This document shows, piece after piece, positions 1 through 64,000 of a stretch of 64,000 bases of DNA. A program made the translations under genes and the position numbers. Origin of the DNA: Halodesulfovibrio aestuarii DSM 17919 = ATCC 29578 (GTDB lineage Bacteria > Desulfobacterota > Desulfovibrionia > Desulfovibrionales > Desulfovibrionaceae); assembly GCF_000384815.1 (NCBI RefSeq), contig NZ_ARQF01000021.1, positions 1,116,001 to 1,180,000 of the forward strand, read 5' to 3'. Positions within the stretch are counted from its first letter, which is position 1; every line of letters begins with the position of its first letter. The notes under the pieces were generated by a model. The model ran no database searches, was not told the DNA's origin, and saw only the letters and a program-made list of their open reading frames with translations.

Positions 1-787
1 CGCTGTGATTACCGGATACCTTACCATCAACTGGATGCAATCCCTTCCCCGCGGGGATGTTACTAAAGCGCCAACAGGTGAAACGGTTCCTGTAGTTGTT
101 GCAAAAACCACTATCGCCCCCGGAACAGTGATCAATGAAAACATGATCACCGTTAAAAATTTTTTAGAGAACAACAAGCCTAAAAGCGCTTTTGGCTCAG
201 CCGAAGATGTGAGCGGGCGCGTAGCCATCTACACCATCCACACAAGCGAGATCATCACAGATACCCTGCTCGCCTCTCGTGATGTCGACGTCGGCGGTGT
301 AGGTGCGTTGATTCCTCATGGAAAGAGAGCAATGGCAGTACAAGGAAACAAGGTACTTGGCCTTTCAGGACTCATTCGCCCGGGGGACATCGTTGATGTT
401 CTTGTTTCCTTCAGGATGAAAGACAAAAGCATAACCAAAGTAGTGCTTGAAAACCTGAAAGTTCTCGCCACGGGTAAAGAACTTGTTGCAAGCGCGGACG
501 GCAAAAAATCCTCTCCTATTGATGTATACACCCTTGAAGTAACACCGGATGAAAGCGAAATTCTGGCTCTTGCCGCGACCAACGGTACTCTTCATTTTGC
601 ACTACGCCACAGATCAGATGGAGAAACCGTATTGACCGAAGGTGCAGATGCGAAAAAAACCCTGTCTTCGTACAGGGGGAGCAAACCCAAAAATAAAGAA
701 GAGGCCGTCACTATCACTTCAGACGAACCCCAGTATAGTATTGAGATTCTCAGGGGTAACATACGCAACACCATTCGTGTGAAGTAA
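1..787 (+). CDS. cpaB: CpaB/RcpC Flp pilus assembly protein, 5' end cut by window
   Basis: Periplasmic component of the tad (Flp pilus) secretion machine; family members associate with the outer-membrane secretin. The reading frame is already open at base 2, so the start and most of the N-terminal membrane anchor lie outside the window. What is visible begins with the end of a hydrophobic segment, then a SAF domain (TIAPGTVI region, about residues 35-95) and the RcpC/CpaB domain with LIPHGKRAMAV and RPGDIVDVLV. The C-terminus ends with the YSIEILRGN segment usual for CpaB. The secretin gene follows after 22 bases. The pilin and prepilin peptidase genes expected for this system are not in the window and probably lie upstream. 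Confidence 0.93.
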   Translation, partial: AVITGYLTINWMQSLPRGDVTKAPTGETVPVVVAKTTIAPGTVINENMITVKNFLENNKPKSAFGSAEDVSGRVAIYTIHTSEIITDTLLASRDVDVGGVGALIPHGKRAMAVQGNKVLGLSGLIRPGDIVDVLVSFRMKDKSITKVVLENLKVLATGKELVASADGKKSSPIDVYTLEVTPDESEILALAATNGTLHFALRHRSDGETVLTEGADAKKTLSSYRGSKPKNKEEAVTITSDEPQYSIEILRGNIRNTIRVK

Positions 788-809
788 CCACAAAACAAAG
801 GAATCCCCC

Positions 810-2261
810 GTGACAAAGCAGACAAATTTTCAAAACATCCTTATAGGTGCAATAATCTGTTTTCTGACACTTGCGCTGGCCACACAAGCATCAGCGCGAA
901 AAGATAAGTTCTTACTGCTGAAAGATATAGGCCGCATTGAAACTACGGCCGGTAAGTCTGTCATTCTGCAGAGTGAACAAAACATTCGCCGAATAAGCAT
1001 TGCCAATCCGGACATTGCGGATGTGACTCTGCTCTCCCGAAATCAAGTGTACCTGAACGGCAAAAAAATCGGCACTACCACTCTTTCCTTATGGGGAGCT
1101 AACGAAGGCTTACTGCACGTCTTCGACGTAGTTGTCACACGTGATGTAACAGGGCTTAAACGCCTTATCAGACAAGTGCTTCCTAACGAATCAGATATCA
1201 GAATCAATGCAGCCAGCGGCTCACTTTCACTGTCCGGTGCAGTCAAAGATCCGGAAAGTGTAACCACGTCTATTGCTCTGGCAGAAGCCTACGCTCCCGG
1301 AAAAGTCATCAACCTTATGAAGGTGTGCGGCGTACAGCAGGTTATGCTTGAAGTTCGCGTTGCTGAAGTATCTAAGAGCGTTCTGAAACGATTAGGGCTT
1401 AACCTTGCCTACATCAAAAGCGGCCAACTGCTGGATGGTGAAGTATTCTACACGTTCCTGAACTCCCTTACCGGTTTTAATGATCAGGGTAATTTCAGTT
1501 TAGCTGAGAACATCGACTCCGCATTTACATTTAAGGCCGGGGGCGCAAGCTGGAGTGGCTTTGTAGACGCGCTCAAACAAAACGGTCTGCTTAAAGTTCT
1601 CGCTGAGCCGAATGTCGTCTGCCAAAGCGGACAGAGCGGCAGCTTCCTTGCCGGTGGTGAGATTCCGATTCCTGTTCCGCAAGGTCTTGGCACCGTTGGT
1701 ATTGAATACCGCGAATTCGGCGTAAGCCTCGAGTTTAAGCCAACTGTCCTCGGTAATGGCAGAATCAATGTGAAAGTACGTCCTGAAGTATCTGAACTTG
1801 ATTACAACAACGGCACAACCATATCCGGCACCAGAGTTCCAGCGCTTACAACCCGCAGGGTTGAAACCACTGTAGAACTGGCAGAAGGTCAAAGCTTCGC
1901 CATTGGCGGGCTTATTAAAGACACCATGCGGGAAACATTAGATAAATTCCCACTACTGGGTGATGTGCCTGTTCTTGGCATGCTGTTCCGCAGCTCTGAA
2001 TTCCAGAAAAACCTGTCCGAACTCGTCGTTATTGTCACGCCTCATCTGGTTGAGCCTCTTGACGGTTCAAAAATAAGCCTGCCGACAGATAAAATTATAG
2101 AACCCAATGACGTAGAATTTTATCTGCTGGGCAAAATGCAGGGAAAACAACCTAATACACCAACCACTACTGCAACAGCTGGAACAAACGCACGGAACAT
2201 TAATATAGGTGAACACAAAGGTTTTGACGGTGAAGTTGGTCACACCATGTCAGCCCAGTAG
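810..2261 (+). CDS. rcpA: Tad system outer-membrane secretin RcpA/CpaC
   Basis: Forms the outer-membrane channel through which the Flp pilus leaves the cell. The GTG at 810 is chosen because AAAGGA sits seven bases upstream and a cleavable signal peptide (hydrophobic stretch ending near ATQASA) begins shortly after. Domains in order: pilus-assembly N-terminal domain (ISIANPDIADV, about 65-135), a BON-like segment (about 140-185), and the type II/III secretin domain (about 205-420) with VLAEPNVV and VPVLGMLFRS. At 483 residues it is typical of CpaC. It belongs to the tad operon and is followed 14 bases later by a small lipoprotein gene. Confidence 0.94.
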   Translation: MTKQTNFQNILIGAIICFLTLALATQASARKDKFLLLKDIGRIETTAGKSVILQSEQNIRRISIANPDIADVTLLSRNQVYLNGKKIGTTTLSLWGANEGLLHVFDVVVTRDVTGLKRLIRQVLPNESDIRINAASGSLSLSGAVKDPESVTTSIALAEAYAPGKVINLMKVCGVQQVMLEVRVAEVSKSVLKRLGLNLAYIKSGQLLDGEVFYTFLNSLTGFNDQGNFSLAENIDSAFTFKAGGASWSGFVDALKQNGLLKVLAEPNVVCQSGQSGSFLAGGEIPIPVPQGLGTVGIEYREFGVSLEFKPTVLGNGRINVKVRPEVSELDYNNGTTISGTRVPALTTRRVETTVELAEGQSFAIGGLIKDTMRETLDKFPLLGDVPVLGMLFRSSEFQKNLSELVVIVTPHLVEPLDGSKISLPTDKIIEPNDVEFYLLGKMQGKQPNTPTTTATAGTNARNINIGEHKGFDGEVGHTMSAQ

Positions 2262-2275
2262 ATCAGGAGCAACGT

Positions 2276-2566
2276 ATGAAAATGTTACAATGTATAATGG
2301 CAGCGGTGTTTCTGGTTACCCTTGCGGGCGGCTGCAAACAGATGGAAGCCTGGGACAGACATCACATGGACCCTATGGGTGAATCGGTTCGGCAGGCTTC
2401 GAACATGCAGCAAATGGAATATCCACCATGCGCCGGGCCTGAAGTAATGGATGGTCAAAAGCAAGCTAAAATCAACACTAATTATGTAAAAGACAACGCC
2501 AAAGGACTTCCTAAAAAGGCGTCTACAACGTCAACAGACGTCTTTACGATGAGCAACACGCAATAG
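2276..2566 (+). CDS. small tad-locus lipoprotein, unknown function
   Basis: A 96-residue protein with a signal sequence and lipobox LAGGC (Cys20), so likely an outer-membrane lipoprotein. The mature part is short, polar and rich in Gln, Met and Lys, with no domain I recognise. It lies 14 bases after the secretin gene and 9 bases before a TadE-like gene, so it is part of the tad operon. By position it could be a secretin pilotin or an RcpB-like partner; that is inference from location only. Confidence 0.75.
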   Translation: MKMLQCIMAAVFLVTLAGGCKQMEAWDRHHMDPMGESVRQASNMQQMEYPPCAGPEVMDGQKQAKINTNYVKDNAKGLPKKASTTSTDVFTMSNTQ

Positions 2567-2575
2567 GAGAAGGTA

Positions 2576-2986
2576 ATGCGTAGCAGCCGGGCTCTTTTTC
2601 GTCACGAGCAAGGTGCATCAGCCCTTGAAATGGCGCTCATCCTTCCTCTCTTATTAGTACTCCTCTTCGGGATTATTGATATGGGCAGGTATTACTGGGC
2701 AGAACACTCGGTGGCGCATGCCGCGAATGAAGCGGCCCGAATGGCTATTCTGGAAGGCGTGACCTCTGATGAAATCAACGAGGTGATCGCGTTCCATCTT
2801 AGGGACTGGGACAACACGCCTCCTGCTCTGCAAATAGTCGAGAACCCGGGCGGATCAGGATCTCCTGCATCGGTGACGGTAACGGTATCCATTCCTTTTA
2901 GTTTTTTGGTTATCCCGACTTTTGTAACAGGAATATTTGAACCAATAACAATTCGTCACTCTGTGACTATGCACTTAGAGCGGTAA
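2576..2986 (+). CDS. tadE: TadE-like pseudopilin
   Basis: Minor pilin-like protein of the Flp pilus. The N-terminus has the TadE signature: a basic leader, then the glutamate-containing hydrophobic segment ASALEMALILPLLLVLLFGI (about residues 14-33) and DMGRYYW. GAGAAGG lies just upstream of the ATG. 136 residues is usual for TadE. In the family the leader is cleaved by the TadV/CpaA prepilin peptidase, which is not encoded in this window. Confidence 0.88.
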   Translation: MRSSRALFRHEQGASALEMALILPLLLVLLFGIIDMGRYYWAEHSVAHAANEAARMAILEGVTSDEINEVIAFHLRDWDNTPPALQIVENPGGSGSPASVTVTVSIPFSFLVIPTFVTGIFEPITIRHSVTMHLER

Positions 2987-3021
2987 AAAACGATTATCCG
3001 CAACTTGGCTGGAGGCTAAGT

Positions 3022-3408
3022 ATGAAGTTGATACATTGCAACAAGGGCGCAGTCGCGGTTGAGTTCGCTCTGGTATTGGCCTTTATCCTACTGCCGCTTT
3101 TTCTGGGGCTGGTAGATGCAGGCAGACTGATGAACGCTCAGGTAGTGATCAACCGTGCTGCCCGGGAAGGAGCAGTATCCGTCATGCGTGGAGAACCATA
3201 TATTAACGCCGTGGAACGAGTTATAACCGATGCCGGTTTTGATGCCGGAGACCTTTCCACTTCTATAGAAGTCTCCACCGACGAAAGCGGGGCTACGACT
3301 CGTATCCTGATGCTTTCGTATACTCTTCCCAACTTCCCGATATTCCATCTTCCGGGGCTGTCTTTTCCGGATACTGTGACAGCACAAGCAACGTATCAAC
3401 TGCCATGA
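3022..3408 (+). CDS. second TadE/TadF-like pseudopilin
   Basis: A 128-residue protein with the same design as its upstream neighbour: short basic leader, GAVAVEFALVLAFILLPLFL hydrophobic segment with the conserved Glu, then VDAGRLMNAQVVINRAAREGA, a TadE-family hallmark. It probably corresponds to TadF or a second TadE copy. A GGAGG ribosome site lies at about 3011-3015. The gene ends seven bases before the TadG-like gene, consistent with co-translation of the three pseudopilins. Confidence 0.86.
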   Translation: MKLIHCNKGAVAVEFALVLAFILLPLFLGLVDAGRLMNAQVVINRAAREGAVSVMRGEPYINAVERVITDAGFDAGDLSTSIEVSTDESGATTRILMLSYTLPNFPIFHLPGLSFPDTVTAQATYQLP

Positions 3409-3415
3409 GGTCAAT

Positions 3416-4564
3416 ATGAGAGCACTATATAAATTGATTCGAAGCGAACGCGGCGCAGTGGGAGTAATAATGGCTCTCACATTAGTCGTCGTAATAGGAT
3501 TTGTTGCCTTTGGTGTTGATGTTGGCAACTTGCGAGCAAAACGAGGCTTCCTGCAGAAAGCTGCCGATATTGCAGCACTTGCTGGCGGCCATGGCTTAAT
3601 TGAGTTTGGCACAGATCTGGATCTTGTAACACAGGAGGCCGTTTCATATGGACGTGCCAATTTAAAAACCGACGACGTGCCCGCTTCGGCCCTGCAGGAC
3701 ACGGATGTCTCCTACTATCTTAACGGTGCTCCGAATACAGAGACGCCGAATCAGGTAGAAGTTGTCATCTCCCGCACCACAGGGCGGGGCAATCCGTTGC
3801 CGACCTTTTTTGGTCCGGTTCTCAATGTGGACGACTTTGATGTTACAGCCACATCGCGTGTACAAGTAGGAACAGTATGCTCAACAAAATGCCTCAAACC
3901 TTTTGTCGCTCCGGACAAATTTACCTTTACGGATCTTGATGGCGACGGTGTGCTCTCTACCCGCAATCAGGCAGAAATGGATAGCATAGTTGTAATAGGG
4001 TACTCAGATACCGACTTTGGTACACAGGTCGCACTAAAAATTGGTAACGCTCAAGACACTATCGTTCCCGGCCAGTTTAACGCCGTTGATCTGCCACCGT
4101 TAAATAAAGCGACTCCTGTGCCGGGAGCATCTATCTACAGAGAAAATATTGCAGGTTGCTCAGGAAGCAATGCTGATCTTGCTGTTGAAATTGGTGATGA
4201 ATTGCAACTTGAACCGGGAAACATGGTCGGTCCGACCAGACAGGGGCTTGCAGACCTTGTCGCACAGGATCCCGGTGCATCCTGGGACACAGCAACAGGA
4301 CGAATTATCAACAGTGCTTATCCCGACGCCATAAACAGCCCACGAGTAGCGATTATTGCCTTTTATGATCCGACCAGACCTCCACAGTCCGGTAGAAACA
4401 CCGTGTTTGTTAACTATCTCGCAGCGGTATTTGTTGAAGACGTACAGGGGCAGGATGTCACCGGCCGCTTTATACGTGCAATGGCTGTTGAGCCCGGCTC
4501 TGGAGGAACTAGCGGAGACTGTCTGATATACGTTTTAAACTTTGTTAGAGATTCTAGCAGATAA
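3416..4564 (+). CDS. tadG: TadG-like Flp pilus assembly protein
   Basis: Membrane-anchored pseudopilin-type protein. The N-terminus (about residues 12-60) carries the TadE/G-like helix, GAVGVIMALTLVVVIGFVAF, followed by GVDVGNLRAKRGFLQKAADIAALAGG, the classic signature. Unlike many TadG proteins it lacks an obvious von Willebrand A domain at this length (382 residues). Around residues 173-184 the segment DLDGDGVLS looks like an EF-hand-type calcium loop, and it follows a CSTKC pair. Part of the tad operon. Confidence 0.85.
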   Translation: MRALYKLIRSERGAVGVIMALTLVVVIGFVAFGVDVGNLRAKRGFLQKAADIAALAGGHGLIEFGTDLDLVTQEAVSYGRANLKTDDVPASALQDTDVSYYLNGAPNTETPNQVEVVISRTTGRGNPLPTFFGPVLNVDDFDVTATSRVQVGTVCSTKCLKPFVAPDKFTFTDLDGDGVLSTRNQAEMDSIVVIGYSDTDFGTQVALKIGNAQDTIVPGQFNAVDLPPLNKATPVPGASIYRENIAGCSGSNADLAVEIGDELQLEPGNMVGPTRQGLADLVAQDPGASWDTATGRIINSAYPDAINSPRVAIIAFYDPTRPPQSGRNTVFVNYLAAVFVEDVQGQDVTGRFIRAMAVEPGSGGTSGDCLIYVLNFVRDSSR

Positions 4565-4582
4565 AAACAAAAAAAGGGCATT

Positions 4583-5725
4583 ATGAACACTAAAGAAACA
4601 ACTATCGGAGTCTCCATTCTTGTAACGGACTCCAAGCTATCGCAGGAGTTACGAAGTGCTGTGAATGCCACCCCCGGCTTCAAACTTATTGACGAGCCGA
4701 CTGAAGATCAGCATTCCGTTGTTCTTATTGAAGCAAACGGAAGTCAGGAACAAGTCCTGAAAGAAGTTTCTGTTTTAAAAAATAAAGGATACGTGGGTGG
4801 AGTATTCATGACAGCCAGCAACTACCAGCAGGATTTGCTGCTGAGCTGCATACAGATGGGTGTGGATGAATTTCTTCCATCGCCACTGGCTCCTGAAAAT
4901 TTCATCGCCGCTCTGCAACGGTACCAGACCAAGCATCTTTCTACACTCAAGCCGGCCTCCTCCGGAAAAACCATTGCCGTTTTAGGTGCCAGAGGTGGAG
5001 TTGGAACAACAACAGTTGCCGCGGGAATGGCCACGCATTTTTGGAATGAAGGCAAAACTGTTGCCTTGCTGGACTTCTCCAGACCGTTTGGAGATATCAG
5101 CCTTTTTATGGACTTTGAATATGAATACAGCTGGAAAGACGCCGTAACCAACCTCACACGGCTGGACTCCACCTTCCTCAGAAGTCTGATGTATCCGTAC
5201 AGTGATACACTGCAAATACTATCCTCTCCGGTGTCCTCTCATGAAAGGAACGATTTACGCTCCAAGGGGATTCAAGATGTCCTGTTCACAGCAGCAGAGT
5301 CCTTTGACGTGGTCATAATCGATGCGGGTTCGGTACACGACAATGCCGCATTGACTATTCTCGAACATGTTAATGAGCCGATAATAGTCTCTTTAATGAG
5401 TCTGACCAGCCTTTCCAGCGCTAACTACATTTTGGGACTATGCAAACAGGTTTCCCCTGTACTCGCGAATAAAATCAAACTGATAATCAATCGATATTCA
5501 TCCAAAGCGATCATTGAAAATAGTGAAATTCAACAAATCACACATAAAGAAATTTTCGCAGAAATAGCAGAAGACCACGATAAACCCTTAGCCGCCATCA
5601 ATCGAGGCCTTCCATTGATGCAAGCGTACCCCAATTGTTCCTCTTCGAAAGATATTCGTGCGCTGGCACGAAGGCTTACAGAAAAGGATCATGCAACGAA
5701 AAAAGGGTTTTTCGGCATACTATAA
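4583..5725 (+). CDS. tadZ: TadZ/CpaE ParA-like localisation ATPase
   Basis: Polar-localisation factor of the tad machine. The N-terminal ~110 residues resemble an atypical receiver domain, followed by a MinD/ParA-type ATPase (from about residue 130). The P-loop reads GARGGVGTTTV: the signature lysine of the deviant Walker A is Arg, and the Lys before the final Thr is Thr. Degenerate P-loops are known in TadZ/CpaE proteins, so ATP hydrolysis may be weak or absent. Preceded by a purine-rich GGG stretch near 4575-4577, 18 bases after tadG. Confidence 0.9.
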   Translation: MNTKETTIGVSILVTDSKLSQELRSAVNATPGFKLIDEPTEDQHSVVLIEANGSQEQVLKEVSVLKNKGYVGGVFMTASNYQQDLLLSCIQMGVDEFLPSPLAPENFIAALQRYQTKHLSTLKPASSGKTIAVLGARGGVGTTTVAAGMATHFWNEGKTVALLDFSRPFGDISLFMDFEYEYSWKDAVTNLTRLDSTFLRSLMYPYSDTLQILSSPVSSHERNDLRSKGIQDVLFTAAESFDVVIIDAGSVHDNAALTILEHVNEPIIVSLMSLTSLSSANYILGLCKQVSPVLANKIKLIINRYSSKAIIENSEIQQITHKEIFAEIAEDHDKPLAAINRGLPLMQAYPNCSSSKDIRALARRLTEKDHATKKGFFGIL

Positions 5726-5758
5726 TGCCTGATTACGTAACAGAATAGGGGATGCACA

Positions 5759-7150
5759 ATGGCACTTAGTAGCAGGTTCAATAAATTACTTGAGAGAAAG
5801 GTACCCGTTGAAGAACGGCCAATAGAAAAAGATGAAATGCCGGTTGCACCGACAAGTAATAACAACTACCACGTCATCAAATTACAATTGCACGACGCTT
5901 TGGTCGAAGCTTTTGACTTGAATGTGCTGGAACGGATGTCGCCGGAAGTGCTGACCCAACAGCTCTCTCGTCATATTGAAAAGATTCTCTCTGAACAGTT
6001 TGCCCATGCGCCCTTAAACGCCCTTGAGCGAAAGCTCCTGATCAAAGAGGTACAGGATGAAATTTTAGGGCTTGGCCCGTTAGAGCCTTATTTAAAAGAT
6101 CCAACAGTGAATGATGTTTTGGTAAACTCATTCAAACAACTCTATGTAGAACGTCGCGGCCTGCTCGAACTGACCGATAGCCGCTTTAAAGACGAAGAAC
6201 ACCTGCGCAAAATTATTGATCGAATCGTCGCTCGAGTCGGACGACGAATTGATGAATCTAATCCTATGGTAGATGCCAGATTGGAGGACGGTAGCCGTGT
6301 TAATGCTATCATCCCCCCTCTTGCCCTTGACGGAAGTGCCCTATCCATTCGTAAATTTTCAGCAGACCCTCTGGAAATGAGAGACCTTATACACTTCGGT
6401 TCCCTACCGGCCGAGGGTATTCCGGATCTGCTCAAAGGCCTTCTTAAGGCACGTCTCAATATACTTATCTCCGGCGGTACAGGTAGTGGTAAAACAACTC
6501 TGCTCAACGTGCTGTCACGCTTTATTCCTGAACAGGAACGAATCATTACAATTGAAGATGCCGCCGAGCTTCAGATGAAGCAGATTCATCTGGTGCGTCT
6601 GGAAACACGCCCTGCGAACATTGAAGGAACCGGCGAGATTACTCAGCGTGATCTGGTTAAAAACGCGCTGCGTATGCGTCCGGACAGAATCATTGTCGGT
6701 GAGGTTCGCGGCGGTGAAGCTCTTGATATGCTGCAAGCCATGAACACCGGACACGATGGTTCCCTGACAACCATCCATGCAAACACTCCTCGGGATGCCC
6801 TGATGCGACTTGAGACTATGGTTGCCATGGCAGGCGTTGCAATTGATCCCATGTCCACCAGACGATTCATCAGTTCCGCCATTGATGTTCTTATCCAGAT
6901 AGCCCGCCTTTCAGACGGAACTCGTAAGATTGTCAGTCTGCAGGAAATTACCGGCATGGAGCAGGAAATTATTACCATGCAGGAAATTTTTAAATTTTCA
7001 CAGGAAGGCGTGGATAAGGGCGGTAAAATTGTCGGGCACTTCAAGATGATGGGCATAAGACCCATGTTCCTTGAAAAACTGGAATCCCATGGGGTTGATA
7101 TTGATCCGGCTATCTTCAGCCGCACCTCTTTTGGCGGGAGTGAGCAATGA
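5759..7150 (+). CDS. tadA: TadA/CpaF secretion ATPase
   Basis: Cytoplasmic type II/IV secretion ATPase that powers Flp pilus assembly. Sequence shows the GspE-family core: Walker A SGGTGSGKTT (about residues 240-249), an acidic box EDAAELQ, Walker B MRPDRIIVGEVRGGEA, and a His box TTIHANTPRDAL. N-terminal ~90 residues are the variable leader. At 463 residues it is full length for CpaF. The stop codon overlaps the start of tadB (ATGA at 7147), indicating translational coupling. Confidence 0.96.
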   Translation: MALSSRFNKLLERKVPVEERPIEKDEMPVAPTSNNNYHVIKLQLHDALVEAFDLNVLERMSPEVLTQQLSRHIEKILSEQFAHAPLNALERKLLIKEVQDEILGLGPLEPYLKDPTVNDVLVNSFKQLYVERRGLLELTDSRFKDEEHLRKIIDRIVARVGRRIDESNPMVDARLEDGSRVNAIIPPLALDGSALSIRKFSADPLEMRDLIHFGSLPAEGIPDLLKGLLKARLNILISGGTGSGKTTLLNVLSRFIPEQERIITIEDAAELQMKQIHLVRLETRPANIEGTGEITQRDLVKNALRMRPDRIIVGEVRGGEALDMLQAMNTGHDGSLTTIHANTPRDALMRLETMVAMAGVAIDPMSTRRFISSAIDVLIQIARLSDGTRKIVSLQEITGMEQEIITMQEIFKFSQEGVDKGGKIVGHFKMMGIRPMFLEKLESHGVDIDPAIFSRTSFGGSEQ

Positions 7151-8115
7151 ATATAGACCTTCCTCCAATTGCACTGACGGCGGGGCTGTCCGCATTTTTC
7201 CTGGCTCTCAGTATCATGGGCGTTATCGGATTTCTCATGCGAAAGTATGGCAAAATCGGCACCCGTATCCAAAAAGCAAGCACGGGAGAACGTTCCTCTG
7301 ATGTAAACCTCTTTCGCCAAGAGCAGTTATCTGAAATCGACTGGATGAACTCACTGCTGAAACGTCTGCCCTTTGTTCGTTCTGTTCACAGGCTGCTGTT
7401 ACAAGCCAGTGTGCCTTTTTCGGTAAATATATTCTTCATACTATGTATTGCCGCTCCCATTTGCAGTTACCTTATTTTAAAAGAACTGATTTCATATCCA
7501 TGGATTGTGGCCTGCTGCTCCGCCGGTGTAGCTGCTATTCCGTGGATATGGGTAACAATGAGAAAGGACGCCCGAAGGACTAAATTTCTTCAGCAACTAC
7601 CGGATGCTCTTGATGCATTGGCCCGCGCATTACGCGCAGGTCATGCCCTCAACTCAGGGCTGCGCATTCTTGCCGATGAATACGGCAAGCCATTAGGGGA
7701 AGAATTCAAAATTACTCTGCAAGAAATCAACTTAGGCATGAGTATGGAAAGGGCATTAACCAACCTGATGGAACGTGTGGACTTGCCCTCCCTGCGCTTT
7801 TTCGCCGTTTCGCTCATTATTCAGCGAGAAGTTGGTGGTAACCTTGCAGAAATAGTTGAGACAATTTCTTATTTGGTCCGCGAGCATTACAAGCTCATTG
7901 GCCGAGTCCGCGTACTCTCAGCGGAGGGTAGATTTTCCGCCATAGTTTTTATTCTTCTTCCGATAGCTATCGCCGGAGCTATTTTCTACCTGAACCCGAC
8001 GTATCTGAATCTGCTCGTCACTCACCCGCAAGGAAATATCGTGCTCAAAGTCGGATTGTTCCTGATGGTTTGTGGGGTTTTTACCATGTACAGAATGATT
8101 AAAATCAAGGTGTAG
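7147..8115 (+). CDS. tadB: TadB inner-membrane platform protein
   Basis: Inner-membrane protein of the pilus platform. 322 residues with an N-terminal membrane helix, a helix pair around residues 95-140, a type II secretion F-domain (LPDALDALARALRAGHALNSGL, about 155-280) and two C-terminal helices. Overlaps the end of tadA by four bases and is followed seven bases later by tadC; the pair is the expected TadB/TadC heteromer. Confidence 0.93.
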   Translation: MNIDLPPIALTAGLSAFFLALSIMGVIGFLMRKYGKIGTRIQKASTGERSSDVNLFRQEQLSEIDWMNSLLKRLPFVRSVHRLLLQASVPFSVNIFFILCIAAPICSYLILKELISYPWIVACCSAGVAAIPWIWVTMRKDARRTKFLQQLPDALDALARALRAGHALNSGLRILADEYGKPLGEEFKITLQEINLGMSMERALTNLMERVDLPSLRFFAVSLIIQREVGGNLAEIVETISYLVREHYKLIGRVRVLSAEGRFSAIVFILLPIAIAGAIFYLNPTYLNLLVTHPQGNIVLKVGLFLMVCGVFTMYRMIKIKV

Positions 8116-8121
8116 TGTACA

Positions 8122-9015
8122 ATGTATGAAATCCTGGTTCCAGTTCTGATTGGCTTTACAATTTTGGTGGGCTCACTCCTTTTGATGATCCATGCTTCAC
8201 GCAACAGTCCCAAGGAGCATGTGCACAATCGCATCAAGCGATACTCAGGAGAGTCTGACACTGAATTCGACATTGAAAAGCCATCCAGAAGACTTACTGA
8301 GTCCCAGAACGGGAGCACCAGCAGCACACGCTTAAAATTGCTGAAAGCCGGCTGGCGGGCACGCTGGGCTCCGGCAGCCCTTTGGGTTGCCCGTGGGGTA
8401 ATGGCTCTGCTCGGAGTCTTGAGTATCTTTTTATTCAGCTTGAGTTACCCGGGCTTGTTTTCAACAAGAGCGTTGCAGCTGGCGCAGCTTCTCTTTGCCG
8501 GTCTTGGGTTCCTTATTCCGACATTTATTGTGGACTACAGAATCAAAAGCCGGAGACAAGCCATCACATGGGAACTGCCGGAAGTGCTTGACCTGCTTGT
8601 TGTCTGTGTCGAGGCCGGAATGGGGCTGGAACAAGGCATCGCACGGGTAACACAGGAAATGTCATTAAGTTGTCCGGTTCTTCATTCTGAGTTTAAACAG
8701 ATGTCACTTGAGCTACTCGCCGGTAAAGGACGGTCTGAAGCGCTCAAACGACTTGCTGCAAGGATTGATGTTCCGGATCTGGACAGCCTTGTAACTATGC
8801 TTATTCAGGCAAACACTCTGGGTACAAGCATTTCGCAAACGCTGCGCGTATTTGCTGATTCACTCAGGTCAAAACGCTTTCTGCGAGCAGAAGAAATGGC
8901 CGGAAAACTTCCGGTAAAACTGCTTATCCCTCTCATTTTATTTATTTTCCCAATGCTGCTTATTATTATATTAGGACCGGCTATAATTCGTATTGCCGAA
9001 ATGTTTCAAAAGTAA
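8122..9015 (+). CDS. tadC: TadC inner-membrane platform protein
   Basis: Partner of TadB. 297 residues with an N-terminal helix, a polar stretch, two helices (about 90-140), the type II secretion F-domain (LPEVLDLLVVCVEAGMGLEQGI, about 152-270) and a hydrophobic C-terminal anchor ending in IILGPAIIRIAEMF. Same operon, and the length and order are standard for tad loci. Confidence 0.93.
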   Translation: MYEILVPVLIGFTILVGSLLLMIHASRNSPKEHVHNRIKRYSGESDTEFDIEKPSRRLTESQNGSTSSTRLKLLKAGWRARWAPAALWVARGVMALLGVLSIFLFSLSYPGLFSTRALQLAQLLFAGLGFLIPTFIVDYRIKSRRQAITWELPEVLDLLVVCVEAGMGLEQGIARVTQEMSLSCPVLHSEFKQMSLELLAGKGRSEALKRLAARIDVPDLDSLVTMLIQANTLGTSISQTLRVFADSLRSKRFLRAEEMAGKLPVKLLIPLILFIFPMLLIIILGPAIIRIAEMFQK

Positions 9016-9035
9016 CGTCAATTCTGGAGAGTATG

Positions 9036-9986
9036 ATGAAAAACTTGTTGAGCATTCTTATCGTTGCACTGTGTTTCGGACTTCTGCTGGGTGGATGTAA
9101 AAAGAACATAGAAAATACAAACTTATCCGAATGGGTTGACGAACACGATAAAGATAAAAAGACATTTGAAGGATTAGAACGCGAAGGCGATAAATTCTCC
9201 TCACAAAACAATTTAGAGCAGGCATACTTACTGTACAGCAAGGCCCTCCAACTTAAGCCGAAAAACGTTGATCTGCGTGTAAAACGCGGGAATATTCTGT
9301 TCCGAAAAAAATTGATGGAAAAAGCATTGGCCGAATATCAGGCAGCCGAGAAAAAAGAACCTGCGCGTCGTGATGTCAATCTGGGCCTTGGCAAAGTCTA
9401 CTTTGCCGTCAGTGACCGCAATCTGGCATATCAATATCTGCAAAAAGCACAAACCGACGGATGTGGATATTGGGAAGCAGACGCCCTGCTCGGCATCATC
9501 CATGACTTGCGGGGAGACCCCTTGAAAGGAGAAGAGCTGTTCAAAAAAGCACGCGAATGCGCGCCTAATAATGGAGACATACTGAACAATTTGGGAACAA
9601 GCTATCTGCTGCAAGGACGATATGAAGATGCTGTTGATTCATTCCTTGCCGCCATCAAGGCAGGAAATACCAAGAAAAGAGTGTACAACAATCTTGGTCT
9701 CGCTTTGGTAAAAACAAAGCATTATCAGGATGCGTTTGAGGCATTCAAAATGGCATCAGATGAAGCCCGTGCCTTTAACAACATCGGTCACGCATACTAC
9801 CTGCAGCAGGATTATAAAAAAGCCATTGCCTGTTTTGAAAAAGCCCTGACACTGCATCCAGCCTACTACCCTGAAGCCGGTGAAAACCTGAAACGAGCCA
9901 AGGCTGCATTGTTCTCCAAAGGTGCTGATGAAGGAGGCCCAGCTCTCTGGAACGAAAGCACTCAACTCCTTCTTTCTGGAAACTAA
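9036..9986 (+). CDS. tadD: TadD-like TPR lipoprotein
   Basis: Outer-membrane lipoprotein with tetratricopeptide repeats, thought to act as a scaffold or pilotin for the tad secretin. Signal peptide with lipobox LLGGC (Cys about 22), then at least five TPR-like units (for example NNLEQAYLLYSKALQLKP and QDYKKAIACFEKALTLHP). The second of two adjacent ATGs (9036) is chosen because GGAG lies six bases upstream, against three for 9033. It closes the tad operon; a strong terminator follows at once. Confidence 0.88.
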   Translation: MKNLLSILIVALCFGLLLGGCKKNIENTNLSEWVDEHDKDKKTFEGLEREGDKFSSQNNLEQAYLLYSKALQLKPKNVDLRVKRGNILFRKKLMEKALAEYQAAEKKEPARRDVNLGLGKVYFAVSDRNLAYQYLQKAQTDGCGYWEADALLGIIHDLRGDPLKGEELFKKARECAPNNGDILNNLGTSYLLQGRYEDAVDSFLAAIKAGNTKKRVYNNLGLALVKTKHYQDAFEAFKMASDEARAFNNIGHAYYLQQDYKKAIACFEKALTLHPAYYPEAGENLKRAKAALFSKGADEGGPALWNESTQLLLSGN

Positions 9987-9993
9987 ACAAAAA

Positions 9994-10036
9994 AAATGAG
10001 TTCAAAAGACGTACAGCACGTCTTTTGAACTCATTT
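9994..10036. terminator. bidirectional terminator between tad operon and activase gene
   Basis: Perfect 19-bp inverted repeat (9994-10012 and 10018-10036) around a 5-base loop, A-rich on the left and ending in TTT on the right. It lies between convergent genes, directly after tadD and about 100 bases before the 3' end of the activase gene. Confidence 0.9.
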
Positions 10037-10133
10037 ACATTTGAACAACTGAACCGGAACAACAGTATTCGGACAACAAGCGACAAAAAACGCTTTTCAC
10101 AGGTCTCTTACCAACACGAAAGAAACGTAATCG

Positions 10134-11099
10134 CTAACCGCCAACCGTTACATGTGCCACATATTTGTCGGCAACATCCTTCATGCTATACACTATCATT
10201 TTATCGTGAGGTTCAACTCCGAGCAGCGGATAGGTACGATCCAATTGTTCCCACTTAGGTTCGCCAAGCCTGTGATATGGCAGAATATCAAGGGATTCAA
10301 CAGCTGAACCAAGTGAAGCTACAAACTTTGCCGTTTCCTCAATATTTTCCGCAGAATCATTACAACCGGGAATCAGCGGCACTCTGATACGCAGAGTCTT
10401 GCCCATCGCCGCAGCAGTGGCAATATTTTCCAGAATCTGCTCATTAGGTGCTCCCGTCAGCAACTTGTGCTGCCGGGAATCCATATGCTTAATATCAGTC
10501 AGCACAAGATCCGTATGCTCCAATACATTCCGGAACACCTCAGGCGTAGTCATCGCACAAGTTTCAATGGCAGTGTGCAATCCTCTACGATGGGCTTCAT
10601 GCAGGCATTCAATCAAAAACTCAGACTGCATTGTCGGTTCACCACCGGAAAATGTGACGCCTCCATTTGACGTCTCATAAAAATGCCGGTCGCGCTCCAC
10701 TTCGTCCATAACTTCATCCACAGTCATGTAACGACCAACAATGGTCATAGAACCAGCGTAACAATGTGCAACACACTCTCCACAGTATGTGCAGTTCTCA
10801 CGCTTAATGACAAACGTTCCCGAATCATCAACAGACAGGGCTTTTTCAGGACATTTTTCAATACATTTACCGCACCCGATACATAAATGAGGAAGACGCA
10901 TTAACTCCGGCTTCGGGCTCATTGATTCCGGATTCTGACACCACATGCAATGCAGCGGGCATCCTTTCAGAAAAACCAATGTCCGGATTCCATTACCGTC
11001 ATGAACAGAAAATCGTTGAATATCAAAAACAGTTCCTGTCAGTGCAGCGTTATCTTTATCCGACAACCGAAAGGAGTGTTGGCGTTCTTTCCACGTCAT
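10134..11099 (-). CDS. radical-SAM activase of the glycyl radical diol dehydratase
   Basis: Installs the glycyl radical on the neighbouring dehydratase using S-adenosylmethionine. The cluster-binding CxxxCxxC is at Cys47, Cys51 and Cys54 (GCPLHCMWC). It is followed by two ferredoxin-type [4Fe-4S] sets (C73, C76, C79, C83 and C103, C106, C109, C113), typical of activases such as DhaB2, CutD and PduD. GGVTFSGGEP and the downstream TIM-barrel segments are intact. AAAGGA precedes the ATG. It lies 51 bases after its substrate gene, separated by a stable hairpin. The partner makes glycerol/diol dehydratase activation the likeliest job. Confidence 0.93.
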   Translation of the reverse strand: MTWKERQHSFRLSDKDNAALTGTVFDIQRFSVHDGNGIRTLVFLKGCPLHCMWCQNPESMSPKPELMRLPHLCIGCGKCIEKCPEKALSVDDSGTFVIKRENCTYCGECVAHCYAGSMTIVGRYMTVDEVMDEVERDRHFYETSNGGVTFSGGEPTMQSEFLIECLHEAHRRGLHTAIETCAMTTPEVFRNVLEHTDLVLTDIKHMDSRQHKLLTGAPNEQILENIATAAAMGKTLRIRVPLIPGCNDSAENIEETAKFVASLGSAVESLDILPYHRLGEPKWEQLDRTYPLLGVEPHDKMIVYSMKDVADKYVAHVTVGG

Positions 11100-11117
11100 A
11101 CGCTAATCCTTTGTAAC

Positions 11118-11142
11118 GCGGAGCCGGATAATCCGGCTCCGC
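11118..11142. other. intercistronic hairpin between dehydratase and activase genes
   Basis: Perfect 11-bp inverted repeat (GCGGAGCCGGA at 11118-11128 and its complement at 11132-11142) with a 3-base loop. No T-run follows on the minus strand before the activase ribosome site, so it looks more like an mRNA 3'-end stabiliser or partial attenuator than a full terminator. It would favour dehydratase over activase. Confidence 0.7.
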
Positions 11143-11150
11143 TGCGTTGC

Positions 11151-13538
11151 TTAGAATGTCTGTTCGGTACGGGCAATGATGTCGTCCTGAAGCGATTTAT
11201 CCAACGCTGTAAAGAATGCACTGTAGCCGGCAACGCGGACTACCAGTCCTTTATAGTCATCCGGATTTTCCTGAGCTTCTTCCAATGTCTGGCGGCTGAT
11301 TACGTTGTATTGAACGTGGAAACCGCCATTCTGGAAGTACGTTTCAGTTACCGCTTTCAGGTTCTCCAGTCCGTTCTCACCCTCAAGTGCCGACGGGTGG
11401 AACTTCTGGTTAAGCAATGTGCCGTTTGATGCGATTTCGTGGTCAAGCTTAGCAACAGACAGTACAGAAGCTGTAGGGCCGCAACTGTCATAGCCTGAGA
11501 TAGGGGAGACGCCATCTGCAAGCGGAGTCCACGCCATACGGCCGTCAGGAGTAGCAGTTACTACAGAACCAAGCGGTACGTTTGCGGAAGCTGGATACAA
11601 GCCCGGCTGGAATTTACCACCACGCGGGTTTGTGTACCGGTTAACTTCTCTGCAGTAGATACCTGCTGCTTCTTTAGCCACGGCATCAGCAAAGTCATTA
11701 TCATTACCATATTTAGGAGCGCGGTTTACCAACATAAGGCGTAAATCTTCCTGCCCTTCAAAATTACTATGCAAGGCATCCTGCAATTCTTTGGCAGTAA
11801 TCAACTTATCTTCAAAGACAAGTTTTTTGATTGCAGCGAGGGAGTCTCCGGCGTTCGCAACTCCTACACCTTGAGGGCCGGTAAAGTTGTAAATAGCGCC
11901 TCCTTCCTGAAGAGACATTCCGCGGCCGATGCAGTCTTCTACCAGTCCGGAAAGGAATGGCAGAGGACAATGTTTGCCATGAGTCATATCTACAGCGTTA
12001 TCCGCCGCAGCCATAAGTTTTACAAAATAACTGGTCTGAGCTTCATACGACTTCATCACCTCGTCAAAGCTTGTAAAGTCTTCCAGTTTACCACTCTTAG
12101 GTCCTATCTGTTTACCTGTGCGCTTATCCACACCGTCATTCAGGCAAAGTTCGATGACCTTGGACATGTTGAAGAATGCAGCGTCATGCCAGCCCTCTGT
12201 TTTGCCGCCAACCTGTGGTTCTACACAGCCGATAATACCGTAGTCCCGAGCATCTTCCCTGCTCAGACCTCGTGCAAGCAGTGCCGGAATGATCACACGG
12301 TCATTGTAGTATGCAGGGTATCCTAAACCTAAACGGCTTACTTCTGCTGCACGTTTGTAGAGAACATCAGGGGTGCCTTCATGAATACGGATAGACAGGG
12401 AAGGTGCGTACAGTTTGGTGTTGGCACTGGCCTGCAACACGAGGAAGGACATAGCATTAGTGGCATCAGCGCCGTCACGGGTCTGTCCGCCGACGATAAG
12501 GTTCATGAACATCGGGTAGCCGGCAAAAGCCATGGTGGAAGCTTCGTCACGAACCTTGTTCAGTTCAGAGAATTTAATCCACAGCATGTCGAGCAGTTCC
12601 TGTGCCCTTTCAACAGAAGTGGAGCCTTCCTGCAGGAACGGATTCATATACTGGTCAAAGCGCATAGGGGAAATTGAATGACCGTTAGACTCAATCTGTA
12701 CAACCAGATGTACAAACCAGAACGCCTGCAATGCTTCTTGCAACGTTTCAGCAGGATGTGCAGGAACCTTGCGGCAGATACGCGCAATCTCTAACAACTC
12801 TTCTTTGCGTCCTTTATCAGCCGTAGCAGCTTTTTCTTCTGCAAGTGCAGCAAAGCGTTCTGCAAAAGCGATAACAGCTTTGTTTGCAGTAACAACAGAC
12901 TCGAGGAAATGACGTTTGTTCTGAGCCTCTGCATCCGTGAAATCTAACTTTTCGATTGCTTCTTCAGCAGATGCAATAACTGAGAGGAGACCTTCAGTGA
13001 GTACTTTATTGTAGTCAGGAGAAATATGACCTACGCCGTTGTAGAAATAGTTACCCACTGTGTAGACAACATCATTGTGGGCTTCCAGAGATTCAGGAGG
13101 CATGAATGCCGCAGCGATTTCGTTAGTGGTTCTGCCATCCCAGTATGAAAATGCGCTGCGAAGCTTGTCTTTAGTCTCTTCAGAGATAAGAAATACATCA
13201 GCAGTTCTTTTTTCCAGACGATCAAGCTCTTCTTCTACCCATTTACAAGAAAATTCCGGAAAAATAGGGGCAGAACGCGGCATACTGCACTGGTTACCGA
13301 CAAGAAGTTCTCCGTCCTGAATAAAAATGGACATGTTTGCCAGCACGTTTTCCAATGCTTTTGCACGGCGGTTCGCAATCGGCTGTCCTTCGGTTGCCTT
13401 ATATGACTCGGTTAAAAGAACAGCACGCTCTGCGCAAATTGCAGGTGCAGTCTTTACAAAACGGTCAAGCGCCTGTGATACGCGGTCAGTTGGTCCATAC
13501 AGTTTTGGAATCACCAGTTTCGGGGGATTAGTAGTCAT
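11151..13538 (-). CDS. B12-independent glycerol / 1,2-propanediol dehydratase (glycyl radical enzyme)
   Basis: Glycyl radical enzyme of 795 residues that dehydrates a vicinal diol to an aldehyde. Closest remembered relative is Clostridium butyricum DhaB1 (787 residues), with collinear motifs throughout. Active-site residues of DhaB1 all have counterparts: His171, His287-Ser288, thiyl Cys438 and Glu440 in GCVEP, Asp452 in GWHDAAFF, and the radical Gly771 in RVAGYS. Isethionate, choline and hydroxyproline enzymes differ in this pocket, so glycerol or 1,2-propanediol is the favoured substrate; which one cannot be told from sequence. AAGGAG lies upstream of the ATG. Second gene of the operon after the HbpS-like gene. 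Glycyl radical enzymes are oxygen-sensitive, so the pathway is anaerobic. Confidence 0.92.
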   Translation of the reverse strand: MTTNPPKLVIPKLYGPTDRVSQALDRFVKTAPAICAERAVLLTESYKATEGQPIANRRAKALENVLANMSIFIQDGELLVGNQCSMPRSAPIFPEFSCKWVEEELDRLEKRTADVFLISEETKDKLRSAFSYWDGRTTNEIAAAFMPPESLEAHNDVVYTVGNYFYNGVGHISPDYNKVLTEGLLSVIASAEEAIEKLDFTDAEAQNKRHFLESVVTANKAVIAFAERFAALAEEKAATADKGRKEELLEIARICRKVPAHPAETLQEALQAFWFVHLVVQIESNGHSISPMRFDQYMNPFLQEGSTSVERAQELLDMLWIKFSELNKVRDEASTMAFAGYPMFMNLIVGGQTRDGADATNAMSFLVLQASANTKLYAPSLSIRIHEGTPDVLYKRAAEVSRLGLGYPAYYNDRVIIPALLARGLSREDARDYGIIGCVEPQVGGKTEGWHDAAFFNMSKVIELCLNDGVDKRTGKQIGPKSGKLEDFTSFDEVMKSYEAQTSYFVKLMAAADNAVDMTHGKHCPLPFLSGLVEDCIGRGMSLQEGGAIYNFTGPQGVGVANAGDSLAAIKKLVFEDKLITAKELQDALHSNFEGQEDLRLMLVNRAPKYGNDNDFADAVAKEAAGIYCREVNRYTNPRGGKFQPGLYPASANVPLGSVVTATPDGRMAWTPLADGVSPISGYDSCGPTASVLSVAKLDHEIASNGTLLNQKFHPSALEGENGLENLKAVTETYFQNGGFHVQYNVISRQTLEEAQENPDDYKGLVVRVAGYSAFFTALDKSLQDDIIARTEQTF

Positions 13539-13562
13539 TAATTTCTCCTTACATCTTCCCAG

Positions 13563-13964
13563 TTAACAATACGCACTCAAGCCGGCATTGGCACAAGCGA
13601 CATCCTGTTCCACACTTCCGCCACTCACGCCAATTCCGCCGATAATCACGCCATCGTGCGCTACAGGGAGCCCACCACCGAAGATCACAAAACGACCCTG
13701 TTTATCAGTCTGAATTCCATATAAGCTCTGGCCGGGCTGCGCGAGTTCTCCAAGAACCTCTGTAGAAACCTTCACCGCCACTGCGGTGTAGGCTTTATTC
13801 AAGGCAAGATCGATACTGGCCAACAGCGCGTCATCCTGACGAACCTGAGCAATCAGGTTGCCTCCCCTGTCAACCACAGCGATAACCATCGGTACGCCGA
13901 TCTCATTTGCCTTATCTTCAGCAGCTGCGATCATCCGTAATGCTGTATCTTTTGATATATACAT
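13563..13964 (-). CDS. GlcG/HbpS-family protein of the diol dehydratase operon
   Basis: A 133-residue cytosolic protein of the GlcG/HbpS fold family (PF03928): residues 5-130 with VMIAVVDRGGNLIAQVR-like core, LALNKAYTAVA and GGLPVAHDGVIIGGIGVSGG. Family members accompany glycolate, propanediol and glycerol operons (for example PduO C-terminal domain and DhaG-type proteins) and some bind haem or corrinoid. No experimentally clear role with glycyl radical enzymes is known to me. First gene of the minus-strand operon, with GGGAG before the ATG, 24 bases upstream of the dehydratase. Confidence 0.85.
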   Translation of the reverse strand: MYISKDTALRMIAAAEDKANEIGVPMVIAVVDRGGNLIAQVRQDDALLASIDLALNKAYTAVAVKVSTEVLGELAQPGQSLYGIQTDKQGRFVIFGGGLPVAHDGVIIGGIGVSGGSVEQDVACANAGLSAYC

Positions 13965-14326
13965 CCGAACTCCCTTTACTTTTGTCCTGAACGTCTCAGC
14001 AGCGCGTATACAGAAACACTTTCATCAAACCGGAAAAACGTATCTGTACCAAAGCTCTGCCGGACAAAACATCATAACAACCAAGAGCGTGTCCCTTTGC
14101 GTATAGGAAGTTTTATTCCAACTATAAAATATCATTATTTTTCAAAATGTTATCGTAAAAAACTAACTCATTGCTCAATAAAAGCGCTACGTTTTGTAAA
14201 CCACAGTTGACAGACCTTCCCACTATCTGGTTCTATCCGCGTATAACTTCGCTAACCATCAATGTTGCCATGCTATGTTTGTTTGGTTGACATATGGTTT
14301 ACACGCTTACGTAGCCGGAGGGATGT
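13965..14326. promoter_or_regulatory. divergent promoter region, diol dehydratase operon versus sensor kinase
   Basis: 362 bases between divergently transcribed operons, AT-rich at about 14110-14200. Two TTGACA hexamers on the plus strand (14207-14212, 14287-14292) could serve the kinase gene, though no strong -10 is paired with either. I searched both strands for GG-N10-GC (sigma-54) and saw no convincing match, even though the linked regulator is of sigma-54 type. GGAGGG before 14327 sets the kinase start. Confidence 0.5.
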
Positions 14327-16216
14327 ATGCCCGCAGATGCCGTACAGAATAATGATGTTCTCCTGTCGTTACATGAGGAAATCTCTTCCCTTCAGGGACG
14401 CATTACACTGCTTGAAGCAGAGGAAGCACTGTGGAAAAACCTCGGCCAGTCCTGCGAATTCCCTCCTGACTCGAACACACCACCCGCCGAAGAAATTCAT
14501 TTTAATTTTGAAAATATTTTTGATCTGGCTGCAATCCAGCAAATTCAGGATGCCTTTGCGGAGGCCACCAATGTGGCTTCAATCATTACAGATCCGGACG
14601 GCAGGCCTATCACAAAGCCAAGCGGCTTTTGCAGCCTTTGTAATGACGTGATTCGTAAAACTGAGATGGGATTAAAAAACTGTATGCGTTCAGACGCGGC
14701 CTTCGGGACGCTTAACCCGCTTGAACCGGTCATGCGTCCATGCCTGAGCAGCGGGCTTCTCGATGGCGGAACAAGCATTTATGTGGGTAAACGCCATATC
14801 GCAAACTGGATTATTGGACAGCGGCGAATATCTTCTGAACCGGATAAAAAGATTATTGCATACGCTAAAGCTATCGGGGCGGATGAAGATGCATACCGGA
14901 CGGCGTATGAAAATGTGCCCATCATGTCCAAAGAGCAGTTCCACAAAGTCTGCAATGCACTTTGTCTTATCGCCAATCAGCTTTCCACTCTTGCACAGCA
15001 AAACTACCGTCAGGCACAGGCCATTGCCAGAAGGCAGCAGGCGGAGCTGGCACTGCGGGAAAGTGAAGAACGCTTCAGACAACTTTCTGATTCTACGTTT
15101 GAGGCAATTCTCATCCACAATAGAGGAACCATTCTGGAAGCGAACAAGGCCGCAATCACTCTGTTCGGGTTCACTTGGAAAGAGTTGATCGGTAGAAAAA
15201 TAAACTCTCTCGCAACTCCTGAATTCAGAGAAGCGATTCACAATTATTCTGAACAAAGTGGTCGCTTATGGTTTCAGGGAGAGTTCCAATGTAATGACGA
15301 ACGCCGAATTATCTGCGAAGTACAGGATCGAAACATCATGTTTCAAGGCAGGGAAGTACGAGTATGCGCCATCCGCGATATTACTCAGCGCATCCAGTCA
15401 GAATACGAAGCAAAAGAAAAAGAACAGCAGCTTATTCAGGCAGACAAAATGGTTTCTCTCGGTGTGCTTGTTTCGGGTGTCGCGCATGAAATCAACAACC
15501 CTAACAGCTTTATGACCATGAACCTGCCCTTCATCAATGAAGTCTGGCAAAGCATTACGCCGATTCTGGAAGGCTATTATGAAGAAAACGGGGATTTTCT
15601 GGCTGGCGGGCTTGAATACTCATCCTTACGGGAAGAATTACCGAACCTGCTTTCGCGAATGCAGGATGGAGCGTCGCGGATTAAAGGTATTGTTAACAAT
15701 TTAAAAGACTATTCCCGCGTTGAACCAAGTGAATTAATGTGGAATGTTGACATAAACGACATGATTCGCAGTTCCCTGCCACTGCTGGAAAAACTTATTT
15801 CCATGCATACAAACCACTTTACAACCGATCTTTCAAAGGCGCTTCCTCCGGTGCAGGGAAACAGGCAACGTCTCTCTCAGGTTTTTATCAACCTGTTAGT
15901 TAACGCCTGCGAGGCTCTCACCAGCAAGGACAACAGTGTCACCGTCACATCCCGATACCTTGCAACCACCCACATGGTAGAAATAACCGTATCCGACACA
16001 GGAAGCGGCATTCCCGAAGAGTTAGTATCAAAAATTACCGATCCGTTTTTCACCACCAAACGGGACTCAGGCGGCACCGGACTCGGATTATCCGTCTCGT
16101 CAGCAATTGTGCAGGAACACGCTGGCACGTTGCAGTTCCTCCCTCATCCCGAAGGCGGTACTATAGCGCAACTCCATCTACCAGTAGCGCATCATGGAGA
16201 AAAACATGCCCAATAA
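14327..16216 (+). CDS. PocR-PAS sensor histidine kinase
   Basis: Cytoplasmic hybrid-free sensor kinase of 629 residues with no membrane segment. Order: short coiled N-terminus; PocR ligand-binding domain (about 60-225) with the cysteine pair FCSLC (102, 105) and further Cys119 and Cys139; PAS domain (about 245-355); HisKA with H-box GVAHEINNPNSF (phospho-His387); HATPase with NACEAL, DTGSGIPEE and GGTGLGLSVS. PocR domains are known or predicted to sense small diols or hydrocarbons, which fits control of the adjacent diol dehydratase operon. Its end overlaps the response regulator gene, so the two form one unit. Confidence 0.92.
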   Translation: MPADAVQNNDVLLSLHEEISSLQGRITLLEAEEALWKNLGQSCEFPPDSNTPPAEEIHFNFENIFDLAAIQQIQDAFAEATNVASIITDPDGRPITKPSGFCSLCNDVIRKTEMGLKNCMRSDAAFGTLNPLEPVMRPCLSSGLLDGGTSIYVGKRHIANWIIGQRRISSEPDKKIIAYAKAIGADEDAYRTAYENVPIMSKEQFHKVCNALCLIANQLSTLAQQNYRQAQAIARRQQAELALRESEERFRQLSDSTFEAILIHNRGTILEANKAAITLFGFTWKELIGRKINSLATPEFREAIHNYSEQSGRLWFQGEFQCNDERRIICEVQDRNIMFQGREVRVCAIRDITQRIQSEYEAKEKEQQLIQADKMVSLGVLVSGVAHEINNPNSFMTMNLPFINEVWQSITPILEGYYEENGDFLAGGLEYSSLREELPNLLSRMQDGASRIKGIVNNLKDYSRVEPSELMWNVDINDMIRSSLPLLEKLISMHTNHFTTDLSKALPPVQGNRQRLSQVFINLLVNACEALTSKDNSVTVTSRYLATTHMVEITVSDTGSGIPEELVSKITDPFFTTKRDSGGTGLGLSVSSAIVQEHAGTLQFLPHPEGGTIAQLHLPVAHHGEKHAQ

Positions 16217-17609
16217 TTACCCACGGCAGCCTATTTTACTTGTTGATGATGAAGATTCATGGCTCGTCAGCTTCAAAACAACACTGCGCTCCAAAGGCAT
16301 TGGCAATGTTGTAACAGAAAACGACAGCAGCAAGCTTCTTGCCCTACTGGATTCACGACAATTCTGTGCTGTTGCGATTGATCTTATGATGCCTAACTTT
16401 TCCGGTGAAGAGCTTATCCCGCAAATCGCCGCCCGGCATCCTAATATTCCAATTCTTGTTATTTCAGGCCTGAATCAGGTGAAGAGTGCAGTCAACTGTA
16501 TGCGTCTTGGTGCTTTCGATTTTATCGTTAAAACAGAAGAACGGGACACACTCATTGCGGCAGTCCGCCACGCCATAGAATTGTTTGAACTACGGCAGGA
16601 AAACACCTCTCTTCGGGAACGTTTCTTCAAAAAAGAGTTGGACCATCCTGAGTATTTTGGAAATATCATCACTGAAAACAAAGAAATGCGTTCAATATTC
16701 CAATATATTGAAGTCATTGCAGAAACTTCCCGACCTGTGCTCATCACAGGTGAAAGCGGCGTCGGAAAAGAGCTGGTAGCCAGAGCTGTACATAACGCCA
16801 GCGGTCGCACTGGAGAATTTGTCGCCCTCAATATTGCGGGACTGGACGATAACGTTGTTGCAGACACACTTTTCGGGCACACGAAAGGTGCCTATACAGG
16901 AGCGACCAATGCCCGTGTCGGGCTGGTTGAAAAAGCAAAAAACGGGACGTTATTTCTTGATGAAATCGGCGACCTGAGCTCCACATCACAGACCAAGCTG
17001 CTGCGTCTTCTCCAAGAGCACGAGTATCTCCCGCTTGGTTCAGATATGGCAAAACGCTCTTCTGCACGAATTGTGGCCGCTACCCATCAAAATCTCAATG
17101 AATTACAAGAATGCGGGCAATTCAGGCGGGATTTGTTCTACAGACTTCGGGGACATTTGCTACACATCCCTCCCCTTCGGGAACGCAGGGAAGACATCGC
17201 ACCACTTATCACACACTTTCTGCAAGAAGCAGAAATCAGTTTTGAAAAAAAATTCTCAGCAAATGCACCGGAGCTTGCTGACTATCTTTCACAATATCCG
17301 TTCCCCGGCAACATACGTGAACTGCAAAACATCATACTGGATTGCGCCGGAACCTGTACGGATGGAATTATGGACACAGCCCGCGTCCAGCGGCTTCTTA
17401 CCCATTCGTACGATTACCAGCCGGAATCATTCGAGACACCACTACCGGATGCCTCTGTAACATTCGGTGCTACCCTTCCGACGCTGAAAGAAGTTCGTGC
17501 AGCTCTTATAGATGAGGCTCTCACACGTACCAACAACAACCAGTCCAGCGCCGCACAGCTTGTGGGCGTAACACGGCAGGCAATAAGCAAGTACGTGCGG
17601 GAGAAATGA
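16206..17609 (+). CDS. NtrC-type sigma-54-dependent response regulator
   Basis: 467 residues: receiver domain (about 8-125; acidic pair Asp14-Asp15, phosphoacceptor Asp59), AAA+ domain (about 155-385) with Walker A GESGVGKE, the sigma-54 contact loop as GAYTGA (usual form GAFTGA) and Walker B LFLDEIG, then a Fis-type HTH ending in SAAQLVGVTRQAISKYVREK. The ATG at 16206 is preferred over 16194 because GGAG lies six bases before it, inside the end of the kinase gene. Cognate partner of the PocR kinase; the divergent diol dehydratase operon is the probable target. Convergent with rtcB, only 10 bases apart. Confidence 0.93.
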   Translation: MPNNYPRQPILLVDDEDSWLVSFKTTLRSKGIGNVVTENDSSKLLALLDSRQFCAVAIDLMMPNFSGEELIPQIAARHPNIPILVISGLNQVKSAVNCMRLGAFDFIVKTEERDTLIAAVRHAIELFELRQENTSLRERFFKKELDHPEYFGNIITENKEMRSIFQYIEVIAETSRPVLITGESGVGKELVARAVHNASGRTGEFVALNIAGLDDNVVADTLFGHTKGAYTGATNARVGLVEKAKNGTLFLDEIGDLSSTSQTKLLRLLQEHEYLPLGSDMAKRSSARIVAATHQNLNELQECGQFRRDLFYRLRGHLLHIPPLRERREDIAPLITHFLQEAEISFEKKFSANAPELADYLSQYPFPGNIRELQNIILDCAGTCTDGIMDTARVQRLLTHSYDYQPESFETPLPDASVTFGATLPTLKEVRAALIDEALTRTNNNQSSAAQLVGVTRQAISKYVREK

Positions 17610-17619
17610 TGTTCTCAGC

Positions 17620-18699
17620 CTAGCCTTTCATAACAAGCACCGGGGCAAAGTGATCAATGACATCCACGAGAATGCCGTCCTGCCGTGCGATGACTTCATC
17701 TATCTTTTTATACGCATCCGGAGCTTCATCGAGCAACGCTCCGCCATTGAGGGACGGATAGACAATACCTTTCATCTGTTCCTTCACATCACTGGAAGAG
17801 ATAAGCTCTTTCGCTGCTGTACGGCTGAGCTTGCGTCCGGCACCATGCGAAGCGGAGCAAAGAAATTCTTCGTTGCCGAGTCCTCTTGTTATCCATACGC
17901 CGTCCCGCATGTTGGCGGGTATTATACCGAGCTGTCCTTTTTGGGCAGGGGTTGCCCCTTTTCGATGGAGAACACCTTTCGAGGTGATTATTGCGTGGTT
18001 GTGGGTCTCATTAATGATGTCTTCCTGCAAAGCCGGAGGGAGTCCCAATGCCGCCAGACAGGCTTGCAGCATTTTTAAGCGGTTATCCAAGGCAAACTGA
18101 AGACACCACTTCATATCTTTCAGGTAGGCTTTGCCAAGCTTGCTGGAGAGCGGTACGGGGCCTTTTGTAAGGCGCATATAAAAGTCACCCACAAGCCAAC
18201 CGGAACGGCGGGAACCTGAATGGACAGTGACACCTACTATGTCTTCCTTGTTCACCCCGATCTCAATGAAATGATTGCCGCTACCGAGGGTGCCGAGTTG
18301 TTTTACTGCATGGCACATTACGGAGTCGGTCAGCGCTGCAAAGCGGGATGCACTGACAAAAGGTTTTACATCTGTTGCCGGAGTTTTGAGCCCATGAAAC
18401 CCCACAGGAACAGCATTGGAAAGAGACTGGAAAAGTTCTTGCAAATCAGGAAGTTCTGAACGCTTCATCCCTGTTTTGACATGACACATGCCACAGCCGA
18501 TATCATACCCCACGGCGCCGGGCCACACATGGTCATCGAGCAGGGCTACGCCACCAATGGGCAGATCATAGCCGCTGTGAACGTCCGGCATGATAGCGAG
18601 CAGTTTTAAGCATGGAAGCTTCAACGCTGCTTCGATTTGTTCCAATGCAGCGGGATCAATCTCTTCGATCGGTAATGTCAGTCTCAGCCGTGGATCCAT
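17620..18699 (-). CDS. rtcB: RtcB-family RNA ligase
   Basis: GTP-dependent ligase joining 2',3'-cyclic phosphate (or 3'-phosphate) and 5'-OH RNA ends, used in RNA repair. All metal and guanylylation positions of RtcB have counterparts: DVHSG, the Cys in GYDIGCGM, His in LGSGNHFIE, His in TVHSGSR, His in THNH, and the nucleophile His in SHGAGR. At about 359 residues it is shorter than E. coli RtcB (408), mainly at the N-terminus. ATG 18699 is chosen over 18705 because AAAGGGG then has a six-base spacing. It stands alone; no archease or RtcA is adjacent. Confidence 0.92.
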   Translation of the reverse strand: MDPRLRLTLPIEEIDPAALEQIEAALKLPCLKLLAIMPDVHSGYDLPIGGVALLDDHVWPGAVGYDIGCGMCHVKTGMKRSELPDLQELFQSLSNAVPVGFHGLKTPATDVKPFVSASRFAALTDSVMCHAVKQLGTLGSGNHFIEIGVNKEDIVGVTVHSGSRRSGWLVGDFYMRLTKGPVPLSSKLGKAYLKDMKWCLQFALDNRLKMLQACLAALGLPPALQEDIINETHNHAIITSKGVLHRKGATPAQKGQLGIIPANMRDGVWITRGLGNEEFLCSASHGAGRKLSRTAAKELISSSDVKEQMKGIVYPSLNGGALLDEAPDAYKKIDEVIARQDGILVDVIDHFAPVLVMKG

Positions 18700-18846
18700 G
18701 CCCATCCCCTTTGGTGACTATAAATACAATGCTAATACCCTGCTGCATAGTATAGAGGCAGGGTATTGATTTTTCAGGCTGCCATCCGGCATGTTCAACT
18801 ACCAGTTTGGAAAATGAGACCTCGCACACATACCGCATGATAGCCC

Positions 18847-18885
18847 AAAAAAAAGGACAGCTCATAAAAGCTGTCCACTTTTTTT
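18847..18885. terminator. terminator after HAD phosphatase gene
   Basis: GGACAGCT (18855-18862) pairs with AGCTGTCC (18869-18876), flanked by A8 on the left and T8 on the right. On the minus strand this gives a stem followed by a U-run directly downstream of the HAD gene; it can work in both directions. Confidence 0.88.
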
Positions 18886-18891
18886 AGTGAG

Positions 18892-19557
18892 CTATGCAAG
18901 TAGCGACTGTAACTCGGCTGGAGCATCCAGCACTATGCTTGCACCGGCGGCTTTAAGCTCTTCAGCGCCTCTAAAGCCCCATGCAGCACCAACCGGAATC
19001 ATACCGGAGTTACGTGCAGTCTGGATATCTACGTCTGAGTCACCCACAAAGATAATTTGCGCGGGGTCAAGATTCATCATTGCAGCAATAGCTAATGCGC
19101 TGTCCGGCACCGGTTTAAGCGGCACATCGGCAAGACCGCCCTGTACAGCAAGAAAGTCTACTCCCGGCAACAGCTTTGCCACGGTATTTTTTGTCAGCTC
19201 ATCCGGCTTATTGGATAAGATTGCAAGCTGCTTACCTGCAGCAGAAAACGCCGCAAGCATTTCTAACACCCCATCATACGGACGGGCCAGCGTATTCAAA
19301 ACGCGCTCGAACTCTTCAATAAGAACAGTGTACAAAGCTTCCTGAGTTTCCGGACACTGTTTCTCTTCCGGAAGTGCTCTCCAAGCCAGTTTTTTCGCTC
19401 CACCGCCTACAAAACGGCAGTATGCACTGACAGGATGTTCAGGGTATCCCAACCGGGCAAGGGCTCCGTTGGTTGCCGCTGCTATTTCTTCCAGCGTATA
19501 CAGCAAGGTTCCATCCAAATCGAAAATAGCTGCGGAAAACTCCAAAGAATTACTCAT
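18892..19557 (-). CDS. HAD-superfamily phosphatase, phosphoglycolate-phosphatase-like
   Basis: 221-residue haloacid dehalogenase-type hydrolase. Motif I FDLDGTLLYT (nucleophile Asp about 13, acid Asp about 15), motif II ILSNKP, motif III Lys in LKPVPDS, motif IV FVGDSDVDIQTA. The helical cap between motifs I and II and the overall length match Gph, but substrate cannot be fixed from sequence. It is a single gene with its own terminator. Confidence 0.85.
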   Translation of the reverse strand: MSNSLEFSAAIFDLDGTLLYTLEEIAAATNGALARLGYPEHPVSAYCRFVGGGAKKLAWRALPEEKQCPETQEALYTVLIEEFERVLNTLARPYDGVLEMLAAFSAAGKQLAILSNKPDELTKNTVAKLLPGVDFLAVQGGLADVPLKPVPDSALAIAAMMNLDPAQIIFVGDSDVDIQTARNSGMIPVGAAWGFRGAEELKAAGASIVLDAPAELQSLLA

Positions 19558-19836
19558 CGATAATGCCTTTATTCGACCACAGGCTGAGCTGCGGCATGTT
19601 TGCTTCAGAATACTGCTAATCCCATCGATTCAGGCAGTAAATATACGGCACTATAAAAGTCACCATAGAGAATGACAACACCCAACTACCCCGCTCACTG
19701 AATTTTGAGAAAACAAAGCCTCATGCGGCTAGACCTGCGTATGCTTATTTCGTCGTACTTTTTAGCAACCACTTGCATCAGGCATACCTCTATGAGATAC
19801 AAAATATTGTAATTTTAGAACAAAAGGAGATTGAAT

Positions 19837-20730
19837 ATGCAGCGAAGGTTTTCACTTTTCCTTTGCATGTTGGCCCTGTTTGTCATTTGTGGTTGCGCTG
19901 CTCATCAGAACCATCAGGGACGTCAGGATAAGCACAATATTCGCGTTCAAACCGCCAGCGTCAACGGTGTGCACCTTGGGTACCGTGTTACCGGCAGCGG
20001 CCCTCCGCTCTTGTTGATCATGGGATATGCCGGAACTATGGACGTATGGGATCCATCCATGGTGGCAGAATTGGCAAAAGAAAGAACCGTCATTCTCTTT
20101 GACAACCGCGGCATGGGATATTCAAGCATTAACAACGCCCCGCTGAGCATAGAGTTGATGGCCTCGGATGCAGTAGCCTTGTTAAATGCACTCGGAATTA
20201 AACGCGCTGATATCATGGGATGGTCCATGGGGTCGGTCATTGCGCAGGAAATAGCGCTTAACCATCCCGATAAGGTGGATAAGCTCGTGCTCTATGCAAC
20301 GGCTGTGGACTTGGCTCCAGTAAAAGCCGCACTGGACAGGATGGGGGCTCTGAGTCAGAAGCAGTTTATGGCTCAACTGTTTCCCGATACATGGAAAAAT
20401 CTGCATCCTGACATTTTTTCAAAGCTTCCTGTACCTGCGATTGCACCATCACCTGAAGTTATCCAGCGACAATACAAAGCTGTAACCAACTGGCGTGGAA
20501 CCAGAGACCAACTTGCTTCTCTGAATACGGATACACTTGTTATTGTCGGGCAGGCTGACCGGATTACGCCTCCTGATCAAGCCTTGGCTGCCGTCAATCT
20601 CATCAAAGGGGCATGGCTTGTCCGGTTCAAGGGGGCAGGCCACTGGTTAATGTATCAGGCCGGAGAGGATATGGCTTTGACGATTGAGCGCTTTCTTGAT
20701 GCACAGGAAAATCTGTTGTCCAATTTCTGA
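19837..20730 (+). CDS. alpha/beta-hydrolase lipoprotein
   Basis: Exported hydrolase of 297 residues. Signal peptide ends in a lipobox-like VICGC, so the mature protein is probably membrane-tethered outside the cytoplasm. Alpha/beta-hydrolase features: oxyanion region LIMGYAGTMDVW, nucleophile elbow GWSMGS, acid Asp in VGQADRI and catalytic His in GAGHWLMYQ. The ATG at 19837 follows AAGGAG by seven bases and is preferred over the in-frame TTG at 19831. Upstream, TTGCAT at 19773-19778 may be a -35 element, with a weak -10. Substrate unknown (esterase, lipase or haloperoxidase-like). Confidence 0.82.
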   Translation: MQRRFSLFLCMLALFVICGCAAHQNHQGRQDKHNIRVQTASVNGVHLGYRVTGSGPPLLLIMGYAGTMDVWDPSMVAELAKERTVILFDNRGMGYSSINNAPLSIELMASDAVALLNALGIKRADIMGWSMGSVIAQEIALNHPDKVDKLVLYATAVDLAPVKAALDRMGALSQKQFMAQLFPDTWKNLHPDIFSKLPVPAIAPSPEVIQRQYKAVTNWRGTRDQLASLNTDTLVIVGQADRITPPDQALAAVNLIKGAWLVRFKGAGHWLMYQAGEDMALTIERFLDAQENLLSNF

Positions 20731-20839
20731 TAATTAGCTGTACTTTCAGTTGTATTTTCATCAGACACTCCCCCCGCCAGCCGACGAGGGGAGGCCAGAA
20801 CTCTAAGGCTCCGAAAAGCCTGCCGGTGTATGCGTCTCA

Positions 20840-21334
20840 TCAATCAATGGAGGACATTTTGGCAATGAAAAGGAAGAGGTTCGCAAACCGTTTATCCATG
20901 GAGTCAAAAATTTCTTGAGCATGAGCGCTACCGCATGGCATATATACCATTGTCATATCATAGTTCTCAAACGCATCCTGAATCATATCTGCAAGTATCT
21001 TGCTTCGTTCCTTGCGTGAAAGAGCTGGATCGAAAGATTCTGTTCTTTGGCTAGCAAAATCTGGTGAGATGACGGGATAAACAGTATCCAAATGACGCTC
21101 ATATATCACTCTGGTTTGATTAGGAGCTAAAACAGGCGGGTCTAACAATATTGCACGGGTTACTTCCTGATCAACGTGATCCATGTGAGATTCACCCAAA
21201 AAAATAACTACATATGGCTTCTTCTGTTTTTGCAGCATATCAGGGAGTACTTTATTAAGATAAGTAATACTCTTTTCTGCACTGCTTTTCACACTTGCCA
21301 TATCCAACTGAGAATACGTACCGTTATTAGGCAT
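20840..21334 (-). CDS. uncharacterised protein with GESH motif
   Basis: 164 residues, no signal peptide. The core strand VVIFLGESHMDH near residues 43-54 and a second histidine in MPCGSAHAQEIF near 139-150 resemble the GExH...H layout of ChaN/EreA-type proteins (haem-uptake and erythromycin-esterase superfamily). The match is only motif-level and the protein is much shorter than EreA. ATG 21334 is chosen because GAGG lies about six bases upstream; an earlier ATG at 21364 has no ribosome site. It stands alone between convergent and divergent neighbours. Confidence 0.6.
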   Translation of the reverse strand: MPNNGTYSQLDMASVKSSAEKSITYLNKVLPDMLQKQKKPYVVIFLGESHMDHVDQEVTRAILLDPPVLAPNQTRVIYERHLDTVYPVISPDFASQRTESFDPALSRKERSKILADMIQDAFENYDMTMVYMPCGSAHAQEIFDSMDKRFANLFLFIAKMSSID

Positions 21335-21841
21335 AATTACCTCGCTATGTTTTTCTAGTCTCATTTTTTAGAACTGGTACTCGGCATCTCCCTTCTACAA
21401 ATTACTGAAACTTTTTTCCAGTAACTGCAAGGCCACAGAAGTTGCCTTTCCCACTACTGCCAGCAATAGATCCATTATTTTTTGCGAGTAGCTATTCCCA
21501 TTCACGTTGCAGGAGCTACCTGCACTCTATGAATGTTGCCTACGATTTTAACATGCCTGTTTCCCTACCAATACCCCCAAATTGTCCTTTTTCCTAAAAT
21601 ATTCCTGCAACAGAAGATTGCAAAAAACAACTCAAGCTTCTTTAAAAGACACAAGTCAAAAACACTCCATATAAGGAAGAAGCTCGGCAAGGCATCTTCT
21701 CTTATCCTGGAGTATTTTTTATAACAACAAACGGCGACATGTATCGCTGGGATACGTGTCGCCGAATCAGTTTAAATCAAAATATGGGTGCAAACCTCAC
21801 ATGAGGAATCTACTATTTGTATAGTATTTCATAGAATAGAC
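21335..21841. other. 507-base intergenic region
   Basis: No convincing gene. A 63-codon plus-strand frame at 21533-21724 lacks a ribosome site and a recognisable composition. The one structured element is an imperfect hairpin at 21732-21764 (14-bp arms, one mismatch) without a T-run; it lies about 75 bases beyond the 3' end of the flavodoxin gene and may end or protect that transcript. Confidence 0.4.
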
Positions 21842-22405
21842 TCATACCTCCTCAAAGGAAGGTAGTAATGAAGATATCAGCCCTTTTGTTTTTTCACGCA
21901 CCTGTCTTAAATCCTCAGAGTTTGGACGCCCTTCGATGTTACCAAGACGGCCGGAGGTATTGTAATGCCACATTTTTTCAGGAACAAATGCTCCGGGGAT
22001 ACTCCACTCATCCGCGACAGTAATCCCGTGATGAGCAAAGAGCTGCCCCATATATTTAATGGCAGGCACAGCTTCATCCACTCCCGTATGCGGGCCGGCA
22101 TAGGTACAATATACGCAAGCGAATTTTCCATGAATCATTGGCGAACCCGGAAGAATCAGGTCATTTTGGCGGGCATAACTCATTTGATTCTCTATCCAGC
22201 TCAGCATAGCCTTCCCCGGAAGCCATGTATAAACACCGGAACCAATAAATGTTAGATCGTACGCAAGCAGGTCAATTACCGCTCCATTCTTTTTAACGTT
22301 AACAGTTGTAACAGCATGACCGCCTTCGGTCACCGCTTTCTCAATTTCAACAGCAACCTTTTCGGTCTGTCCATTCAATGATGCATACAAATTAAGAATA
22401 TTCAT
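21842..22405 (-). CDS. flavodoxin-family protein
   Basis: 187-residue flavodoxin-like fold, probably FMN-binding. The N-terminal phosphate loop is ILNLYASLNGQTEKVA (weaker than the classic T/S-x-T-G-x-T), then YDLTFIGSGVYTWLPGKAML and CVYCTYAGPHTGVDEAV, as in the longer NAD(P)H:FMN/flavodoxin proteins. It follows the methyltransferase gene by nine bases and is probably cotranscribed under a MarR-type regulator. Confidence 0.82.
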   Translation of the reverse strand: MNILNLYASLNGQTEKVAVEIEKAVTEGGHAVTTVNVKKNGAVIDLLAYDLTFIGSGVYTWLPGKAMLSWIENQMSYARQNDLILPGSPMIHGKFACVYCTYAGPHTGVDEAVPAIKYMGQLFAHHGITVADEWSIPGAFVPEKMWHYNTSGRLGNIEGRPNSEDLRQVREKTKGLISSLLPSFEEV

Positions 22406-22414
22406 TTTGTAACC

Positions 22415-23020
22415 TTACTTTTGCTTAGTAAACCGAATCAAATAATTACCTTCGAGATCAATATACAAATCTTCACGAAATCCTAACGGAGCTACGACTG
22501 TTTTGATCTCTTCAGGCGAAATACGCGAACGCAACGAAGGACCAAAATCAGCTTCCACTTTTTTGCACTCCAGAACTGCAACCTGTCCCGAAGGTTTCAA
22601 AATACGCCGAACTTCCTTAAAAACATCTGCTCCACGCTCTTTCAGATTTATGCAATGCAGGGACATACTTATAAAACAAAAATCCACGCTGTTATCTTCA
22701 AAAGGAAGTGTTTCAGTTAGATCACTGTTGATTATTTTAATATTAGTAAAACCGCTGACAGCGCACTCTTCATCAATCTCGTTAAGCATGTGAATATTGC
22801 TGTCCAAAGCAAAAACAATTCCGGTAGAACCGACACATCGGGCTGCGTGAAAAGCGTACTCACCGGGACCACATCCCATATCAAGAAATACGTTTCCCTC
22901 CTTCAAGGCTAGTCTCTCAAACACCAAATCGGAATCATGCATTCTGTAACTTGTAGGTCCGCGTCTAGGCGCACTATGCCTGCCGTTACAGTCAATTTCT
23001 CTTTTACAATGCACACCCAT
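22415..23020 (-). CDS. class I SAM-dependent methyltransferase
   Basis: 201 residues with a UbiE/Methyltransf_11 Rossmann core: motif I FLDMGCGPGEYAF, acidic loop ALDSNIHML, motif FCFISMSLHCI and KPSGQVAVLECKK. ATG 23020 is selected because GGAG sits about seven bases upstream; the TTG at 23035 would include that ribosome site in the coding sequence. A 21-bp MarR-type operator lies about 95 bases upstream. Small-molecule methylation is likely; acceptor unknown. Confidence 0.83.
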   Translation of the reverse strand: MGVHCKREIDCNGRHSAPRRGPTSYRMHDSDLVFERLALKEGNVFLDMGCGPGEYAFHAARCVGSTGIVFALDSNIHMLNEIDEECAVSGFTNIKIINSDLTETLPFEDNSVDFCFISMSLHCINLKERGADVFKEVRRILKPSGQVAVLECKKVEADFGPSLRSRISPEEIKTVVAPLGFREDLYIDLEGNYLIRFTKQK

Positions 23021-23114
23021 GTAATTCTCCAACACGTAAAAATTGTAGATTCACGAATCAATCTCACGTCTGCCGCTCTCGTTCACTAGTCACATTCGTC
23101 TTTACTCCGCACTT

Positions 23115-23135
23115 TTAGTTAAGAAGCTTAACCAT
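23115..23135. promoter_or_regulatory. putative MarR operator before the methyltransferase-flavodoxin operon
   Basis: Contains the near-perfect palindrome GTTAAGAAGCTTAAC (23118-23132). The 21-bp block matches 19 of 21 positions with the block at 23699-23719 in front of the marR gene, so the same protein probably binds both. Confidence 0.7.
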
Positions 23136-23200
23136 TGAAGTAAAAATAAAGGCGAATAAAGCATATCCGCCGAAAGCTCCCTGCAAGCAAAAACTAACTA

Positions 23201-23692
23201 TTATGTATCATTAAGCTTTTCACCAAACAATTCCGCCATACGCTCATCAACAACTGTCTCAACAACAGCCATAATCGCAGACGCTGTCGCTATCTGAGGA
23301 TCAGAAAACTCCTCAAGTCTGCTGAGCAGATTATTCATATGCCGCTCATGAAATTCCTGATGAATTTTAAAGGCATCCCAACCGGACTCTGTTAGAAATG
23401 CCAGTAGTTCCTTATCATTATCCGGAGCACGATCTTTACGGACAAACCCGCGTTTTTCAAGTTTGCCTACCATCTGGGAAATGGCGCTCTTACTTACCCC
23501 TAGGATAGAGGCGATAGACTTAAGGTTAGCACCCTCATTTTGTCCTATGGTCTGCAGGCAATGAATTTCCCGTGCTGTAACTTCAACACCTTCACTTATA
23601 GGAATAGGCAGTTCCTCAATACGATAATGCTTGTTTATTATCCTAAGGAGCCGTCCCGTCATATGCTGAATTGTTTCTTCCTTGCTATTCAT
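23201..23692 (-). CDS. MarR-family transcriptional regulator
   Basis: 163 residues with a winged helix (about 45-110): LKSIASILGVSKSAISQMVGKLEKRGFVRK is the recognition-helix region, followed by the wing DKELLAFLTESG. N- and C-terminal helices form the usual dimer interface. Its operator-like palindrome overlaps its own leader and recurs before the methyltransferase-flavodoxin operon just downstream, suggesting autoregulation and control of that pair. Confidence 0.9.
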   Translation of the reverse strand: MNSKEETIQHMTGRLLRIINKHYRIEELPIPISEGVEVTAREIHCLQTIGQNEGANLKSIASILGVSKSAISQMVGKLEKRGFVRKDRAPDNDKELLAFLTESGWDAFKIHQEFHERHMNNLLSRLEEFSDPQIATASAIMAVVETVVDERMAELFGEKLNDT

Positions 23693-23698
23693 ACATAC

Positions 23699-23719
23699 TT
23701 AGTAAAGCAGCTTAACCAT
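23699..23719. promoter_or_regulatory. putative MarR operator before marR
   Basis: Second copy of the 21-bp block (core AAAGCAGCTTAAC), starting seven bases upstream of the marR start codon. A bound dimer would overlap the ribosome site and promoter, fitting autorepression. Confidence 0.68.
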
Positions 23720-23915
23720 CCTCGTCAAGCAATTTTGAAAACTGAAACGCAAAGGAATATAGATAGCGGAATTACCTGCCGTAATCCCCCCTCCCAATAT
23801 ATCATTACATAATCTCAAAACACTAATACGATAAAGGGGCACATAGAGGTTGGCTAAGGCTGTTGTTAAATTTCAACCTTCAACGACATAACAATCTAAA
23901 ATAAGGAAGAAAAAC

Positions 23916-24314
23916 ATGACAACAATAACAAAAGAACGTCCCCCAAGATTAGACCACCCTGATATCGGCAAAGCAATGCCTTTGTCGGATGAAGACACCC
24001 TGCTCATTGAACAGACAAGAAAAGAAAACGAAGCACTGTCAGAAGATGAAAGACGAGCACGCTTCGACAACATCATTAGCAAATCAGGAAGATGCGGATT
24101 TGCCAGTAGCGGCCAGTATGACTACATTTTGAACACAAACCCACGAAAAACCTACACTGTAACAATTAACACAGATTGGCGTCGTGGAGTTGAACACGGG
24201 TTTTATACCGACACATACACAGCACCGGCTGGCGGAAAAGTAATGCTCGGCTGTACCCAAACTAACAATATCCCCGTTACTAAGTACATTCGTAAAGTTG
24301 TTGGTGAAGTGTAG
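23916..24314 (+). CDS. uncharacterised 132-residue protein
   Basis: No family recognised and no signal peptide. The N-terminal half is charged and probably helical (SDEDTLLIEQTRKENEALSEDERR). The C-terminal ~60 residues look beta-rich with aromatic and Gly residues (YTVTINTDWRRGVEHGFYTDTY) and two cysteines. ATAAGGAAGAA precedes the ATG. It is the last gene before the phage-derived island and is followed by a terminator. Confidence 0.7.
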   Translation: MTTITKERPPRLDHPDIGKAMPLSDEDTLLIEQTRKENEALSEDERRARFDNIISKSGRCGFASSGQYDYILNTNPRKTYTVTINTDWRRGVEHGFYTDTYTAPAGGKVMLGCTQTNNIPVTKYIRKVVGEV

Positions 24315-24344
24315 AAGGTAATCACCATGAAAACTTACGACAAA

Positions 24345-24370
24345 AAGCCCCTTACCTTAGTAAGGGGCTT
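24345..24370. terminator. terminator after the 132-residue protein gene
   Basis: Perfect 11-bp stem AAGCCCCTTAC / GTAAGGGGCTT with a 4-base loop, A5 on the left and a T-rich tail on the right. Marks the host side of the island boundary. Confidence 0.85.
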
Positions 24371-24420
24371 CATATTTAGACGAAAACAAACCAGCATACC
24401 ATGCTACAATACTAAATAAA

Positions 24421-24451
24421 AAAGGAAGCTGTTCTAACAGCTTCCTTTTTT
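24421..24451. terminator. terminator at the end of the tail-gene operon
   Basis: 13-bp perfect stem (24421-24433 / 24436-24448) with a two-base centre, A-run to the left and T-run to the right, so it works on both strands. It lies two bases beyond the last minus-strand gene of the island. Confidence 0.88.
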
Positions 24452-24452
24452 G

Positions 24453-24653
24453 TTAGGCAGTCCCCACCCTCCCCATCTCTTTCACTATTGCTTCAACATT
24501 AGTTTTAGCAAAATGTTGTGTGATGATAAGAACGTCCTTCGTCTTATCACTGTCGCTTGTGTGCTCGATTACATAATCTAACATGTTTTCAAGCTGACAA
24601 ATACAAGTGATCGCTTTTTCAAGGGCAGTTGTTGCTGCTGCTGGGCTTTTCAT
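24453..24653 (-). CDS. small hypothetical protein at the distal end of the tail operon
   Basis: 66 residues, mostly helical, with LEKAITCICQLENMLDYVI and a polar C-terminus. AGGTTCGC precedes the ATG. It sits 156 bases after gene D and directly before the operon terminator. No family recognised; may be a late regulator or immunity-type protein, but nothing in the sequence proves this. Confidence 0.6.
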   Translation of the reverse strand: MKSPAAATTALEKAITCICQLENMLDYVIEHTSDSDKTKDVLIITQHFAKTNVEAIVKEMGRVGTA

Positions 24654-24809
24654 GCGAACCTCTAAATCCGTATATAAATAACAAATGAAGAGAAGAACTT
24701 ATCAAATCTGCTTGCAGACTCAACTACTTTTTTCTACAACGCACGCCGAAACGCATAAAATCTAATGCCCTGTGCTCAGTAGATAGAGCGTTAACGAATG
24801 TTAACGTCC

Positions 24810-25796
24810 CTAAACCACAGCTTCACCTTCAACACTGGTCACACCACCACTGGCAGTCATAGTATGAGTTGCTTTGGTAACGCTCCATTCGCCATCAATA
24901 CCGGTACGGAACTGTTTTAGAATCAGACGGGACTCTGCGACCAGATCGGGCGTAAAAGGTAATGACAAAGAAAGAGTCGCCTTGCCACGTGCAAAAGCTT
25001 TCAGCTGTTTCTGCACTGCGGTGGTTGCAGCTGCCATATCATTATACATGCATTTCAAACGATAGACAGGATCTCCAGTTCCTGCGGTTACTTCAATATC
25101 AGCAGATGCAGCGGTATCTCTAAAAATTGCCGTTACGCTTTTATATGCCTCACGCTGGGAGAGTTTAACAGAACCGCTCGTTACTTGATTCTTTGTAAGT
25201 GTAATAGTTGGCATTTGCTGCCCACGAATATTCTTCCCCTCACCGCGTTCCACAAACAGAAGTTTTCCGCCGTTAGCCTTGGCTATGGCATCATGATCTT
25301 TTGCTATGCGGGTAAGCACGTTCATGTCTGATTCATCGAGCTGATCAATATGCGGCAATGCGACTTGCACTAAGCTTGGAGCCACCGCCGCAACCAGACC
25401 GTGGTCATTGGCGATGGTGGCTACCAAGTCGCTGATAGTACCAGCGGGAAACGAACGGGACTTTTGCGACTGCAGCGGAGTAAGGCCGAATTTACTTTCA
25501 TCAAACGGTGCAGCATTGGCAGAAATCGTCAGACTATCTGGTGGAAAGTTTATTGCCACCTCATCTACCACATATTTGCCCATGAGCCGTAAGTTATCCT
25601 TGTAGCCCATGTATACTGCCAATTCTGCACCGGCATCCGGCAACGTAAAACCTGCATCACTCAGGGTAATACTCAGCTTGTCAGACTTATATCCGGCCTC
25701 ATCGGTAATGGTAATTTGGCTATTTTCTCCTTTGAGCAACGCTGAAATATCCTGCCCGTTTGCCTCTACTCGATAATCAAGCGAGTATTCTACCAT
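24810..25796 (-). CDS. phage late control protein gpD (tail spike hub)
   Basis: 328-residue P2 gpD homologue, equivalent to Mu gp44 and part of the T4 gp27-like hub at the tail base. Recognised by the N-terminal DYRVEANGQDIS, DKLSITLSDAGFTLPDAGAELAVYMGY, a central HIDQLDESDMNVLTRIAKDHDA stretch and the C-terminal AESRLILKQFRTGIDGEW. Overlaps gene X by seven bases. Last conserved gene in P2 tail order, as here. Confidence 0.92.
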   Translation of the reverse strand: MVEYSLDYRVEANGQDISALLKGENSQITITDEAGYKSDKLSITLSDAGFTLPDAGAELAVYMGYKDNLRLMGKYVVDEVAINFPPDSLTISANAAPFDESKFGLTPLQSQKSRSFPAGTISDLVATIANDHGLVAAVAPSLVQVALPHIDQLDESDMNVLTRIAKDHDAIAKANGGKLLFVERGEGKNIRGQQMPTITLTKNQVTSGSVKLSQREAYKSVTAIFRDTAASADIEVTAGTGDPVYRLKCMYNDMAAATTAVQKQLKAFARGKATLSLSLPFTPDLVAESRLILKQFRTGIDGEWSVTKATHTMTASGGVTSVEGEAVV

Positions 25797-25996
25797 AGAG
25801 TTATACCCTCTTTCGGGCGAGGCTTCGGCAAATCTGGAAGGGCAATGCCAAGTCCTGCCGGAAGCACTGGATCGTACTTAGCTAGCCCTCTGTTTGCTTC
25901 CAGTACCTGTTCAAGTGTTCCTTCCTGCCCTTCGTAATACTTGAAAACAACAGCATCCAGCACATCGCCTTGTTTTGTTCTGTACAGTACACTCAT
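25790..25996 (-). CDS. phage tail protein X (LysM-like)
   Basis: 68 residues matching P2 gpX-type tail proteins: LYRTKQGDVLDAVVFKYY at the start and a LysM-like fold ending in PAGLGIALPDLP. Overlaps genes U and D by a few bases, which indicates coupled translation. Probably a baseplate or tail-tube adaptor. Confidence 0.9.
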   Translation of the reverse strand: MSVLYRTKQGDVLDAVVFKYYEGQEGTLEQVLEANRGLAKYDPVLPAGLGIALPDLPKPRPKEGITLW

Positions 25997-26403
25997 ATCT
26001 TTTCACCAAAAAATTTGAGTTCAAGCGTGAATTCTATTTTCTGCGGAATACCGGCAGGAAGGAAATCACTTCTTTTTTCTTTAATAGACGTAATACACCA
26101 ATAACCGAGAGCATTTTGATTAACGTCTATTAAGCCACACAAGTCAGTCAACATAAGGGGCGTCCCCTTTTCTGCTTCCCTGCGCATAGCCTCAACCTGC
26201 CCAAGTCCTCCCTTGAATGTTGGGAAAATTATTCCCGGAAGGCTTAATGTATCTGCCCCCTTTCCTGTATACTGTAACGCGGGATTTGTCCCTATACGCG
26301 CCTGTTCCGTCCAGCCATACGAACTGGAACGGCTGGAGCTTTGATACGCCGCAGTATTGAGAGAAAAGGTATATGCGCCTAGTTTCATCATTGGTTCTGG
26401 CAT
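25993..26403 (-). CDS. phage tail protein gpU
   Basis: 136 residues, P2 gpU family: MMKLGAYTFSLNTAAYQ, SLPGIIFPTFKGGLGQVEAMR and the C-terminal LEFTLELKFFGE type ending (here EFTLELKFFGEK). Located between tape measure and X as in P2. Overlaps gene X by four bases. Confidence 0.92.
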   Translation of the reverse strand: MPEPMMKLGAYTFSLNTAAYQSSSRSSSYGWTEQARIGTNPALQYTGKGADTLSLPGIIFPTFKGGLGQVEAMRREAEKGTPLMLTDLCGLIDVNQNALGYWCITSIKEKRSDFLPAGIPQKIEFTLELKFFGEKI

Positions 26404-26424
26404 AATGCCTCCGAAAAAGTAGAA

Positions 26425-28083
26425 TTACGCATACGCATGGTCATACAATGCGGCTGAATCATCGTTGAACTTGGCATGCACTACCTCTCCAATCTCATGT
26501 GAGTTTTGACCTTCTGCCCCATACACGTTGATAGTCACATTTCGATTATCTGTGATCTGTTTTGATTCAACTGAAGCCGAAGAAGAAAGCGGAACTTTAT
26601 TCAACGGCACTGGCTGGGTATATACGTTATCAGCAGGACGTACTTTCTGACTTGTTGGGAGACCTTCCGGCAGGGTTCCCTTTGAAACGGCTTGCTGCTG
26701 AACTGGCTGTGACTGTGCATAGGCACTACCAACAGAACTCGTTTTTGGACTTTTTGCAGGGATAGAAGGTGCGGTTTTCTTTTCTTTTTCCTCGTCATCC
26801 CCACCAACCCCAAAAAATTTTCCTAACGCACCGAGCACACCACCCGACTTGAATGCCTTGCACAACTCATCCCACATAAAAATAAGTCGTCCTACAGCAA
26901 TCACAGCCAGACCGATAGCTGCGCCAATAGGGTTCGCCATCACGGCAAGTCCCACAGCCCTAATTCCACCAATAAGAGCCGGAAACACACTGGACACAAT
27001 CGGCGCAATTGCCTGTCCGACAGACCACATGGTTTGCACCATGCTAATACCGGAATACACAAATTTGGCGCCCATAATACCACCAACAATTGCGGCTACA
27101 TTTCCGAACCCACCAACGGCGTCAGCAACCCATGCAATCATACTGCCTACGTTGCTCAATACGTTAAGCATACCAAAAGCAAACTCGCCTATTTTCGGTA
27201 AAGCTTCACCCAAGCCTGCGCCGAAAGCTTTGATATCGTCTCTATGTTCTTCAAACAACGCGGCAATCCTCGGCCCTATCTCCTGAATGTACGGAGCCAA
27301 CGCGCCACCGATCAGGCCGGAGAACTCGGCAGTCGCATTTGACAAAACACCGCTCACTCTTCCCATAGCCTGCGCGTATACAAGGGATCCTTCACGCCCC
27401 TCATCAGACAACACATTAAGCTTATTCTGCTGATCCAAAAGCTCATCTACGCTCTCTTTACGGCTACGAAGGAAGCTGAAAAGCTTGCCAGAATCACCGC
27501 CCATAAGGGTATTGGCCGCAGACTGCGCCGCCTGTGCATCGTCCAAATTTTTAATGGCGGAAGCGACGGTTTTAAACTTCTGCTCTGGAGAAAGGTTCTC
27601 AAGATCTTTAAACGAAAGTCCAATTGTCTTGAGAGAGTTAGTTACAGCCGAGTTATCCCCGAGTTTTAGAGGTTTTCCGAGGTTGGTGTTCATCTTTTTC
27701 ATGAGGTCACCAACAGTATTGGCCTTACACCCGGCCTCGTTGGCCAACCCGCCCCATGCCCCGAATGCTTCGCCCGAAACGCCTAACACTTTTGCAAGTC
27801 TCACCTGTTCGGCGGTCTGCGCATTAGCCTTGGTTATAACTGAAGCAAAAGCTGATGCCGCGCCCCACACACTCGACGCCATGTGCTTTGCCTGTTGACC
27901 GGTTTTGACAAAGGTATCGCCCACGTTCTTCATAGCGGGACTTGACGTTAGCTGCTCCTGCTTTTTTTTAACATCACGAATGGAGTCTCCTATTTTTAAG
28001 AAGCCACCCTTTACAATCTGCGTTGCAGACGTAAACGAGGACGCAACAGCGCCCCCGATTTTTATCATTGTACTAACTGCCAT
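26425..28083 (-). CDS. tail tape measure protein (P2 gpT-like)
   Basis: 552 residues. ATG 28083 is chosen because GGAGG stands five bases upstream, while 28116 falls inside the E' frame. Contains TP901-type tape-measure segments (LAKVLGVSGEAFGAWGGLANEAG, FKTVASAIKNL), hydrophobic helices in the middle (about 300-390) and a Pro/Ser/Lys-rich linker before the C-terminus. With about 0.15 nm per residue as family rule, the tail would be roughly 80 nm, short for a P2-like phage. Confidence 0.9.
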   Translation of the reverse strand: MAVSTMIKIGGAVASSFTSATQIVKGGFLKIGDSIRDVKKKQEQLTSSPAMKNVGDTFVKTGQQAKHMASSVWGAASAFASVITKANAQTAEQVRLAKVLGVSGEAFGAWGGLANEAGCKANTVGDLMKKMNTNLGKPLKLGDNSAVTNSLKTIGLSFKDLENLSPEQKFKTVASAIKNLDDAQAAQSAANTLMGGDSGKLFSFLRSRKESVDELLDQQNKLNVLSDEGREGSLVYAQAMGRVSGVLSNATAEFSGLIGGALAPYIQEIGPRIAALFEEHRDDIKAFGAGLGEALPKIGEFAFGMLNVLSNVGSMIAWVADAVGGFGNVAAIVGGIMGAKFVYSGISMVQTMWSVGQAIAPIVSSVFPALIGGIRAVGLAVMANPIGAAIGLAVIAVGRLIFMWDELCKAFKSGGVLGALGKFFGVGGDDEEKEKKTAPSIPAKSPKTSSVGSAYAQSQPVQQQAVSKGTLPEGLPTSQKVRPADNVYTQPVPLNKVPLSSSASVESKQITDNRNVTINVYGAEGQNSHEIGEVVHAKFNDDSAALYDHAYA

Positions 28084-28452
28084 CCTGCCTCCTGATCTCA
28101 TGCACCCACATGGCAAGCTCTTCGCATGTCATATCCATTAGCGCGTTGTATTCCCACCCTGTAAAATGAGAGAGATATAACACGTAATTTCGCGCCACCT
28201 CGGGTGTTAGGCTAAAAAACCCTGATATGCCTGTTGCAACTGGTAGTAGTCCGCCACTTCAAGCTCTTCAATTACATCTCTGGACACTTCACAGAGATTA
28301 GAAAACAGCACGAGTTCAACATCTGCGTTATCGCTTGCACTCTTTTGCGCGATAATCTGGTCACGCACCTTGGCAGAACGCACGGTTAATTCTTTATATT
28401 CATGACCAGCAACGGTAACAGGGTATTTCAATTTAATCTGTTCAGTTCGCAT
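28073..28452 (-). CDS. gpE/E' tail assembly chaperone made by -1 frameshift
   Basis: In P2-like tails a -1 frameshift near the end of gene E makes a minor E+E' fusion that chaperones the tape measure. Here the zero frame ends at 28207, but the slippery heptamer T-TTT-TTA lies at 28213-28219 on the minus strand. After slipping, an open frame of 46 codons runs to a stop at 28073, giving about 126 residues with a Trp/Tyr-rich E'-type tail (FTGWEYNALMDMTCEELAMW). The E' frame overlaps the tape measure start by 11 bases, as in known phages. Confidence 0.85.
28207..28452 (-). CDS. gpE tail assembly protein, zero-frame product
   Basis: 81 residues of the phage tail assembly chaperone family (PF10109-like): IKLKYPVTVAGHEYKELTVRS at the start and VADYYQLQQAYQGFL at the end. 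ATG 28452 has AAGGA just upstream; the TTG at 28467 would swallow that site. It is the major product; ribosomes that slip at the end make the longer E/E' form. Confidence 0.9.
   Translation of the reverse strand: MRTEQIKLKYPVTVAGHEYKELTVRSAKVRDQIIAQKSASDNADVELVLFSNLCEVSRDVIEELEVADYYQLQQAYQGFLA
28213..28219 (-). promoter_or_regulatory. -1 ribosomal frameshift slippery site
   Basis: Minus-strand TTTTTTA in the frame T-TTT-TTA, two codons before the gpE stop. This is a standard X-XXY-YYZ type heptamer (here X and Y both T) at the expected place in gene E. Confidence 0.82.
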
Positions 28453-28506
28453 ATCTTTTCCTTTCAAAATTTCGTATTAAGAGAAATCGGTGTGATCAGC
28501 AGCGCA

Positions 28507-28560
28507 AGGAAAAGTCAGGGCTAAACGTATCTGCAAATACATGGGCGTCTGACTTTTCCT
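28507..28560. other. long-loop inverted repeat between tail tube and gpE genes
   Basis: Perfect 12-bp arms (AGGAAAAGTCAG at 28507-28518, complement at 28549-28560) with a 30-base loop, inside the 193-base gap between FII and E. No T-run, so probably an attenuator or processing site that keeps tube and sheath expression above that of the low-copy tail proteins downstream. Confidence 0.55.
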
Positions 28561-28645
28561 CGGCACCACCTTTCAACCGTAGGCAACATTAGAGCCGTAC
28601 GGACACATTGCGACCTACTACTCCGCAATATGCATTATCATTCTG

Positions 28646-29155
28646 CTACAGTCCGAGGTTAGCGCGGTGCTGAGCAAGCTGATCCACACCGTTAATGATG
28701 CGTTTCATGTTCAGCACATCAATTTCGTGCACTTCTTTGCCATTCTGCGTGTATTTGTAGAAACTCAGGTTTACTGTGTACTCGGTTGAAGACTCGCCGC
28801 CTTCTGACCACGCACCGGGAGCAATTTTAGTCACTTTGCCTGTCATGTTTACAGTTACGGGAGTAATCGTACCGTCGTAGCTTTCAAGGCTGCCTTTTGC
28901 TGTAAGCCGCACGCCACTGTCTTTGTTGACGCCGAACAGATTGAGTGTTTCCACACAATTTTTTGTTGTGGAGAAGGTTACAACAAGCTCTTCCATGCCT
29001 TTATCGAGCGAAATCGGTGCATCCATGCCACCGGCACGGAACTGTTCAAGTTTTAAGCTTAATTCAGGCAGTTTTACTTCTTTGAGGTTACCCGCAAAAC
29101 CATACCCATCAACAAACAGGTTAGCACTTTTCAACACATTTTCTGCTACTGCCAT
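28646..29155 (-). CDS. tail tube protein gpFII
   Basis: 169 residues of the P2 FII family: VLKSANLFVDGYGFAGNLKEVKLPEL at the start, FRAGGMDAPISLDKGMEELVVTF in the middle, and IDVLNMKRIINGVDQLAQHR at the C-terminus. The start overlaps the sheath stop as TAATG. Forms the inner tube of the contractile tail. Confidence 0.95.
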   Translation of the reverse strand: MAVAENVLKSANLFVDGYGFAGNLKEVKLPELSLKLEQFRAGGMDAPISLDKGMEELVVTFSTTKNCVETLNLFGVNKDSGVRLTAKGSLESYDGTITPVTVNMTGKVTKIAPGAWSEGGESSTEYTVNLSFYKYTQNGKEVHEIDVLNMKRIINGVDQLAQHRANLGL

Positions 29156-30357
29156 TACTGAAATACCTCCTCAACGTAGCCATTAGTCATACGGCTGCGG
29201 AATGTTACACGCTCTGCGGTGTATGCAGGAGTAAAGTCGAAATCAAAGTAGGTATGGCCCTGTTCAATTTCGCTTGCACTGTTAATTTCTGCATCAACCC
29301 AGCATTTACCACCAAGAATAGCGCCCTTCTGCTCCATAGTGCGAAGGAACTGGTTTACAGATTCCTGCACCGCTTCAAAATAGATACGCCCTACAGGTCT
29401 ATCCACTGCCCACATGTGTGCCTGCTGGATAGATTCGTTAATCATATCCGCAATACGACGGGTAGAAAGGAAGGACCAACGAGCATCGCTTGATGTAGTA
29501 CGGTTACCCCACAGTCTGTAGCCATCTTCACAAATAATGGTGGCAACTTTGTTTTCGTTCAGCACGTTTGCTTCACTTGCAGTATCGCCAAGCTCAAACG
29601 GAATAGGTCGCGCAGTGCCGGAAATTCCCAGAATCTCCTGGTTAGAAGGAGACCACCAGAAACCTTTATCCGCGTCAGTTTTGGCAATAAGGCCGGCAAC
29701 ACGCGCGGAAGCAGGTTCATCCTCAAACACGCCATTGCGGTATACAGTTACGAATGGCGCAACAATGTAAACGCGGGCAGAGCCGAACAGTTTGGCATCC
29801 TGCATTGCTGCTTCAGAATCTGAACTACAGCCATCTTTAATAGCAATTGCGTTAAGTCTGTCTGCAATAGTTTCCAATTCAGCAGCAACAGGGTTTTTAA
29901 GGTAGGTTCCTGCATTGTCAGGATCTTCATAACGCTGATGCGTGAAGCCCGGAGCGAGCAGGAGTTTCGGTTTAACAGCGCACTTGGATTTTGCACCAAG
30001 GAATGCATGCACACCCTTCATACCTGTAACGTCAGTACCACCGACAACATTTGTCATAGTGGCTTTTTCGTCTGCACCTTCTGCAACACGTACAACAACC
30101 ACAAGGCCGTGATGCTGATCAAAAATCGCATCCATTGCATTCGGGAGTGTACCGGCACGATTGCCTGTTGTGTCCAGTTTAGCTGCCTTAAGCGGGCTGC
30201 CATAAATCAATACCGGAGTATCAAGCGGAAATTCTGTTTCGTCCGCATCCGGAGCGGTACCGACAATACCGATCACTGAAGAGCGGACTACCTTAACTGG
30301 ACGGCCACCTTCGTCGATCTCAATAAATTCGACACCATGTAAAAAATCTGTACTCAT
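29155..30357 (-). CDS. contractile tail sheath protein gpFI
   Basis: 400 residues, P2 FI family. FLHGVEFIEIDEGGRPVKVVRSSVIGIVGTAPDAD is the characteristic N-terminus; further LLLAPGFTH, EDGYRLWGNRT and the C-terminal domain with YFDFDFTPAYTAERVTF. Its presence fixes the structure as a contractile, myovirus-type tail. GAGG lies upstream of the ATG. Confidence 0.96.
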   Translation of the reverse strand: MSTDFLHGVEFIEIDEGGRPVKVVRSSVIGIVGTAPDADETEFPLDTPVLIYGSPLKAAKLDTTGNRAGTLPNAMDAIFDQHHGLVVVVRVAEGADEKATMTNVVGGTDVTGMKGVHAFLGAKSKCAVKPKLLLAPGFTHQRYEDPDNAGTYLKNPVAAELETIADRLNAIAIKDGCSSDSEAAMQDAKLFGSARVYIVAPFVTVYRNGVFEDEPASARVAGLIAKTDADKGFWWSPSNQEILGISGTARPIPFELGDTASEANVLNENKVATIICEDGYRLWGNRTTSSDARWSFLSTRRIADMINESIQQAHMWAVDRPVGRIYFEAVQESVNQFLRTMEQKGAILGGKCWVDAEINSASEIEQGHTYFDFDFTPAYTAERVTFRSRMTNGYVEEVFQ

Positions 30358-30372
30358 GTGTTACAATCCTCA

Positions 30373-30702
30373 CTATGTATCTTGGGTTAAACATTCATCT
30401 AATTTTATATTGAGCGCTGCGAGTTCTTCCCGCAACGCTTCTGCCTGATCTTCAAGCTCTTCAAGCCGCGCCTCGTCCTCTTCTGTTGCTCTACCTGCAA
30501 CTTTTGCGCGTAATGGACGCACAGAAGCGAGGTCGTTAGCGGTGAGCAGCTGTTGGATTTCGGTAATACGTTGTTGTGTAAGTTCACATTCTGTTGGCAA
30601 TGATGGCGGATTTTGCGCATCCCACTCATCAACTTCATAATAACCATCTGGCTTTACTTCCCAAACTTCTGGATTCCCTTCAGGGCTTACATATATAGGC
30701 AT
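30373..30702 (-). CDS. tail fibre assembly chaperone 1
   Basis: 109 residues encoded directly behind fibre 1. Shares the block LTQQRITEIQQLLTANDLAS...RPLRAK with chaperone 3, followed by a charged coiled-coil-like region. Position and gpG-like size support a fibre assembly role. The N-terminal ~35 residues (VSPEGNPEVWEVKPDGYYEVDEW) are private to this copy and may match the tip of fibre 1. Confidence 0.75.
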   Translation of the reverse strand: MPIYVSPEGNPEVWEVKPDGYYEVDEWDAQNPPSLPTECELTQQRITEIQQLLTANDLASVRPLRAKVAGRATEEDEARLEELEDQAEALREELAALNIKLDECLTQDT

Positions 30703-30707
30703 AATTT

Positions 30708-32078
30708 TTACCTTAAATATTCTTTGATAACGATAAGTCCATTGCCTCCATGACCAGAGCGAGTTAACGTTGCATGCATATCTCTACCAGCACCGCCACC
30801 ACCATTGTGACCGTCCAGAATTGTAGGTAATGGCGTCCCCACGGAGTTTACTCCAACACCATTGCCTCCCCAATATGAAGCTCCTCCAGCACCGCCGTAG
30901 CCTTCGTTGCTACCAAAATCACCGCCGCCACCATACAAGTTTATATCACCACCACTAGCACCATCCCCCTTACCACCACTGTTAGCCATTACAGGGCGAT
31001 TACCGCCGTAACCATATTGATATTTAAAACTGCTGTTCCCGCCATTACTCCCTTCTCCAGAAGTCCCAATCCCTCCGGCACCAACTACAATGGTTTCACT
31101 ACCTCCTAAATCGGAGGCCAAATATGCTTTGATTGATGTACCACCAGCACCGCCACCGCCCGCACCAGTACTAAATAATAGTCCCCCACTTCCTCCACCT
31201 CCTGTCACAGTTACTTCGGCTGCGATGAGGTTTGCAGGCTTCGTATATGTTCCGGAGCTAGTAAAAGTTACAATATTTATGGACTGGGTACCGGAAGCAG
31301 GTAGCCAACTTTGACCAGCTTCGTTTTTAGTAAGCACCTCTCCAACAGATCCCCCTGTTGGCACGTGCACGGCAGTATCTCCGGTATGTGCCACAATCTT
31401 CTTGTACACCGCATTCACAGCTTTCGACGTTGCGATCTTAACTGTACTGGTAGACGTACACGCACTGCTCATTACTGACTTGAGTAATTCCCATACACCT
31501 ATTGGAGTACAAGCAAGATCACTTGCCGTTTTAGCTGTATGCTCTTCTACTGTTGCAAGACGCACAAAACCTGTTTGTGCTGTGGTTGCAAATCGATGCG
31601 CTTCCGGATCTGCATTGTGGTCAAGCACATCCTGCTTGGTTGCCAAAGCTACAGCAGTATCAATGACAAGACTCACATCATCCGCATTCTCAAAATGCAG
31701 GGGCAGACGAACCACCAGATCACGCACGGAGCCATTTACGGCAACGGGCTTTTCGGTATCAGGGAAATTGCCGACGCAGAACAGCTTGCCGCTTTCATCC
31801 AACAAGCCCACTTCTCGAATAGTGAAGCCGCCTGTATCTGCTGGAATGGCAAATTCAAAAATGAAGGTATTAGGATCGTCAGAATCAACTTTGATTCCAG
31901 CAACTTCTCCTCGCCACACTTCGTTAACAAGGGTTGTCATGCCCTTGTTAGGGATAACAGCAAGACCATTCCCATCACCGACAACGGCGTGTGTCAGGGA
32001 AAAGCTCTGGCCTTGCGTGGAAGCAAGCCCCAAGGCTTGGAGTCCTGTATCCGTAACTACGGTATAAAAATCAGGCAT
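30708..32078 (-). CDS. tail fibre 1 with glycine-rich tip
   Basis: 456 residues. The N-terminal ~240 residues are the shared P2 gpH-like attachment module (MPDFYTVVTDTGLQALGLA...). The C-terminal ~180 residues form a glycine-rich domain (TGGGGSGGLL, GAGGGGAGGTS, NLYGGGGDFGSNEGYGGAGG), reminiscent of the polyglycine tips of T4-like gp38 and S16 adhesins that bind surface receptors. ATG 32078 has GGAGA upstream. It is the last of three tandem fibre genes and is paired with chaperone 1. Confidence 0.88.
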   Translation of the reverse strand: MPDFYTVVTDTGLQALGLASTQGQSFSLTHAVVGDGNGLAVIPNKGMTTLVNEVWRGEVAGIKVDSDDPNTFIFEFAIPADTGGFTIREVGLLDESGKLFCVGNFPDTEKPVAVNGSVRDLVVRLPLHFENADDVSLVIDTAVALATKQDVLDHNADPEAHRFATTAQTGFVRLATVEEHTAKTASDLACTPIGVWELLKSVMSSACTSTSTVKIATSKAVNAVYKKIVAHTGDTAVHVPTGGSVGEVLTKNEAGQSWLPASGTQSINIVTFTSSGTYTKPANLIAAEVTVTGGGGSGGLLFSTGAGGGGAGGTSIKAYLASDLGGSETIVVGAGGIGTSGEGSNGGNSSFKYQYGYGGNRPVMANSGGKGDGASGGDINLYGGGGDFGSNEGYGGAGGASYWGGNGVGVNSVGTPLPTILDGHNGGGGAGRDMHATLTRSGHGGNGLIVIKEYLR

Positions 32079-32270
32079 ATTCTCTCCAGATTTATGACAA
32101 CTCAGCACCACACATCACCACAGTACCAAGCTGTATTTACACTGCTTTTTTCGATAAAATTTCAATCAAACTTAAAACGGGTAGCAACAGTAAGCCCCCA
32201 CCACACGGAACACTGCCACAAATTTTGTCAACACTGTCAGGGAAAGATAAACGATCATCTGCGACGTCGG

Positions 32271-32618
32271 TTAGTTCTTCGGCTTTTTCAACCATTGACA
32301 CTTTTTCAAAAATGACAGCTTTGTGGAGCCCTTCGTTGACGCACTCTGGCCTTCTGGTGATTCCGGCTTGGCAAATCTTGCGCCTTCTGGAATCTGCCCT
32401 TCAACTGCCGTTATTTCGTGTTCAGAACCGTCCGGCATGTAGTATTTTGTTCCACGCATATCCTGCACATAATCCCACGCTTCACCGTTCCACTTAGGAT
32501 AGAACCCTTCGCGTTGTTCCGGAGCTTCACGAGTTGCATTCAACGGTGGAAAATTGTCAGGATTCGCATAGCCGGAATACGAGTAGTACCCGTGTTCATT
32601 AAAATAATGATTTTGCAT
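32271..32618 (-). CDS. tail fibre assembly chaperone 2
   Basis: 115 residues, directly after fibre 2 (GGAG lies inside its end). The Tyr-rich N-terminus (HYFNEHGYYSYSGYANPDN) and central EGFYPKWNGEAWDYVQD resemble gpG/gp37-type fibre assembly proteins. The C-terminal SFLKKCQWLKK matches the end of chaperone 3 (SFLKKCNWLR), while the LTQQ block of copies 1 and 3 is absent, so the chaperones are mosaics. Confidence 0.75.
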   Translation of the reverse strand: MQNHYFNEHGYYSYSGYANPDNFPPLNATREAPEQREGFYPKWNGEAWDYVQDMRGTKYYMPDGSEHEITAVEGQIPEGARFAKPESPEGQSASTKGSTKLSFLKKCQWLKKPKN

Positions 32619-32620
32619 AA

Positions 32621-33628
32621 TCACACTCCAAGTGGCGGAAGATAGATTGCAGGGATGAAGCCATAGTTTTTTGGGCGATTTTCGTGAGAGGTTGGAACGA
32701 TGCGTGATACGTCCAAGCCCAAACCGCTTCTCAAGATAGTACTAGTGCCAGTTGCACCAGATAAACTTTCTCCTGTCGCAAAAAGTGCTCCATTTTCATA
32801 GTCATTTTTTGTTTCGCCATGCTGCATCAGCATTTGACCTGTTATGTTACGTATTGCATCTCCCTGCGTACTACCAACAGACCGACTCCCCCCATCAACA
32901 AAGCGTGGAAAATACCCGTCTCCATTTTCATCAAAGACATTCGGCATAAACACATGTGTTTCATTTTCGATTACACGATGCGCTGCCTTGTATGCTGCAC
33001 TCATAGAGAGCAGCGTCTTACCTGCATCTGAAGTTTTAAGCAGCCCTTCACCGTTCGGTACATAGTGGTGTGGTGGCAGCTCGTCTGGAGGAAAAGGAAC
33101 CGGATAAATGTGTCCGGCTGGCATAGTCCAACAGGCATCAATGATACGCTGAGTCAATGCATCCATCCCATTCTTCACGTCCTGCTTAGTGGCAATTGCC
33201 ACAGCGGTATCAATGACAAGACTCACATCATCCGCATTCTCAAAATGCAGGGGCAGACGAACCACCAGATCACGTACAGAGCCATTGACGGCAACAGGCT
33301 TACCTGTCTCTGGGAAATTGCCGATGCAGAACAGCTTGCCGCTTTCATCCAGCAAACCGACTTCTCGAATCGTAAAGCCGCCAACATCTGCTGGAATGGC
33401 AAATTCAAAAGTGAAGGTGTTAGAATCGTCCGAATCAACTTTGACTCCAGCAACCTCTCCGCGCCATACTTCGTTAACCAGAGCTGTCATGCCTTTGTTT
33501 GGAATAACGGCAAGACCGTTCCCGTCACCGACAACGGCATGCGTCAGGGAAAAGCTCTGGCCTTGCGCGGAAGCAAGCCCCAAGGCTTGAAGTCCTGTAT
33601 CCGTAACTACGGTATAAAAATCAGGCAT
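32621..33628 (-). CDS. tail fibre 2, short form with collar-like tip
   Basis: 335 residues, the shortest of three fibres. The shared N-terminal module covers about 150 residues; then the sequence switches to a phage tail-collar type domain (AGHIYPVPFPPDELPPHHYVPNGEGLL, IRNITGQML, SRIVPTSHENRPKNYGFIPAIYL). It lacks the second shared stretch (HNADP...VYKKI) found in fibres 1 and 3. ATG 33628 has the same GGAGAGAAT ribosome site as fibre 1. Confidence 0.87.
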   Translation of the reverse strand: MPDFYTVVTDTGLQALGLASAQGQSFSLTHAVVGDGNGLAVIPNKGMTALVNEVWRGEVAGVKVDSDDSNTFTFEFAIPADVGGFTIREVGLLDESGKLFCIGNFPETGKPVAVNGSVRDLVVRLPLHFENADDVSLVIDTAVAIATKQDVKNGMDALTQRIIDACWTMPAGHIYPVPFPPDELPPHHYVPNGEGLLKTSDAGKTLLSMSAAYKAAHRVIENETHVFMPNVFDENGDGYFPRFVDGGSRSVGSTQGDAIRNITGQMLMQHGETKNDYENGALFATGESLSGATGTSTILRSGLGLDVSRIVPTSHENRPKNYGFIPAIYLPPLGV

Positions 33629-33821
33629 ATTCTCTCCAGATTTATGACAACACAGCATCTTTCTTCATTACAGCACCCTGTTGTCTCACTCTGCTTTTTC
33701 AAATTTTACGTTGGCCACACTAAAAACTGTTCGTTATTACACCGCAAAAAACGGTACCAAATGCTATTCATTAACTACGTAACGCTGTCGGGTTAAGAGA
33801 AACTATCCTCTGCGGCTTCGG

Positions 33822-34301
33822 TTAGTTCTTCCCCATGCGCAGCCAATTGCACTTTTTCAAGAACGACTGCTTTGTGGAACTCTGCTCTGGTTGACTCTGG
33901 TCTTCAGAAGATTCAGGATTGGTCAATGCTACGAGTTCTGACCGCAACGCTTGTGCCTGTGTTTCAAGCTCAACAAGACGAGCTTTATCCGCGTCTGTTG
34001 CTGTACCTGCTGCTTTTGCGCGTAATGGACGTACAGAAGCAGAGTCATTTGCGGTGAGCAGCTGTTGGATTTCGATAATGCGTTGTTGTGTGAGCTCCTG
34101 CTCTGTTGGTTCAGGTAGAGCCGGTGGTTCCACGGCAATAGGATGGCCGTTTTCATCTAGCTGAATAACCTTTCCTTGTTCCAATGCTCTTACAAGAGCA
34201 GAATGTTCCTCTAATGTAATAGGAACAGCTCGCTGCGGAATCTCTTGATGCACTGTAGAAAGGTAAAAACCACCAGATTCAGGGTCATAATATCTCTTCA
34301 T
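33822..34301 (-). CDS. tail fibre assembly chaperone 3
   Basis: 159 residues, starting right after fibre 3. Private N-terminus (RYYDPESGGFYLSTVHQEIP), then the LTQQRIIEIQQLLTANDSAS block shared with chaperone 1, and the SFLKKCNWLR ending shared with chaperone 2. Looks like the parent arrangement from which the other two could have been derived by deletion and recombination. Confidence 0.77.
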   Translation of the reverse strand: MKRYYDPESGGFYLSTVHQEIPQRAVPITLEEHSALVRALEQGKVIQLDENGHPIAVEPPALPEPTEQELTQQRIIEIQQLLTANDSASVRPLRAKAAGTATDADKARLVELETQAQALRSELVALTNPESSEDQSQPEQSSTKQSFLKKCNWLRMGKN

Positions 34302-34302
34302 T

Positions 34303-36024
34303 TTATTTACCTATTGCATTCCAATATATGTTACGACCATTAGCTAAATGCGATAGAACATTAAGAATAGCTTCGAAGCCAGTTAACTTGGGTACAGCCA
34401 CACTAACAATTGCAGTATCATATCGATACATTCCGTTTATGACATCCAAGTCATACGAGTTAACTCCTACACCATAAGTGATTGTTATTGAGCTATAGTC
34501 TGTAAAAGCAACTGGAAATACTTGGTCAATATTATGGTATGAAGCATTTACAAGATTGACGGTGCACCAACGTTGTTCAATAAATCCGTCAGGACGCCGC
34601 CAAGCTTTCCCCGGAACCAACTCCACCCACTCGGAACGATCAACCTTGTTTCCATTAATTGCCGCCACCTGCTGCGCAAGAGCCTGCATATCAATCTGTC
34701 CAGCATTAATGGCCACATCAAATGCTTTGATGCACGGAAGAACATAGGAGGTCTTCGGGCGGTTTTCTTCGGCGGTTGGGACGACACGAGAAGCTCTAAA
34801 GTCAACATCACCAATCTGGTTTCCTGAACCAGCGGAAGGAGTTGAACTGACAACAGTACTAACAAATGCACCGTCTGTTGTAGTTAGTACACCTGATATT
34901 CGACCGACTGTGCCTGTGATCTCACGAATCGCATCCCCAGCCCAATCACCAGCCGCCTTGTCTCCATGAGCCGCCGCAAAGTATTTGGTATAGCAAGGCA
35001 AAATGAAGTAGTCCCCGCCGTCCCAACAGTACTTACCGCAAGAGCCATCTTGTACTGCGGCCTCAGCATCCCACGCGGCTTCATCTGTAAGGTACGTCCC
35101 ACACTTCTTCATCCATTCGAAAAGCTGCGGAGCTAAACTGCAAAGTATCTTCTGCTTCACGTTGACAGGAATTGTACCGGGCAAGGCTTCTCCAGTTGTA
35201 GAGAAGCAAAGTTCACCAACAGGAACACCTGCAACGGCCCCCCATGCTATACTCCCATCTTCCTGCTTTATAAGCACCTGCCCCGCCTCACCTACATCAA
35301 GCGGCAATCCGTGGGGAGCCGTGTCGCCCAAGTGTGTTGTGATCTTCTTGTACACCTCGTTCACAGCCATTGACGTTGCAACCTTGACTGTACTGGTAGA
35401 CGTACACGCACTGCTCATTACAGACTTAAGTAATTCCCATACGCCTATTGGAGTACAAGCAAGATCACTTGCAGTTTTAGCTACATGCTCTTCATCTGTT
35501 GCAAGACGCACAAAGCCTGTTTGTGCTGTTGTCGCAAGTCTGTGCGCTAACGGATCTGCATTATGATCAAGCACGTCCTGCTTTGTTGCCAACGCAACTG
35601 CTGTATCAATGACTAGATTCACTTCATCCGCATTTTCAAAATGCAGAGGCAGACGAACTACCAGATCACGCACGGAGCCATTGACGGCAACGGGCTTTTC
35701 CGTATCCGGAAAATTGCCGATGCAAAACAGATTGCCGCTTTCATCCAACAAACCGACTTCTCGAATCGTAAAGCCGCCTGTATCTGCTGGAATGGCAAAT
35801 TCAAAAATAAAGGTATTAGGATCGTCAGAATCAACTTTGATTCCTGCAACCTCTCCGCGCCATACTTCGTTAACCAGAGCTGTCATGCCTTTGTTTGGAA
35901 TAACGGCAAGACCGTTCCCGTCACCGACAACGGCGTGTGTCAGGGAAAAACTCTGGCCTTGCGTGGAAGCAAGCCCCAAGGCTTGAAGTCCTGTATCAGT
36001 AACTACGGTGTAAAAATCAGGCAT
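34303..36024 (-). CDS. tail fibre 3, long form
   Basis: 573 residues. Shared N-terminal module (about 1-240), then a private region with a collar-like motif (DAIREITGTVGR, SRVVPTAEENRPKTSYVLPCIKAF) and a C-terminal beta-rich domain (WVELVPGKAWRRPDGFIEQRW, ITITYGVGVNSYD) similar in style to gp12/gp37-type fibre ends. It is the first fibre gene after gpI, the canonical P2 gene H position. Confidence 0.9.
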   Translation of the reverse strand: MPDFYTVVTDTGLQALGLASTQGQSFSLTHAVVGDGNGLAVIPNKGMTALVNEVWRGEVAGIKVDSDDPNTFIFEFAIPADTGGFTIREVGLLDESGNLFCIGNFPDTEKPVAVNGSVRDLVVRLPLHFENADEVNLVIDTAVALATKQDVLDHNADPLAHRLATTAQTGFVRLATDEEHVAKTASDLACTPIGVWELLKSVMSSACTSTSTVKVATSMAVNEVYKKITTHLGDTAPHGLPLDVGEAGQVLIKQEDGSIAWGAVAGVPVGELCFSTTGEALPGTIPVNVKQKILCSLAPQLFEWMKKCGTYLTDEAAWDAEAAVQDGSCGKYCWDGGDYFILPCYTKYFAAAHGDKAAGDWAGDAIREITGTVGRISGVLTTTDGAFVSTVVSSTPSAGSGNQIGDVDFRASRVVPTAEENRPKTSYVLPCIKAFDVAINAGQIDMQALAQQVAAINGNKVDRSEWVELVPGKAWRRPDGFIEQRWCTVNLVNASYHNIDQVFPVAFTDYSSITITYGVGVNSYDLDVINGMYRYDTAIVSVAVPKLTGFEAILNVLSHLANGRNIYWNAIGK

Positions 36025-36032
36025 AATAATTC

Positions 36033-36584
36033 CTAGTTAGCTTTAATGCGCCCTAATTCATAAATGGTCACAAACTCACCGCAGAATACAGCACTGGATA
36101 CAAGCGGCTTTTGCGTCAACGCTGCTGGTGTGAGCGCAATTTTCCCAAGATGGGAGCGACAGTTCTTCGCCGCATTCACAACTCGTTCAACTTCTTGATA
36201 GGTTGCTTCTTCCGCTTTGTATCCCGCGGGAAGCTGTACCTCTAAGTCATAGGTTGCGGGTGCGCCCTTCGGTTCTGTTTCCCACCATTGAATTGCACGC
36301 ACCGCAATGCCCAGCGCGCCTAAAGCTTCTTCAACGGCTCCGCATGTGCCTTTCTTTTTATGTACACTAATAGAACGGGCTGTTATCTGCCGTTTCTGCT
36401 CATCGCTCCACTCCTCGTTCCACTCATCCACAGAGCGCTCGTAGGCCAGCCATGGAAGCGTGGCCATAGGGCTTTGGGATGGATTACGAATCCTGTCGAT
36501 AAGCACAGGCAGGGAAAACGAACGGGCACACGTTTTTTCAAGAGCGCGTTCATACTTGGTGGCATTCGATGGAAGCAACGACAT
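36033..36584 (-). CDS. baseplate protein gpI
   Basis: 183 residues, P2 gpI family: LLPSNATKYERALEKTCAR, FSLPVLIDRIRNPSQSPMATLPWLAYERSVDEW and KKKGTCGAVEEALGALG. The start overlaps the gpJ stop (TAATG at 36582-36586). Wedge component linking the fibres to the baseplate. Confidence 0.93.
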   Translation of the reverse strand: MSLLPSNATKYERALEKTCARSFSLPVLIDRIRNPSQSPMATLPWLAYERSVDEWNEEWSDEQKRQITARSISVHKKKGTCGAVEEALGALGIAVRAIQWWETEPKGAPATYDLEVQLPAGYKAEEATYQEVERVVNAAKNCRSHLGKIALTPAALTQKPLVSSAVFCGEFVTIYELGRIKAN

Positions 36585-37474
36585 TAGACCGCCACCAGTT
36601 CACTATGCAGTGTAATATTGGTGCAGAATGCGGCCTCATGATTGTCATTCATGATGTCTCCTGCCGGTTGCGTAATTTCCACACGGTGCACACCTGCAAT
36701 ATGCAGAGCTGCATCGATGCCGGATCGGGCTACGCACATGCCGAGAGCGTGGCTCTTAGCAACGTAGGTTTCCAGATTCTTCCGAGCCTCAACAAGAACA
36801 GACTCAGCAGACGGCCCGGGCATGAAATACAGAGTGGCATCTATCTGGTATTCTTTCACTGTCGCCGGTTTAATCTGCAAATAATCAGTAAACGGGCGAA
36901 CATCGCCGTTAAAGACATCCTCCACAGAATCAAGCAATGCCTGATCCGGTACGCCGTTTCCTTTTTTAGAAAGGATGTACAAGTCTACTTCGACCGGAGC
37001 GGGAGACGCCGGATACGCATCCTTTACGCCCACAACAGACATCGCATGAAAAATATACGCTCCTTCAGGCCCCGCGGTGCTGAATCCTTCCGGCGCAAGC
37101 ACAACACGTTTTCTGAAGTCGGCATCAGATTCATATGTTGGTGGCACAGGCGGATATGCCTTAGGATCACCCGCATTCAACATCTTGCGTTTCAACGGAA
37201 CACCAGCGGCAAGATGGTCTAAATCCTCAGCTTCAGCGTACGCAACAAGCACAGCCTTAACCGCCTCATTAATTCGCTGGCGCAGCAGTAATTCACGATA
37301 CGCATTTGCCTCAAAAATCTTGTACGCAGGGTCAGATGACAACGGTGCCGTAAAATCAGGATCAAGCTCTGCATGATAAGCAAGCATCTCCTGTAAGATC
37401 TGCTCCACGCTCAGATCTTCAATAATTTTAGGCGGTGCAAGGGTCGAAAGATCGATTGCGTTAAATACACTCAT
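36584..37474 (-). CDS. baseplate assembly protein gpJ
   Basis: 296 residues, P2 gpJ (Baseplate_J) family: IDLSTLAPPKIIEDLSVEQILQEML at the start, FEANAYRELLLRQRINEAVKAVLVAYA, then VPPTYESDADFRKRVVLAPEGFSTAGPEGAYIFHAM. Overlaps gpW by four bases (ATGA). Confidence 0.95.
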   Translation of the reverse strand: MSVFNAIDLSTLAPPKIIEDLSVEQILQEMLAYHAELDPDFTAPLSSDPAYKIFEANAYRELLLRQRINEAVKAVLVAYAEAEDLDHLAAGVPLKRKMLNAGDPKAYPPVPPTYESDADFRKRVVLAPEGFSTAGPEGAYIFHAMSVVGVKDAYPASPAPVEVDLYILSKKGNGVPDQALLDSVEDVFNGDVRPFTDYLQIKPATVKEYQIDATLYFMPGPSAESVLVEARKNLETYVAKSHALGMCVARSGIDAALHIAGVHRVEITQPAGDIMNDNHEAAFCTNITLHSELVAV

Positions 37475-37809
37475 TTTACTTCTACCCCCTCAAGCGTAAT
37501 CTGCTTGCCGTCCGGCAGGTATTCACCCACCAGATCAAGCACAACAACGCCTTCACGAGTTGACGCAATGCGTACACTCGTAAGTTTAAAGCGCGGCTCC
37601 CAGCGGTTTAACGCTTCCGCTGTGGCTGCATAAAATTCAAGAGAAGTTTCGGCGTTAACCGGTGCATCAATCAGGGCTGGCAACCGCGAACCATACTCAC
37701 GGTTTAAAACGCGAGTACCAATTCGGGTTGACAGAATGTCGGCAATAGACTGCCGCAAATGTGCTATTCCGGAGAGTCTCGCTCCGGTGTCTTTATTGAT
37801 ACCTTTCAT
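37471..37809 (-). CDS. baseplate assembly protein gpW (gp25-like)
   Basis: 112 residues of the GPW/gp25 family (PF04965): RIGTRVLNREYGSRLPALIDAP is the signature. No good ribosome site is seen before the ATG. An inverted repeat lies in the gap to gpV upstream. Confidence 0.93.
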   Translation of the reverse strand: MKGINKDTGARLSGIAHLRQSIADILSTRIGTRVLNREYGSRLPALIDAPVNAETSLEFYAATAEALNRWEPRFKLTSVRIASTREGVVVLDLVGEYLPDGKQITLEGVEVK

Positions 37810-37873
37810 GCGGCCAATCTAGCAGCACGAGGTGGGTGGTTCCAGTGCGGTTTGAAACTATTTTAAAAGGTTA

Positions 37874-37901
37874 GGCTTCCTGCAATCCGCAACAGGAAGC
37901 C
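37874..37901. other. hairpin between gpV and gpW genes
   Basis: 9-bp stem GGCTTCCTG / CAGGAAGCC with a 10-base loop in the 115-base gap of the tail operon. No good U-run on the minus strand, so partial attenuation or RNA processing is more likely than full termination. Confidence 0.5.
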
Positions 37902-37924
37902 TTTTGAAGATGGCGGATACGCTA

Positions 37925-38605
37925 CTAGCCGGGAGACTGAGTTCTCCCCTCCCTGCAACTATGCGTATGGCTATTCAACGACACGTGCGCTTTAACATCG
38001 CTATCAGTTGTAATATCGCCTGTAGTATGGAGAGTACCTTTAAAGGAAGCATTACCGCCGTTGCTGCCGCCACCTTGAGATAGAGATCCGTTAATTATAG
38101 TTTGACCGTTCAGGGTAATCGTCGGTGCAGTAATAGTTGCACTTGTTCCTGCATCTACAGAGACAGCCGCCCCTGCTTTTGCTGAAATATCCTTTTGGGC
38201 CTCTGCCTGAATATTGCCTGTCGCAAGCACGTTCACATCACCTTTAATATCCGCAGTCAGCACATGCGCTGCCCTGTCGTACGAGATTACAGAACCGTCC
38301 TTGTAGACGGTTTTCTGGATCTCGGAACTGTGCTCCGGTGCAGGAAATTTTGTTTGATTCAGGACACCGACAATAACACCCAATGCTTGCCCCGGAGGGG
38401 TGATGACAAAGACCTGCTCATCAACTTCTAAGGAATCATATGTGCGGTTCCCGGCGGCTCTGGTTGTGAGCCACGGCAGGTAGTCCGTAACCACGGTTCC
38501 GAACGCCACGCGCGCGGTGTTGTTCTGATAATTAACAGAATGCACCGTCCCTATCCGCACGAGAGTATTAAACTGACGTTGTAACTCAGCTAGCTGGAAG
38601 CTCAT
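37925..38605 (-). CDS. baseplate spike protein gpV
   Basis: 226 residues, P2 gpV family. OB-fold (about 15-95; VHSVNYQNNTARVAFG, YLPWLTTRAAGNRTYDSLEVDEQVFVI) then a beta-helical region of short repeats (ADIKGDVNVLATGNIQAEAQKDISAKAG). The C-terminus holds His213-Thr-His215 (SHTHS), matching the His-x-His apex that binds iron in P2 gpV. Membrane-piercing tip of the tail. Overlaps its upstream neighbour by 20 bases. Confidence 0.93.
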   Translation of the reverse strand: MSFQLAELQRQFNTLVRIGTVHSVNYQNNTARVAFGTVVTDYLPWLTTRAAGNRTYDSLEVDEQVFVITPPGQALGVIVGVLNQTKFPAPEHSSEIQKTVYKDGSVISYDRAAHVLTADIKGDVNVLATGNIQAEAQKDISAKAGAAVSVDAGTSATITAPTITLNGQTIINGSLSQGGGSNGGNASFKGTLHTTGDITTDSDVKAHVSLNSHTHSCREGRTQSPG

Positions 38606-39191
38606 GTATCACCTCTTCTACCGATGTATATTTATCGATATATGCCAGCCCGATCTCCGGAGCCATAGACGCATAAGCCTTCTGCGGGGTTTGAAACTCG
38701 TCTTTAAAGCATGACTCTCCAAGGCACACAGACTGTTCAAATGTCACAATCCACGCATTCAAACCAGTCAACTCCGGCGCAAGTTGATATTCCTTCGCCG
38801 CAACAAACTTTGCGCCCATAATTTTACAACCGAACTGATTGTTATGAATGAAAGTTGAGACACGGGCGGCAAGCTCACGTACGTTCAAATCTGCTTTTTC
38901 AACAGATTGACTGCAAACAACACGCAGCTCCCATCGCAGCTTTATGGCAAGCTCTTCAGTCGCTGTAGGTACATCATTTTCAAATGAAGCAAGTGACAAC
39001 ACCAGAGCAGGCAGGTTCAGTTCATTACTACCTGAAGCCTGCTCCTGCATAAGAGCATCATAGTCACACACGGTTACGGTCGGGAAAGCTTCACGTAAGG
39101 CGTTCTCTATACCTCCGTGCAAAGCTCCAATTGTTATTTCTTCTACCTGTACAAGATTGTCCACGTTAGTTCCTGCTCCAAGGTCATACAT
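38586..39191 (-). CDS. phage protein before gpV, probable tail terminator/completion protein
   Basis: 201 residues resembling Mu gp37 / DUF1834-type tail proteins: GGIENALREAFPTVTVCDYD, LPALVLSLASFENDVPTATEELAIKLRWELRVV. Occupies the place where P2 has tail completion genes R and S, so a tail terminator function is inferred. ATG 39191 is used; an upstream TTG at 39227 is in frame, and neither has a clear ribosome site. Confidence 0.65.
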   Translation of the reverse strand: MYDLGAGTNVDNLVQVEEITIGALHGGIENALREAFPTVTVCDYDALMQEQASGSNELNLPALVLSLASFENDVPTATEELAIKLRWELRVVCSQSVEKADLNVRELAARVSTFIHNNQFGCKIMGAKFVAAKEYQLAPELTGLNAWIVTFEQSVCLGESCFKDEFQTPQKAYASMAPEIGLAYIDKYTSVEEVIHELPAS

Positions 39192-39433
39192 TGTGTTGTA
39201 AAATTTCAGCAAAAATATTGTCCTCAAAATACGTCACTGCATTTACAAGGACGTTTCCGGTATGCAGCACAACAGAGGTATTCTAAGAAAACGCACTCCG
39301 CATTTTCAGCCGGTGTCTGCGTTTAGTTGTTTCAATCCTGCACTGTAGTAACGCGGTTTCTTTTTCCAATTCCAGTATGATTTGAAACTCTGCCACTGAT
39401 TCCACAGATACTTTGACAGCACCGTACCGTCTC
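39192..39433. promoter_or_regulatory. intergenic region before the tail operon, candidate activator-dependent promoter
   Basis: 242 bases between the Mor-like activator gene and the first tail gene on the same strand. The only long gap inside the late region, and the natural place for a promoter driven by the activator. No strong sigma-70 promoter is visible on the minus strand, as expected for a Mor/C-dependent promoter; no binding site could be defined. Confidence 0.4.
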
Positions 39434-39817
39434 TTATCGCTGCGCCTTCAACCAACGGTAATAGACTGTCTTCACGGATGACACAGACATATCCATAGCG
39501 CGCGCAACGTCCTGATGGGTCATGCCCTGCTCCCGCATCTGGATGATCTGCCTGTTGCGCTCCAGTTTGGTCACGCTTGAACATTTTGGAATGGTCAACG
39601 GTTCGCCTGCGTACTCTGTTGCCAAGTCCCGCGCAGATTCTTCACCGATTGTCTGTACCAGCCAGTGCGAAGGCTTCATCCGGTCAGGTGCCGGAACGTA
39701 CAGACTACGGCACTTGGATTGCCGCTTGCCCCGCACCAATGCCATTGTTTTCTCAAACCCGATAACATCCGCAATGCCTTGCGCTGTTGCCGGCAAATAT
39801 GCTTTTTCCGGTTGCAT
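39434..39817 (-). CDS. Mor-like transcription activator
   Basis: 127 residues of the Mu Mor/C activator family. N-terminal dimerisation part (IADVIGFEKTMALVRGKR, LYVPAPDRM), the IGEESARDLATEYAGEPLTIPK segment that matches the Mor core, then a HTH: NRQIIQMREQGMTHQDVARAMDMSVSSVKTVYYRWLK. In Mu, Mor drives middle and C drives late genes; here it would activate the tail operon that follows after 242 bases. GGTGGGG precedes the ATG. Confidence 0.82.
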   Translation of the reverse strand: MQPEKAYLPATAQGIADVIGFEKTMALVRGKRQSKCRSLYVPAPDRMKPSHWLVQTIGEESARDLATEYAGEPLTIPKCSSVTKLERNRQIIQMREQGMTHQDVARAMDMSVSSVKTVYYRWLKAQR

Positions 39818-39829
39818 CGCCCCACCTCA

Positions 39830-40132
39830 TTACTTTTTGAGTTTGAGATTTTCAGCAAGCTCACATGTCCGTTTAGACAGAATATCCAGCAGCTTACCGC
39901 CGTTGTATCCTGCCAACCCTGTCACAGCTGCTTTCTGATCCGGAGTTAAAAACGCCACATCCTGCAAAAACAGCGAGACAACAACGCCAGTAAAGGCCGC
40001 TACCAGCATGGCAATCAGCGTGGCTTTAAACGTACAATTTGTCCGCACCGCCCGAACAAGACCGCCCAGAACAGAAATCACAAGCGGGGGCAAAAGCCCC
40101 CATAATTGAACTAGAAAATCTTTTTCCGGCAT
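39830..40132 (-). CDS. phage holin (LydA-like)
   Basis: 100 residues with an N-terminal helix (LLPPLVISVLGGLVRAV) and a second (ATLIAMLVAAFTGVVVSLFL), then a short cytoplasmic tail. Resembles superfamily III / LydA-type holins. Its start overlaps the stop of the 71-residue gene. Part of a lysis cassette. Confidence 0.78.
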   Translation of the reverse strand: MPEKDFLVQLWGLLPPLVISVLGGLVRAVRTNCTFKATLIAMLVAAFTGVVVSLFLQDVAFLTPDQKAAVTGLAGYNGGKLLDILSKRTCELAENLKLKK

Positions 40133-40347
40133 TAAGCATGCGCCTCTGCAGGAAGAGGGGAGGAACCTCCATTACCGGTTGGCAGATCAGGCAAGTTACG
40201 GAGCTGTTTTGTGCTCCGCTCAAACTCTTCAAGACCCGGTACTTGGTAGCCGGCAGCGGAAAGCCGCATTGCGGATTCATATGCTTTAAGGCCAAGTTTA
40301 AGGCCTGCCGAAATAAGATTTATTGTATCCTGTGCATTCACGTTCAT
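40132..40347 (-). CDS. small hypothetical protein in lysis cassette
   Basis: 71 residues, amphipathic helix at the start (TINLISAGLKLGLKAYESAMRL) and a Pro/Gly-rich tail. No catalytic motif of a lysozyme, amidase or peptidase is seen. Overlaps the holin gene by one base. Unknown role. Confidence 0.6.
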   Translation of the reverse strand: MNVNAQDTINLISAGLKLGLKAYESAMRLSAAGYQVPGLEEFERSTKQLRNLPDLPTGNGGSSPLPAEAHA

Positions 40348-40349
40348 GG

Positions 40350-40988
40350 CTATTCGCTCCAGTCTGAGTTCATAAGTTCAAGCATCATCACGGCCGCATT
40401 CTGAAACGCATCCTCTGCGTCTTCTTTCAACCGGTCATAGTTCTCCGGCTTGTTCTTAAAGGAGGCATAGATAAGCGCTGCATCCCGATACAAAACGATT
40501 GCATCCTTGGCGGTATTCATCACCGGAGCCACCTTGCTTCGCATTGTCTGCTTCAAGTCTTCGCTAGTGGTCGGGTTGTTATAGAGCTGCTGATACTCAT
40601 GATGCAGGGATAAATACTGCAAGCGAAGCTCTTCCCCTGCACCAAGAGCCTGTTGATCTGGTGATAGATTTGAAAAGGCGCATGCAGAAACAAGAAGAGG
40701 AGTTACAAGAATGAATACAATCATTAAGTTAGATTTTTTCTTTGAACTAACTTTCTTTATTTTGATTGTAGTATCAGCCTTAACACGTCCATAAATTGCA
40801 AATATAGATGCAATAACACCGCCGAGCGCTACAAGTTGGTTAACAAGTTCTCCTTTTACTCCTTCATCAACTTGGATATTAAACTGCATTAGAATCATGC
40901 ACAGTATAGTAACAATACATCCCCATACAGTTTTAGACTGTAGCAAGCCTTTAACTTGTGATTCCAATTCGCATTGATCTTGCCTCAT
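40350..40988 (-). CDS. holin-like protein fused to a lipobox-bearing domain
   Basis: 212 residues. Residues 15-70 form a two-helix unit (LLQSKTVWGCIVTILCMILM, LVALGGVIASIFAIYGRVKA) like many small phage holins. After a basic KKVSSKKKS linker comes a second hydrophobic stretch with a lipobox (LLVSAC, Cys about 102) and a helical C-terminal domain (LRLQYLSLHHEYQQL). This could be a true fusion of holin and outer-membrane spanin-like lipoprotein, or two products with an internal start at the Met before IVFILV. GGAGAG precedes the ATG. Confidence 0.7.
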   Translation of the reverse strand: MRQDQCELESQVKGLLQSKTVWGCIVTILCMILMQFNIQVDEGVKGELVNQLVALGGVIASIFAIYGRVKADTTIKIKKVSSKKKSNLMIVFILVTPLLVSACAFSNLSPDQQALGAGEELRLQYLSLHHEYQQLYNNPTTSEDLKQTMRSKVAPVMNTAKDAIVLYRDAALIYASFKNKPENYDRLKEDAEDAFQNAAVMMLELMNSDWSE

Positions 40989-41013
40989 AAAACTCTCCAG
41001 ACTAGTTAGTGTA

Positions 41014-41047
41014 ATAAAAAAGGCATGTACCTATGTGAGTACATGCC
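41014..41047 (-). terminator. terminator after the zinc-ribbon gene
   Basis: GGCATGTAC (41022-41030) pairs with GTACATGCC (41039-41047); on the minus strand the stem is followed by a T6-containing tail. It separates an early unit (43134 to 41116) from the lysis and tail genes. Confidence 0.85.
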
Positions 41048-41077
41048 ATGCTATAACACTTTCGCCAGAAACTTCTT

Positions 41078-41097
41078 GCGTATACACATGTATACGC
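41078..41097. promoter_or_regulatory. palindromic operator-like site GCGTATAC-N4-GTATACGC
   Basis: Perfect 8-bp arms around ACAT. Extended by one TT on the left it begins TTGCGTATAC, sharing TTGCGTA with an element at 43175-43181 in the divergent control region. Lies between the zinc-ribbon gene and the lysis genes, so it may be a repressor or activator site. Confidence 0.55.
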
Positions 41098-41115
41098 ACA
41101 AAAGTGCATATTTTT

Positions 41116-41304
41116 TTATATTATTTCTGATAATCTCTCTTTTGTGAGATGCTCCAAGCCGTTTTTCATCGACGTGAGATATATTTCTACAGAAAGTTCG
41201 CTATGTCCGCATTGCTTACAAACCCGCCGACGGACAATGTACGTATCATCAGATATATTTGAACGCGGAATATGCGTTTTTCCGCCACACACAGGACACA
41301 ACAT
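41116..41304 (-). CDS. small zinc-ribbon protein (Ogr/NrdR-like ribbon)
   Basis: 62 residues with CPVCGG at the start and CKQCGH about 24 residues later, a four-cysteine zinc ribbon, with VRRRVC between as in NrdR and Ogr-type ribbons. P2 Ogr activates late tail genes, so a transcription role is possible, but the C-terminal half does not look like Ogr. GGGAG before the ATG. Last gene of the early unit. Confidence 0.7.
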   Translation of the reverse strand: MLCPVCGGKTHIPRSNISDDTYIVRRRVCKQCGHSELSVEIYLTSMKNGLEHLTKERLSEII

Positions 41305-41305
41305 T

Positions 41306-41554
41306 CTACTCCCCTTCTCTGCCTGCTACGGCTTGTTCAGGCATAAAAGCCACTCTCAACAAATTTTGAATGCCAACCATAGTCACCATTGCCCACAGGC
41401 GATAATCACACAAAGCCAAAAGACTGCTCTTACTCCTGCGGACTGCCTCCCGCATGGCAAGCTGAACAAAATCAAGCAACAGAACCAATTCTTCAATCAT
41501 ATAACTGGTACGTTTCAACCTACGCCCCCGCAGCATCGTGTTTCGCCGCATCAT
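41306..41554 (-). CDS. hypothetical protein, 82 residues
   Basis: Basic N-terminus, then a helical, hydrophobic segment (MIEELVLLLDFVQLAMREA, LWAMVTMVGIQNLLRVAF). It overlaps the end of the upstream gene by 35 bases and abuts the zinc-ribbon gene. A shorter start at the Met before IEELVLLL is possible; no clear ribosome site for either. Confidence 0.5.
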   Translation of the reverse strand: MMRRNTMLRGRRLKRTSYMIEELVLLLDFVQLAMREAVRRSKSSLLALCDYRLWAMVTMVGIQNLLRVAFMPEQAVAGREGE

Positions 41555-42158
41555 TTGCCAGCATAGTAATCAGACTCAGCTGTTCTTCCCTCCTGACTGT
41601 CAGCGCGTTTTGCGCTTTCCCAGCATTGCCGATTAATGCAACCTGCTCATAATTCGGTGTACAATTCGCTTCATTTGCAATGGCTGCCCGCCCTGCCAAT
41701 TCGCCAAAATACCGCACATCTTGCCGGGAAAAACTTACGTACAGCTTACAAAAATCTTTACGAAACCACTTTTCGCTATCTGCCCGCATTTCGCTGCACA
41801 ACTTCACCCATCCGCCAAAACCGTGCTCTATCACTGCAGCGGTAACTGGATTATCGAACACAACGGATTTATATGCCCCGACACGCTTAACAGCCTCAAG
41901 TACCTTACTGGCTTCCACCTCGGCCACATCTTCAGGATTCCCCTGAATAAACTCGATGATCTCCGCCGGTCTTGGAAAAAACTTGGAGGCAGTTACAGCC
42001 TTGACCATTGCGCGCAACACGTCCTCAATTTCAAATTGTTGCAGTGCAAAAAAATAGAGTTTAGCCATCGCTTCCGTTGCCTGCCGGTTATGCAATTCAC
42101 ACAAGCCAGCAAGCCCCTGAAGGAATCGCTCACGCTGTTGCTTGTTGTTCCAATCCAT
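41520..42158 (-). CDS. phage replication-associated protein, helicase-loader-like position
   Basis: 212 residues, AGGAG before the ATG. N-terminal part (LAGLCELHNRQATEAMAKLYFFAL, VLRAMVKAVTASKFFPRPAEIIEFI) looks like the helical domain of phage P-type loader and replisome organiser proteins; the C-terminal half (WVKLCSEMRADSEKWFRKDFCKLY) recurs in Desulfovibrio prophage proteins of unknown function. It follows the O-like gene by four bases, a usual O-P arrangement. Confidence 0.6.
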   Translation of the reverse strand: MDWNNKQQRERFLQGLAGLCELHNRQATEAMAKLYFFALQQFEIEDVLRAMVKAVTASKFFPRPAEIIEFIQGNPEDVAEVEASKVLEAVKRVGAYKSVVFDNPVTAAVIEHGFGGWVKLCSEMRADSEKWFRKDFCKLYVSFSRQDVRYFGELAGRAAIANEANCTPNYEQVALIGNAGKAQNALTVRREEQLSLITMLANDAAKHDAAGA

Positions 42159-42162
42159 GCCG

Positions 42163-43134
42163 CTACTCCTGCATCAAGCTTTCGAACACGTCATTGTTGC
42201 GCTGGCTGACGGAAGCACCACCCCGTAGCGACGCGGTTTTGCCCTTCTTCGGCAAATACGTTCCCTCTTCAATCTTCACCATGTTGGCTGTCTTCAATAT
42301 CCAGTCAAAGCTTGCTGTCCAGCCACGATCATTATCGCCAGCAAGGAACGTACTCCGGCAAACCAGCCTGAAATACCCCTCCCACCACTCGAGGAACTGT
42401 TTGCCATTGCCGCTCTTCCACACCGCGCGCACACGGGCCTTGCGCTGCGTTGTCATATCCCGACACTGCGGCAATCTTGTACAGATACGGTTGTACGCTT
42501 CTTTAATTTTCTCGTACGGACAATTCGGAATGGCCGGCTCTTCTTGGGAATCCTCCCCTACAGTTTTTGCAGTTTCAATAACTCCAGCAGATTCAGCCAA
42601 GCCAGAAGTGACATCCGGAGAATCATCGACACACTTATCTTCTCCTGTTCTCTGTTCTCTGCTTTCTGTTCTCTGATTAGGGAAAGCATGCGCCAATTCT
42701 TCAGCAAAGGTTTTACTGAAGGCTTCCCGAAAGCCTTGGGAAAGTCCGTCCACCAAGAATTTTACACCGACAAGAATGTCTGTACGTAGCGCGCTTTCCG
42801 GCAATTCCCTGAAACCGTAGTGCCAGCTTTTAACCACATTAGGACTCTCCGGCAGGTTGTACCGTAAGAAATTAGGGAACCAGATAAGGAGCTTTCCATC
42901 GTGCGTAATAATCCCTTGCGTTAAGACTTCCTGGAAACCTTTCGTGAAGGCTTCCAACTCCATACCCAGCTCACAAGCAAGACCGGGGACATTCGCCCGT
43001 AAGGCACCAAGTTGCGTTAAATCCGGATGCGTCAGCATGAAGAACACAATCAGCTTGGCATCATTAGAAAGGGCCATAAACTTAGCATCGTTCCAAATAC
43101 ACACGGAGATCTTGCGATAACGCCGCTTACTCAT
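42163..43134 (-). CDS. phage replication initiation protein, O-like
   Basis: 323 residues. N-terminal winged-helix-like region (RKISVCIWNDAKFMALSNDAKLIVFFMLTHPDLTQLGA, about 8-110) as in phage replication initiators; acidic linker; C-terminal domain with YNRICTRLPQCRDMT, WEGYFRLVCRSTFLAG and GWTASFDWILKTANMVKIEEG, typical of O/DnaD-like C-termini. ATG 43134 has GTGAG upstream and is preferred over a GTG at 43146. A replication gene in a headless tail island points to descent from a full prophage. Confidence 0.72.
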   Translation of the reverse strand: MSKRRYRKISVCIWNDAKFMALSNDAKLIVFFMLTHPDLTQLGALRANVPGLACELGMELEAFTKGFQEVLTQGIITHDGKLLIWFPNFLRYNLPESPNVVKSWHYGFRELPESALRTDILVGVKFLVDGLSQGFREAFSKTFAEELAHAFPNQRTESREQRTGEDKCVDDSPDVTSGLAESAGVIETAKTVGEDSQEEPAIPNCPYEKIKEAYNRICTRLPQCRDMTTQRKARVRAVWKSGNGKQFLEWWEGYFRLVCRSTFLAGDNDRGWTASFDWILKTANMVKIEEGTYLPKKGKTASLRGGASVSQRNNDVFESLMQE

Positions 43135-43392
43135 GAATTTACTCACTTATTTTGTTGCGTTGCGAATAAAGTTATTGCGTACAGCAAAGCGTTGCGGAAT
43201 ACCGTACCTCCCCGATTACAATTTTACGAATAACGCCCAGTCCTGTTGCGCTGGGCGTTATTCGTGTCCGCCCCCCCCAACCAGTGGGTTCCCCATCATC
43301 TTTCCATTCTTATGCAACGACGTTTGCCATACCGGACGAGATACCACGCGGTTACAGAAATGCGCAACTAAAAGTTGACACAAGGTTACAAA
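43135..43392. promoter_or_regulatory. divergent control region with TTGCG repeats and a 14-bp palindrome
   Basis: 258 bases between the O-like gene and the divergent XRE gene. TTGCG occurs at 43155-43159, 43160-43164, 43175-43179, 43192-43196 and 43246-43250; the inverse CGCAA lies at 43363-43367. A perfect 14-bp inverted repeat (43227-43240 / 43251-43264, CGAATAACGCCCAG and complement) encloses a 10-base loop that holds one TTGCG. This looks like a phage switch region with multiple operators; the palindrome could also act as a terminator. Confidence 0.6.
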
Positions 43393-43911
43393 GTGACACA
43401 TAGTACAATTCTTATGGTTAAATACGATCCTGAAAATGCCCAAGCATGGGCAATTATTATGAATAGAATCCGTCAAGAGTATGCCGAGGGCAATACTCAA
43501 CTTTCAATCGCCCAAAAACTTGGCGTTACAAAAGTTGCAGTAAGCCGATGGCTTAGTGAAGATCGTGGAGGCGAACGGACGACGTTCGGAGATATGCTGC
43601 GATATGCAAAAGCGCTGGGTATTCCATACAATGAGCTTATTGATATGCCCTGCCAAGCTAATCAGCTTGAAACAACAAACTTTGACAAAGCATTAGCGAC
43701 AATTCTTACGCAGGCTGTAGCTGATGCAGACCTGACAGCAGCAGAGCTTGCCCGACAGACAGGTTTACCGGAATCACAACTTACCGACATTTTGACTGGT
43801 AATATACCAGCTACCGGCGCAGCTCTTCATAAAATCTGCACAGTTGTCGAGGTAGGCGCATCAATTTTATTAAGGAAAGCTGACAAGCTTATGCAAAAAG
43901 GCTTGAAATAA
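43393..43911 (+). CDS. XRE-family regulator with two HTH regions, probable island repressor
   Basis: 172 residues from a GTG with AAGG seven bases upstream; an ATG at 43414 is an alternative. The first HTH (NTQLSIAQKLGVTKVAVSRWLSED, about 30-55) and a second Cro/C1-type HTH (LTAAELARQTGLPESQLTDILTGNIPATGAALHKIC, about 110-150) are both clear. Divergent from the phage genes with operator-like repeats between, it is the best candidate for the repressor of the island. No LexA-type autocleavage domain is present, so induction would need another route. Confidence 0.82.
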   Translation: MTHSTILMVKYDPENAQAWAIIMNRIRQEYAEGNTQLSIAQKLGVTKVAVSRWLSEDRGGERTTFGDMLRYAKALGIPYNELIDMPCQANQLETTNFDKALATILTQAVADADLTAAELARQTGLPESQLTDILTGNIPATGAALHKICTVVEVGASILLRKADKLMQKGLK

Positions 43912-44084
43912 CTTTGCTGAAAGAACAGTGTTTCACCCCTGTTTTACAGGCATACCTGCCTGTTGATAAAGAAAAAAGAAACGCGCCACCCAATTGACCA
44001 GCTTAATGAACTATTCCAGTTTGCTGATCAATTAAAAGAGCGCGCACTTGCTTACGACGAGTAGCATTTAGTCCTGTCATTCAG

Positions 44085-44110
44085 CCCCGCTTCGGCGGGG
44101 TTTTCTTTTT
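44085..44110 (+). terminator. terminator downstream of the XRE gene
   Basis: CCCCGC-TTCG-GCGGGG with a stable tetraloop, followed by T4CT6. A frame of about 33 codons (TTG 43964 to TAG 44064) lies between the XRE stop and this stem but lacks a ribosome site. Confidence 0.9.
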
Positions 44111-44478
44111 TCCTTTCTGAAATTGTCGCATTTCTTGCGACATTATTTTTTACAACAAAAGTTACCGTGCGACAACACAATATTGCCCCCAGAAGATAAC
44201 GCACGTTAACTATCTTGCATCAAGCAAGAAAAACAAGTACAACGCGCACAATACCCTATTTTATCAGTCTATTCTCGCATGAAGGAAAACCCCAGACAAT
44301 CCCCCTCCTTTAAGTCAGTCCCTTCTACGACGTAGTAACGTTCCATTATGCTTAGCAATAGACACTATATTACGACGCAAATATATAACACTCTATACAA
44401 CTACAAAATATAACGCCCTAATCGGAGCGGCACCTCTCCCATTCCCTATGTCAGGGCAGCAGTCACGGTTGGAAAAAT
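44111..44478. other. 368-base region at the right edge of the island
   Basis: No gene supported. It holds three copies of TGCGACA: a palindrome TGTCGCA-N5-TGCGACA at 44124-44142 and a third copy at 44168-44174. Otherwise AT-rich, with no obvious attachment site, tRNA or integrase remnant. Confidence 0.5.
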
Positions 44479-44515
44479 AAAAAAGTTCTCATCGAGTTGA
44501 TGAGAACTTTTTTAT
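44479..44515. terminator. bidirectional terminator
   Basis: GTTCTCATC (44485-44493) pairs with GATGAGAAC (44499-44507), flanked by an A-run and a T6 run. Insulates the right edge of the island from the gene at 44597. Confidence 0.82.
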
Positions 44516-44596
44516 TGGTATGTTTTGATAATACATTTTCATTGATGCCACTGCATAATAAATCTACTATTAAAAAAACCAGTTCGGGAGGCAGAC

Positions 44597-44800
44597 ATGA
44601 AAAAATACGTTCAAGTTTCTGACGATATGTGCATTGATAAAACCGATGAAGAATATCCCACAAAGGTCATCTGCGAAGCCTGCTTTGACGTTATTATGAG
44701 TAACCCGGAGCAAGAACTCATCGTTGCCGACGCAACAGGTAAACCCGCCCCTGATGCCGAATGTGAATTCAAACTGGCTTACAACTGTGAATCGCTGTAA
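44597..44800 (+). CDS. small acidic protein, unknown function
   Basis: 67 residues, with GGGAGG at 44586-44591. Acidic, three cysteines (CID, CEACFD, ECEF, plus YNCESL near the end), no signal peptide. Framed by its own terminators on both sides, so a single-gene unit. No family recognised. Confidence 0.65.
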   Translation: MKKYVQVSDDMCIDKTDEEYPTKVICEACFDVIMSNPEQELIVADATGKPAPDAECEFKLAYNCESL

Positions 44801-44823
44801 AAACATTGCCATATAATTAAGTA

Positions 44824-44857
44824 AAGCAACGAGAATGTATCTCGTTGCTTTTTTTTA
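44824..44857 (+). terminator. terminator after the small acidic protein gene
   Basis: Perfect 11-bp stem AAGCAACGAGA / TCTCGTTGCTT with a 5-base loop and a T8 run. Confidence 0.9.
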
Positions 44858-45044
44858 TGCTCCGTTCACCTGTTTCCCGTATCTTTAAACAAAGGATGCA
44901 CTCAGGGGGCTACAACGTGACAGTCTTTGTCTTCAAAAAGCAGCTTGGAAGGGGAAAAGTGCAACTATGCAAAGACGTATAGCCTCCGCACGGCTACTAC
45001 AGGAAACTAAAAAACTTCTTGGAATGTGAACGGCATTGCAGAGG

Positions 45045-45281
45045 CTAGATCGTGTCGTTATGGCACTTCAAACAACCGGTAAAATCAGGATGAGGAGTCT
45101 CCGGCGCTCCAGATTTTACTGCGTTTTGAGGTGCATGACACATGAGGCAGTCTTTGTCTGTCCTAGCGCCTGCGTGGATATCCGGATATGTCTGAATGGA
45201 TTTACCATGGTAGCCCATATAGGCACAGCCAGAAAGCAGGCAGACCATTACTACAAAAGCTGACATAAACGATCTATTCAT
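45045..45281 (-). CDS. diheme cytochrome c lipoprotein
   Basis: 78 residues: signal peptide with lipobox LLSGC (Cys19), then two haem-binding motifs, CLMCH (45-49) and CLKCH (70-74), and extra histidines (His36, His64) that could be distal ligands. An exported, membrane-tethered electron carrier. AGGAG lies before the ATG. It is 88 bases beyond the ABC ATPase gene on the same strand, so probably part of the cluster that begins with the methyltransferase. Confidence 0.85.
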   Translation of the reverse strand: MNRSFMSAFVVMVCLLSGCAYMGYHGKSIQTYPDIHAGARTDKDCLMCHAPQNAVKSGAPETPHPDFTGCLKCHNDTI

Positions 45282-45369
45282 AAAAACTCCTGATCAGATT
45301 ACTTGAGATCTTTCCAACGAGGCCGGAGGAAAAAACTGTTGCCAGTTAGGAAAACTTACATCAAAGCTG

Positions 45370-46053
45370 CTAGGTAGCTGCGACCAGCTTTCCATCGTGC
45401 AACTGAAAAATGTTGTCTGCAATGTTGATAATCTCCATGTCATGTGTGGAGAAAATCGTTGTACATTTCTGCTCATAGCTTAACGAACTGATGAGGTTTA
45501 CCACCTCTCTGCCAGTTACAGAATCCAGGCTTGCAGTGGGTTCATCTGCAAGAAGAAGCTTCGGTTTATGTGCCAGAGCCCTTGCAATGGAAGCCCGTTG
45601 CAGCTCCCCGCCGGAAAGTTCATGAGGCATCGCATTCTTAGCGTCTGATAATCCCACCTGTTCCAGTAATTCATCAATGCGGGATGCGCTTTCTTTTTTC
45701 CCGACCCTATTCAATTTAAGGGGAAATGCGATATTTTCCGCTACAGTAAGATAGGCCAACAGATTTCCTTTCTGGAAAACTACTCCCAAGTCTTTCCGCA
45801 TGAAGCGGGAACGTTCTACAGCACTCATGGCGGTGATTTGATGAGAAAAACATACAACACTCCCTGAATCTGGAGTTTCAATCCCTCCGATACAGTGAAG
45901 GAGCGTTGTTTTTCCAGAGCCGGAACATCCTGTAAGAGCTGCAATTTTTCCTGCTTCCAAGCTGAAGGATATCCCGCGGAGAACCTGCTGTACTCCCCGT
46001 GATGATGTAAATGTCTTGTGGATGTCTACAATTTCAATTTGCATAGGAACCAT
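45370..46053 (-). CDS. ABC transporter ATPase, LolD/MacB type
   Basis: 227 residues: Walker [10 protein letters not shown] (about 42-50), Q-loop VVFQKGNLL, signature LSGGELQR, Walker [14 protein letters not shown]-loop STHD. The family partners FtsX-like permeases that move lipids, lipoproteins or small molecules out of the inner membrane rather than import solutes. Two bases after the permease gene. Confidence 0.93.
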
Positions 46054-46055
46054 AC

Positions 46056-47231
46056 TTATAATTTCCGCAAAATTTCAGCGGGATCTTGTCTGACAACAAT
46101 AAGAGCAGGCCATAACCCAGCAGCTATGCTGAATGAAATCGCCATGATTGGCGGGTAAATTAGCGAACTAAGTGTAAGCCTTGGATAGATCATTCCAGAT
46201 GTTAAGAAATACTGGTTATGGGAAGTGAGCTGAGAAAGGTCGATACCGATATCGGCAAAGACAATAACTGCTATTGAGCCGGCCAGAACCCCAAGAGCAC
46301 ATGAAACTACATTGATCATAATAATCTTGATCGAAATAAAGTTAATAAGCTCCCAATGGGTGACTCCCATAGATTTCATAATCCCGAATTCGCGGATGTT
46401 TCGTAAAATGAAAATGACGAACGCGCAGGATACACCAATGGAGACAATGGCAAGTACGATAGCGTTAACAAGATCCATGCAGACACTATTGAGTTCAACA
46501 AGCTGCTGAAGGTCTGGCATGAGCTCTCCCCAAGTGAGAACTGTTGCTTTATTCGGAACAATTTTTCGTATGGTGTTTGCAATTGGTTCCGCTTGCCGGC
46601 CTTGTTGCAGAAAAACTGCCCCCTGATAGTTATCAGGGAGTTGCGATAGGTCTTTTTTGTTGCAGAATGCAAGCGTGTTATCAAACTGGCTGAGTCCAGT
46701 CTTAAAAATTCCGATAACGGTGTAGCTTGTTGCGTTACTTTGCGTGTTTGTTCTGAAAGACAACGTGTCTCCTACAGAAACAAGCAGCTTGTCCGCAATA
46801 CCGGAGCCGATGAAGACTCCTTTTTTCTGACTATCAAACGGCGTACCCGCGATCGTTTTTTTCCACAAAGCCGTATTCTTGAGCTCTTCTTCAGGGGAAA
46901 CCCCGATGAGTTGCAGCCCGGCGACATTCTTGTTTACTTCAACAAGTCCCGTTACGCTATAGCGTTTTAAAATCGTACGTACACCATCGACCTTGAGCTC
47001 ATTTGTAGAAACATTCTCAGGAACATCCTGAAGAGCTATTTGACCAAAGTATAGCGAGGTGGAGTTTTCGATCATCGTGTCGCTTACGCCCATCGCAAGC
47101 GCGGACAAGAACACAAGGGTCATGATCGCGGTTGTGAGCATGACACCGATAACGAGGGATGAGCGCCAGGAGCGGATCAAAAAGAGTGCTGCGACTCTCA
47201 CCCAATATAAGAACGTTGTTATCCTTTGCAT
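46056..47231 (-). CDS. ABC transporter permease, FtsX/MacB type
   Basis: 391 residues. N-terminal membrane helix (about 20-48), a large periplasmic MacB-like domain (about 50-265; SGIADKLLVSVGDTLSF, VIGIFKTGLSQFDN), then three C-terminal helices (about 268-380) ending in RQDPAEILRKL, the standard FtsX ending. With the adjacent ATPase it forms a mechanotransmission-type exporter. No substrate-binding protein or membrane-fusion protein is adjacent. Confidence 0.9.
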   Translation of the reverse strand: MQRITTFLYWVRVAALFLIRSWRSSLVIGVMLTTAIMTLVFLSALAMGVSDTMIENSTSLYFGQIALQDVPENVSTNELKVDGVRTILKRYSVTGLVEVNKNVAGLQLIGVSPEEELKNTALWKKTIAGTPFDSQKKGVFIGSGIADKLLVSVGDTLSFRTNTQSNATSYTVIGIFKTGLSQFDNTLAFCNKKDLSQLPDNYQGAVFLQQGRQAEPIANTIRKIVPNKATVLTWGELMPDLQQLVELNSVCMDLVNAIVLAIVSIGVSCAFVIFILRNIREFGIMKSMGVTHWELINFISIKIIMINVVSCALGVLAGSIAVIVFADIGIDLSQLTSHNQYFLTSGMIYPRLTLSSLIYPPIMAISFSIAAGLWPALIVVRQDPAEILRKL

Positions 47232-47240
47232 GATAGTAAA

Positions 47241-48245
47241 CTACATTGAAAAGAATCGTTTTACACCAATGCGTTCCAATAAAAAAATTATGCTGTATTT
47301 TTTTATTGAGCTTGGTTCGTCACTAAAAAGAACGTCAACGCCTGCGTTGAGATATTGTAAGCCCAGTTCTGTTATGTGCTTCTGCGCGTCAGGAAATTTT
47401 CTCAAAATACTGTCTGTTGTCATATCCTTATCACGCAAACACATGGTTCGAAGTTCGTTACCGCTCTCTTCTCCATATCTATGATTTATGTATGATGCTA
47501 AGTAATTATGGTGTCCGTCGCGTATGTCAGGAACAATATCAGACATGTCATCTAATAACTGGCATCCCATTCCCACTGCATAGAGCGCATCTTTAATGCC
47601 TTCTACATCACTGGTTAACTCATTTTCAAATCGAGTAGGGATGGCCCACGGTGCTGTAAACAGTATTCCTGTTTTATAATGATGGACTTGGGTAATAATC
47701 TCTTCAGGAGAGAGAAATTTACCCACTCCGCCTTCTTCTGAAGCTTCCTGAACTCCACTTGGAGTAAGTGCATTCAGGGAGATAGCGACACCGTCCAGAA
47801 CAAATTCAGCAGAAACTTCTTCCCGCTTATGTGCCTCGAATAATATATTGAACAGAACTCTATCTGAAACCAGAATGTCCATTACAGACCGAAATTTCAC
47901 TGCTTTTCTAGGCAGGTTTGTGTCGAGTGTGCACTTGTATTCGTCATCCAGAATATTGTCACATCCGGTAACAATGCCACGTAAAGCCTGATTTATAGCC
48001 ACATACATTTCACAACGGCTCAGGTCGATTCCGGCTTTGTAATAAGAATATAGAAAAATGAACGAAAAGAAGTTGTCGGTAATGGGGTAACATCCATCTT
48101 CATTTCTCTTTAAAACAATACTGTTGCCTTGCAAAAGAGTTTGCGCAGTGTCGTAGTATCGGTTGATACCGGCATTGAGTGTCTTTTGAAGGGCAGAAAC
48201 GACGCTGCTTGATTCTATGAATTTATTGATAATAAAACGCTTCAT
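47241..48245 (-). CDS. polyprenyl-synthase-like (class I isoprenoid) enzyme
   Basis: 334 residues from ATG 48245; the upstream start at 48284 overlaps the methyltransferase gene. Trans-prenyl synthase features: first aspartate region CDNILDDE (96-102, a DNxxD variant of DDxxD), YKTG at 190-193, and the second motif GCQLLDDMSDIVPD (Asp232, Asp233, Asp236). Overall identity to housekeeping IspA or octaprenyl synthases looks low and the basic residues that bind the allylic substrate are not obvious, so it may be a specialised prenyltransferase or terpene synthase-like enzyme. Clustered with a methyltransferase and an exporter. Confidence 0.78.
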   Translation of the reverse strand: MKRFIINKFIESSSVVSALQKTLNAGINRYYDTAQTLLQGNSIVLKRNEDGCYPITDNFFSFIFLYSYYKAGIDLSRCEMYVAINQALRGIVTGCDNILDDEYKCTLDTNLPRKAVKFRSVMDILVSDRVLFNILFEAHKREEVSAEFVLDGVAISLNALTPSGVQEASEEGGVGKFLSPEEIITQVHHYKTGILFTAPWAIPTRFENELTSDVEGIKDALYAVGMGCQLLDDMSDIVPDIRDGHHNYLASYINHRYGEESGNELRTMCLRDKDMTTDSILRKFPDAQKHITELGLQYLNAGVDVLFSDEPSSIKKYSIIFLLERIGVKRFFSM

Positions 48246-48252
48246 GTGACTA

Positions 48253-48909
48253 TTATTGATTTTTTTGTGTTGAAAAAATGGCAATGTAACCGAGGTATGT
48301 TTTTACCAGCTCCGGTTCTTTAAAACCTGCTTCTACCATTACGTCCGGCATCAGTCCTTTAATGTTTTCCGCTATCTGTGGTTGAAAGAGTAGCCAGCGG
48401 GAGATGTGGGACGTGAGGGCACCGAAGAAAGAGGTAGGCTTATGCATATCAGCGATAACAAGACGGCCTCCGGGTTTCAAAACACGGTAAGCTTCTTTAA
48501 GAGACTTCAATTTAAGATCAAGTGGAATGTGGTGGTAGAACATAGTTGAGAATACTGAATCAAAGGAACTGTCTTCATAAGGGAGATCTTCTGCTGCAAC
48601 AGCTTCAAATCTACAGGTTTCAGTCCCCCGCAGTTTCCGAGCCTCTTCAATCATTTTTCCCGCAGCATCAATACCCAGTACATATCCACTTTCCACAGCG
48701 GAAACATTACGAGAAGCTAAATGGGTAATAAATCCGGTTCCGCACCCAATATCCAATATTCGGTGGGAAGGCTCTATCTGCAATAAAGAGATGACGAGGT
48801 CATTCATTTCTTTCTGCTTGCCAAGCAACAGCAATGGTTCACAGAAATCATATATGCTTGCGGCACCATCTAAAGTTCTGCCACGAGTTGGAACACTTTT
48901 AATACTCAC
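48253..48909 (-). CDS. UbiE-like SAM-dependent methyltransferase
   Basis: 218 residues from a GTG with a perfect GGAGG. Motif I ILDIGCGTGFITHLA, acidic loop LGIDAAGKMIEEA, post-I SFDSVFSTMFYHHIP, and YRVLKPGGRLVIADMHKP, as in UbiE/COQ5 and tocopherol-type methyltransferases. C-terminal segment MVEAGFKEPELVKTYLGYIAIF matches that family. First gene of the minus-strand cluster, eight bases before the prenyl-synthase-like gene; a prenylated or quinone-like substrate is therefore plausible. Confidence 0.85.
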   Translation of the reverse strand: MSIKSVPTRGRTLDGAASIYDFCEPLLLLGKQKEMNDLVISLLQIEPSHRILDIGCGTGFITHLASRNVSAVESGYVLGIDAAGKMIEEARKLRGTETCRFEAVAAEDLPYEDSSFDSVFSTMFYHHIPLDLKLKSLKEAYRVLKPGGRLVIADMHKPTSFFGALTSHISRWLLFQPQIAENIKGLMPDVMVEAGFKEPELVKTYLGYIAIFSTQKNQ

Positions 48910-49472
48910 AGTTTCCTCCTGAGTTGATGAAGAAGTATGCAGGAATTACATAGTATGTATACCCAATGGATAAGAAACGCAGAGTCTATACCATAGGATG
49001 CTTGAAGGTTAAAAAAAGAAGAAAAAAGTACATGAAACATTCATTATCCGTACTAATAGTTATCACTACTAAAAAAAGCAAGAAAATAAACGAACCTAGC
49101 TAGTATACAATCTGAGCCAGATTCGTCGCGCGATGATATGGACGGAGTACTCATTCTTTTCTGTTATGTGGAAAGAAGCAGCCGCATACCGGTCACAGTC
49201 GAAAAAGATCCGATAAACGGTTACTGTTAAGTGACTCTACTCTCCAAATGTTACAAAACGGTTAAGACTTTTACAGTAGATTGTTCATCAGACTCATATT
49301 TATCAGGGAACAGTGCCCCTGCCCCCCCTAGCTGCTTTTGAAGTGTCGTCATAAACAGTATGATCTTGTGGCGTTACTGCATTTGGGTTGCAGAATAAAA
49401 AAGGCTTCATGATGATTTTCATGAAGCCTTTTTATAGCAGGATCACATTACGAGTTAGTCCGTCTGTGGTTT
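48910..49472. other. 563-base intergenic region
   Basis: Contains the promoter side of the methyltransferase cluster and, at 49397-49433, a terminator for the antiporter gene (AAGGCTTCAT / ATGAAGCCTT, 10-base loop, A- and T-runs on both sides). No supported gene; AT-rich with a C-run at about 49322-49329. Confidence 0.5.
49397..49433. terminator. terminator after the antiporter gene
   Basis: 10-bp perfect stem (49401-49410 / 49421-49430), A-run on one side and T-run on the other, 40 bases beyond the stop of the minus-strand antiporter gene. Confidence 0.88.
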
Positions 49473-51071
49473 TTACTCACCCACCACAATTTTTGGATCA
49501 TCCAGACAGCTACATATATCGTTCGCCAGACCAATGCCGATTTCATCATAAATATTGAAAGCCAAGTCGGCGCCGCCTTCCAGCAGGGGTTCTACCTCAT
49601 CGTCGAATTCTGTTATTGCTACTATCTTGCAGACTACTCCCAGCTGTTTCGCCATAGTTATGGCGTACAATTTTGCATCGAAGCTCGGAATGGTAACTAC
49701 ACATGTTTTTACAAAGTTCAGCGACACGAGCCGACGCCAGAAATCCCGGCCCGATACGTCAGCATATATAACGTTGCGCCCCTCCGCATTGTGTCTCTTT
49801 ACTTTTTCTTGATCTGCATCCACCCCCAAAACCACATTGCCATAGCGTTCGCGCAACACATCATACGTCTGGGTGCCTACGCGTCCCATCCCGAGGATGA
49901 TCACTTGCCACATAACCGTGGGTATGATGCGTTCCTCGTCCGGATGTGACTTGGCGGTTTCAAAACGGTTAAGAACATTGCGCCATTTTTCAAATAACTC
50001 GTCAGCCACCACATTCAGGGGCGAGGCAACGATAAATGACAGTGAGAGAGAAATGGCCATGACCACAAGCCACCTGTTGTCCAACCAGCCGTTGGACACT
50101 CCTATGGCTCCCACAATGAGACCAAACTCACTGTAGTTGGTGAGCGTTACAGAAGTGATAAAGGATGATCTGGAACTCAGGTTGAAGCGAGTGAGTAAAA
50201 AGAAAAAAAGAAGGCTTTTTAACGGGATGGCAAGCACGAACAACGCTGAGACTACGAACGAGTCAAAGTCTGGAAATCCTCCCAGTCCAATGCTGAGGAA
50301 AAAGCCTAGAAGCATGAAGTCCTTGATACTGAGAAGGGATTCCGACAACTCTGTTGCCCGAGGGTGCGTTGCTAAAAGCATGCCCATGACCAATGCACCA
50401 AGGTCAGCCTTAAGACCCACCAACTCAAACACACCTGCACCGGCGGCCAAAGCCAGAGCCATTCCGAAAAGCACTTGCAATTCACCGTGGCCGATATGGT
50501 TCAGGATATAAAAAAACATCCAGCGTGCCGCTGGAAGCAGCGCAATTATTAGCAGTGCCCACAGGGAGGGAGTTTTGCCTGTAGAAAATGTGATAAACAG
50601 TACGGCCAAGATATCCTGAATAATGAGGATGCCGATGGAGGTTCTGCCGTTAAGAGAGTTGGCTAACCCACTTTCTTCCAGAATTTTAACGGCAAAAACG
50701 GTGCTGGAAAAACTTAAGGCAAACCCCAGCAGGAGTGAGGTGGCAACATTAAGCTCTGCGAAAAAATGCAATCCTGCGAACGTAAGCAGCTGAATGCCCA
50801 ACCCGAAAAAAAGTACCGTAATAAGCATGTGGATTGAGCCAGCAGCCCAAATTTCCGGACGCAGCAACTGTTTGATTTTTAGTTTCAGACCTATGGTGAA
50901 TAAAAGTAGAGTTACCCCCATATCGCCAACTAACTGAATATTCTCAGACGTGGAGAACCCCAACAAATTCAGTATAAAACCGGCAACAAGAAACCCCACC
51001 AATGCTGGCAGCCCTACGCGGTTGGCTAAAAGCCCTAGAACGAAGGTGACAGATAGAATGATTGGATCCAT
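49473..51071 (-). CDS. KefB/YbaL-like cation:proton antiporter with TrkA-N domain
   Basis: 532 residues from ATG 51071 (GAGGG upstream; the TTG at 51095 is less likely). About twelve membrane helices of the CPA2 Na+/H+ exchanger fold (1-370), including GILIIQDILAVLFITFS with the conserved QD pair. The C-terminal cytosolic domain starts with VIILGMGRVGTQTYDVL (Rossmann GxGxxG) and ends with a regulatory region. Probably K+ or Na+ efflux coupled to protons and gated by a nucleotide. Single gene. Confidence 0.9.
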   Translation of the reverse strand: MDPIILSVTFVLGLLANRVGLPALVGFLVAGFILNLLGFSTSENIQLVGDMGVTLLLFTIGLKLKIKQLLRPEIWAAGSIHMLITVLFFGLGIQLLTFAGLHFFAELNVATSLLLGFALSFSSTVFAVKILEESGLANSLNGRTSIGILIIQDILAVLFITFSTGKTPSLWALLIIALLPAARWMFFYILNHIGHGELQVLFGMALALAAGAGVFELVGLKADLGALVMGMLLATHPRATELSESLLSIKDFMLLGFFLSIGLGGFPDFDSFVVSALFVLAIPLKSLLFFFLLTRFNLSSRSSFITSVTLTNYSEFGLIVGAIGVSNGWLDNRWLVVMAISLSLSFIVASPLNVVADELFEKWRNVLNRFETAKSHPDEERIIPTVMWQVIILGMGRVGTQTYDVLRERYGNVVLGVDADQEKVKRHNAEGRNVIYADVSGRDFWRRLVSLNFVKTCVVTIPSFDAKLYAITMAKQLGVVCKIVAITEFDDEVEPLLEGGADLAFNIYDEIGIGLANDICSCLDDPKIVVGE

Positions 51072-51364
51072 AGGGCCCTCAAGCTGCTGTAACAATCTGG
51101 TTGAAAAACGAGTCCTGACAGAACGTCAGAAAAATTCATTCAATAGAAGGTGATGGAAAAGCCTCACCTTCTATCTTATTTTATTATGTTTTTTTTTACT
51201 GATTATTTTGACATCAAACTTGAGTTTTGGAAAGAGGAGACAAACTTTTCAGGCAACATCACATGACGCTACATTATCTTCATCTCGGGATAAGACCGTC
51301 TTGTCACACATATAACAACACCCGCCTTCAAATGCTGACTCGCCCTCCCTGTTCCAGATGTTCA

Positions 51365-52273
51365 TCACCCCTTGTCAGTTGAGCTTTTCTTACCGCCCGC
51401 CCTCATTTGAGGATTTAAGCTGACAGTGGAAAGTGATCCATGAGAAAAAACGCTTGTTGCATAGGCTACAGCAAGTGCAAATAACGCTGCACCGCACCCA
51501 ATACCGGCAGCATAGTAAGGAGGAGCAGACAGAGCAATACGCATAAACAACGTAGCAATTACATAACCGGAGTTTCTAAATACGGCATGGAAACCCGGCA
51601 TAAATCGTTGCGTTACAAGCACCAGCAAAATGTCTGCAAAAATAAGAACGGTATAGAGCGTAACAAAAAAGTCATGTTTTCTACCATAAAAAAGAAAATC
51701 TACGGCATCATAACTACCTATCCCTACAAAGACAAAAAACAAAACCAGCGCAATAATTTTTTTCGTCAGTACATAACGCATACGTTCTACAGGGTCTTTT
51801 AAATACCCCTGATAACGCTGCACACGATAATATATTCCCAGAATTACAAATATAGCCAGTGCAGCTGAACTGGAAGCAGCCACATGTAAAAGAGCCTCAG
51901 AGTCTAATGCAACAGTTATCGGCTCATGCATATGTGATAATTCTTTGAAAGAATTCCTGAGTAAAATTAGTGTCAGAATTTCTAACTGCTTACCAAGCGA
52001 TTTAGAAATGGAGGTAGATAACACAAAGATAAGGCTCAGAACTTCCAGAACCAAAAGCATCGTAAACGCAAGATTAACCGCATAAAAGTGGTTTAACGGT
52101 GTTATTGCTGCAATGCGTTCCGGCAACAACCCTTGACGGTTAAGCTCTATTCCCAAAATGCCTAGCAAGAACATCGCAATTAATAACTGGGCAACAAAGC
52201 GTTCCGTTTTCGGGTTCTCCCAGAAATGATGCAATAAATCAAACAGGTTCGAAGCAGGTTCTAAACGACTCAT
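51365..52273 (-). CDS. seven-helix membrane protein, unknown function
   Basis: 302 residues with seven hydrophobic segments (about residues 24-44, 64-88, 128-150, 168-192, 202-222, 232-252 and 258-280) and a polar, basic C-terminus. The loop between helices 2 and 3 carries KSLGKQLEILTLILLRNSFKELSHMHEPI, which looks amphipathic. No transporter or channel family recognised. Confidence 0.75.
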   Translation of the reverse strand: MSRLEPASNLFDLLHHFWENPKTERFVAQLLIAMFLLGILGIELNRQGLLPERIAAITPLNHFYAVNLAFTMLLVLEVLSLIFVLSTSISKSLGKQLEILTLILLRNSFKELSHMHEPITVALDSEALLHVAASSSAALAIFVILGIYYRVQRYQGYLKDPVERMRYVLTKKIIALVLFFVFVGIGSYDAVDFLFYGRKHDFFVTLYTVLIFADILLVLVTQRFMPGFHAVFRNSGYVIATLFMRIALSAPPYYAAGIGCGAALFALAVAYATSVFSHGSLSTVSLNPQMRAGGKKSSTDKG

Positions 52274-52727
52274 AACGACTCCAACTAGTAATAATTACTA
52301 ATCCTAGATTTCTTTTTTTATTTTTTCAACCATAATATAGACAAAATGCTCTGATTCAGCACCCCCTTATACGTACCTTGAAAAGATGCAGGGGACACTC
52401 ATAACTTACAGTAGAGGCTCTGAATGACACGGCTGTGTCATTCTTTTTCATTTTCTCCCCTTTCCTCCTCACAGAGCAACGCCGTCATTCCCCGCAAAGC
52501 ACAGACAGTACCCCGCCAACAGAATTTAGATATGCCATTTCTGCAACCGTATGAGAAAAAAACAAAATATACTGTGCACCTCTGCCCCTCCCTCCTAAAA
52601 TTACAAGGAGAGAAAGCTCCTTGTTTTTTTGATAAGGGCAGATTCTCCAACAAAGACTCCGAACTGTTACACCTCAAAAAAGCAGCCCAAAAAGAAGCAC
52701 CAAGAGGCCTGCGACAAGGGAGAACAT
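52274..52727. other. 454-base leader region before the stress-protein / ATPase operon
   Basis: No protein gene supported. It contains a terminator-like hairpin at 52422-52448 (GAATGACAC-GGCT-GTGTCATTC then T5) on the plus strand, although no plus-strand gene lies upstream. It may end a small RNA or act as an attenuator for the operon. Confidence 0.5.
52422..52448 (+). terminator. orphan terminator-like hairpin
   Basis: 9-bp perfect stem, 4-base loop and T5 tail, 280 bases upstream of the universal stress protein gene and not preceded by a gene on the same strand. Confidence 0.65.
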
Positions 52728-53585
52728 ATGGAACGGCATCTGTTACTAGCGGTTGGAACTCATCCCCACGCCACCTCAGGACAAAACTTTGTAAGCGACT
52801 TCCTTACAAAAAAAGATAATATCAAGCTGACATTGTTAACAATTTATACAGCGTATGACGAGTATAGTGCAGTCGCTCTTACGACCCACATTGCTGAAAA
52901 AAAAGCACTCGCAGTATTGAACGAAGTCCGGAAAACACTTGAAGCAAAAGGCTTTGACCACAAGAAAATTACACTTCGCCCCATTCTAGTCCAAGGCTCG
53001 CGTGCACGTACCCTTATGCATGAAATAAATAAAGAACAATTTGATGCAGTTATTCTCAGCCGCAGAGAACGTATTCTCACCTTAGAGGACTTTTTAGACA
53101 CCAGCGTATGCACCGAGCTACTGAAAACTGAAAAAAAAGGTCATATCCCTCCCTTCTGGCTATGCCGGCAATTGACAGAGAAGAAAAAGGGAGTGCTGCT
53201 TTGCACAGACGGTTCCAATCCCTCCATGAGGATCGCTGAGTATGTGGGGGGGATATTGCAAGAAATTCCGGAACAAGATGTCTGTGTGCTCCATATCACC
53301 GACCCTGCAAAGGCAGACAGTTCTGATGCCGAGTCCGTTGTCCAACAGACCGTGGAGAAAATAACGGCTGCAGGACTGGATCAAAGCCGCATATCTTCCA
53401 AAATATTAGAAGGCCGTGGAGCTGCGCGGATTATTATTGATCAGGCGACACAAGGAGACTTCGCGGTCGTGGCCATGGGAACGGCAGGAACAGGCCAAAA
53501 AACGTTCTCAAAACTGTTTACGGGCTCTGTGGCACGCAATGTATTCAAGGAGCTGACTGAAGCCGTGTTGTGGGCGAGTTTTTAA
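52728..53585 (+). CDS. tandem universal stress protein (UspA-like)
   Basis: 285 residues; AAGGGAG lies upstream of ATG 52728. Two UspA-type domains: a diverged N-terminal one (LLLAVGTHPHATSGQNFV, about 1-140) and a C-terminal one (GVLLCTDGSNPSMRIAEYV, about 158-285) with the nucleotide-binding ending AMGTAGTGQKTFSKLFTGSVARNV (the usual G-2x-G-9x-GS pattern). It ends 22 bases before atpD, so it is probably the first gene of the ATPase operon. Confidence 0.87.
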   Translation: MERHLLLAVGTHPHATSGQNFVSDFLTKKDNIKLTLLTIYTAYDEYSAVALTTHIAEKKALAVLNEVRKTLEAKGFDHKKITLRPILVQGSRARTLMHEINKEQFDAVILSRRERILTLEDFLDTSVCTELLKTEKKGHIPPFWLCRQLTEKKKGVLLCTDGSNPSMRIAEYVGGILQEIPEQDVCVLHITDPAKADSSDAESVVQQTVEKITAAGLDQSRISSKILEGRGAARIIIDQATQGDFAVVAMGTAGTGQKTFSKLFTGSVARNVFKELTEAVLWASF

Positions 53586-53601
53586 AAATAGCGCACGGTG
53601 A

Positions 53602-55354
<1,753 letters not shown>

Positions 55355-55358
<4 letters not shown>

Positions 55359-55666
55359 CTTCAAACAAAAGTTTTCCGCACCGGATCGGAGAAAAAGAAC
55401 GGCGCAGGCTCAAGGCCGAACAAAAAAAAAATATCGGTGCATGGTATGGCCTCGGGCTTGTCGGGATTGTGGGATGGTCTGTGGTAATCCCCACCCTTCT
55501 TGGAATCTTTTTAGGAGTATGGGTGGATATTCACTGGCCAAGTCCACGCTCATGGACGCTGATGCTTATGGTGCTGGGCCTTTTTATAGGATGCCTTTGT
55601 GCCGGATTCTGGGTGAACCGGCAACGGCAACAGATAATGAAAGAGAGAACGAATGAAGATCGTTGA
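55355..55666 (+). CDS. atpQ: N-ATPase accessory membrane protein AtpQ (AtpI-like)
   Basis: 103 residues, basic N-terminus (EKERRRLKAEQKKNIG) and two helices (about 38-58, 68-90), the two-helix AtpI-like layout. Found in N-ATPase operons between epsilon and AtpR; thought to help c-ring assembly or carry Mg2+. Symbol follows the published N-ATPase operon naming. Confidence 0.85.
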
Positions 55667-55964
55667 TATAGTCATAGGGCTGAGTATGGGAGGAGTGTTG
55701 TCCTGCATTCATTTTGGAGGACTTTGGCTGGTACTGAAACGAATGCCGACCAGCGAACGCCCCGCGTTTCTTTTCTGGACGACCACCATGGCACGATACG
55801 GTATTACCTTGTACGGTATGTATCTGGCCCTCACCATGGGCGGAATCGTGTTAGTGGGCGCATGCGCAGGCTTGTATCTGGCTCGTTTAATGGTGGTACC
55901 CCGTCTTGCAGACAGGTTAGAGAAAAACGGAGGCAGTTCCCTGCTCCGTGCCGCAAAAGAGTAA
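55653..55964 (+). CDS. atpR: N-ATPase accessory membrane protein AtpR
   Basis: 103 residues with three hydrophobic segments (about 8-28, 42-60, 62-82) and a polar end. Characteristic of N-type operons and absent from ordinary F-type operons, it is predicted to aid ring assembly. Overlaps atpQ by 14 bases. Confidence 0.85.
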   Translation: MKIVDIVIGLSMGGVLSCIHFGGLWLVLKRMPTSERPAFLFWTTTMARYGITLYGMYLALTMGGIVLVGACAGLYLARLMVVPRLADRLEKNGGSSLLRAAKE

Positions 55965-56007
55965 CGCTCTCCTCCGGCACCATCCGCACATCGCTATAAG
56001 GAAGAAT

Positions 56008-56703
56008 ATGCAATTCAGTCCTGACCATATTATCTACTATCAGGGAACATTTGCCTCCCTGAACGCAACGATTATGTTCACATGGGGGATCATACTTTTT
56101 CTGGCGCTCTTTTCATGGTCTGTTACCCGCAATCTGACCAGTTCCACTGATTTTAATTTCCGTCAAAATATTCTGGAAATTCTTGTGGACGGGCTACTAA
56201 ACCAGATTCGTGAAACGACAAGACAGGAACCGGAGCGCTTCCTGCCCCTTCTGGGTACACTGTTTATCTTTATTTTAGTGTCCAATATCCTTGCAGTAGT
56301 CCCGGGTTTTGAGCCGCCGACAGGTTCACTATCCACCACTGCTGCGTTGGCTCTGTGCGTTTTTTTTGCCGTGCCATACTACGGAATCCGCGCACACGGC
56401 CTGAAAAATTACCTTGTCGGCTACATCCGCCCAAATCCCTTCATGCTTCCCTTCAACGTGGTGGGCGAGCTTTCCCGCACGTTTGCGCTCAGCGTGCGAC
56501 TCTTCGGTAACATCATGAGCGGCTCAATGATGGGGAGTATTCTGCTGATCCTCGCACCGCTCTTTTTCCCAATACTTATGAATCTGCTGGGGCTGTTAAT
56601 CGGTGTAGTGCAGGCATACATATTTGTGGTTCTTGCCGCAGTCTTTATCGCTTCAGGCATGGAATCTCATCTGGAAACAACTGACCTAAATAACAAGGAG
56701 TAA
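56008..56703 (+). CDS. atpB: N-type ATPase subunit a
   Basis: 231 residues from ATG 56008 (AAGGAAG upstream). Five to six helices; the essential arginine is Arg164 in LSVRLFGN, with ELSRTFAL before it. Forms the ion half-channels next to the c-ring. Confidence 0.93.
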   Translation: MQFSPDHIIYYQGTFASLNATIMFTWGIILFLALFSWSVTRNLTSSTDFNFRQNILEILVDGLLNQIRETTRQEPERFLPLLGTLFIFILVSNILAVVPGFEPPTGSLSTTAALALCVFFAVPYYGIRAHGLKNYLVGYIRPNPFMLPFNVVGELSRTFALSVRLFGNIMSGSMMGSILLILAPLFFPILMNLLGLLIGVVQAYIFVVLAAVFIASGMESHLETTDLNNKE

Positions 56704-56706
56704 ACT

Positions 56707-56985
56707 ATGGATTCTCTTGCGCTTATCGCCATCGGCTCTGTATGCGCAGCAGGAGTATGCATGGGGCTCGGAGCCATTGGCCCCGCTATCGGTGAAGGTA
56801 TGGCTTTAGCACGGGCGCTCAGTTCCATTGCTCAACAGCCGGATGAAACCAACACCATCGTCAAATTCCTGTTTGTGGGCATGGCCATGATTGAATCTAC
56901 GGCAATCTACAGTTTCGTACTGGCCATGATTTTGCTCTTTGCCAATCCTTTCTGGAACTACTTTCTGGAAAAAGCCGGAGGCTAA
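56707..56985 (+). CDS. atpE: N-type ATPase subunit c
   Basis: 92 residues, two helices. Helix 1 has GPAIGEG with Glu30, and helix 2 IESTAIYS with Glu63, Ser64, Thr65 and Tyr68. Compared with Ilyobacter c (Gln32, Glu65, Ser66, Tyr70) the sodium ligands are kept but Gln32 is a glutamate, the two-carboxylate pattern known in N-type rotors. Na+ or H+ cannot be settled from sequence. Confidence 0.95.
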   Translation: MDSLALIAIGSVCAAGVCMGLGAIGPAIGEGMALARALSSIAQQPDETNTIVKFLFVGMAMIESTAIYSFVLAMILLFANPFWNYFLEKAGG

Positions 56986-57014
56986 GGAGGCAGGCACAGC
57001 AAAAGGAATGAACA

Positions 57015-57080
57015 ATGGACGAAGTAACGCTACTGGAGCTTTTTCCTCGAAAAAGGAGGCAGCTAATCCATGCTGCTTGA
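57015..57080 (+). CDS. possible 21-residue leader ORF overlapping atpF start
   Basis: AAAGGA lies eight bases before ATG 57015. The frame ends at TGA 57080, eleven bases into atpF, and covers the atpF ribosome site GGAGG (57055-57059). The peptide is not family-like; if translated it would couple or limit atpF expression. Confidence 0.3.
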   Translation: MDEVTLLELFPRKRRQLIHAA

Positions 57081-57804
57081 CTGGTTTACTGTTGGTGCGC
57101 AGGCACTGAACTTTCTTATTCTTATGTATCTGCTCAAGCGCTTTTTATATGGCCCGATCATCAGGACCATGGAAGAACGCAAAGCCAAGGTGCAAGAACA
57201 TCTTGCCAGTGCCGAAAAGGCACGGCAGGAAGCAGCTGCGTACTCTCAGGAACTGAAAAAGCAACAAAAAGAACTGGAACTGGCAAGAGAATCTATGCTT
57301 GCTGAGGCCAGAACCAGCGTTGAAGCATGGCGTGAAACAGCCTTGGACACTGCCCGCAAACACGTTGCGGAGCAACGTACCAGCTGGCTGGATTCGTTAG
57401 AAAGAGAACACCGCTTGATTGCAGCCAACATCAGACAAGACGTAGCTGCAGAAGTGGTGGCTTTGGCAAAAAAAGTCCTTACCGACCTTTCCGATACAGA
57501 GCTTGAATTGCGGGTGGTGAATCACTTTATCCAAAGGTTGGGACAAGAAATTTCTAAAGACGCAATAGCGGGCGATCTTGTTGTCCAATTGGGCTTTTCA
57601 GTGCCTGAAGGTAGTGAGGAGCACATAGTAAAAGCAATACATGCAACGTTTCCAGAGGTGGGCAAGGTGGATCTTACTGTTCAGCCTAGTTTAACGCTGG
57701 GTATCACACTGGTGGCAGGAGACCGGAAATGGGACTGGAATCTGGAATCCTATCTGGAAGGGGTTGAAGATTCCATTCTGGCCAGTCTGGCCGAGGAAAG
57801 GTAA
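57070..57804 (+). CDS. atpF: N-type ATPase subunit b (extended, delta-like tail)
   Basis: 244 residues, longer than ordinary b (about 156). N-terminal helix ([23 protein letters not shown]), a long charged coiled coil (about 35-150), then a C-terminal domain with [19 protein letters not shown], similar to the end of delta subunits. No separate delta gene occurs in the operon, so this extension probably takes its place, as proposed for N-ATPases. Confidence 0.9.
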
Positions 57805-57811
57805 CGCGACA

Positions 57812-59338
57812 ATGACCAAGCCGTCTCTTAAACACACCATCGAACAGGCATTACAGGCTGTCCGGAAGGGAAAAGACGAATTCACTCTGGATACTGAATC
57901 CATGGAGGTTGGACGCATCCTTTCCATTGTGCAGGGCGTTGCGTATGCAGAAGGCGTGGGTGCCGTGCGCGCAGAAGAACTCCTGATGCTCGGCCATGAT
58001 GTTCCGGGAATGGCTCTGGACATCCTGCCTGAAAAAATCGGCATTGTATTAATGGGCAGCGGGAAAAATCTTAAGGCTAACGAAGAAGTTGCACGTACAG
58101 GTCGAGTACTTGATGTACCCGTAGGGGAAGGACTGATAGGACGAATCATCACCCCGTTGGGAATGCCACTGGATGGTCGCGGGGCCATTCGGGAAGATGA
58201 GCGCTGGCCTGTGGAGCAGGAAGCTCCACCGATTTTACATCGTGCTCCCGTCATTAAGCCGTTACAGACAGGTCTCAAGGTTATAGACACCCTCATTCCC
58301 ATCGGACGTGGACAACGGGAACTTATTCTCGGGGACAGACAAACCGGCAAAACGGCCATCGCGCTGGATACCATCTGTAATCAAAAAGACACCGGAGTCA
58401 TCTGCATCTACTGCGCAATCGGACAACGCAGTTCCAGCGTGGCCCGCGTCCTGAACGAAATGGAAAAAAGTGGTGCCATGGCATATTCCTTTGCTGTCGT
58501 GGTAGAAGGAGATGACCAGCCGGGAATGCAGTATATTGCCCCCTATGCCGCAACAACCATGGGCGAATATTTTATGAAGCAGGGACGGGATGTTCTGGTG
58601 GTGTTCGACGACCTGACCCGACATGCTCAGGCGTATCGCCAGCTGTCCTTGCTGCTGCGACGTCCCCCCGGACGGGAGGCGTTCCCCGGTGATATTTTTT
58701 ACATCCACTCCCGCCTGCTTGAACGGGCCACCCATCTCAATACAGAACAGGGGGGAGGCACGCTGACAGCCTTGCCTATCATTGAAACGGAAGAGCAAAA
58801 TATCTCGGCGTACATCCCGACAAATCTTATCTCCATCACGGACGGACAGATTTATCTGAACCCCGACCTGTTCCAGCGAGGAATTCTTCCAGCGGTGGAT
58901 GCGGGAAAATCTGTTTCCAGAGTTGGCGGACGAGCCCAAATGCCCGGCTATCGCAAAGTTGCAGGGGATTTGCGGCTTACATACTCTCAATTTCAGGAAC
59001 TGGAGGCCTTCGCACGCTTCGGAACCAGACTGGATGAAGAAACACGCTCAAAACTAGAGCATGGGAAAAGAGTACGCGAGATTCTAAAACAAGAGCGCTT
59101 TGCCCCGCTCACCCCCGGAGAACAAGTAGCCGTATTACTAGCGGTAACCAAAGGACACTTCGACAAGCTGCCCCTTGAAGAAATTGACCAAGCGCAACAG
59201 CACGTGATTACAGCCCTTACCAGCGCGCTGGACGAAATAGAATTGCTAGGCGAAGCACAGGCAAATGATCCCATCTGGGACACCGCCAGCAAGGCGCTTG
59301 ACTCGCTGTTTGCGAAAGAGTCCCCCGAGGAGGCGTAG
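57812..59338 (+). CDS. atpA: N-type ATPase subunit alpha
   Basis: 508 residues from ATG 57812 (GAGGAAAGG upstream). P-loop GDRQTGKT (174-181), [30 protein letters not shown], the alpha-type [31 protein letters not shown], and the arginine-finger region [10 protein letters not shown]. Complete for the family. Confidence 0.95.
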
Positions 59339-59342
59339 TTCT

Positions 59343-60227
59343 GTGCAGACACTTGAAAGCTTGAAAAAGCGAATCCACACAGCCTCTGACTTACTTTCGT
59401 TGGTAAAGACCATGAAGAGTCTTGCTGCCGTCAACATTCGGCATTTTGAACAAGCAGCACAGTCTCTTGAAGAATACGCTATTGTGGTGGAACAGGCGTG
59501 GCGAGTGTTCCTCCTCTCCGAGGGAGAAATTGCACCTTTTGCTAAAACAAAAAAGGCCGTGATATTGGCGATCGGTTCAGATCAGGGAATGTGCGGCCAG
59601 TTTAACGAAATCATCCAACAGCACGCCCAGACGGAGAAAGAATCCCTGCAAGCGTCCGGTATAGAAACGGAGTTCTGGGTAGCCGGAGACCGGATTAAAT
59701 CCGGACTGGGTGATGCGGGGCATCCTCCCACCCTTACTTTTCATATCCCAAGCACGCTGGGGGGGATTCATTCCGTTGTGGCCGAATTCATAGAGCATAT
59801 AGCTGCATGGCGATACAAGAAGGGAGTGACACGATTTTCTACGGTGTTCAACGCTCCCCTCGGAATGCAGGGGTATGCCCCACAGAGTGTGCATGTTTTA
59901 CCACTTGATCAAGAGTGGACTGACCAGCGAACAAAGGAAGCGTGGCCTGAAAGATGTCACCCTCAATTTTTCATTCCCGCAAAGCAATTGCTTAGCGGAC
60001 TGTTTGAGCAACACCTGTTCGTATCTCTCTATGGTGCTCTGGCCCGTTCCCTTGCTGCGGAAAATGCTGCGCGCCTTATGGCCATGCAAGCAGCAGAAAA
60101 AAACATTATGGATATGCGGGATACTCAGGAAGCAAAGTTTCGGGAGCTACGCCAAAACGCCATTACAGAAGAATTGCTGGATATTGTTTCCGGCTTTGAA
60201 GCTCTCACAAGAGAGCACAATACCTAA
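59343..60227 (+). CDS. atpG: N-type ATPase subunit gamma
   Basis: 294 residues from GTG 59343; GAGGAGG ends about ten bases upstream, inside the end of atpA. N-terminal coiled coil (ESLKKRIHTASDLLSLVKTMKSLAAVNIR), GSDQGMCGQFNE, and the C-terminal helix MRDTQEAKFRELRQNAITEELLDIVSGFEAL. Rather diverged in the middle, as usual for N-type gamma. Last gene of the operon order D-C-Q-R-B-E-F-A-G. Confidence 0.92.
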   Translation: MQTLESLKKRIHTASDLLSLVKTMKSLAAVNIRHFEQAAQSLEEYAIVVEQAWRVFLLSEGEIAPFAKTKKAVILAIGSDQGMCGQFNEIIQQHAQTEKESLQASGIETEFWVAGDRIKSGLGDAGHPPTLTFHIPSTLGGIHSVVAEFIEHIAAWRYKKGVTRFSTVFNAPLGMQGYAPQSVHVLPLDQEWTDQRTKEAWPERCHPQFFIPAKQLLSGLFEQHLFVSLYGALARSLAAENAARLMAMQAAEKNIMDMRDTQEAKFRELRQNAITEELLDIVSGFEALTREHNT

Positions 60228-60300
60228 CTTTCATTTGACAATCCCTACCGACACAGAACATTATTCCAACTCGATTAATTATGCTCCCAGGACTTGCCCA

Positions 60301-60672
60301 ATGAAAGAAAAATACTCACTGCTCCTGATCTTCCTGTTCGTTGTCACGCCGCTGGTCACAATTACACTTCTGCCTGCAAATTTGTGGGTTCTATTCAATA
60401 TCGTACTGTTCACCATAATTATTGTCATCAGCTACAACATGGAGAACAAAAAGCACGCCCCCGGCCCTCTGGCACAAACCGGTCTTTTAGCAGGGATCCT
60501 CTGCTTTGAAACTCTGCTTTGGGGTTGCGCTAATTTCATTTTCCTAAATCCGGCTATTTCCAGCGTAACAATGTGGCAAACAGTAGGTGTACTGGCTGCC
60601 AGCAGCCTCACAGCTGTTTTCTCTTTCGCTATTCTTGGAAAACGGCTTGTGCAGATCCAGAAAGAAAACTAG
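60301..60672 (+). CDS. small four-helix membrane protein
   Basis: 123 residues from ATG 60301. Four hydrophobic segments (about 7-27, 30-48, 58-78 and 90-112). No family recognised. It lies 73 bases after atpG and before a terminator, so it may be a last member of the ATPase transcript; a link in function is only by position. Confidence 0.6.
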   Translation: MKEKYSLLLIFLFVVTPLVTITLLPANLWVLFNIVLFTIIIVISYNMENKKHAPGPLAQTGLLAGILCFETLLWGCANFIFLNPAISSVTMWQTVGVLAASSLTAVFSFAILGKRLVQIQKEN

Positions 60673-60771
60673 ACCGAGCAATCTCCAAAAATGGAGATAA
60701 CAACTGCTTTTCACAATCCTTACAACACGTCTTTCTCTGTCAACTACCGATAAAATCAAAACAAGAATATA

Positions 60772-60804
60772 AGGCTCATCAAAACTGAATGGTTTGATGA
60801 GCCT
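60772..60804 (+). terminator. terminator after the N-ATPase region
   Basis: 12-bp inverted repeat (AGGCTCATCAAA-type arms, 60772-60783 / 60793-60804) with a 9-base loop and a short T-rich tail. Confidence 0.75.
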
Positions 60805-60937
60805 TTACCTTTATATATGAAAAGAAGAATTTCAGAGGGAAGAACCAACTCTAGTCCCCTACTAGACTTACAACAGAACTAAACATATTAACATTCTAAT
60901 TTCATTAAACAATTCACAACAACGTTGGGAGAAAACC

Positions 60938-62023
60938 ATGCAATTAGATATGCACTATTACGGCACGTACGCAATGGCTCGCGCTGCTGGCTTAAGTCAG
61001 GAGACAGCTACAACTATTGCAACTGCCGCGCAGTTTGTTGACGACAACGCTGCTCCAAGTTCGGTTGAGTTCAGGGACGGGGGCAAATTCATGACAGAGG
61101 CAACGGCACACCATACCTTTGACAAGGCAAACCTTAAAAGAGACGACCAACGCTCTGTCTGGGTTCCATTCCATTTCCTTCCCGGCAACGAAGGTGAAAC
61201 TTACACAGAAAAACTTATTTGCCGTAAAAACAGCGAAAATGCACAAGCTGTTTTACACTACGCCCTTTCGCGTAGCGATAGAACCTTTGCAGCAGAACTT
61301 ATCGGGGCAGCAGCACATTTATATGCCGATACTTTTGCCCATTATGATTTTTCAGGAGTGAGTTCCCGATGGAACAACATTGAAAATGACAAGCTTACTA
61401 TTTTAAATGAGGGATTTTCTACAGACATGCGTTCCTACATCGCTGCAAAACGTAAATCTTTCTTTGAAAAAAACATCGCATCATGCAAATTATTTGACAA
61501 CATTTGCAGTTTTGGAGCTGAAACATTCTCTAGCGGTCTTGGACATGGTGCAGCTTGTACGTATCCAGATAGGCCATATTTAGTCTGGAGTTTTGTACGT
61601 GAAAGAACACAGGAAGAAATTAGACACAATAACCCAGAGTCATTCCTTGACGCATGCAAATCACTCCACAAATTCTTCAGTGACTTTGCTGCCGCAAGAC
61701 CTGATCTATGTTCAGGAAAGTCAAAGGACTTTGAGGATATTGAAGAAGAAGTAAAGCGCATTCTTGAAACTCCAGCACCAATGGAAGGTCGCATTGAACT
61801 TTGGCAAAACGCCTGCCAGCAAGGTATGCTTACAGAGCAAATGGAGCGTATCCCAGAATACAGCAATGATGGCTGGAATGATGAAAGGCATCAACTAAAT
61901 GAGAACGAACATTGTGAAGAAGCTGTTAGCCACAGCAGCTATCGCTTCTATCAAGCTGTTGCGTATCTCAGAACGTATATCTTACGAGATCTCCTCCCGC
62001 AAAATGGACTTGTTGTAGCGTAA
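60938..62023 (+). CDS. DUF6765-like protein, possible metal-binding helical hydrolase
   Basis: 361 residues, GGGAG before the ATG, no signal peptide. The N-terminus DMHYYGTYAMARAAGL, the HHTFDKA motif, and AAHLYADTFAHYDFSGV (HxxxDxxxH) recall the zinc ligands of phospholipase C/P1-nuclease-type helical enzymes. I connect it with the DUF6765 family by overall feel; no function is established. Monocistronic, with a shared terminator. Confidence 0.65.
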   Translation: MQLDMHYYGTYAMARAAGLSQETATTIATAAQFVDDNAAPSSVEFRDGGKFMTEATAHHTFDKANLKRDDQRSVWVPFHFLPGNEGETYTEKLICRKNSENAQAVLHYALSRSDRTFAAELIGAAAHLYADTFAHYDFSGVSSRWNNIENDKLTILNEGFSTDMRSYIAAKRKSFFEKNIASCKLFDNICSFGAETFSSGLGHGAACTYPDRPYLVWSFVRERTQEEIRHNNPESFLDACKSLHKFFSDFAAARPDLCSGKSKDFEDIEEEVKRILETPAPMEGRIELWQNACQQGMLTEQMERIPEYSNDGWNDERHQLNENEHCEEAVSHSSYRFYQAVAYLRTYILRDLLPQNGLVVA

Positions 62024-62085
62024 CACAACAAGCGGCATAGAATCCCATAAATTCAAGCTATTCAAAATCGTACGAGATAAAAAAA

Positions 62086-62118
62086 GAGCCTTGGACAATT
62101 GTTCAAGGCTCTTTTTTT
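62086..62118. terminator. bidirectional terminator between convergent genes
   Basis: GAGCCTTG (62086-62093) pairs with CAAGGCTC (62104-62111) around a 10-base loop that is itself self-complementary (ACAATTGT core); A-run left, T7 right. Confidence 0.9.
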
Positions 62119-62140
62119 ATCTTCAATTGCAGGAAGAATA

Positions 62141-62809
62141 TTATTTCGTTGAATCCAACGCTCCCTGATCGAAAATCACTGCTTCTTGATCATTCATATA
62201 GGCTTGTGAATACGGGCCCTCTGGCAGAGTTGAGAATGTAAAATTATTTACGCGCTTTGCTGCATCTACATACTCAGCCATTGCCGAGTTCACTGCAGTA
62301 ACAATAATGTCTACAAACACATTGCCTGAACCTCCACCGAGATCAACAACAACCGCCCCCTTGTATCTCCACAATATATTATTTGTCCGGGTAGACCGAA
62401 GCTCACAATCAATTCCAACAGTCATATTAGAAGCAATCACTAAATATGACATGTCCCATGCTGTAATCTTAGTAAACAGCACACTGTCAGCGCCGAGATT
62501 TGTTCTGATCCCCTGCAAATCATCGTTGTACAACAGCTCTGAGTCATACAATCCTTCACTTTGCATAAACTCCATCACAACTGGAGCCGGATAAACGTAA
62601 TACCCCATACGAGCTAACGGTTCTGACACGGTAGTAATATAACACTCTTTTGCGTCCGCCGCTGTTGTGAGGTTAATCGGCGGCAATACTAGAATCGAAC
62701 GCGGCTGCTCTTCATACATACCGGGAAAACGCTCTGCTTTTGTTACCTGCTTTGCACAACCAACTGCAAGGAGACAGCAGGCAAGAATGGCTAAACGAAG
62801 ATACTTCAT
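62141..62809 (-). CDS. GNA1162/DUF799-family lipoprotein
   Basis: 222 residues, lipobox LAVGC (Cys18). Family features: SILVLPPINLTTAADAKECYITTVSEPLARMGYYVYP and FTKITAWDMSYLVI, a TolB-N-like fold as in Neisseria GNA1162. Last gene of a four-gene operon with CsgG-like and DUF4810-like partners, a known set thought to build an outer-membrane complex. Confidence 0.87.
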   Translation of the reverse strand: MKYLRLAILACCLLAVGCAKQVTKAERFPGMYEEQPRSILVLPPINLTTAADAKECYITTVSEPLARMGYYVYPAPVVMEFMQSEGLYDSELLYNDDLQGIRTNLGADSVLFTKITAWDMSYLVIASNMTVGIDCELRSTRTNNILWRYKGAVVVDLGGGSGNVFVDIIVTAVNSAMAEYVDAAKRVNNFTFSTLPEGPYSQAYMNDQEAVIFDQGALDSTK

Positions 62810-62818
62810 ACTGCCTCC

Positions 62819-63244
62819 CTATTTTTTAGCAGGCTTCTCTGCGGCCTGTTTTTTTTCTGCAGCAACATCTTTTGCTACGTCACCCCCGGCGTCACCATCA
62901 GGAGTCGCCATACGTACAAGCATACTCACAAACTGTTCTGACTCAGGATATGCAGCAACTTCCCTTTCATAATAGGCAACAGCCTGTTTTGTTTTACCTT
63001 CCTTTGCGAGCATATATCCATACTCTGCAAATACACCAGGAGGAACAGGCTTATTCTTCGTCTCGGCATTATCAATAATATGCAGCAACTCATCCTGATG
63101 TTCTTTAATCAGAACCGGAGTCGGTTCCTTGAGCATGGCATAATACGTTTGAGAATAGTTGCACCATTCAATGCGTTGCTGATGGACACACCCGCTAACA
63201 AGACCAACAAGAAGGAGACAACAACAAACTAGTAATTTTCTCAT
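62819..63244 (-). CDS. DUF4810-family lipoprotein
   Basis: 141 residues, lipobox LVSGC (Cys19). IEWCNYSQTYYAMLKEPT and PPGVFAEYGYMLAKEGKTKQAVAYYEREVAAYPES (TPR-like) are typical of DUF4810. Ala/Lys-rich C-terminus. It starts four bases inside the small lipoprotein gene upstream and ends nine bases before the GNA1162 gene. Confidence 0.87.
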   Translation of the reverse strand: MRKLLVCCCLLLVGLVSGCVHQQRIEWCNYSQTYYAMLKEPTPVLIKEHQDELLHIIDNAETKNKPVPPGVFAEYGYMLAKEGKTKQAVAYYEREVAAYPESEQFVSMLVRMATPDGDAGGDVAKDVAAEKKQAAEKPAKK

Positions 63245-63561
63245 GGCACTCGAATTTCCTTAGTTTGCTGGCCACCGATTAAGACGGTACGCCTTACAAC
63301 AACCCGATTATTACGCTGCACTTCAATGACATGTTTTCCCGGCGTAGTCTGATACAACTTGCCGCCATTTTCGCTATGAGCAGAAAGCACTGTCGGTATT
63401 CCGCCATCAACCACAAATGCAGTACCTTTTGTATTTCCAACAAAAGAAAGCCAGGCAGTCTGATCAGGAGAAGTAATTCCGGTATGTCTGCCACACCCAA
63501 CAGACAACGCCATGATGCTGCAAACAAACATCAACAGGATAATTTTCTGAACCCTACGCAT
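63241..63561 (-). CDS. small lipoprotein inserted in the CsgG-type operon
   Basis: 106 residues, lipobox LSVGC. The mature part (about 25-106) is beta-rich: GTAFVVDGG, TTPGKHVIEVQRNNRVVVRRTVLIGGQQTKEIRV, which reads like a PEGA-type surface domain. Overlaps both neighbours by one and four bases. Not part of the classic three-gene set known to me. Confidence 0.75.
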   Translation of the reverse strand: MRRVQKIILLMFVCSIMALSVGCGRHTGITSPDQTAWLSFVGNTKGTAFVVDGGIPTVLSAHSENGGKLYQTTPGKHVIEVQRNNRVVVRRTVLIGGQQTKEIRVP

Positions 63562-64000
63562 TATTGTTCCTCTACCAGCAGTTTTTCATACTTTCCTGAC
63601 GCAATGTATGAAGAAAGATTGCCGCTCACAACACGACAAAATGACACCTCGTTACGCTGAGTTTTTCCGTATGTTTCAATCACCTCTAACTCAGCAACTT
63701 CTTTACCCGGCAACGTAATCACACTGTTTGTCTGGCGGTTTTTGACCTTCTTACCTTCCTTGACAACGGTAAAACGATCACCTTGTTTTACCCCCTGACT
63801 CTTACCGCCACCGATGATAACCATGCCTTCTTCATAGCCCAAAATGTAACTACGCCATGGTTTGTCCATCAGGTTTTCAATAATATTTGAAGCAACTGTT
63901 GTAATAGCTGCATCAATGGCTTTATCATTCAATGTAGAGTCATAACTGCTGCGTCCACCGACGCCAAAAACGGAACCTACTTCCATAAAAGCTTCACCGC
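63561..64000 (-). CDS. CsgG-family outer-membrane assembly protein, N-terminal part outside window
   Basis: The last ~146 residues of a protein whose frame stays open to base 64000. DKAIDAAITTVASNIIENLMDKPW is the end of the CsgG domain; after it comes a beta-rich extension (GMVIIGGGKSQGVKQGDRFTVV, NEVSFCRVVSGNLSSYI). First gene of the lipoprotein operon. CsgG-type proteins form outer-membrane pores or assembly platforms. Confidence 0.82.
   Translation of the reverse strand, partial: GEAFMEVGSVFGVGGRSSYDSTLNDKAIDAAITTVASNIIENLMDKPWRSYILGYEEGMVIIGGGKSQGVKQGDRFTVVKEGKKVKNRQTNSVITLPGKEVAELEVIETYGKTQRNEVSFCRVVSGNLSSYIASGKYEKLLVEEQ

Follow-up and report, generated by a model that had tools for sequence, protein, structure and literature searches.

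The window analysed here, a stretch of 64,000 nucleotides from Halodesulfovibrio aestuarii DSM 17919, contains a locus that we read, with a probability of about 75%, as the fibre-encoding part of a tailocin of R-pyocin type, in which three complete fibres would sit on common sockets, give particles of more than one specificity, and form an array altered by homologous exchange. The initial annotation had placed three fibre genes, each followed by a chaperone gene, at 30373-36024, and these coordinates are correct; all six genes are on the minus strand (Table 1). The starts of F2 and F3 were set at the internal ATG of MPDFYTVV.

Table 1. Features of the tailocin locus, with positions in the window.
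Feature	Position	Strand	Evidence
Fibre F1, 573 aa: N-terminal anchor (aa 1-150), then a shaft common to F1 and F3 until ~aa 220, and a T-A class collar-type tip whose end varies	34303..36024	-	PF12571 E 9e-45
Chaperone 1, belonging to F1, 159 aa: tip-specific N-half, C-half common with chaperone 3, tail common with chaperone 2	33822..34301	-	PHROG 188 tail fibre assembly E 2e-19; repeats; Caudo_TAP slightly below cut-off
Spacer ahead of F2: both ends resemble those of the pre-F3 spacer, middle differs	33629..33821	-	Alignment
Fibre F2, 335 aa: anchor and short collar-type tip (class T-B)	32621..33628	-	PF12571 E 8e-44; PDB 9cuy short tail fibre E 7e-8
Chaperone 2, belonging to F2, 115 aa	32271..32618	-	PHROG tail-fibre/assembly matches, best E 6.5e-8; matches the chaperone that accompanies the L033 T-B fibre at 76% (86 aa)
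Spacer ahead of F3	32079..32270	-	Alignment
Fibre F3, 456 aa: anchor and shaft followed by a T-C class glycine-rich tip	30708..32078	-	PF12571 E 4e-44; PF21722 Gly_rich_2 E 3e-6
Chaperone 3, 109 aa, partner of F3	30373..30702	-	67% over 98 aa to the L053 chaperone adjoining a relative of the F3 tip; C-half matches chaperone 1 at 75% (71 aa)
gpI / Tri2 baseplate protein	36033..36584	-	Tail_P2_I E 2e-40; R2-pyocin Tri2 PA0619 E 1e-25; C-terminus co-varies with fibre anchor
gpJ / Tri1 baseplate protein	36584..37474	-	R2-pyocin Tri1a PA0618 E 2e-68
gpW-like baseplate gene (named from position alone)	37471..37809	-	In place in 9/9 mapped gpI-containing related loci
gpV-like spike gene (named from position alone)	37925..38605	-	In place in 9/9 mapped gpI-containing related loci
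Contractile sheath	29155..30357	-	Pfam sheath domains; R2-pyocin sheath PA0622 E 4e-76
Tail tube	28646..29155	-	R2-pyocin tube E 1e-39
Tape measure protein	26425..28116	-	PHROG tape-measure matches; PhageMin_Tail
gpD-like hub	24810..25796	-	Phage_GPD E 4e-7, slightly below cut-off
Neck-type gene 3' end, fossil (the gene closes the L025 head module)	39137..39214	-	75% over 167 aligned positions to L025 8486-8652, alignment extends into next gene, E 6e-26
Terminase large-subunit gene 3' end, fossil	39311..39404	-	77% over 97 aligned positions to L025 3496-3592, within its GpA terminase gene, E 1e-15
Mor-like late activator	39434..39817	-	PHROG 836 E 7e-24; Pfam Mor
LydA-type holin	39830..40132	-	Phage_holin_3_3 E 3e-8
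Replication initiator, O-like / DnaD-like	42163..43146	-	PHROG 345 E 3e-24 and others
HTH repressor-like regulator	43375..43911	+	Pfam HTH_3, HTH_31

The identification of the element as a headless tailocin is supported by its gene content. The R-type tail gene set is present (sheath, tube, tape measure, baseplate and fibre), and among solved structures R2-pyocin proteins are the closest relatives of its sheath, tube, Tri1 and Tri2. To the extent that the PA numbers reveal it, gene order is also that of the Pseudomonas aeruginosa R2 pyocin; R2 has a single fibre and a single chaperone, whereas the window locus has three of each. The head module is gone, and the 3' ends of a terminase gene and a neck-type gene remain as fossils, in the right order, at the place occupied in the close relative L025 by terminase, portal and capsid genes. 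Beyond these fossils (39137-39404), the L025 head proteins found no convincing match in the window, and the single GpA terminase match of the genome (G000) lies on contig C10. The set of terminase, portal, capsid and integrase that marks an intact prophage was not found, and the window has no PF00589 integrase, with nine PF00589 matches elsewhere in the genome. A temperate phage in Halodesulfovibrio would thus have lost its head genes and become an R-pyocin-like tailocin.

Concerning lysis, a holin is present, and no endolysin was identified among the genes annotated here. Moreover, a gene near the replication genes that L044, L032 and L033/L034 retain intact survives in the window as no more than a weak remnant, and particle release is therefore putative. 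The L044 interval 15956-16447 had been considered as an M15 endolysin and was dropped, with no Pfam match. The flanks of the element matched those of its relatives only as distant paralogs, and when flanking genes were searched for in 10 genomes of the genus, G007 and G002 alone gave a match, to a block at about 21.8-23.75 kb. PADLOC returned nothing for the three proteins submitted.

All three fibres carry the Pfam Phage_tail_fib anchor (PF12571), so that more than one anchored fibre gene is present in the cluster. Their 5' halves had been described as nearly identical; they are indeed shared, and in figures this means that the first 150 codons of the three copies are 89.6-90.9% identical in DNA (dS 0.31-0.43) and 93-97% in protein. 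These values indicate that the copies are not very recent. With dN/dS of 0.035-0.131 between copies, all three anchors are under purifying selection. In the repeat search, a 300-nt family appeared in three copies (at 31626, 33176 and 35572), which match the reference at 89% and 91%. F1 and F3 also gave a 300-nt pair at 88%, and shorter pairs, of 182 nt at 82% and of 160 nt at 73%, lie inside and behind the chaperones. F1 and F3 have the anchor and the shaft in common to about codon 220, and F2 diverges at about codon 150. The tips, previously called unrelated, do differ, and that of F3 is glycine-rich, with a Pfam Gly_rich_2 match and no match among solved structures; however, the F1 and F2 tips have a collar-like stretch in common (34% over 82 aa, E 5e-8), and the solved short tail fibre 9cuy matches both. 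F1 lies directly after gpI, and F2 and F3 each lie behind a spacer of about 190 nt, where promoters and terminators are no more frequent than in shuffled sequence (over 28500-40000, 12 terminator-like signals versus 11.0 expected and 10 promoter-like signals versus 13.7).

Each fibre has its own chaperone gene directly behind it, and would combine its own receptor-binding tip with this dedicated chaperone. The chaperones are mosaics, as the initial annotation had proposed: chaperones 1 and 3 have a C-terminal module in common, and the likeness of chaperones 1 and 2 is confined to the very end of the C-terminus and a portion of the spacer that follows. No Pfam or PHROG match was found for chaperone 3. 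The linkage between tip and chaperone was analysed by pairwise similarity and permutation in 23 cassettes (22 of the 28 distinct scanned fibres, with a chaperone, and one added by hand), taking the last 120 aa as the fibre end and the first 55 aa as the chaperone N-half. Among the 253 pairs, 18 were similar in both parts, 9 in the fibre end only, 3 in the chaperone only and 223 in neither (P = 5e-5), so that 12 of the 30 similar pairs are discordant. The nearer 17 cassettes alone gave 17, 5, 0 and 114 pairs, respectively; the six more distant ones bring the three chaperone-only and four more end-only pairs, with the same P. The cassettes are partly non-independent, and P was still 5e-5 after one near-copy was dropped. 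The chaperone N-half and the anchor do not go together (1 pair similar in both, 21 in the anchor only, 20 in the chaperone only, 211 in neither). Hence, it is the distal fibre end and the chaperone N-terminus that travel as a unit across related loci. At position a, for instance, the G002 and G009 anchors are 71% alike and the tips differ (T-B and T-D), with the matching chaperone beside each.

A second linkage concerns the baseplate, where similarity values show that the C-terminus of gpI/Tri2 and the fibre anchor travel together. In G007C8, the gpI C-terminus is 89% and the anchor 87-91% identical to those of the window, versus 32-39% and 36-40% in G002/G009, and this is contrary to the concatenated tree, which groups G007C8 with G002/G009. 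The common N-terminal anchor of each fibre probably docks on the C-terminal part of gpI/Tri2. Among the anchors themselves, F1 and F2 have a run of 12 polymorphic sites indicative of conversion (P 5e-5; silent sites alone, P 3e-4), the F2-F3 signal is not significant with silent sites alone (P 0.12), and the F1-F3 comparison gave none. The anchors are thus patchworks with one solid block, F1-F2, which gives no direction of exchange because F3 is mostly the odd one out in it. The earlier proposal of recombination between conserved modules gains support from these patchworks and from both linkages across related loci. Ordinary homologous exchange, without invertase or retroelement, would change the array by using anchors, chaperone C-halves and spacer ends as shared arms, the mobile unit being the distal tip with the chaperone N-half.

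In the related loci, compared with one genome per species, cassette number and tips differ between species at equivalent places. Two or three fibres are present in 3 of 5 headless loci, and several fibres in 0 of 3 confirmed head-bearing loci and 0 of 2 with the neck-type gene only, numbers too small for a test; the head-bearing relatives have one fibre each. Annotated phages gave anchor matches in 293 records at 301 places, hence at most 8 extra places, with one each in the 60 rows listed. One scan of viral contigs returned a single locus, L059, which adds no independent case since its genes and identities repeat G007C8. A tentative idea, which we consider somewhat doubtful, is that head loss frees selection for more fibres: the headless state would have arisen at least twice in the genus and arrays of 2-3 fibres separately in the window and G002/G009 lineages, with head-bearing elements keeping one. 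On this idea the locus would be a cassette system that is both natural and ordered, and two units would be exchanged in it: the gpI C-terminus together with the anchor, and the distal tip together with the chaperone N-half.

Could F1 be the only fibre in use, with F2 and F3 as a silent sequence store feeding it by recombination? Its position directly behind gpI, with the others behind spacers, would fit, and so would the anchorless extra fibre genes of Xenorhabdus, proposed in the cited part of PMC13280938 to exchange with the main fibre end. Nevertheless, the F2 and F3 anchors are whole and constrained, both fibres have their own chaperones, and there is no terminator-like excess that would cut them off, so we regard this explanation as unlikely. 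A decaying prophage remnant without present function, the three fibres being leftovers, is slightly less probable still. It would account for the deleted head genes, the missing integrase and the weak remnant near the replication genes, but the reading frames of the tail genes are open, the anchor copies show constraint when compared with each other, and dN/dS versus L025 is 0.03-0.12 for 7 of 8 tail genes (gpU is saturated, and the span includes time before head loss).

A hidden switch picking the expressed fibre, by site-specific inversion or a retroelement, is very improbable. An invertase is present in some tailocin fibre loci (cited parts of PMC13195805 and PMC13280938), tyrosine recombinases occur elsewhere in the genome, and a lax setting detected two imperfect inverted pairs, of 27 nt (78%) and 18 nt (89%), each with one arm inside a fibre gene and the other about 10 kb off, outside the cassettes. 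On the other hand, the three cassettes are in one orientation, and the stricter setting found no inverted pair of at least 25 nt within 25000-42000. The absence of an invertase, stated initially for the locus, holds genome-wide in this one genome, with no PF00239 match, and the same genome has no PF00078 reverse transcriptase; neither the serine invertase with inverted repeats at the cassettes that marks an invertible locus nor the signature of a diversity-generating retroelement was found. 

Most likely, all three fibres are rivals for one set of baseplate sockets and yield particles with different targets. With such co-assembly, a producing cell would release more than one specificity, as separate particle types or mixed particles, which could kill over a broader target range.

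The host is a marine sulfate-reducing bacterium, and the element is probably a phage-tail weapon of the R-pyocin kind. Multi-fibre tailocins are already known, and in this locus the segments that move together can be made out clearly. In Pseudomonas chlororaphis, three fibres are reported to give three distinct tailocin complexes (Dorosky 2018, as summarised in part of the review PMC12090994), and the killing ranges of its two tailocins have been ascribed to fibre-chaperone pairs (PMC13280938, cited part). Its R-tailocin is, as here, R-type with three fibre genes in one cluster (PMC12090994), but it belongs to a different phylum from this sulfate reducer, and the likeness lies in tailocin type and fibre count. 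The same 2024 review ties multi-fibre tailocins, in the part cited, to rhizosphere Gram-negatives (PMC12090994); the present locus would extend them to sulfate reducers. The related-locus set makes it testable which exact segments recombine when a tailocin changes target, and also whether headless particles gain fibres since matching a replication-permissive host is no longer needed.

Other systems share some of these features, as far as the cited parts of the sources describe them. Xenorhabdicin loci also have many fibre and assembly genes, with a conserved N-terminal fibre domain and variable tips, but there the additional fibres have no anchor and some strains carry them in inverted orientation, whereas here the anchors are full and the orientation single (PMC13280938). 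In the carotovoricin of Pectobacterium, the fibre locus is diversified by homologous recombination, as proposed here, although about half carry the invertase ein, which was not found in our case (PMC13195805). Finally, Alteromonas phages jointly share a fibre and its cognate chaperone among distant phages, like the tip-chaperone unit described above, those modules belonging to phages and the window element being a headless tailocin (PMC10579305).

Three fibre genes lie on the minus strand between 30373 and 36024, each followed by a small gene, and this arrangement of cassettes, proposed in the initial annotation, was confirmed by the gene calls and by the N-terminal Phage_tail_fib domain (PF12571, the anchor) found in all three fibres (Pfam E 9e-45 to 8e-44). 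All three reading frames are open. The 5' halves had also been described as nearly identical; the common anchor stood, but DNA identity over 150 codons only reaches 90.7% (F1-F2), 90.9% (F1-F3) and 89.6% (F2-F3), with dS of 0.31, 0.43 and 0.40 and dN/dS of 0.131, 0.035 and 0.095, respectively. A 300-nt repeat has three copies in the window, with 89% and 91% identity to the reference copy. F1 and F3 remain alike up to about codon 220, and F2 diverges at about codon 150. Since 62 of the 453 anchor sites vary among the copies, an assembly artefact is an unlikely source of the three copies.

Table. Coordinates of the features discussed
Stretch	Position	Strand	Feature
Window	34303-36024	-	F1, tip class T-A
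Window	32621-33628	-	F2, tip class T-B
Window	30708-32078	-	F3, tip class T-C
Window	39434-39817		Mor-like activator
Window	41116-41304		Small zinc-ribbon protein
Window	41396-41503		Weak gene remnant
L027 (G007 contig C8)	14549-15379 and 15324-16247		Fibre gene split over two frames
L027	16824-17162		CNIHDWMY gene
L029	17428-17742		CNIHDWMY gene
L031	13227-13565		CNIHDWMY gene
L033	7152-7487		CNIHDWMY gene
L045 (G041)	5178-9622		Tandem pair of fibres

The relation between tips and chaperones was studied by comparing the C-terminal 120 aa of the fibre with the N-terminal 55 aa of the chaperone across 23 cassettes. Of 28 distinct fibres, 22 had a chaperone near enough to be paired and were used; one further cassette was included manually, and the split fibre of G007 contig C8 was excluded. 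Among the cassette pairs, 18 were alike in both, 9 in the fibre end only, 3 in the chaperone only and 223 in neither, with a permutation P of 5e-5 that is optimistic because the cassettes are not independent. The nearest 17 cassettes gave 17, 5, 0 and 114 pairs, respectively. When the chaperone N-half was set against the anchor, 1 pair was alike in both, 21 in the anchor only, 20 in the chaperone only and 211 in neither. These counts point to the distal fibre tip and its chaperone as one exchange unit, the chaperone N-halves not tracking the anchors. The T-B tip and chaperone are shared by F2 and the first fibre of G002, a genome of the same genus; those of T-C by F3 and a fibre locus elsewhere in genome G009 (L053); and those of a fourth class, T-D, by the head-bearing close relative L025 (G007 contig C6), the first G009 fibre and another locus of the window's own genome (L039). 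Moreover, the second G002 fibre has the T-A middle collar and both its end and its chaperone resemble those of genome G006, which suggests that the chaperone goes with the distal end.

A second exchange unit may be formed by the C-terminus of the baseplate protein gpI and the fibre anchor. In the locus on G007 contig C8, the gpI N-terminus is 83% identical to the window and 73-81% to G002, G009 and G008, and its C-terminus 89% and 32-44%, respectively; the anchor is 87-91% identical to the window anchors and 33-37% to those of G002 and G009. This co-variation is the behaviour expected of a docking pair, and such docking would account for the single anchor type across the three fibres. The exchange between conserved modules, one of two readings offered in the initial annotation, is thus supported, at the level of sequence, by both linkages across related loci.

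Regarding exchange inside the array, F1 and F2 agree at 12 consecutive polymorphic anchor sites (nt 105-174), with P 5e-5 for all sites and P 3e-4 for silent ones only. For F2 and F3 the agreement spans 6 consecutive sites, with P 0.004 and 0.12, respectively, and no such signal appeared between F1 and F3 (P 0.4). Because F3 is frequently the copy that deviates from the two outgroups in the F1-F2 block, the run may equally reflect conversion of F3 by an outside sequence or exchange between F1 and F2. Anchors of G002 and G009 are more alike by position (first-first 71%, second-second 73%, first-second 59-67%), which indicates weak homogenisation there and a two-cassette plan older than their split, the tip of the first position having been replaced.

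The fibres are surrounded by genes for the baseplate, sheath, tube, tape measure and hub. Four of the products have R2-pyocin proteins as their best solved relatives: sheath PA0622, tube FIIR2/PA0623, gpJ PA0618 (Tri1a) and gpI PA0619 (Tri2). The names gpV, gpW, gpU and gpE were assigned from gene position only. Head genes are absent from the window element. Between its Mor-like gene and first tail genes, L025 encodes a large terminase subunit, a portal and a capsid-protease fusion, together with a Nu1-like gene scoring slightly below the cut-off. The window counterpart consists of three leftover pieces in the same order, which match L025 as follows: the Mor-like gene end at 87.5% over 40 nt, the terminase gene end at 77% over 97 positions and, continuing into the following gene, the end of a neck-type gene at 75% over 167 positions. 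No PF00589 integrase was found within the window; the whole genome has nine matches, the closest at C21:1072302 on the window's own contig, and a single GpA terminase match, on contig C10. The element carries two regulator types, the Mor-like activator and the zinc-ribbon protein, the latter with NrdR-like and Ogr-like matches, both below the cut-off. The nearby weak remnant matches, at 36% over 36 aa (E 0.002), a gene of unknown family found behind replication genes; L044 and L032 have that gene intact, and in L033/L034 it is truncated by the ends of the stretches.

gpI matches occurred in 12 of 39 genomes including the window's own, each species being represented by a single genome. Beyond the window there were 13 places across 11 genomes, and nine of these 13 places were mapped. 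Four more loci are headless: G007 contig C8 (one fibre, window-type), G008 (one, without PF12571), G009 (two) and G002 (two), and the L025 head proteins had no convincing match in them. Head genes were confirmed in L025, L036 and L038, and only a neck-type gene was seen within the 20 kb examined of L035 and L037; these five loci have one fibre each, between gpI and sheath. A tree built on nine concatenated tail proteins of ten loci joins the window and L025 as a pair (support 100) and unites the four remaining headless loci with moderate support (76), single-gene trees being less clear. Considering the outgroups, this grouping implies that the head would have been lost at least twice, or regained once. 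The G007 contig C8 fibre is split over two frames, as in the IMG/VR entry L059, which is probably the same strain. The four other headless loci also share a small conserved gene between the last chaperone and the sheath. Its CNIHDWMY motif is presumably phospholipase-A2-like; Pfam gave only a sub-threshold DUF1353 match, and no match was found in the window, L025, L026, L038 or L044.

Among the papers listed on Desulfovibrio tailocins and Halodesulfovibrio prophages, no title or abstract opening describes this locus. Tailocin clusters typically have one fibre gene, according to the review PMC12090994, where a Pseudomonas chlororaphis tailocin with three fibre genes forms three distinct complexes and the multi-fibre trait is apparently typical of rhizosphere bacteria. 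In Xenorhabdus, PMC13280938 reports many fibre genes whose extra copies lack the anchor, whereas all three window fibres have it. Since multiple fibres per tailocin are already known, the locus belongs to a known kind, and what it adds is stronger than usual evidence on the modules. PF12571 was present in 59 of 247 family genomes searched, with neighbouring copies on one contig in four: the window's own (3), G002 (2), G009 (2) and G041 (2, weak matches), a count read off the list of places, of which draft contigs may conceal more. Among 395 phylum genomes, 8 had matches, with neighbouring copies solely in the window's own. The G041 pair, from another genus of the family, adjoins gpI/gpJ-like genes.
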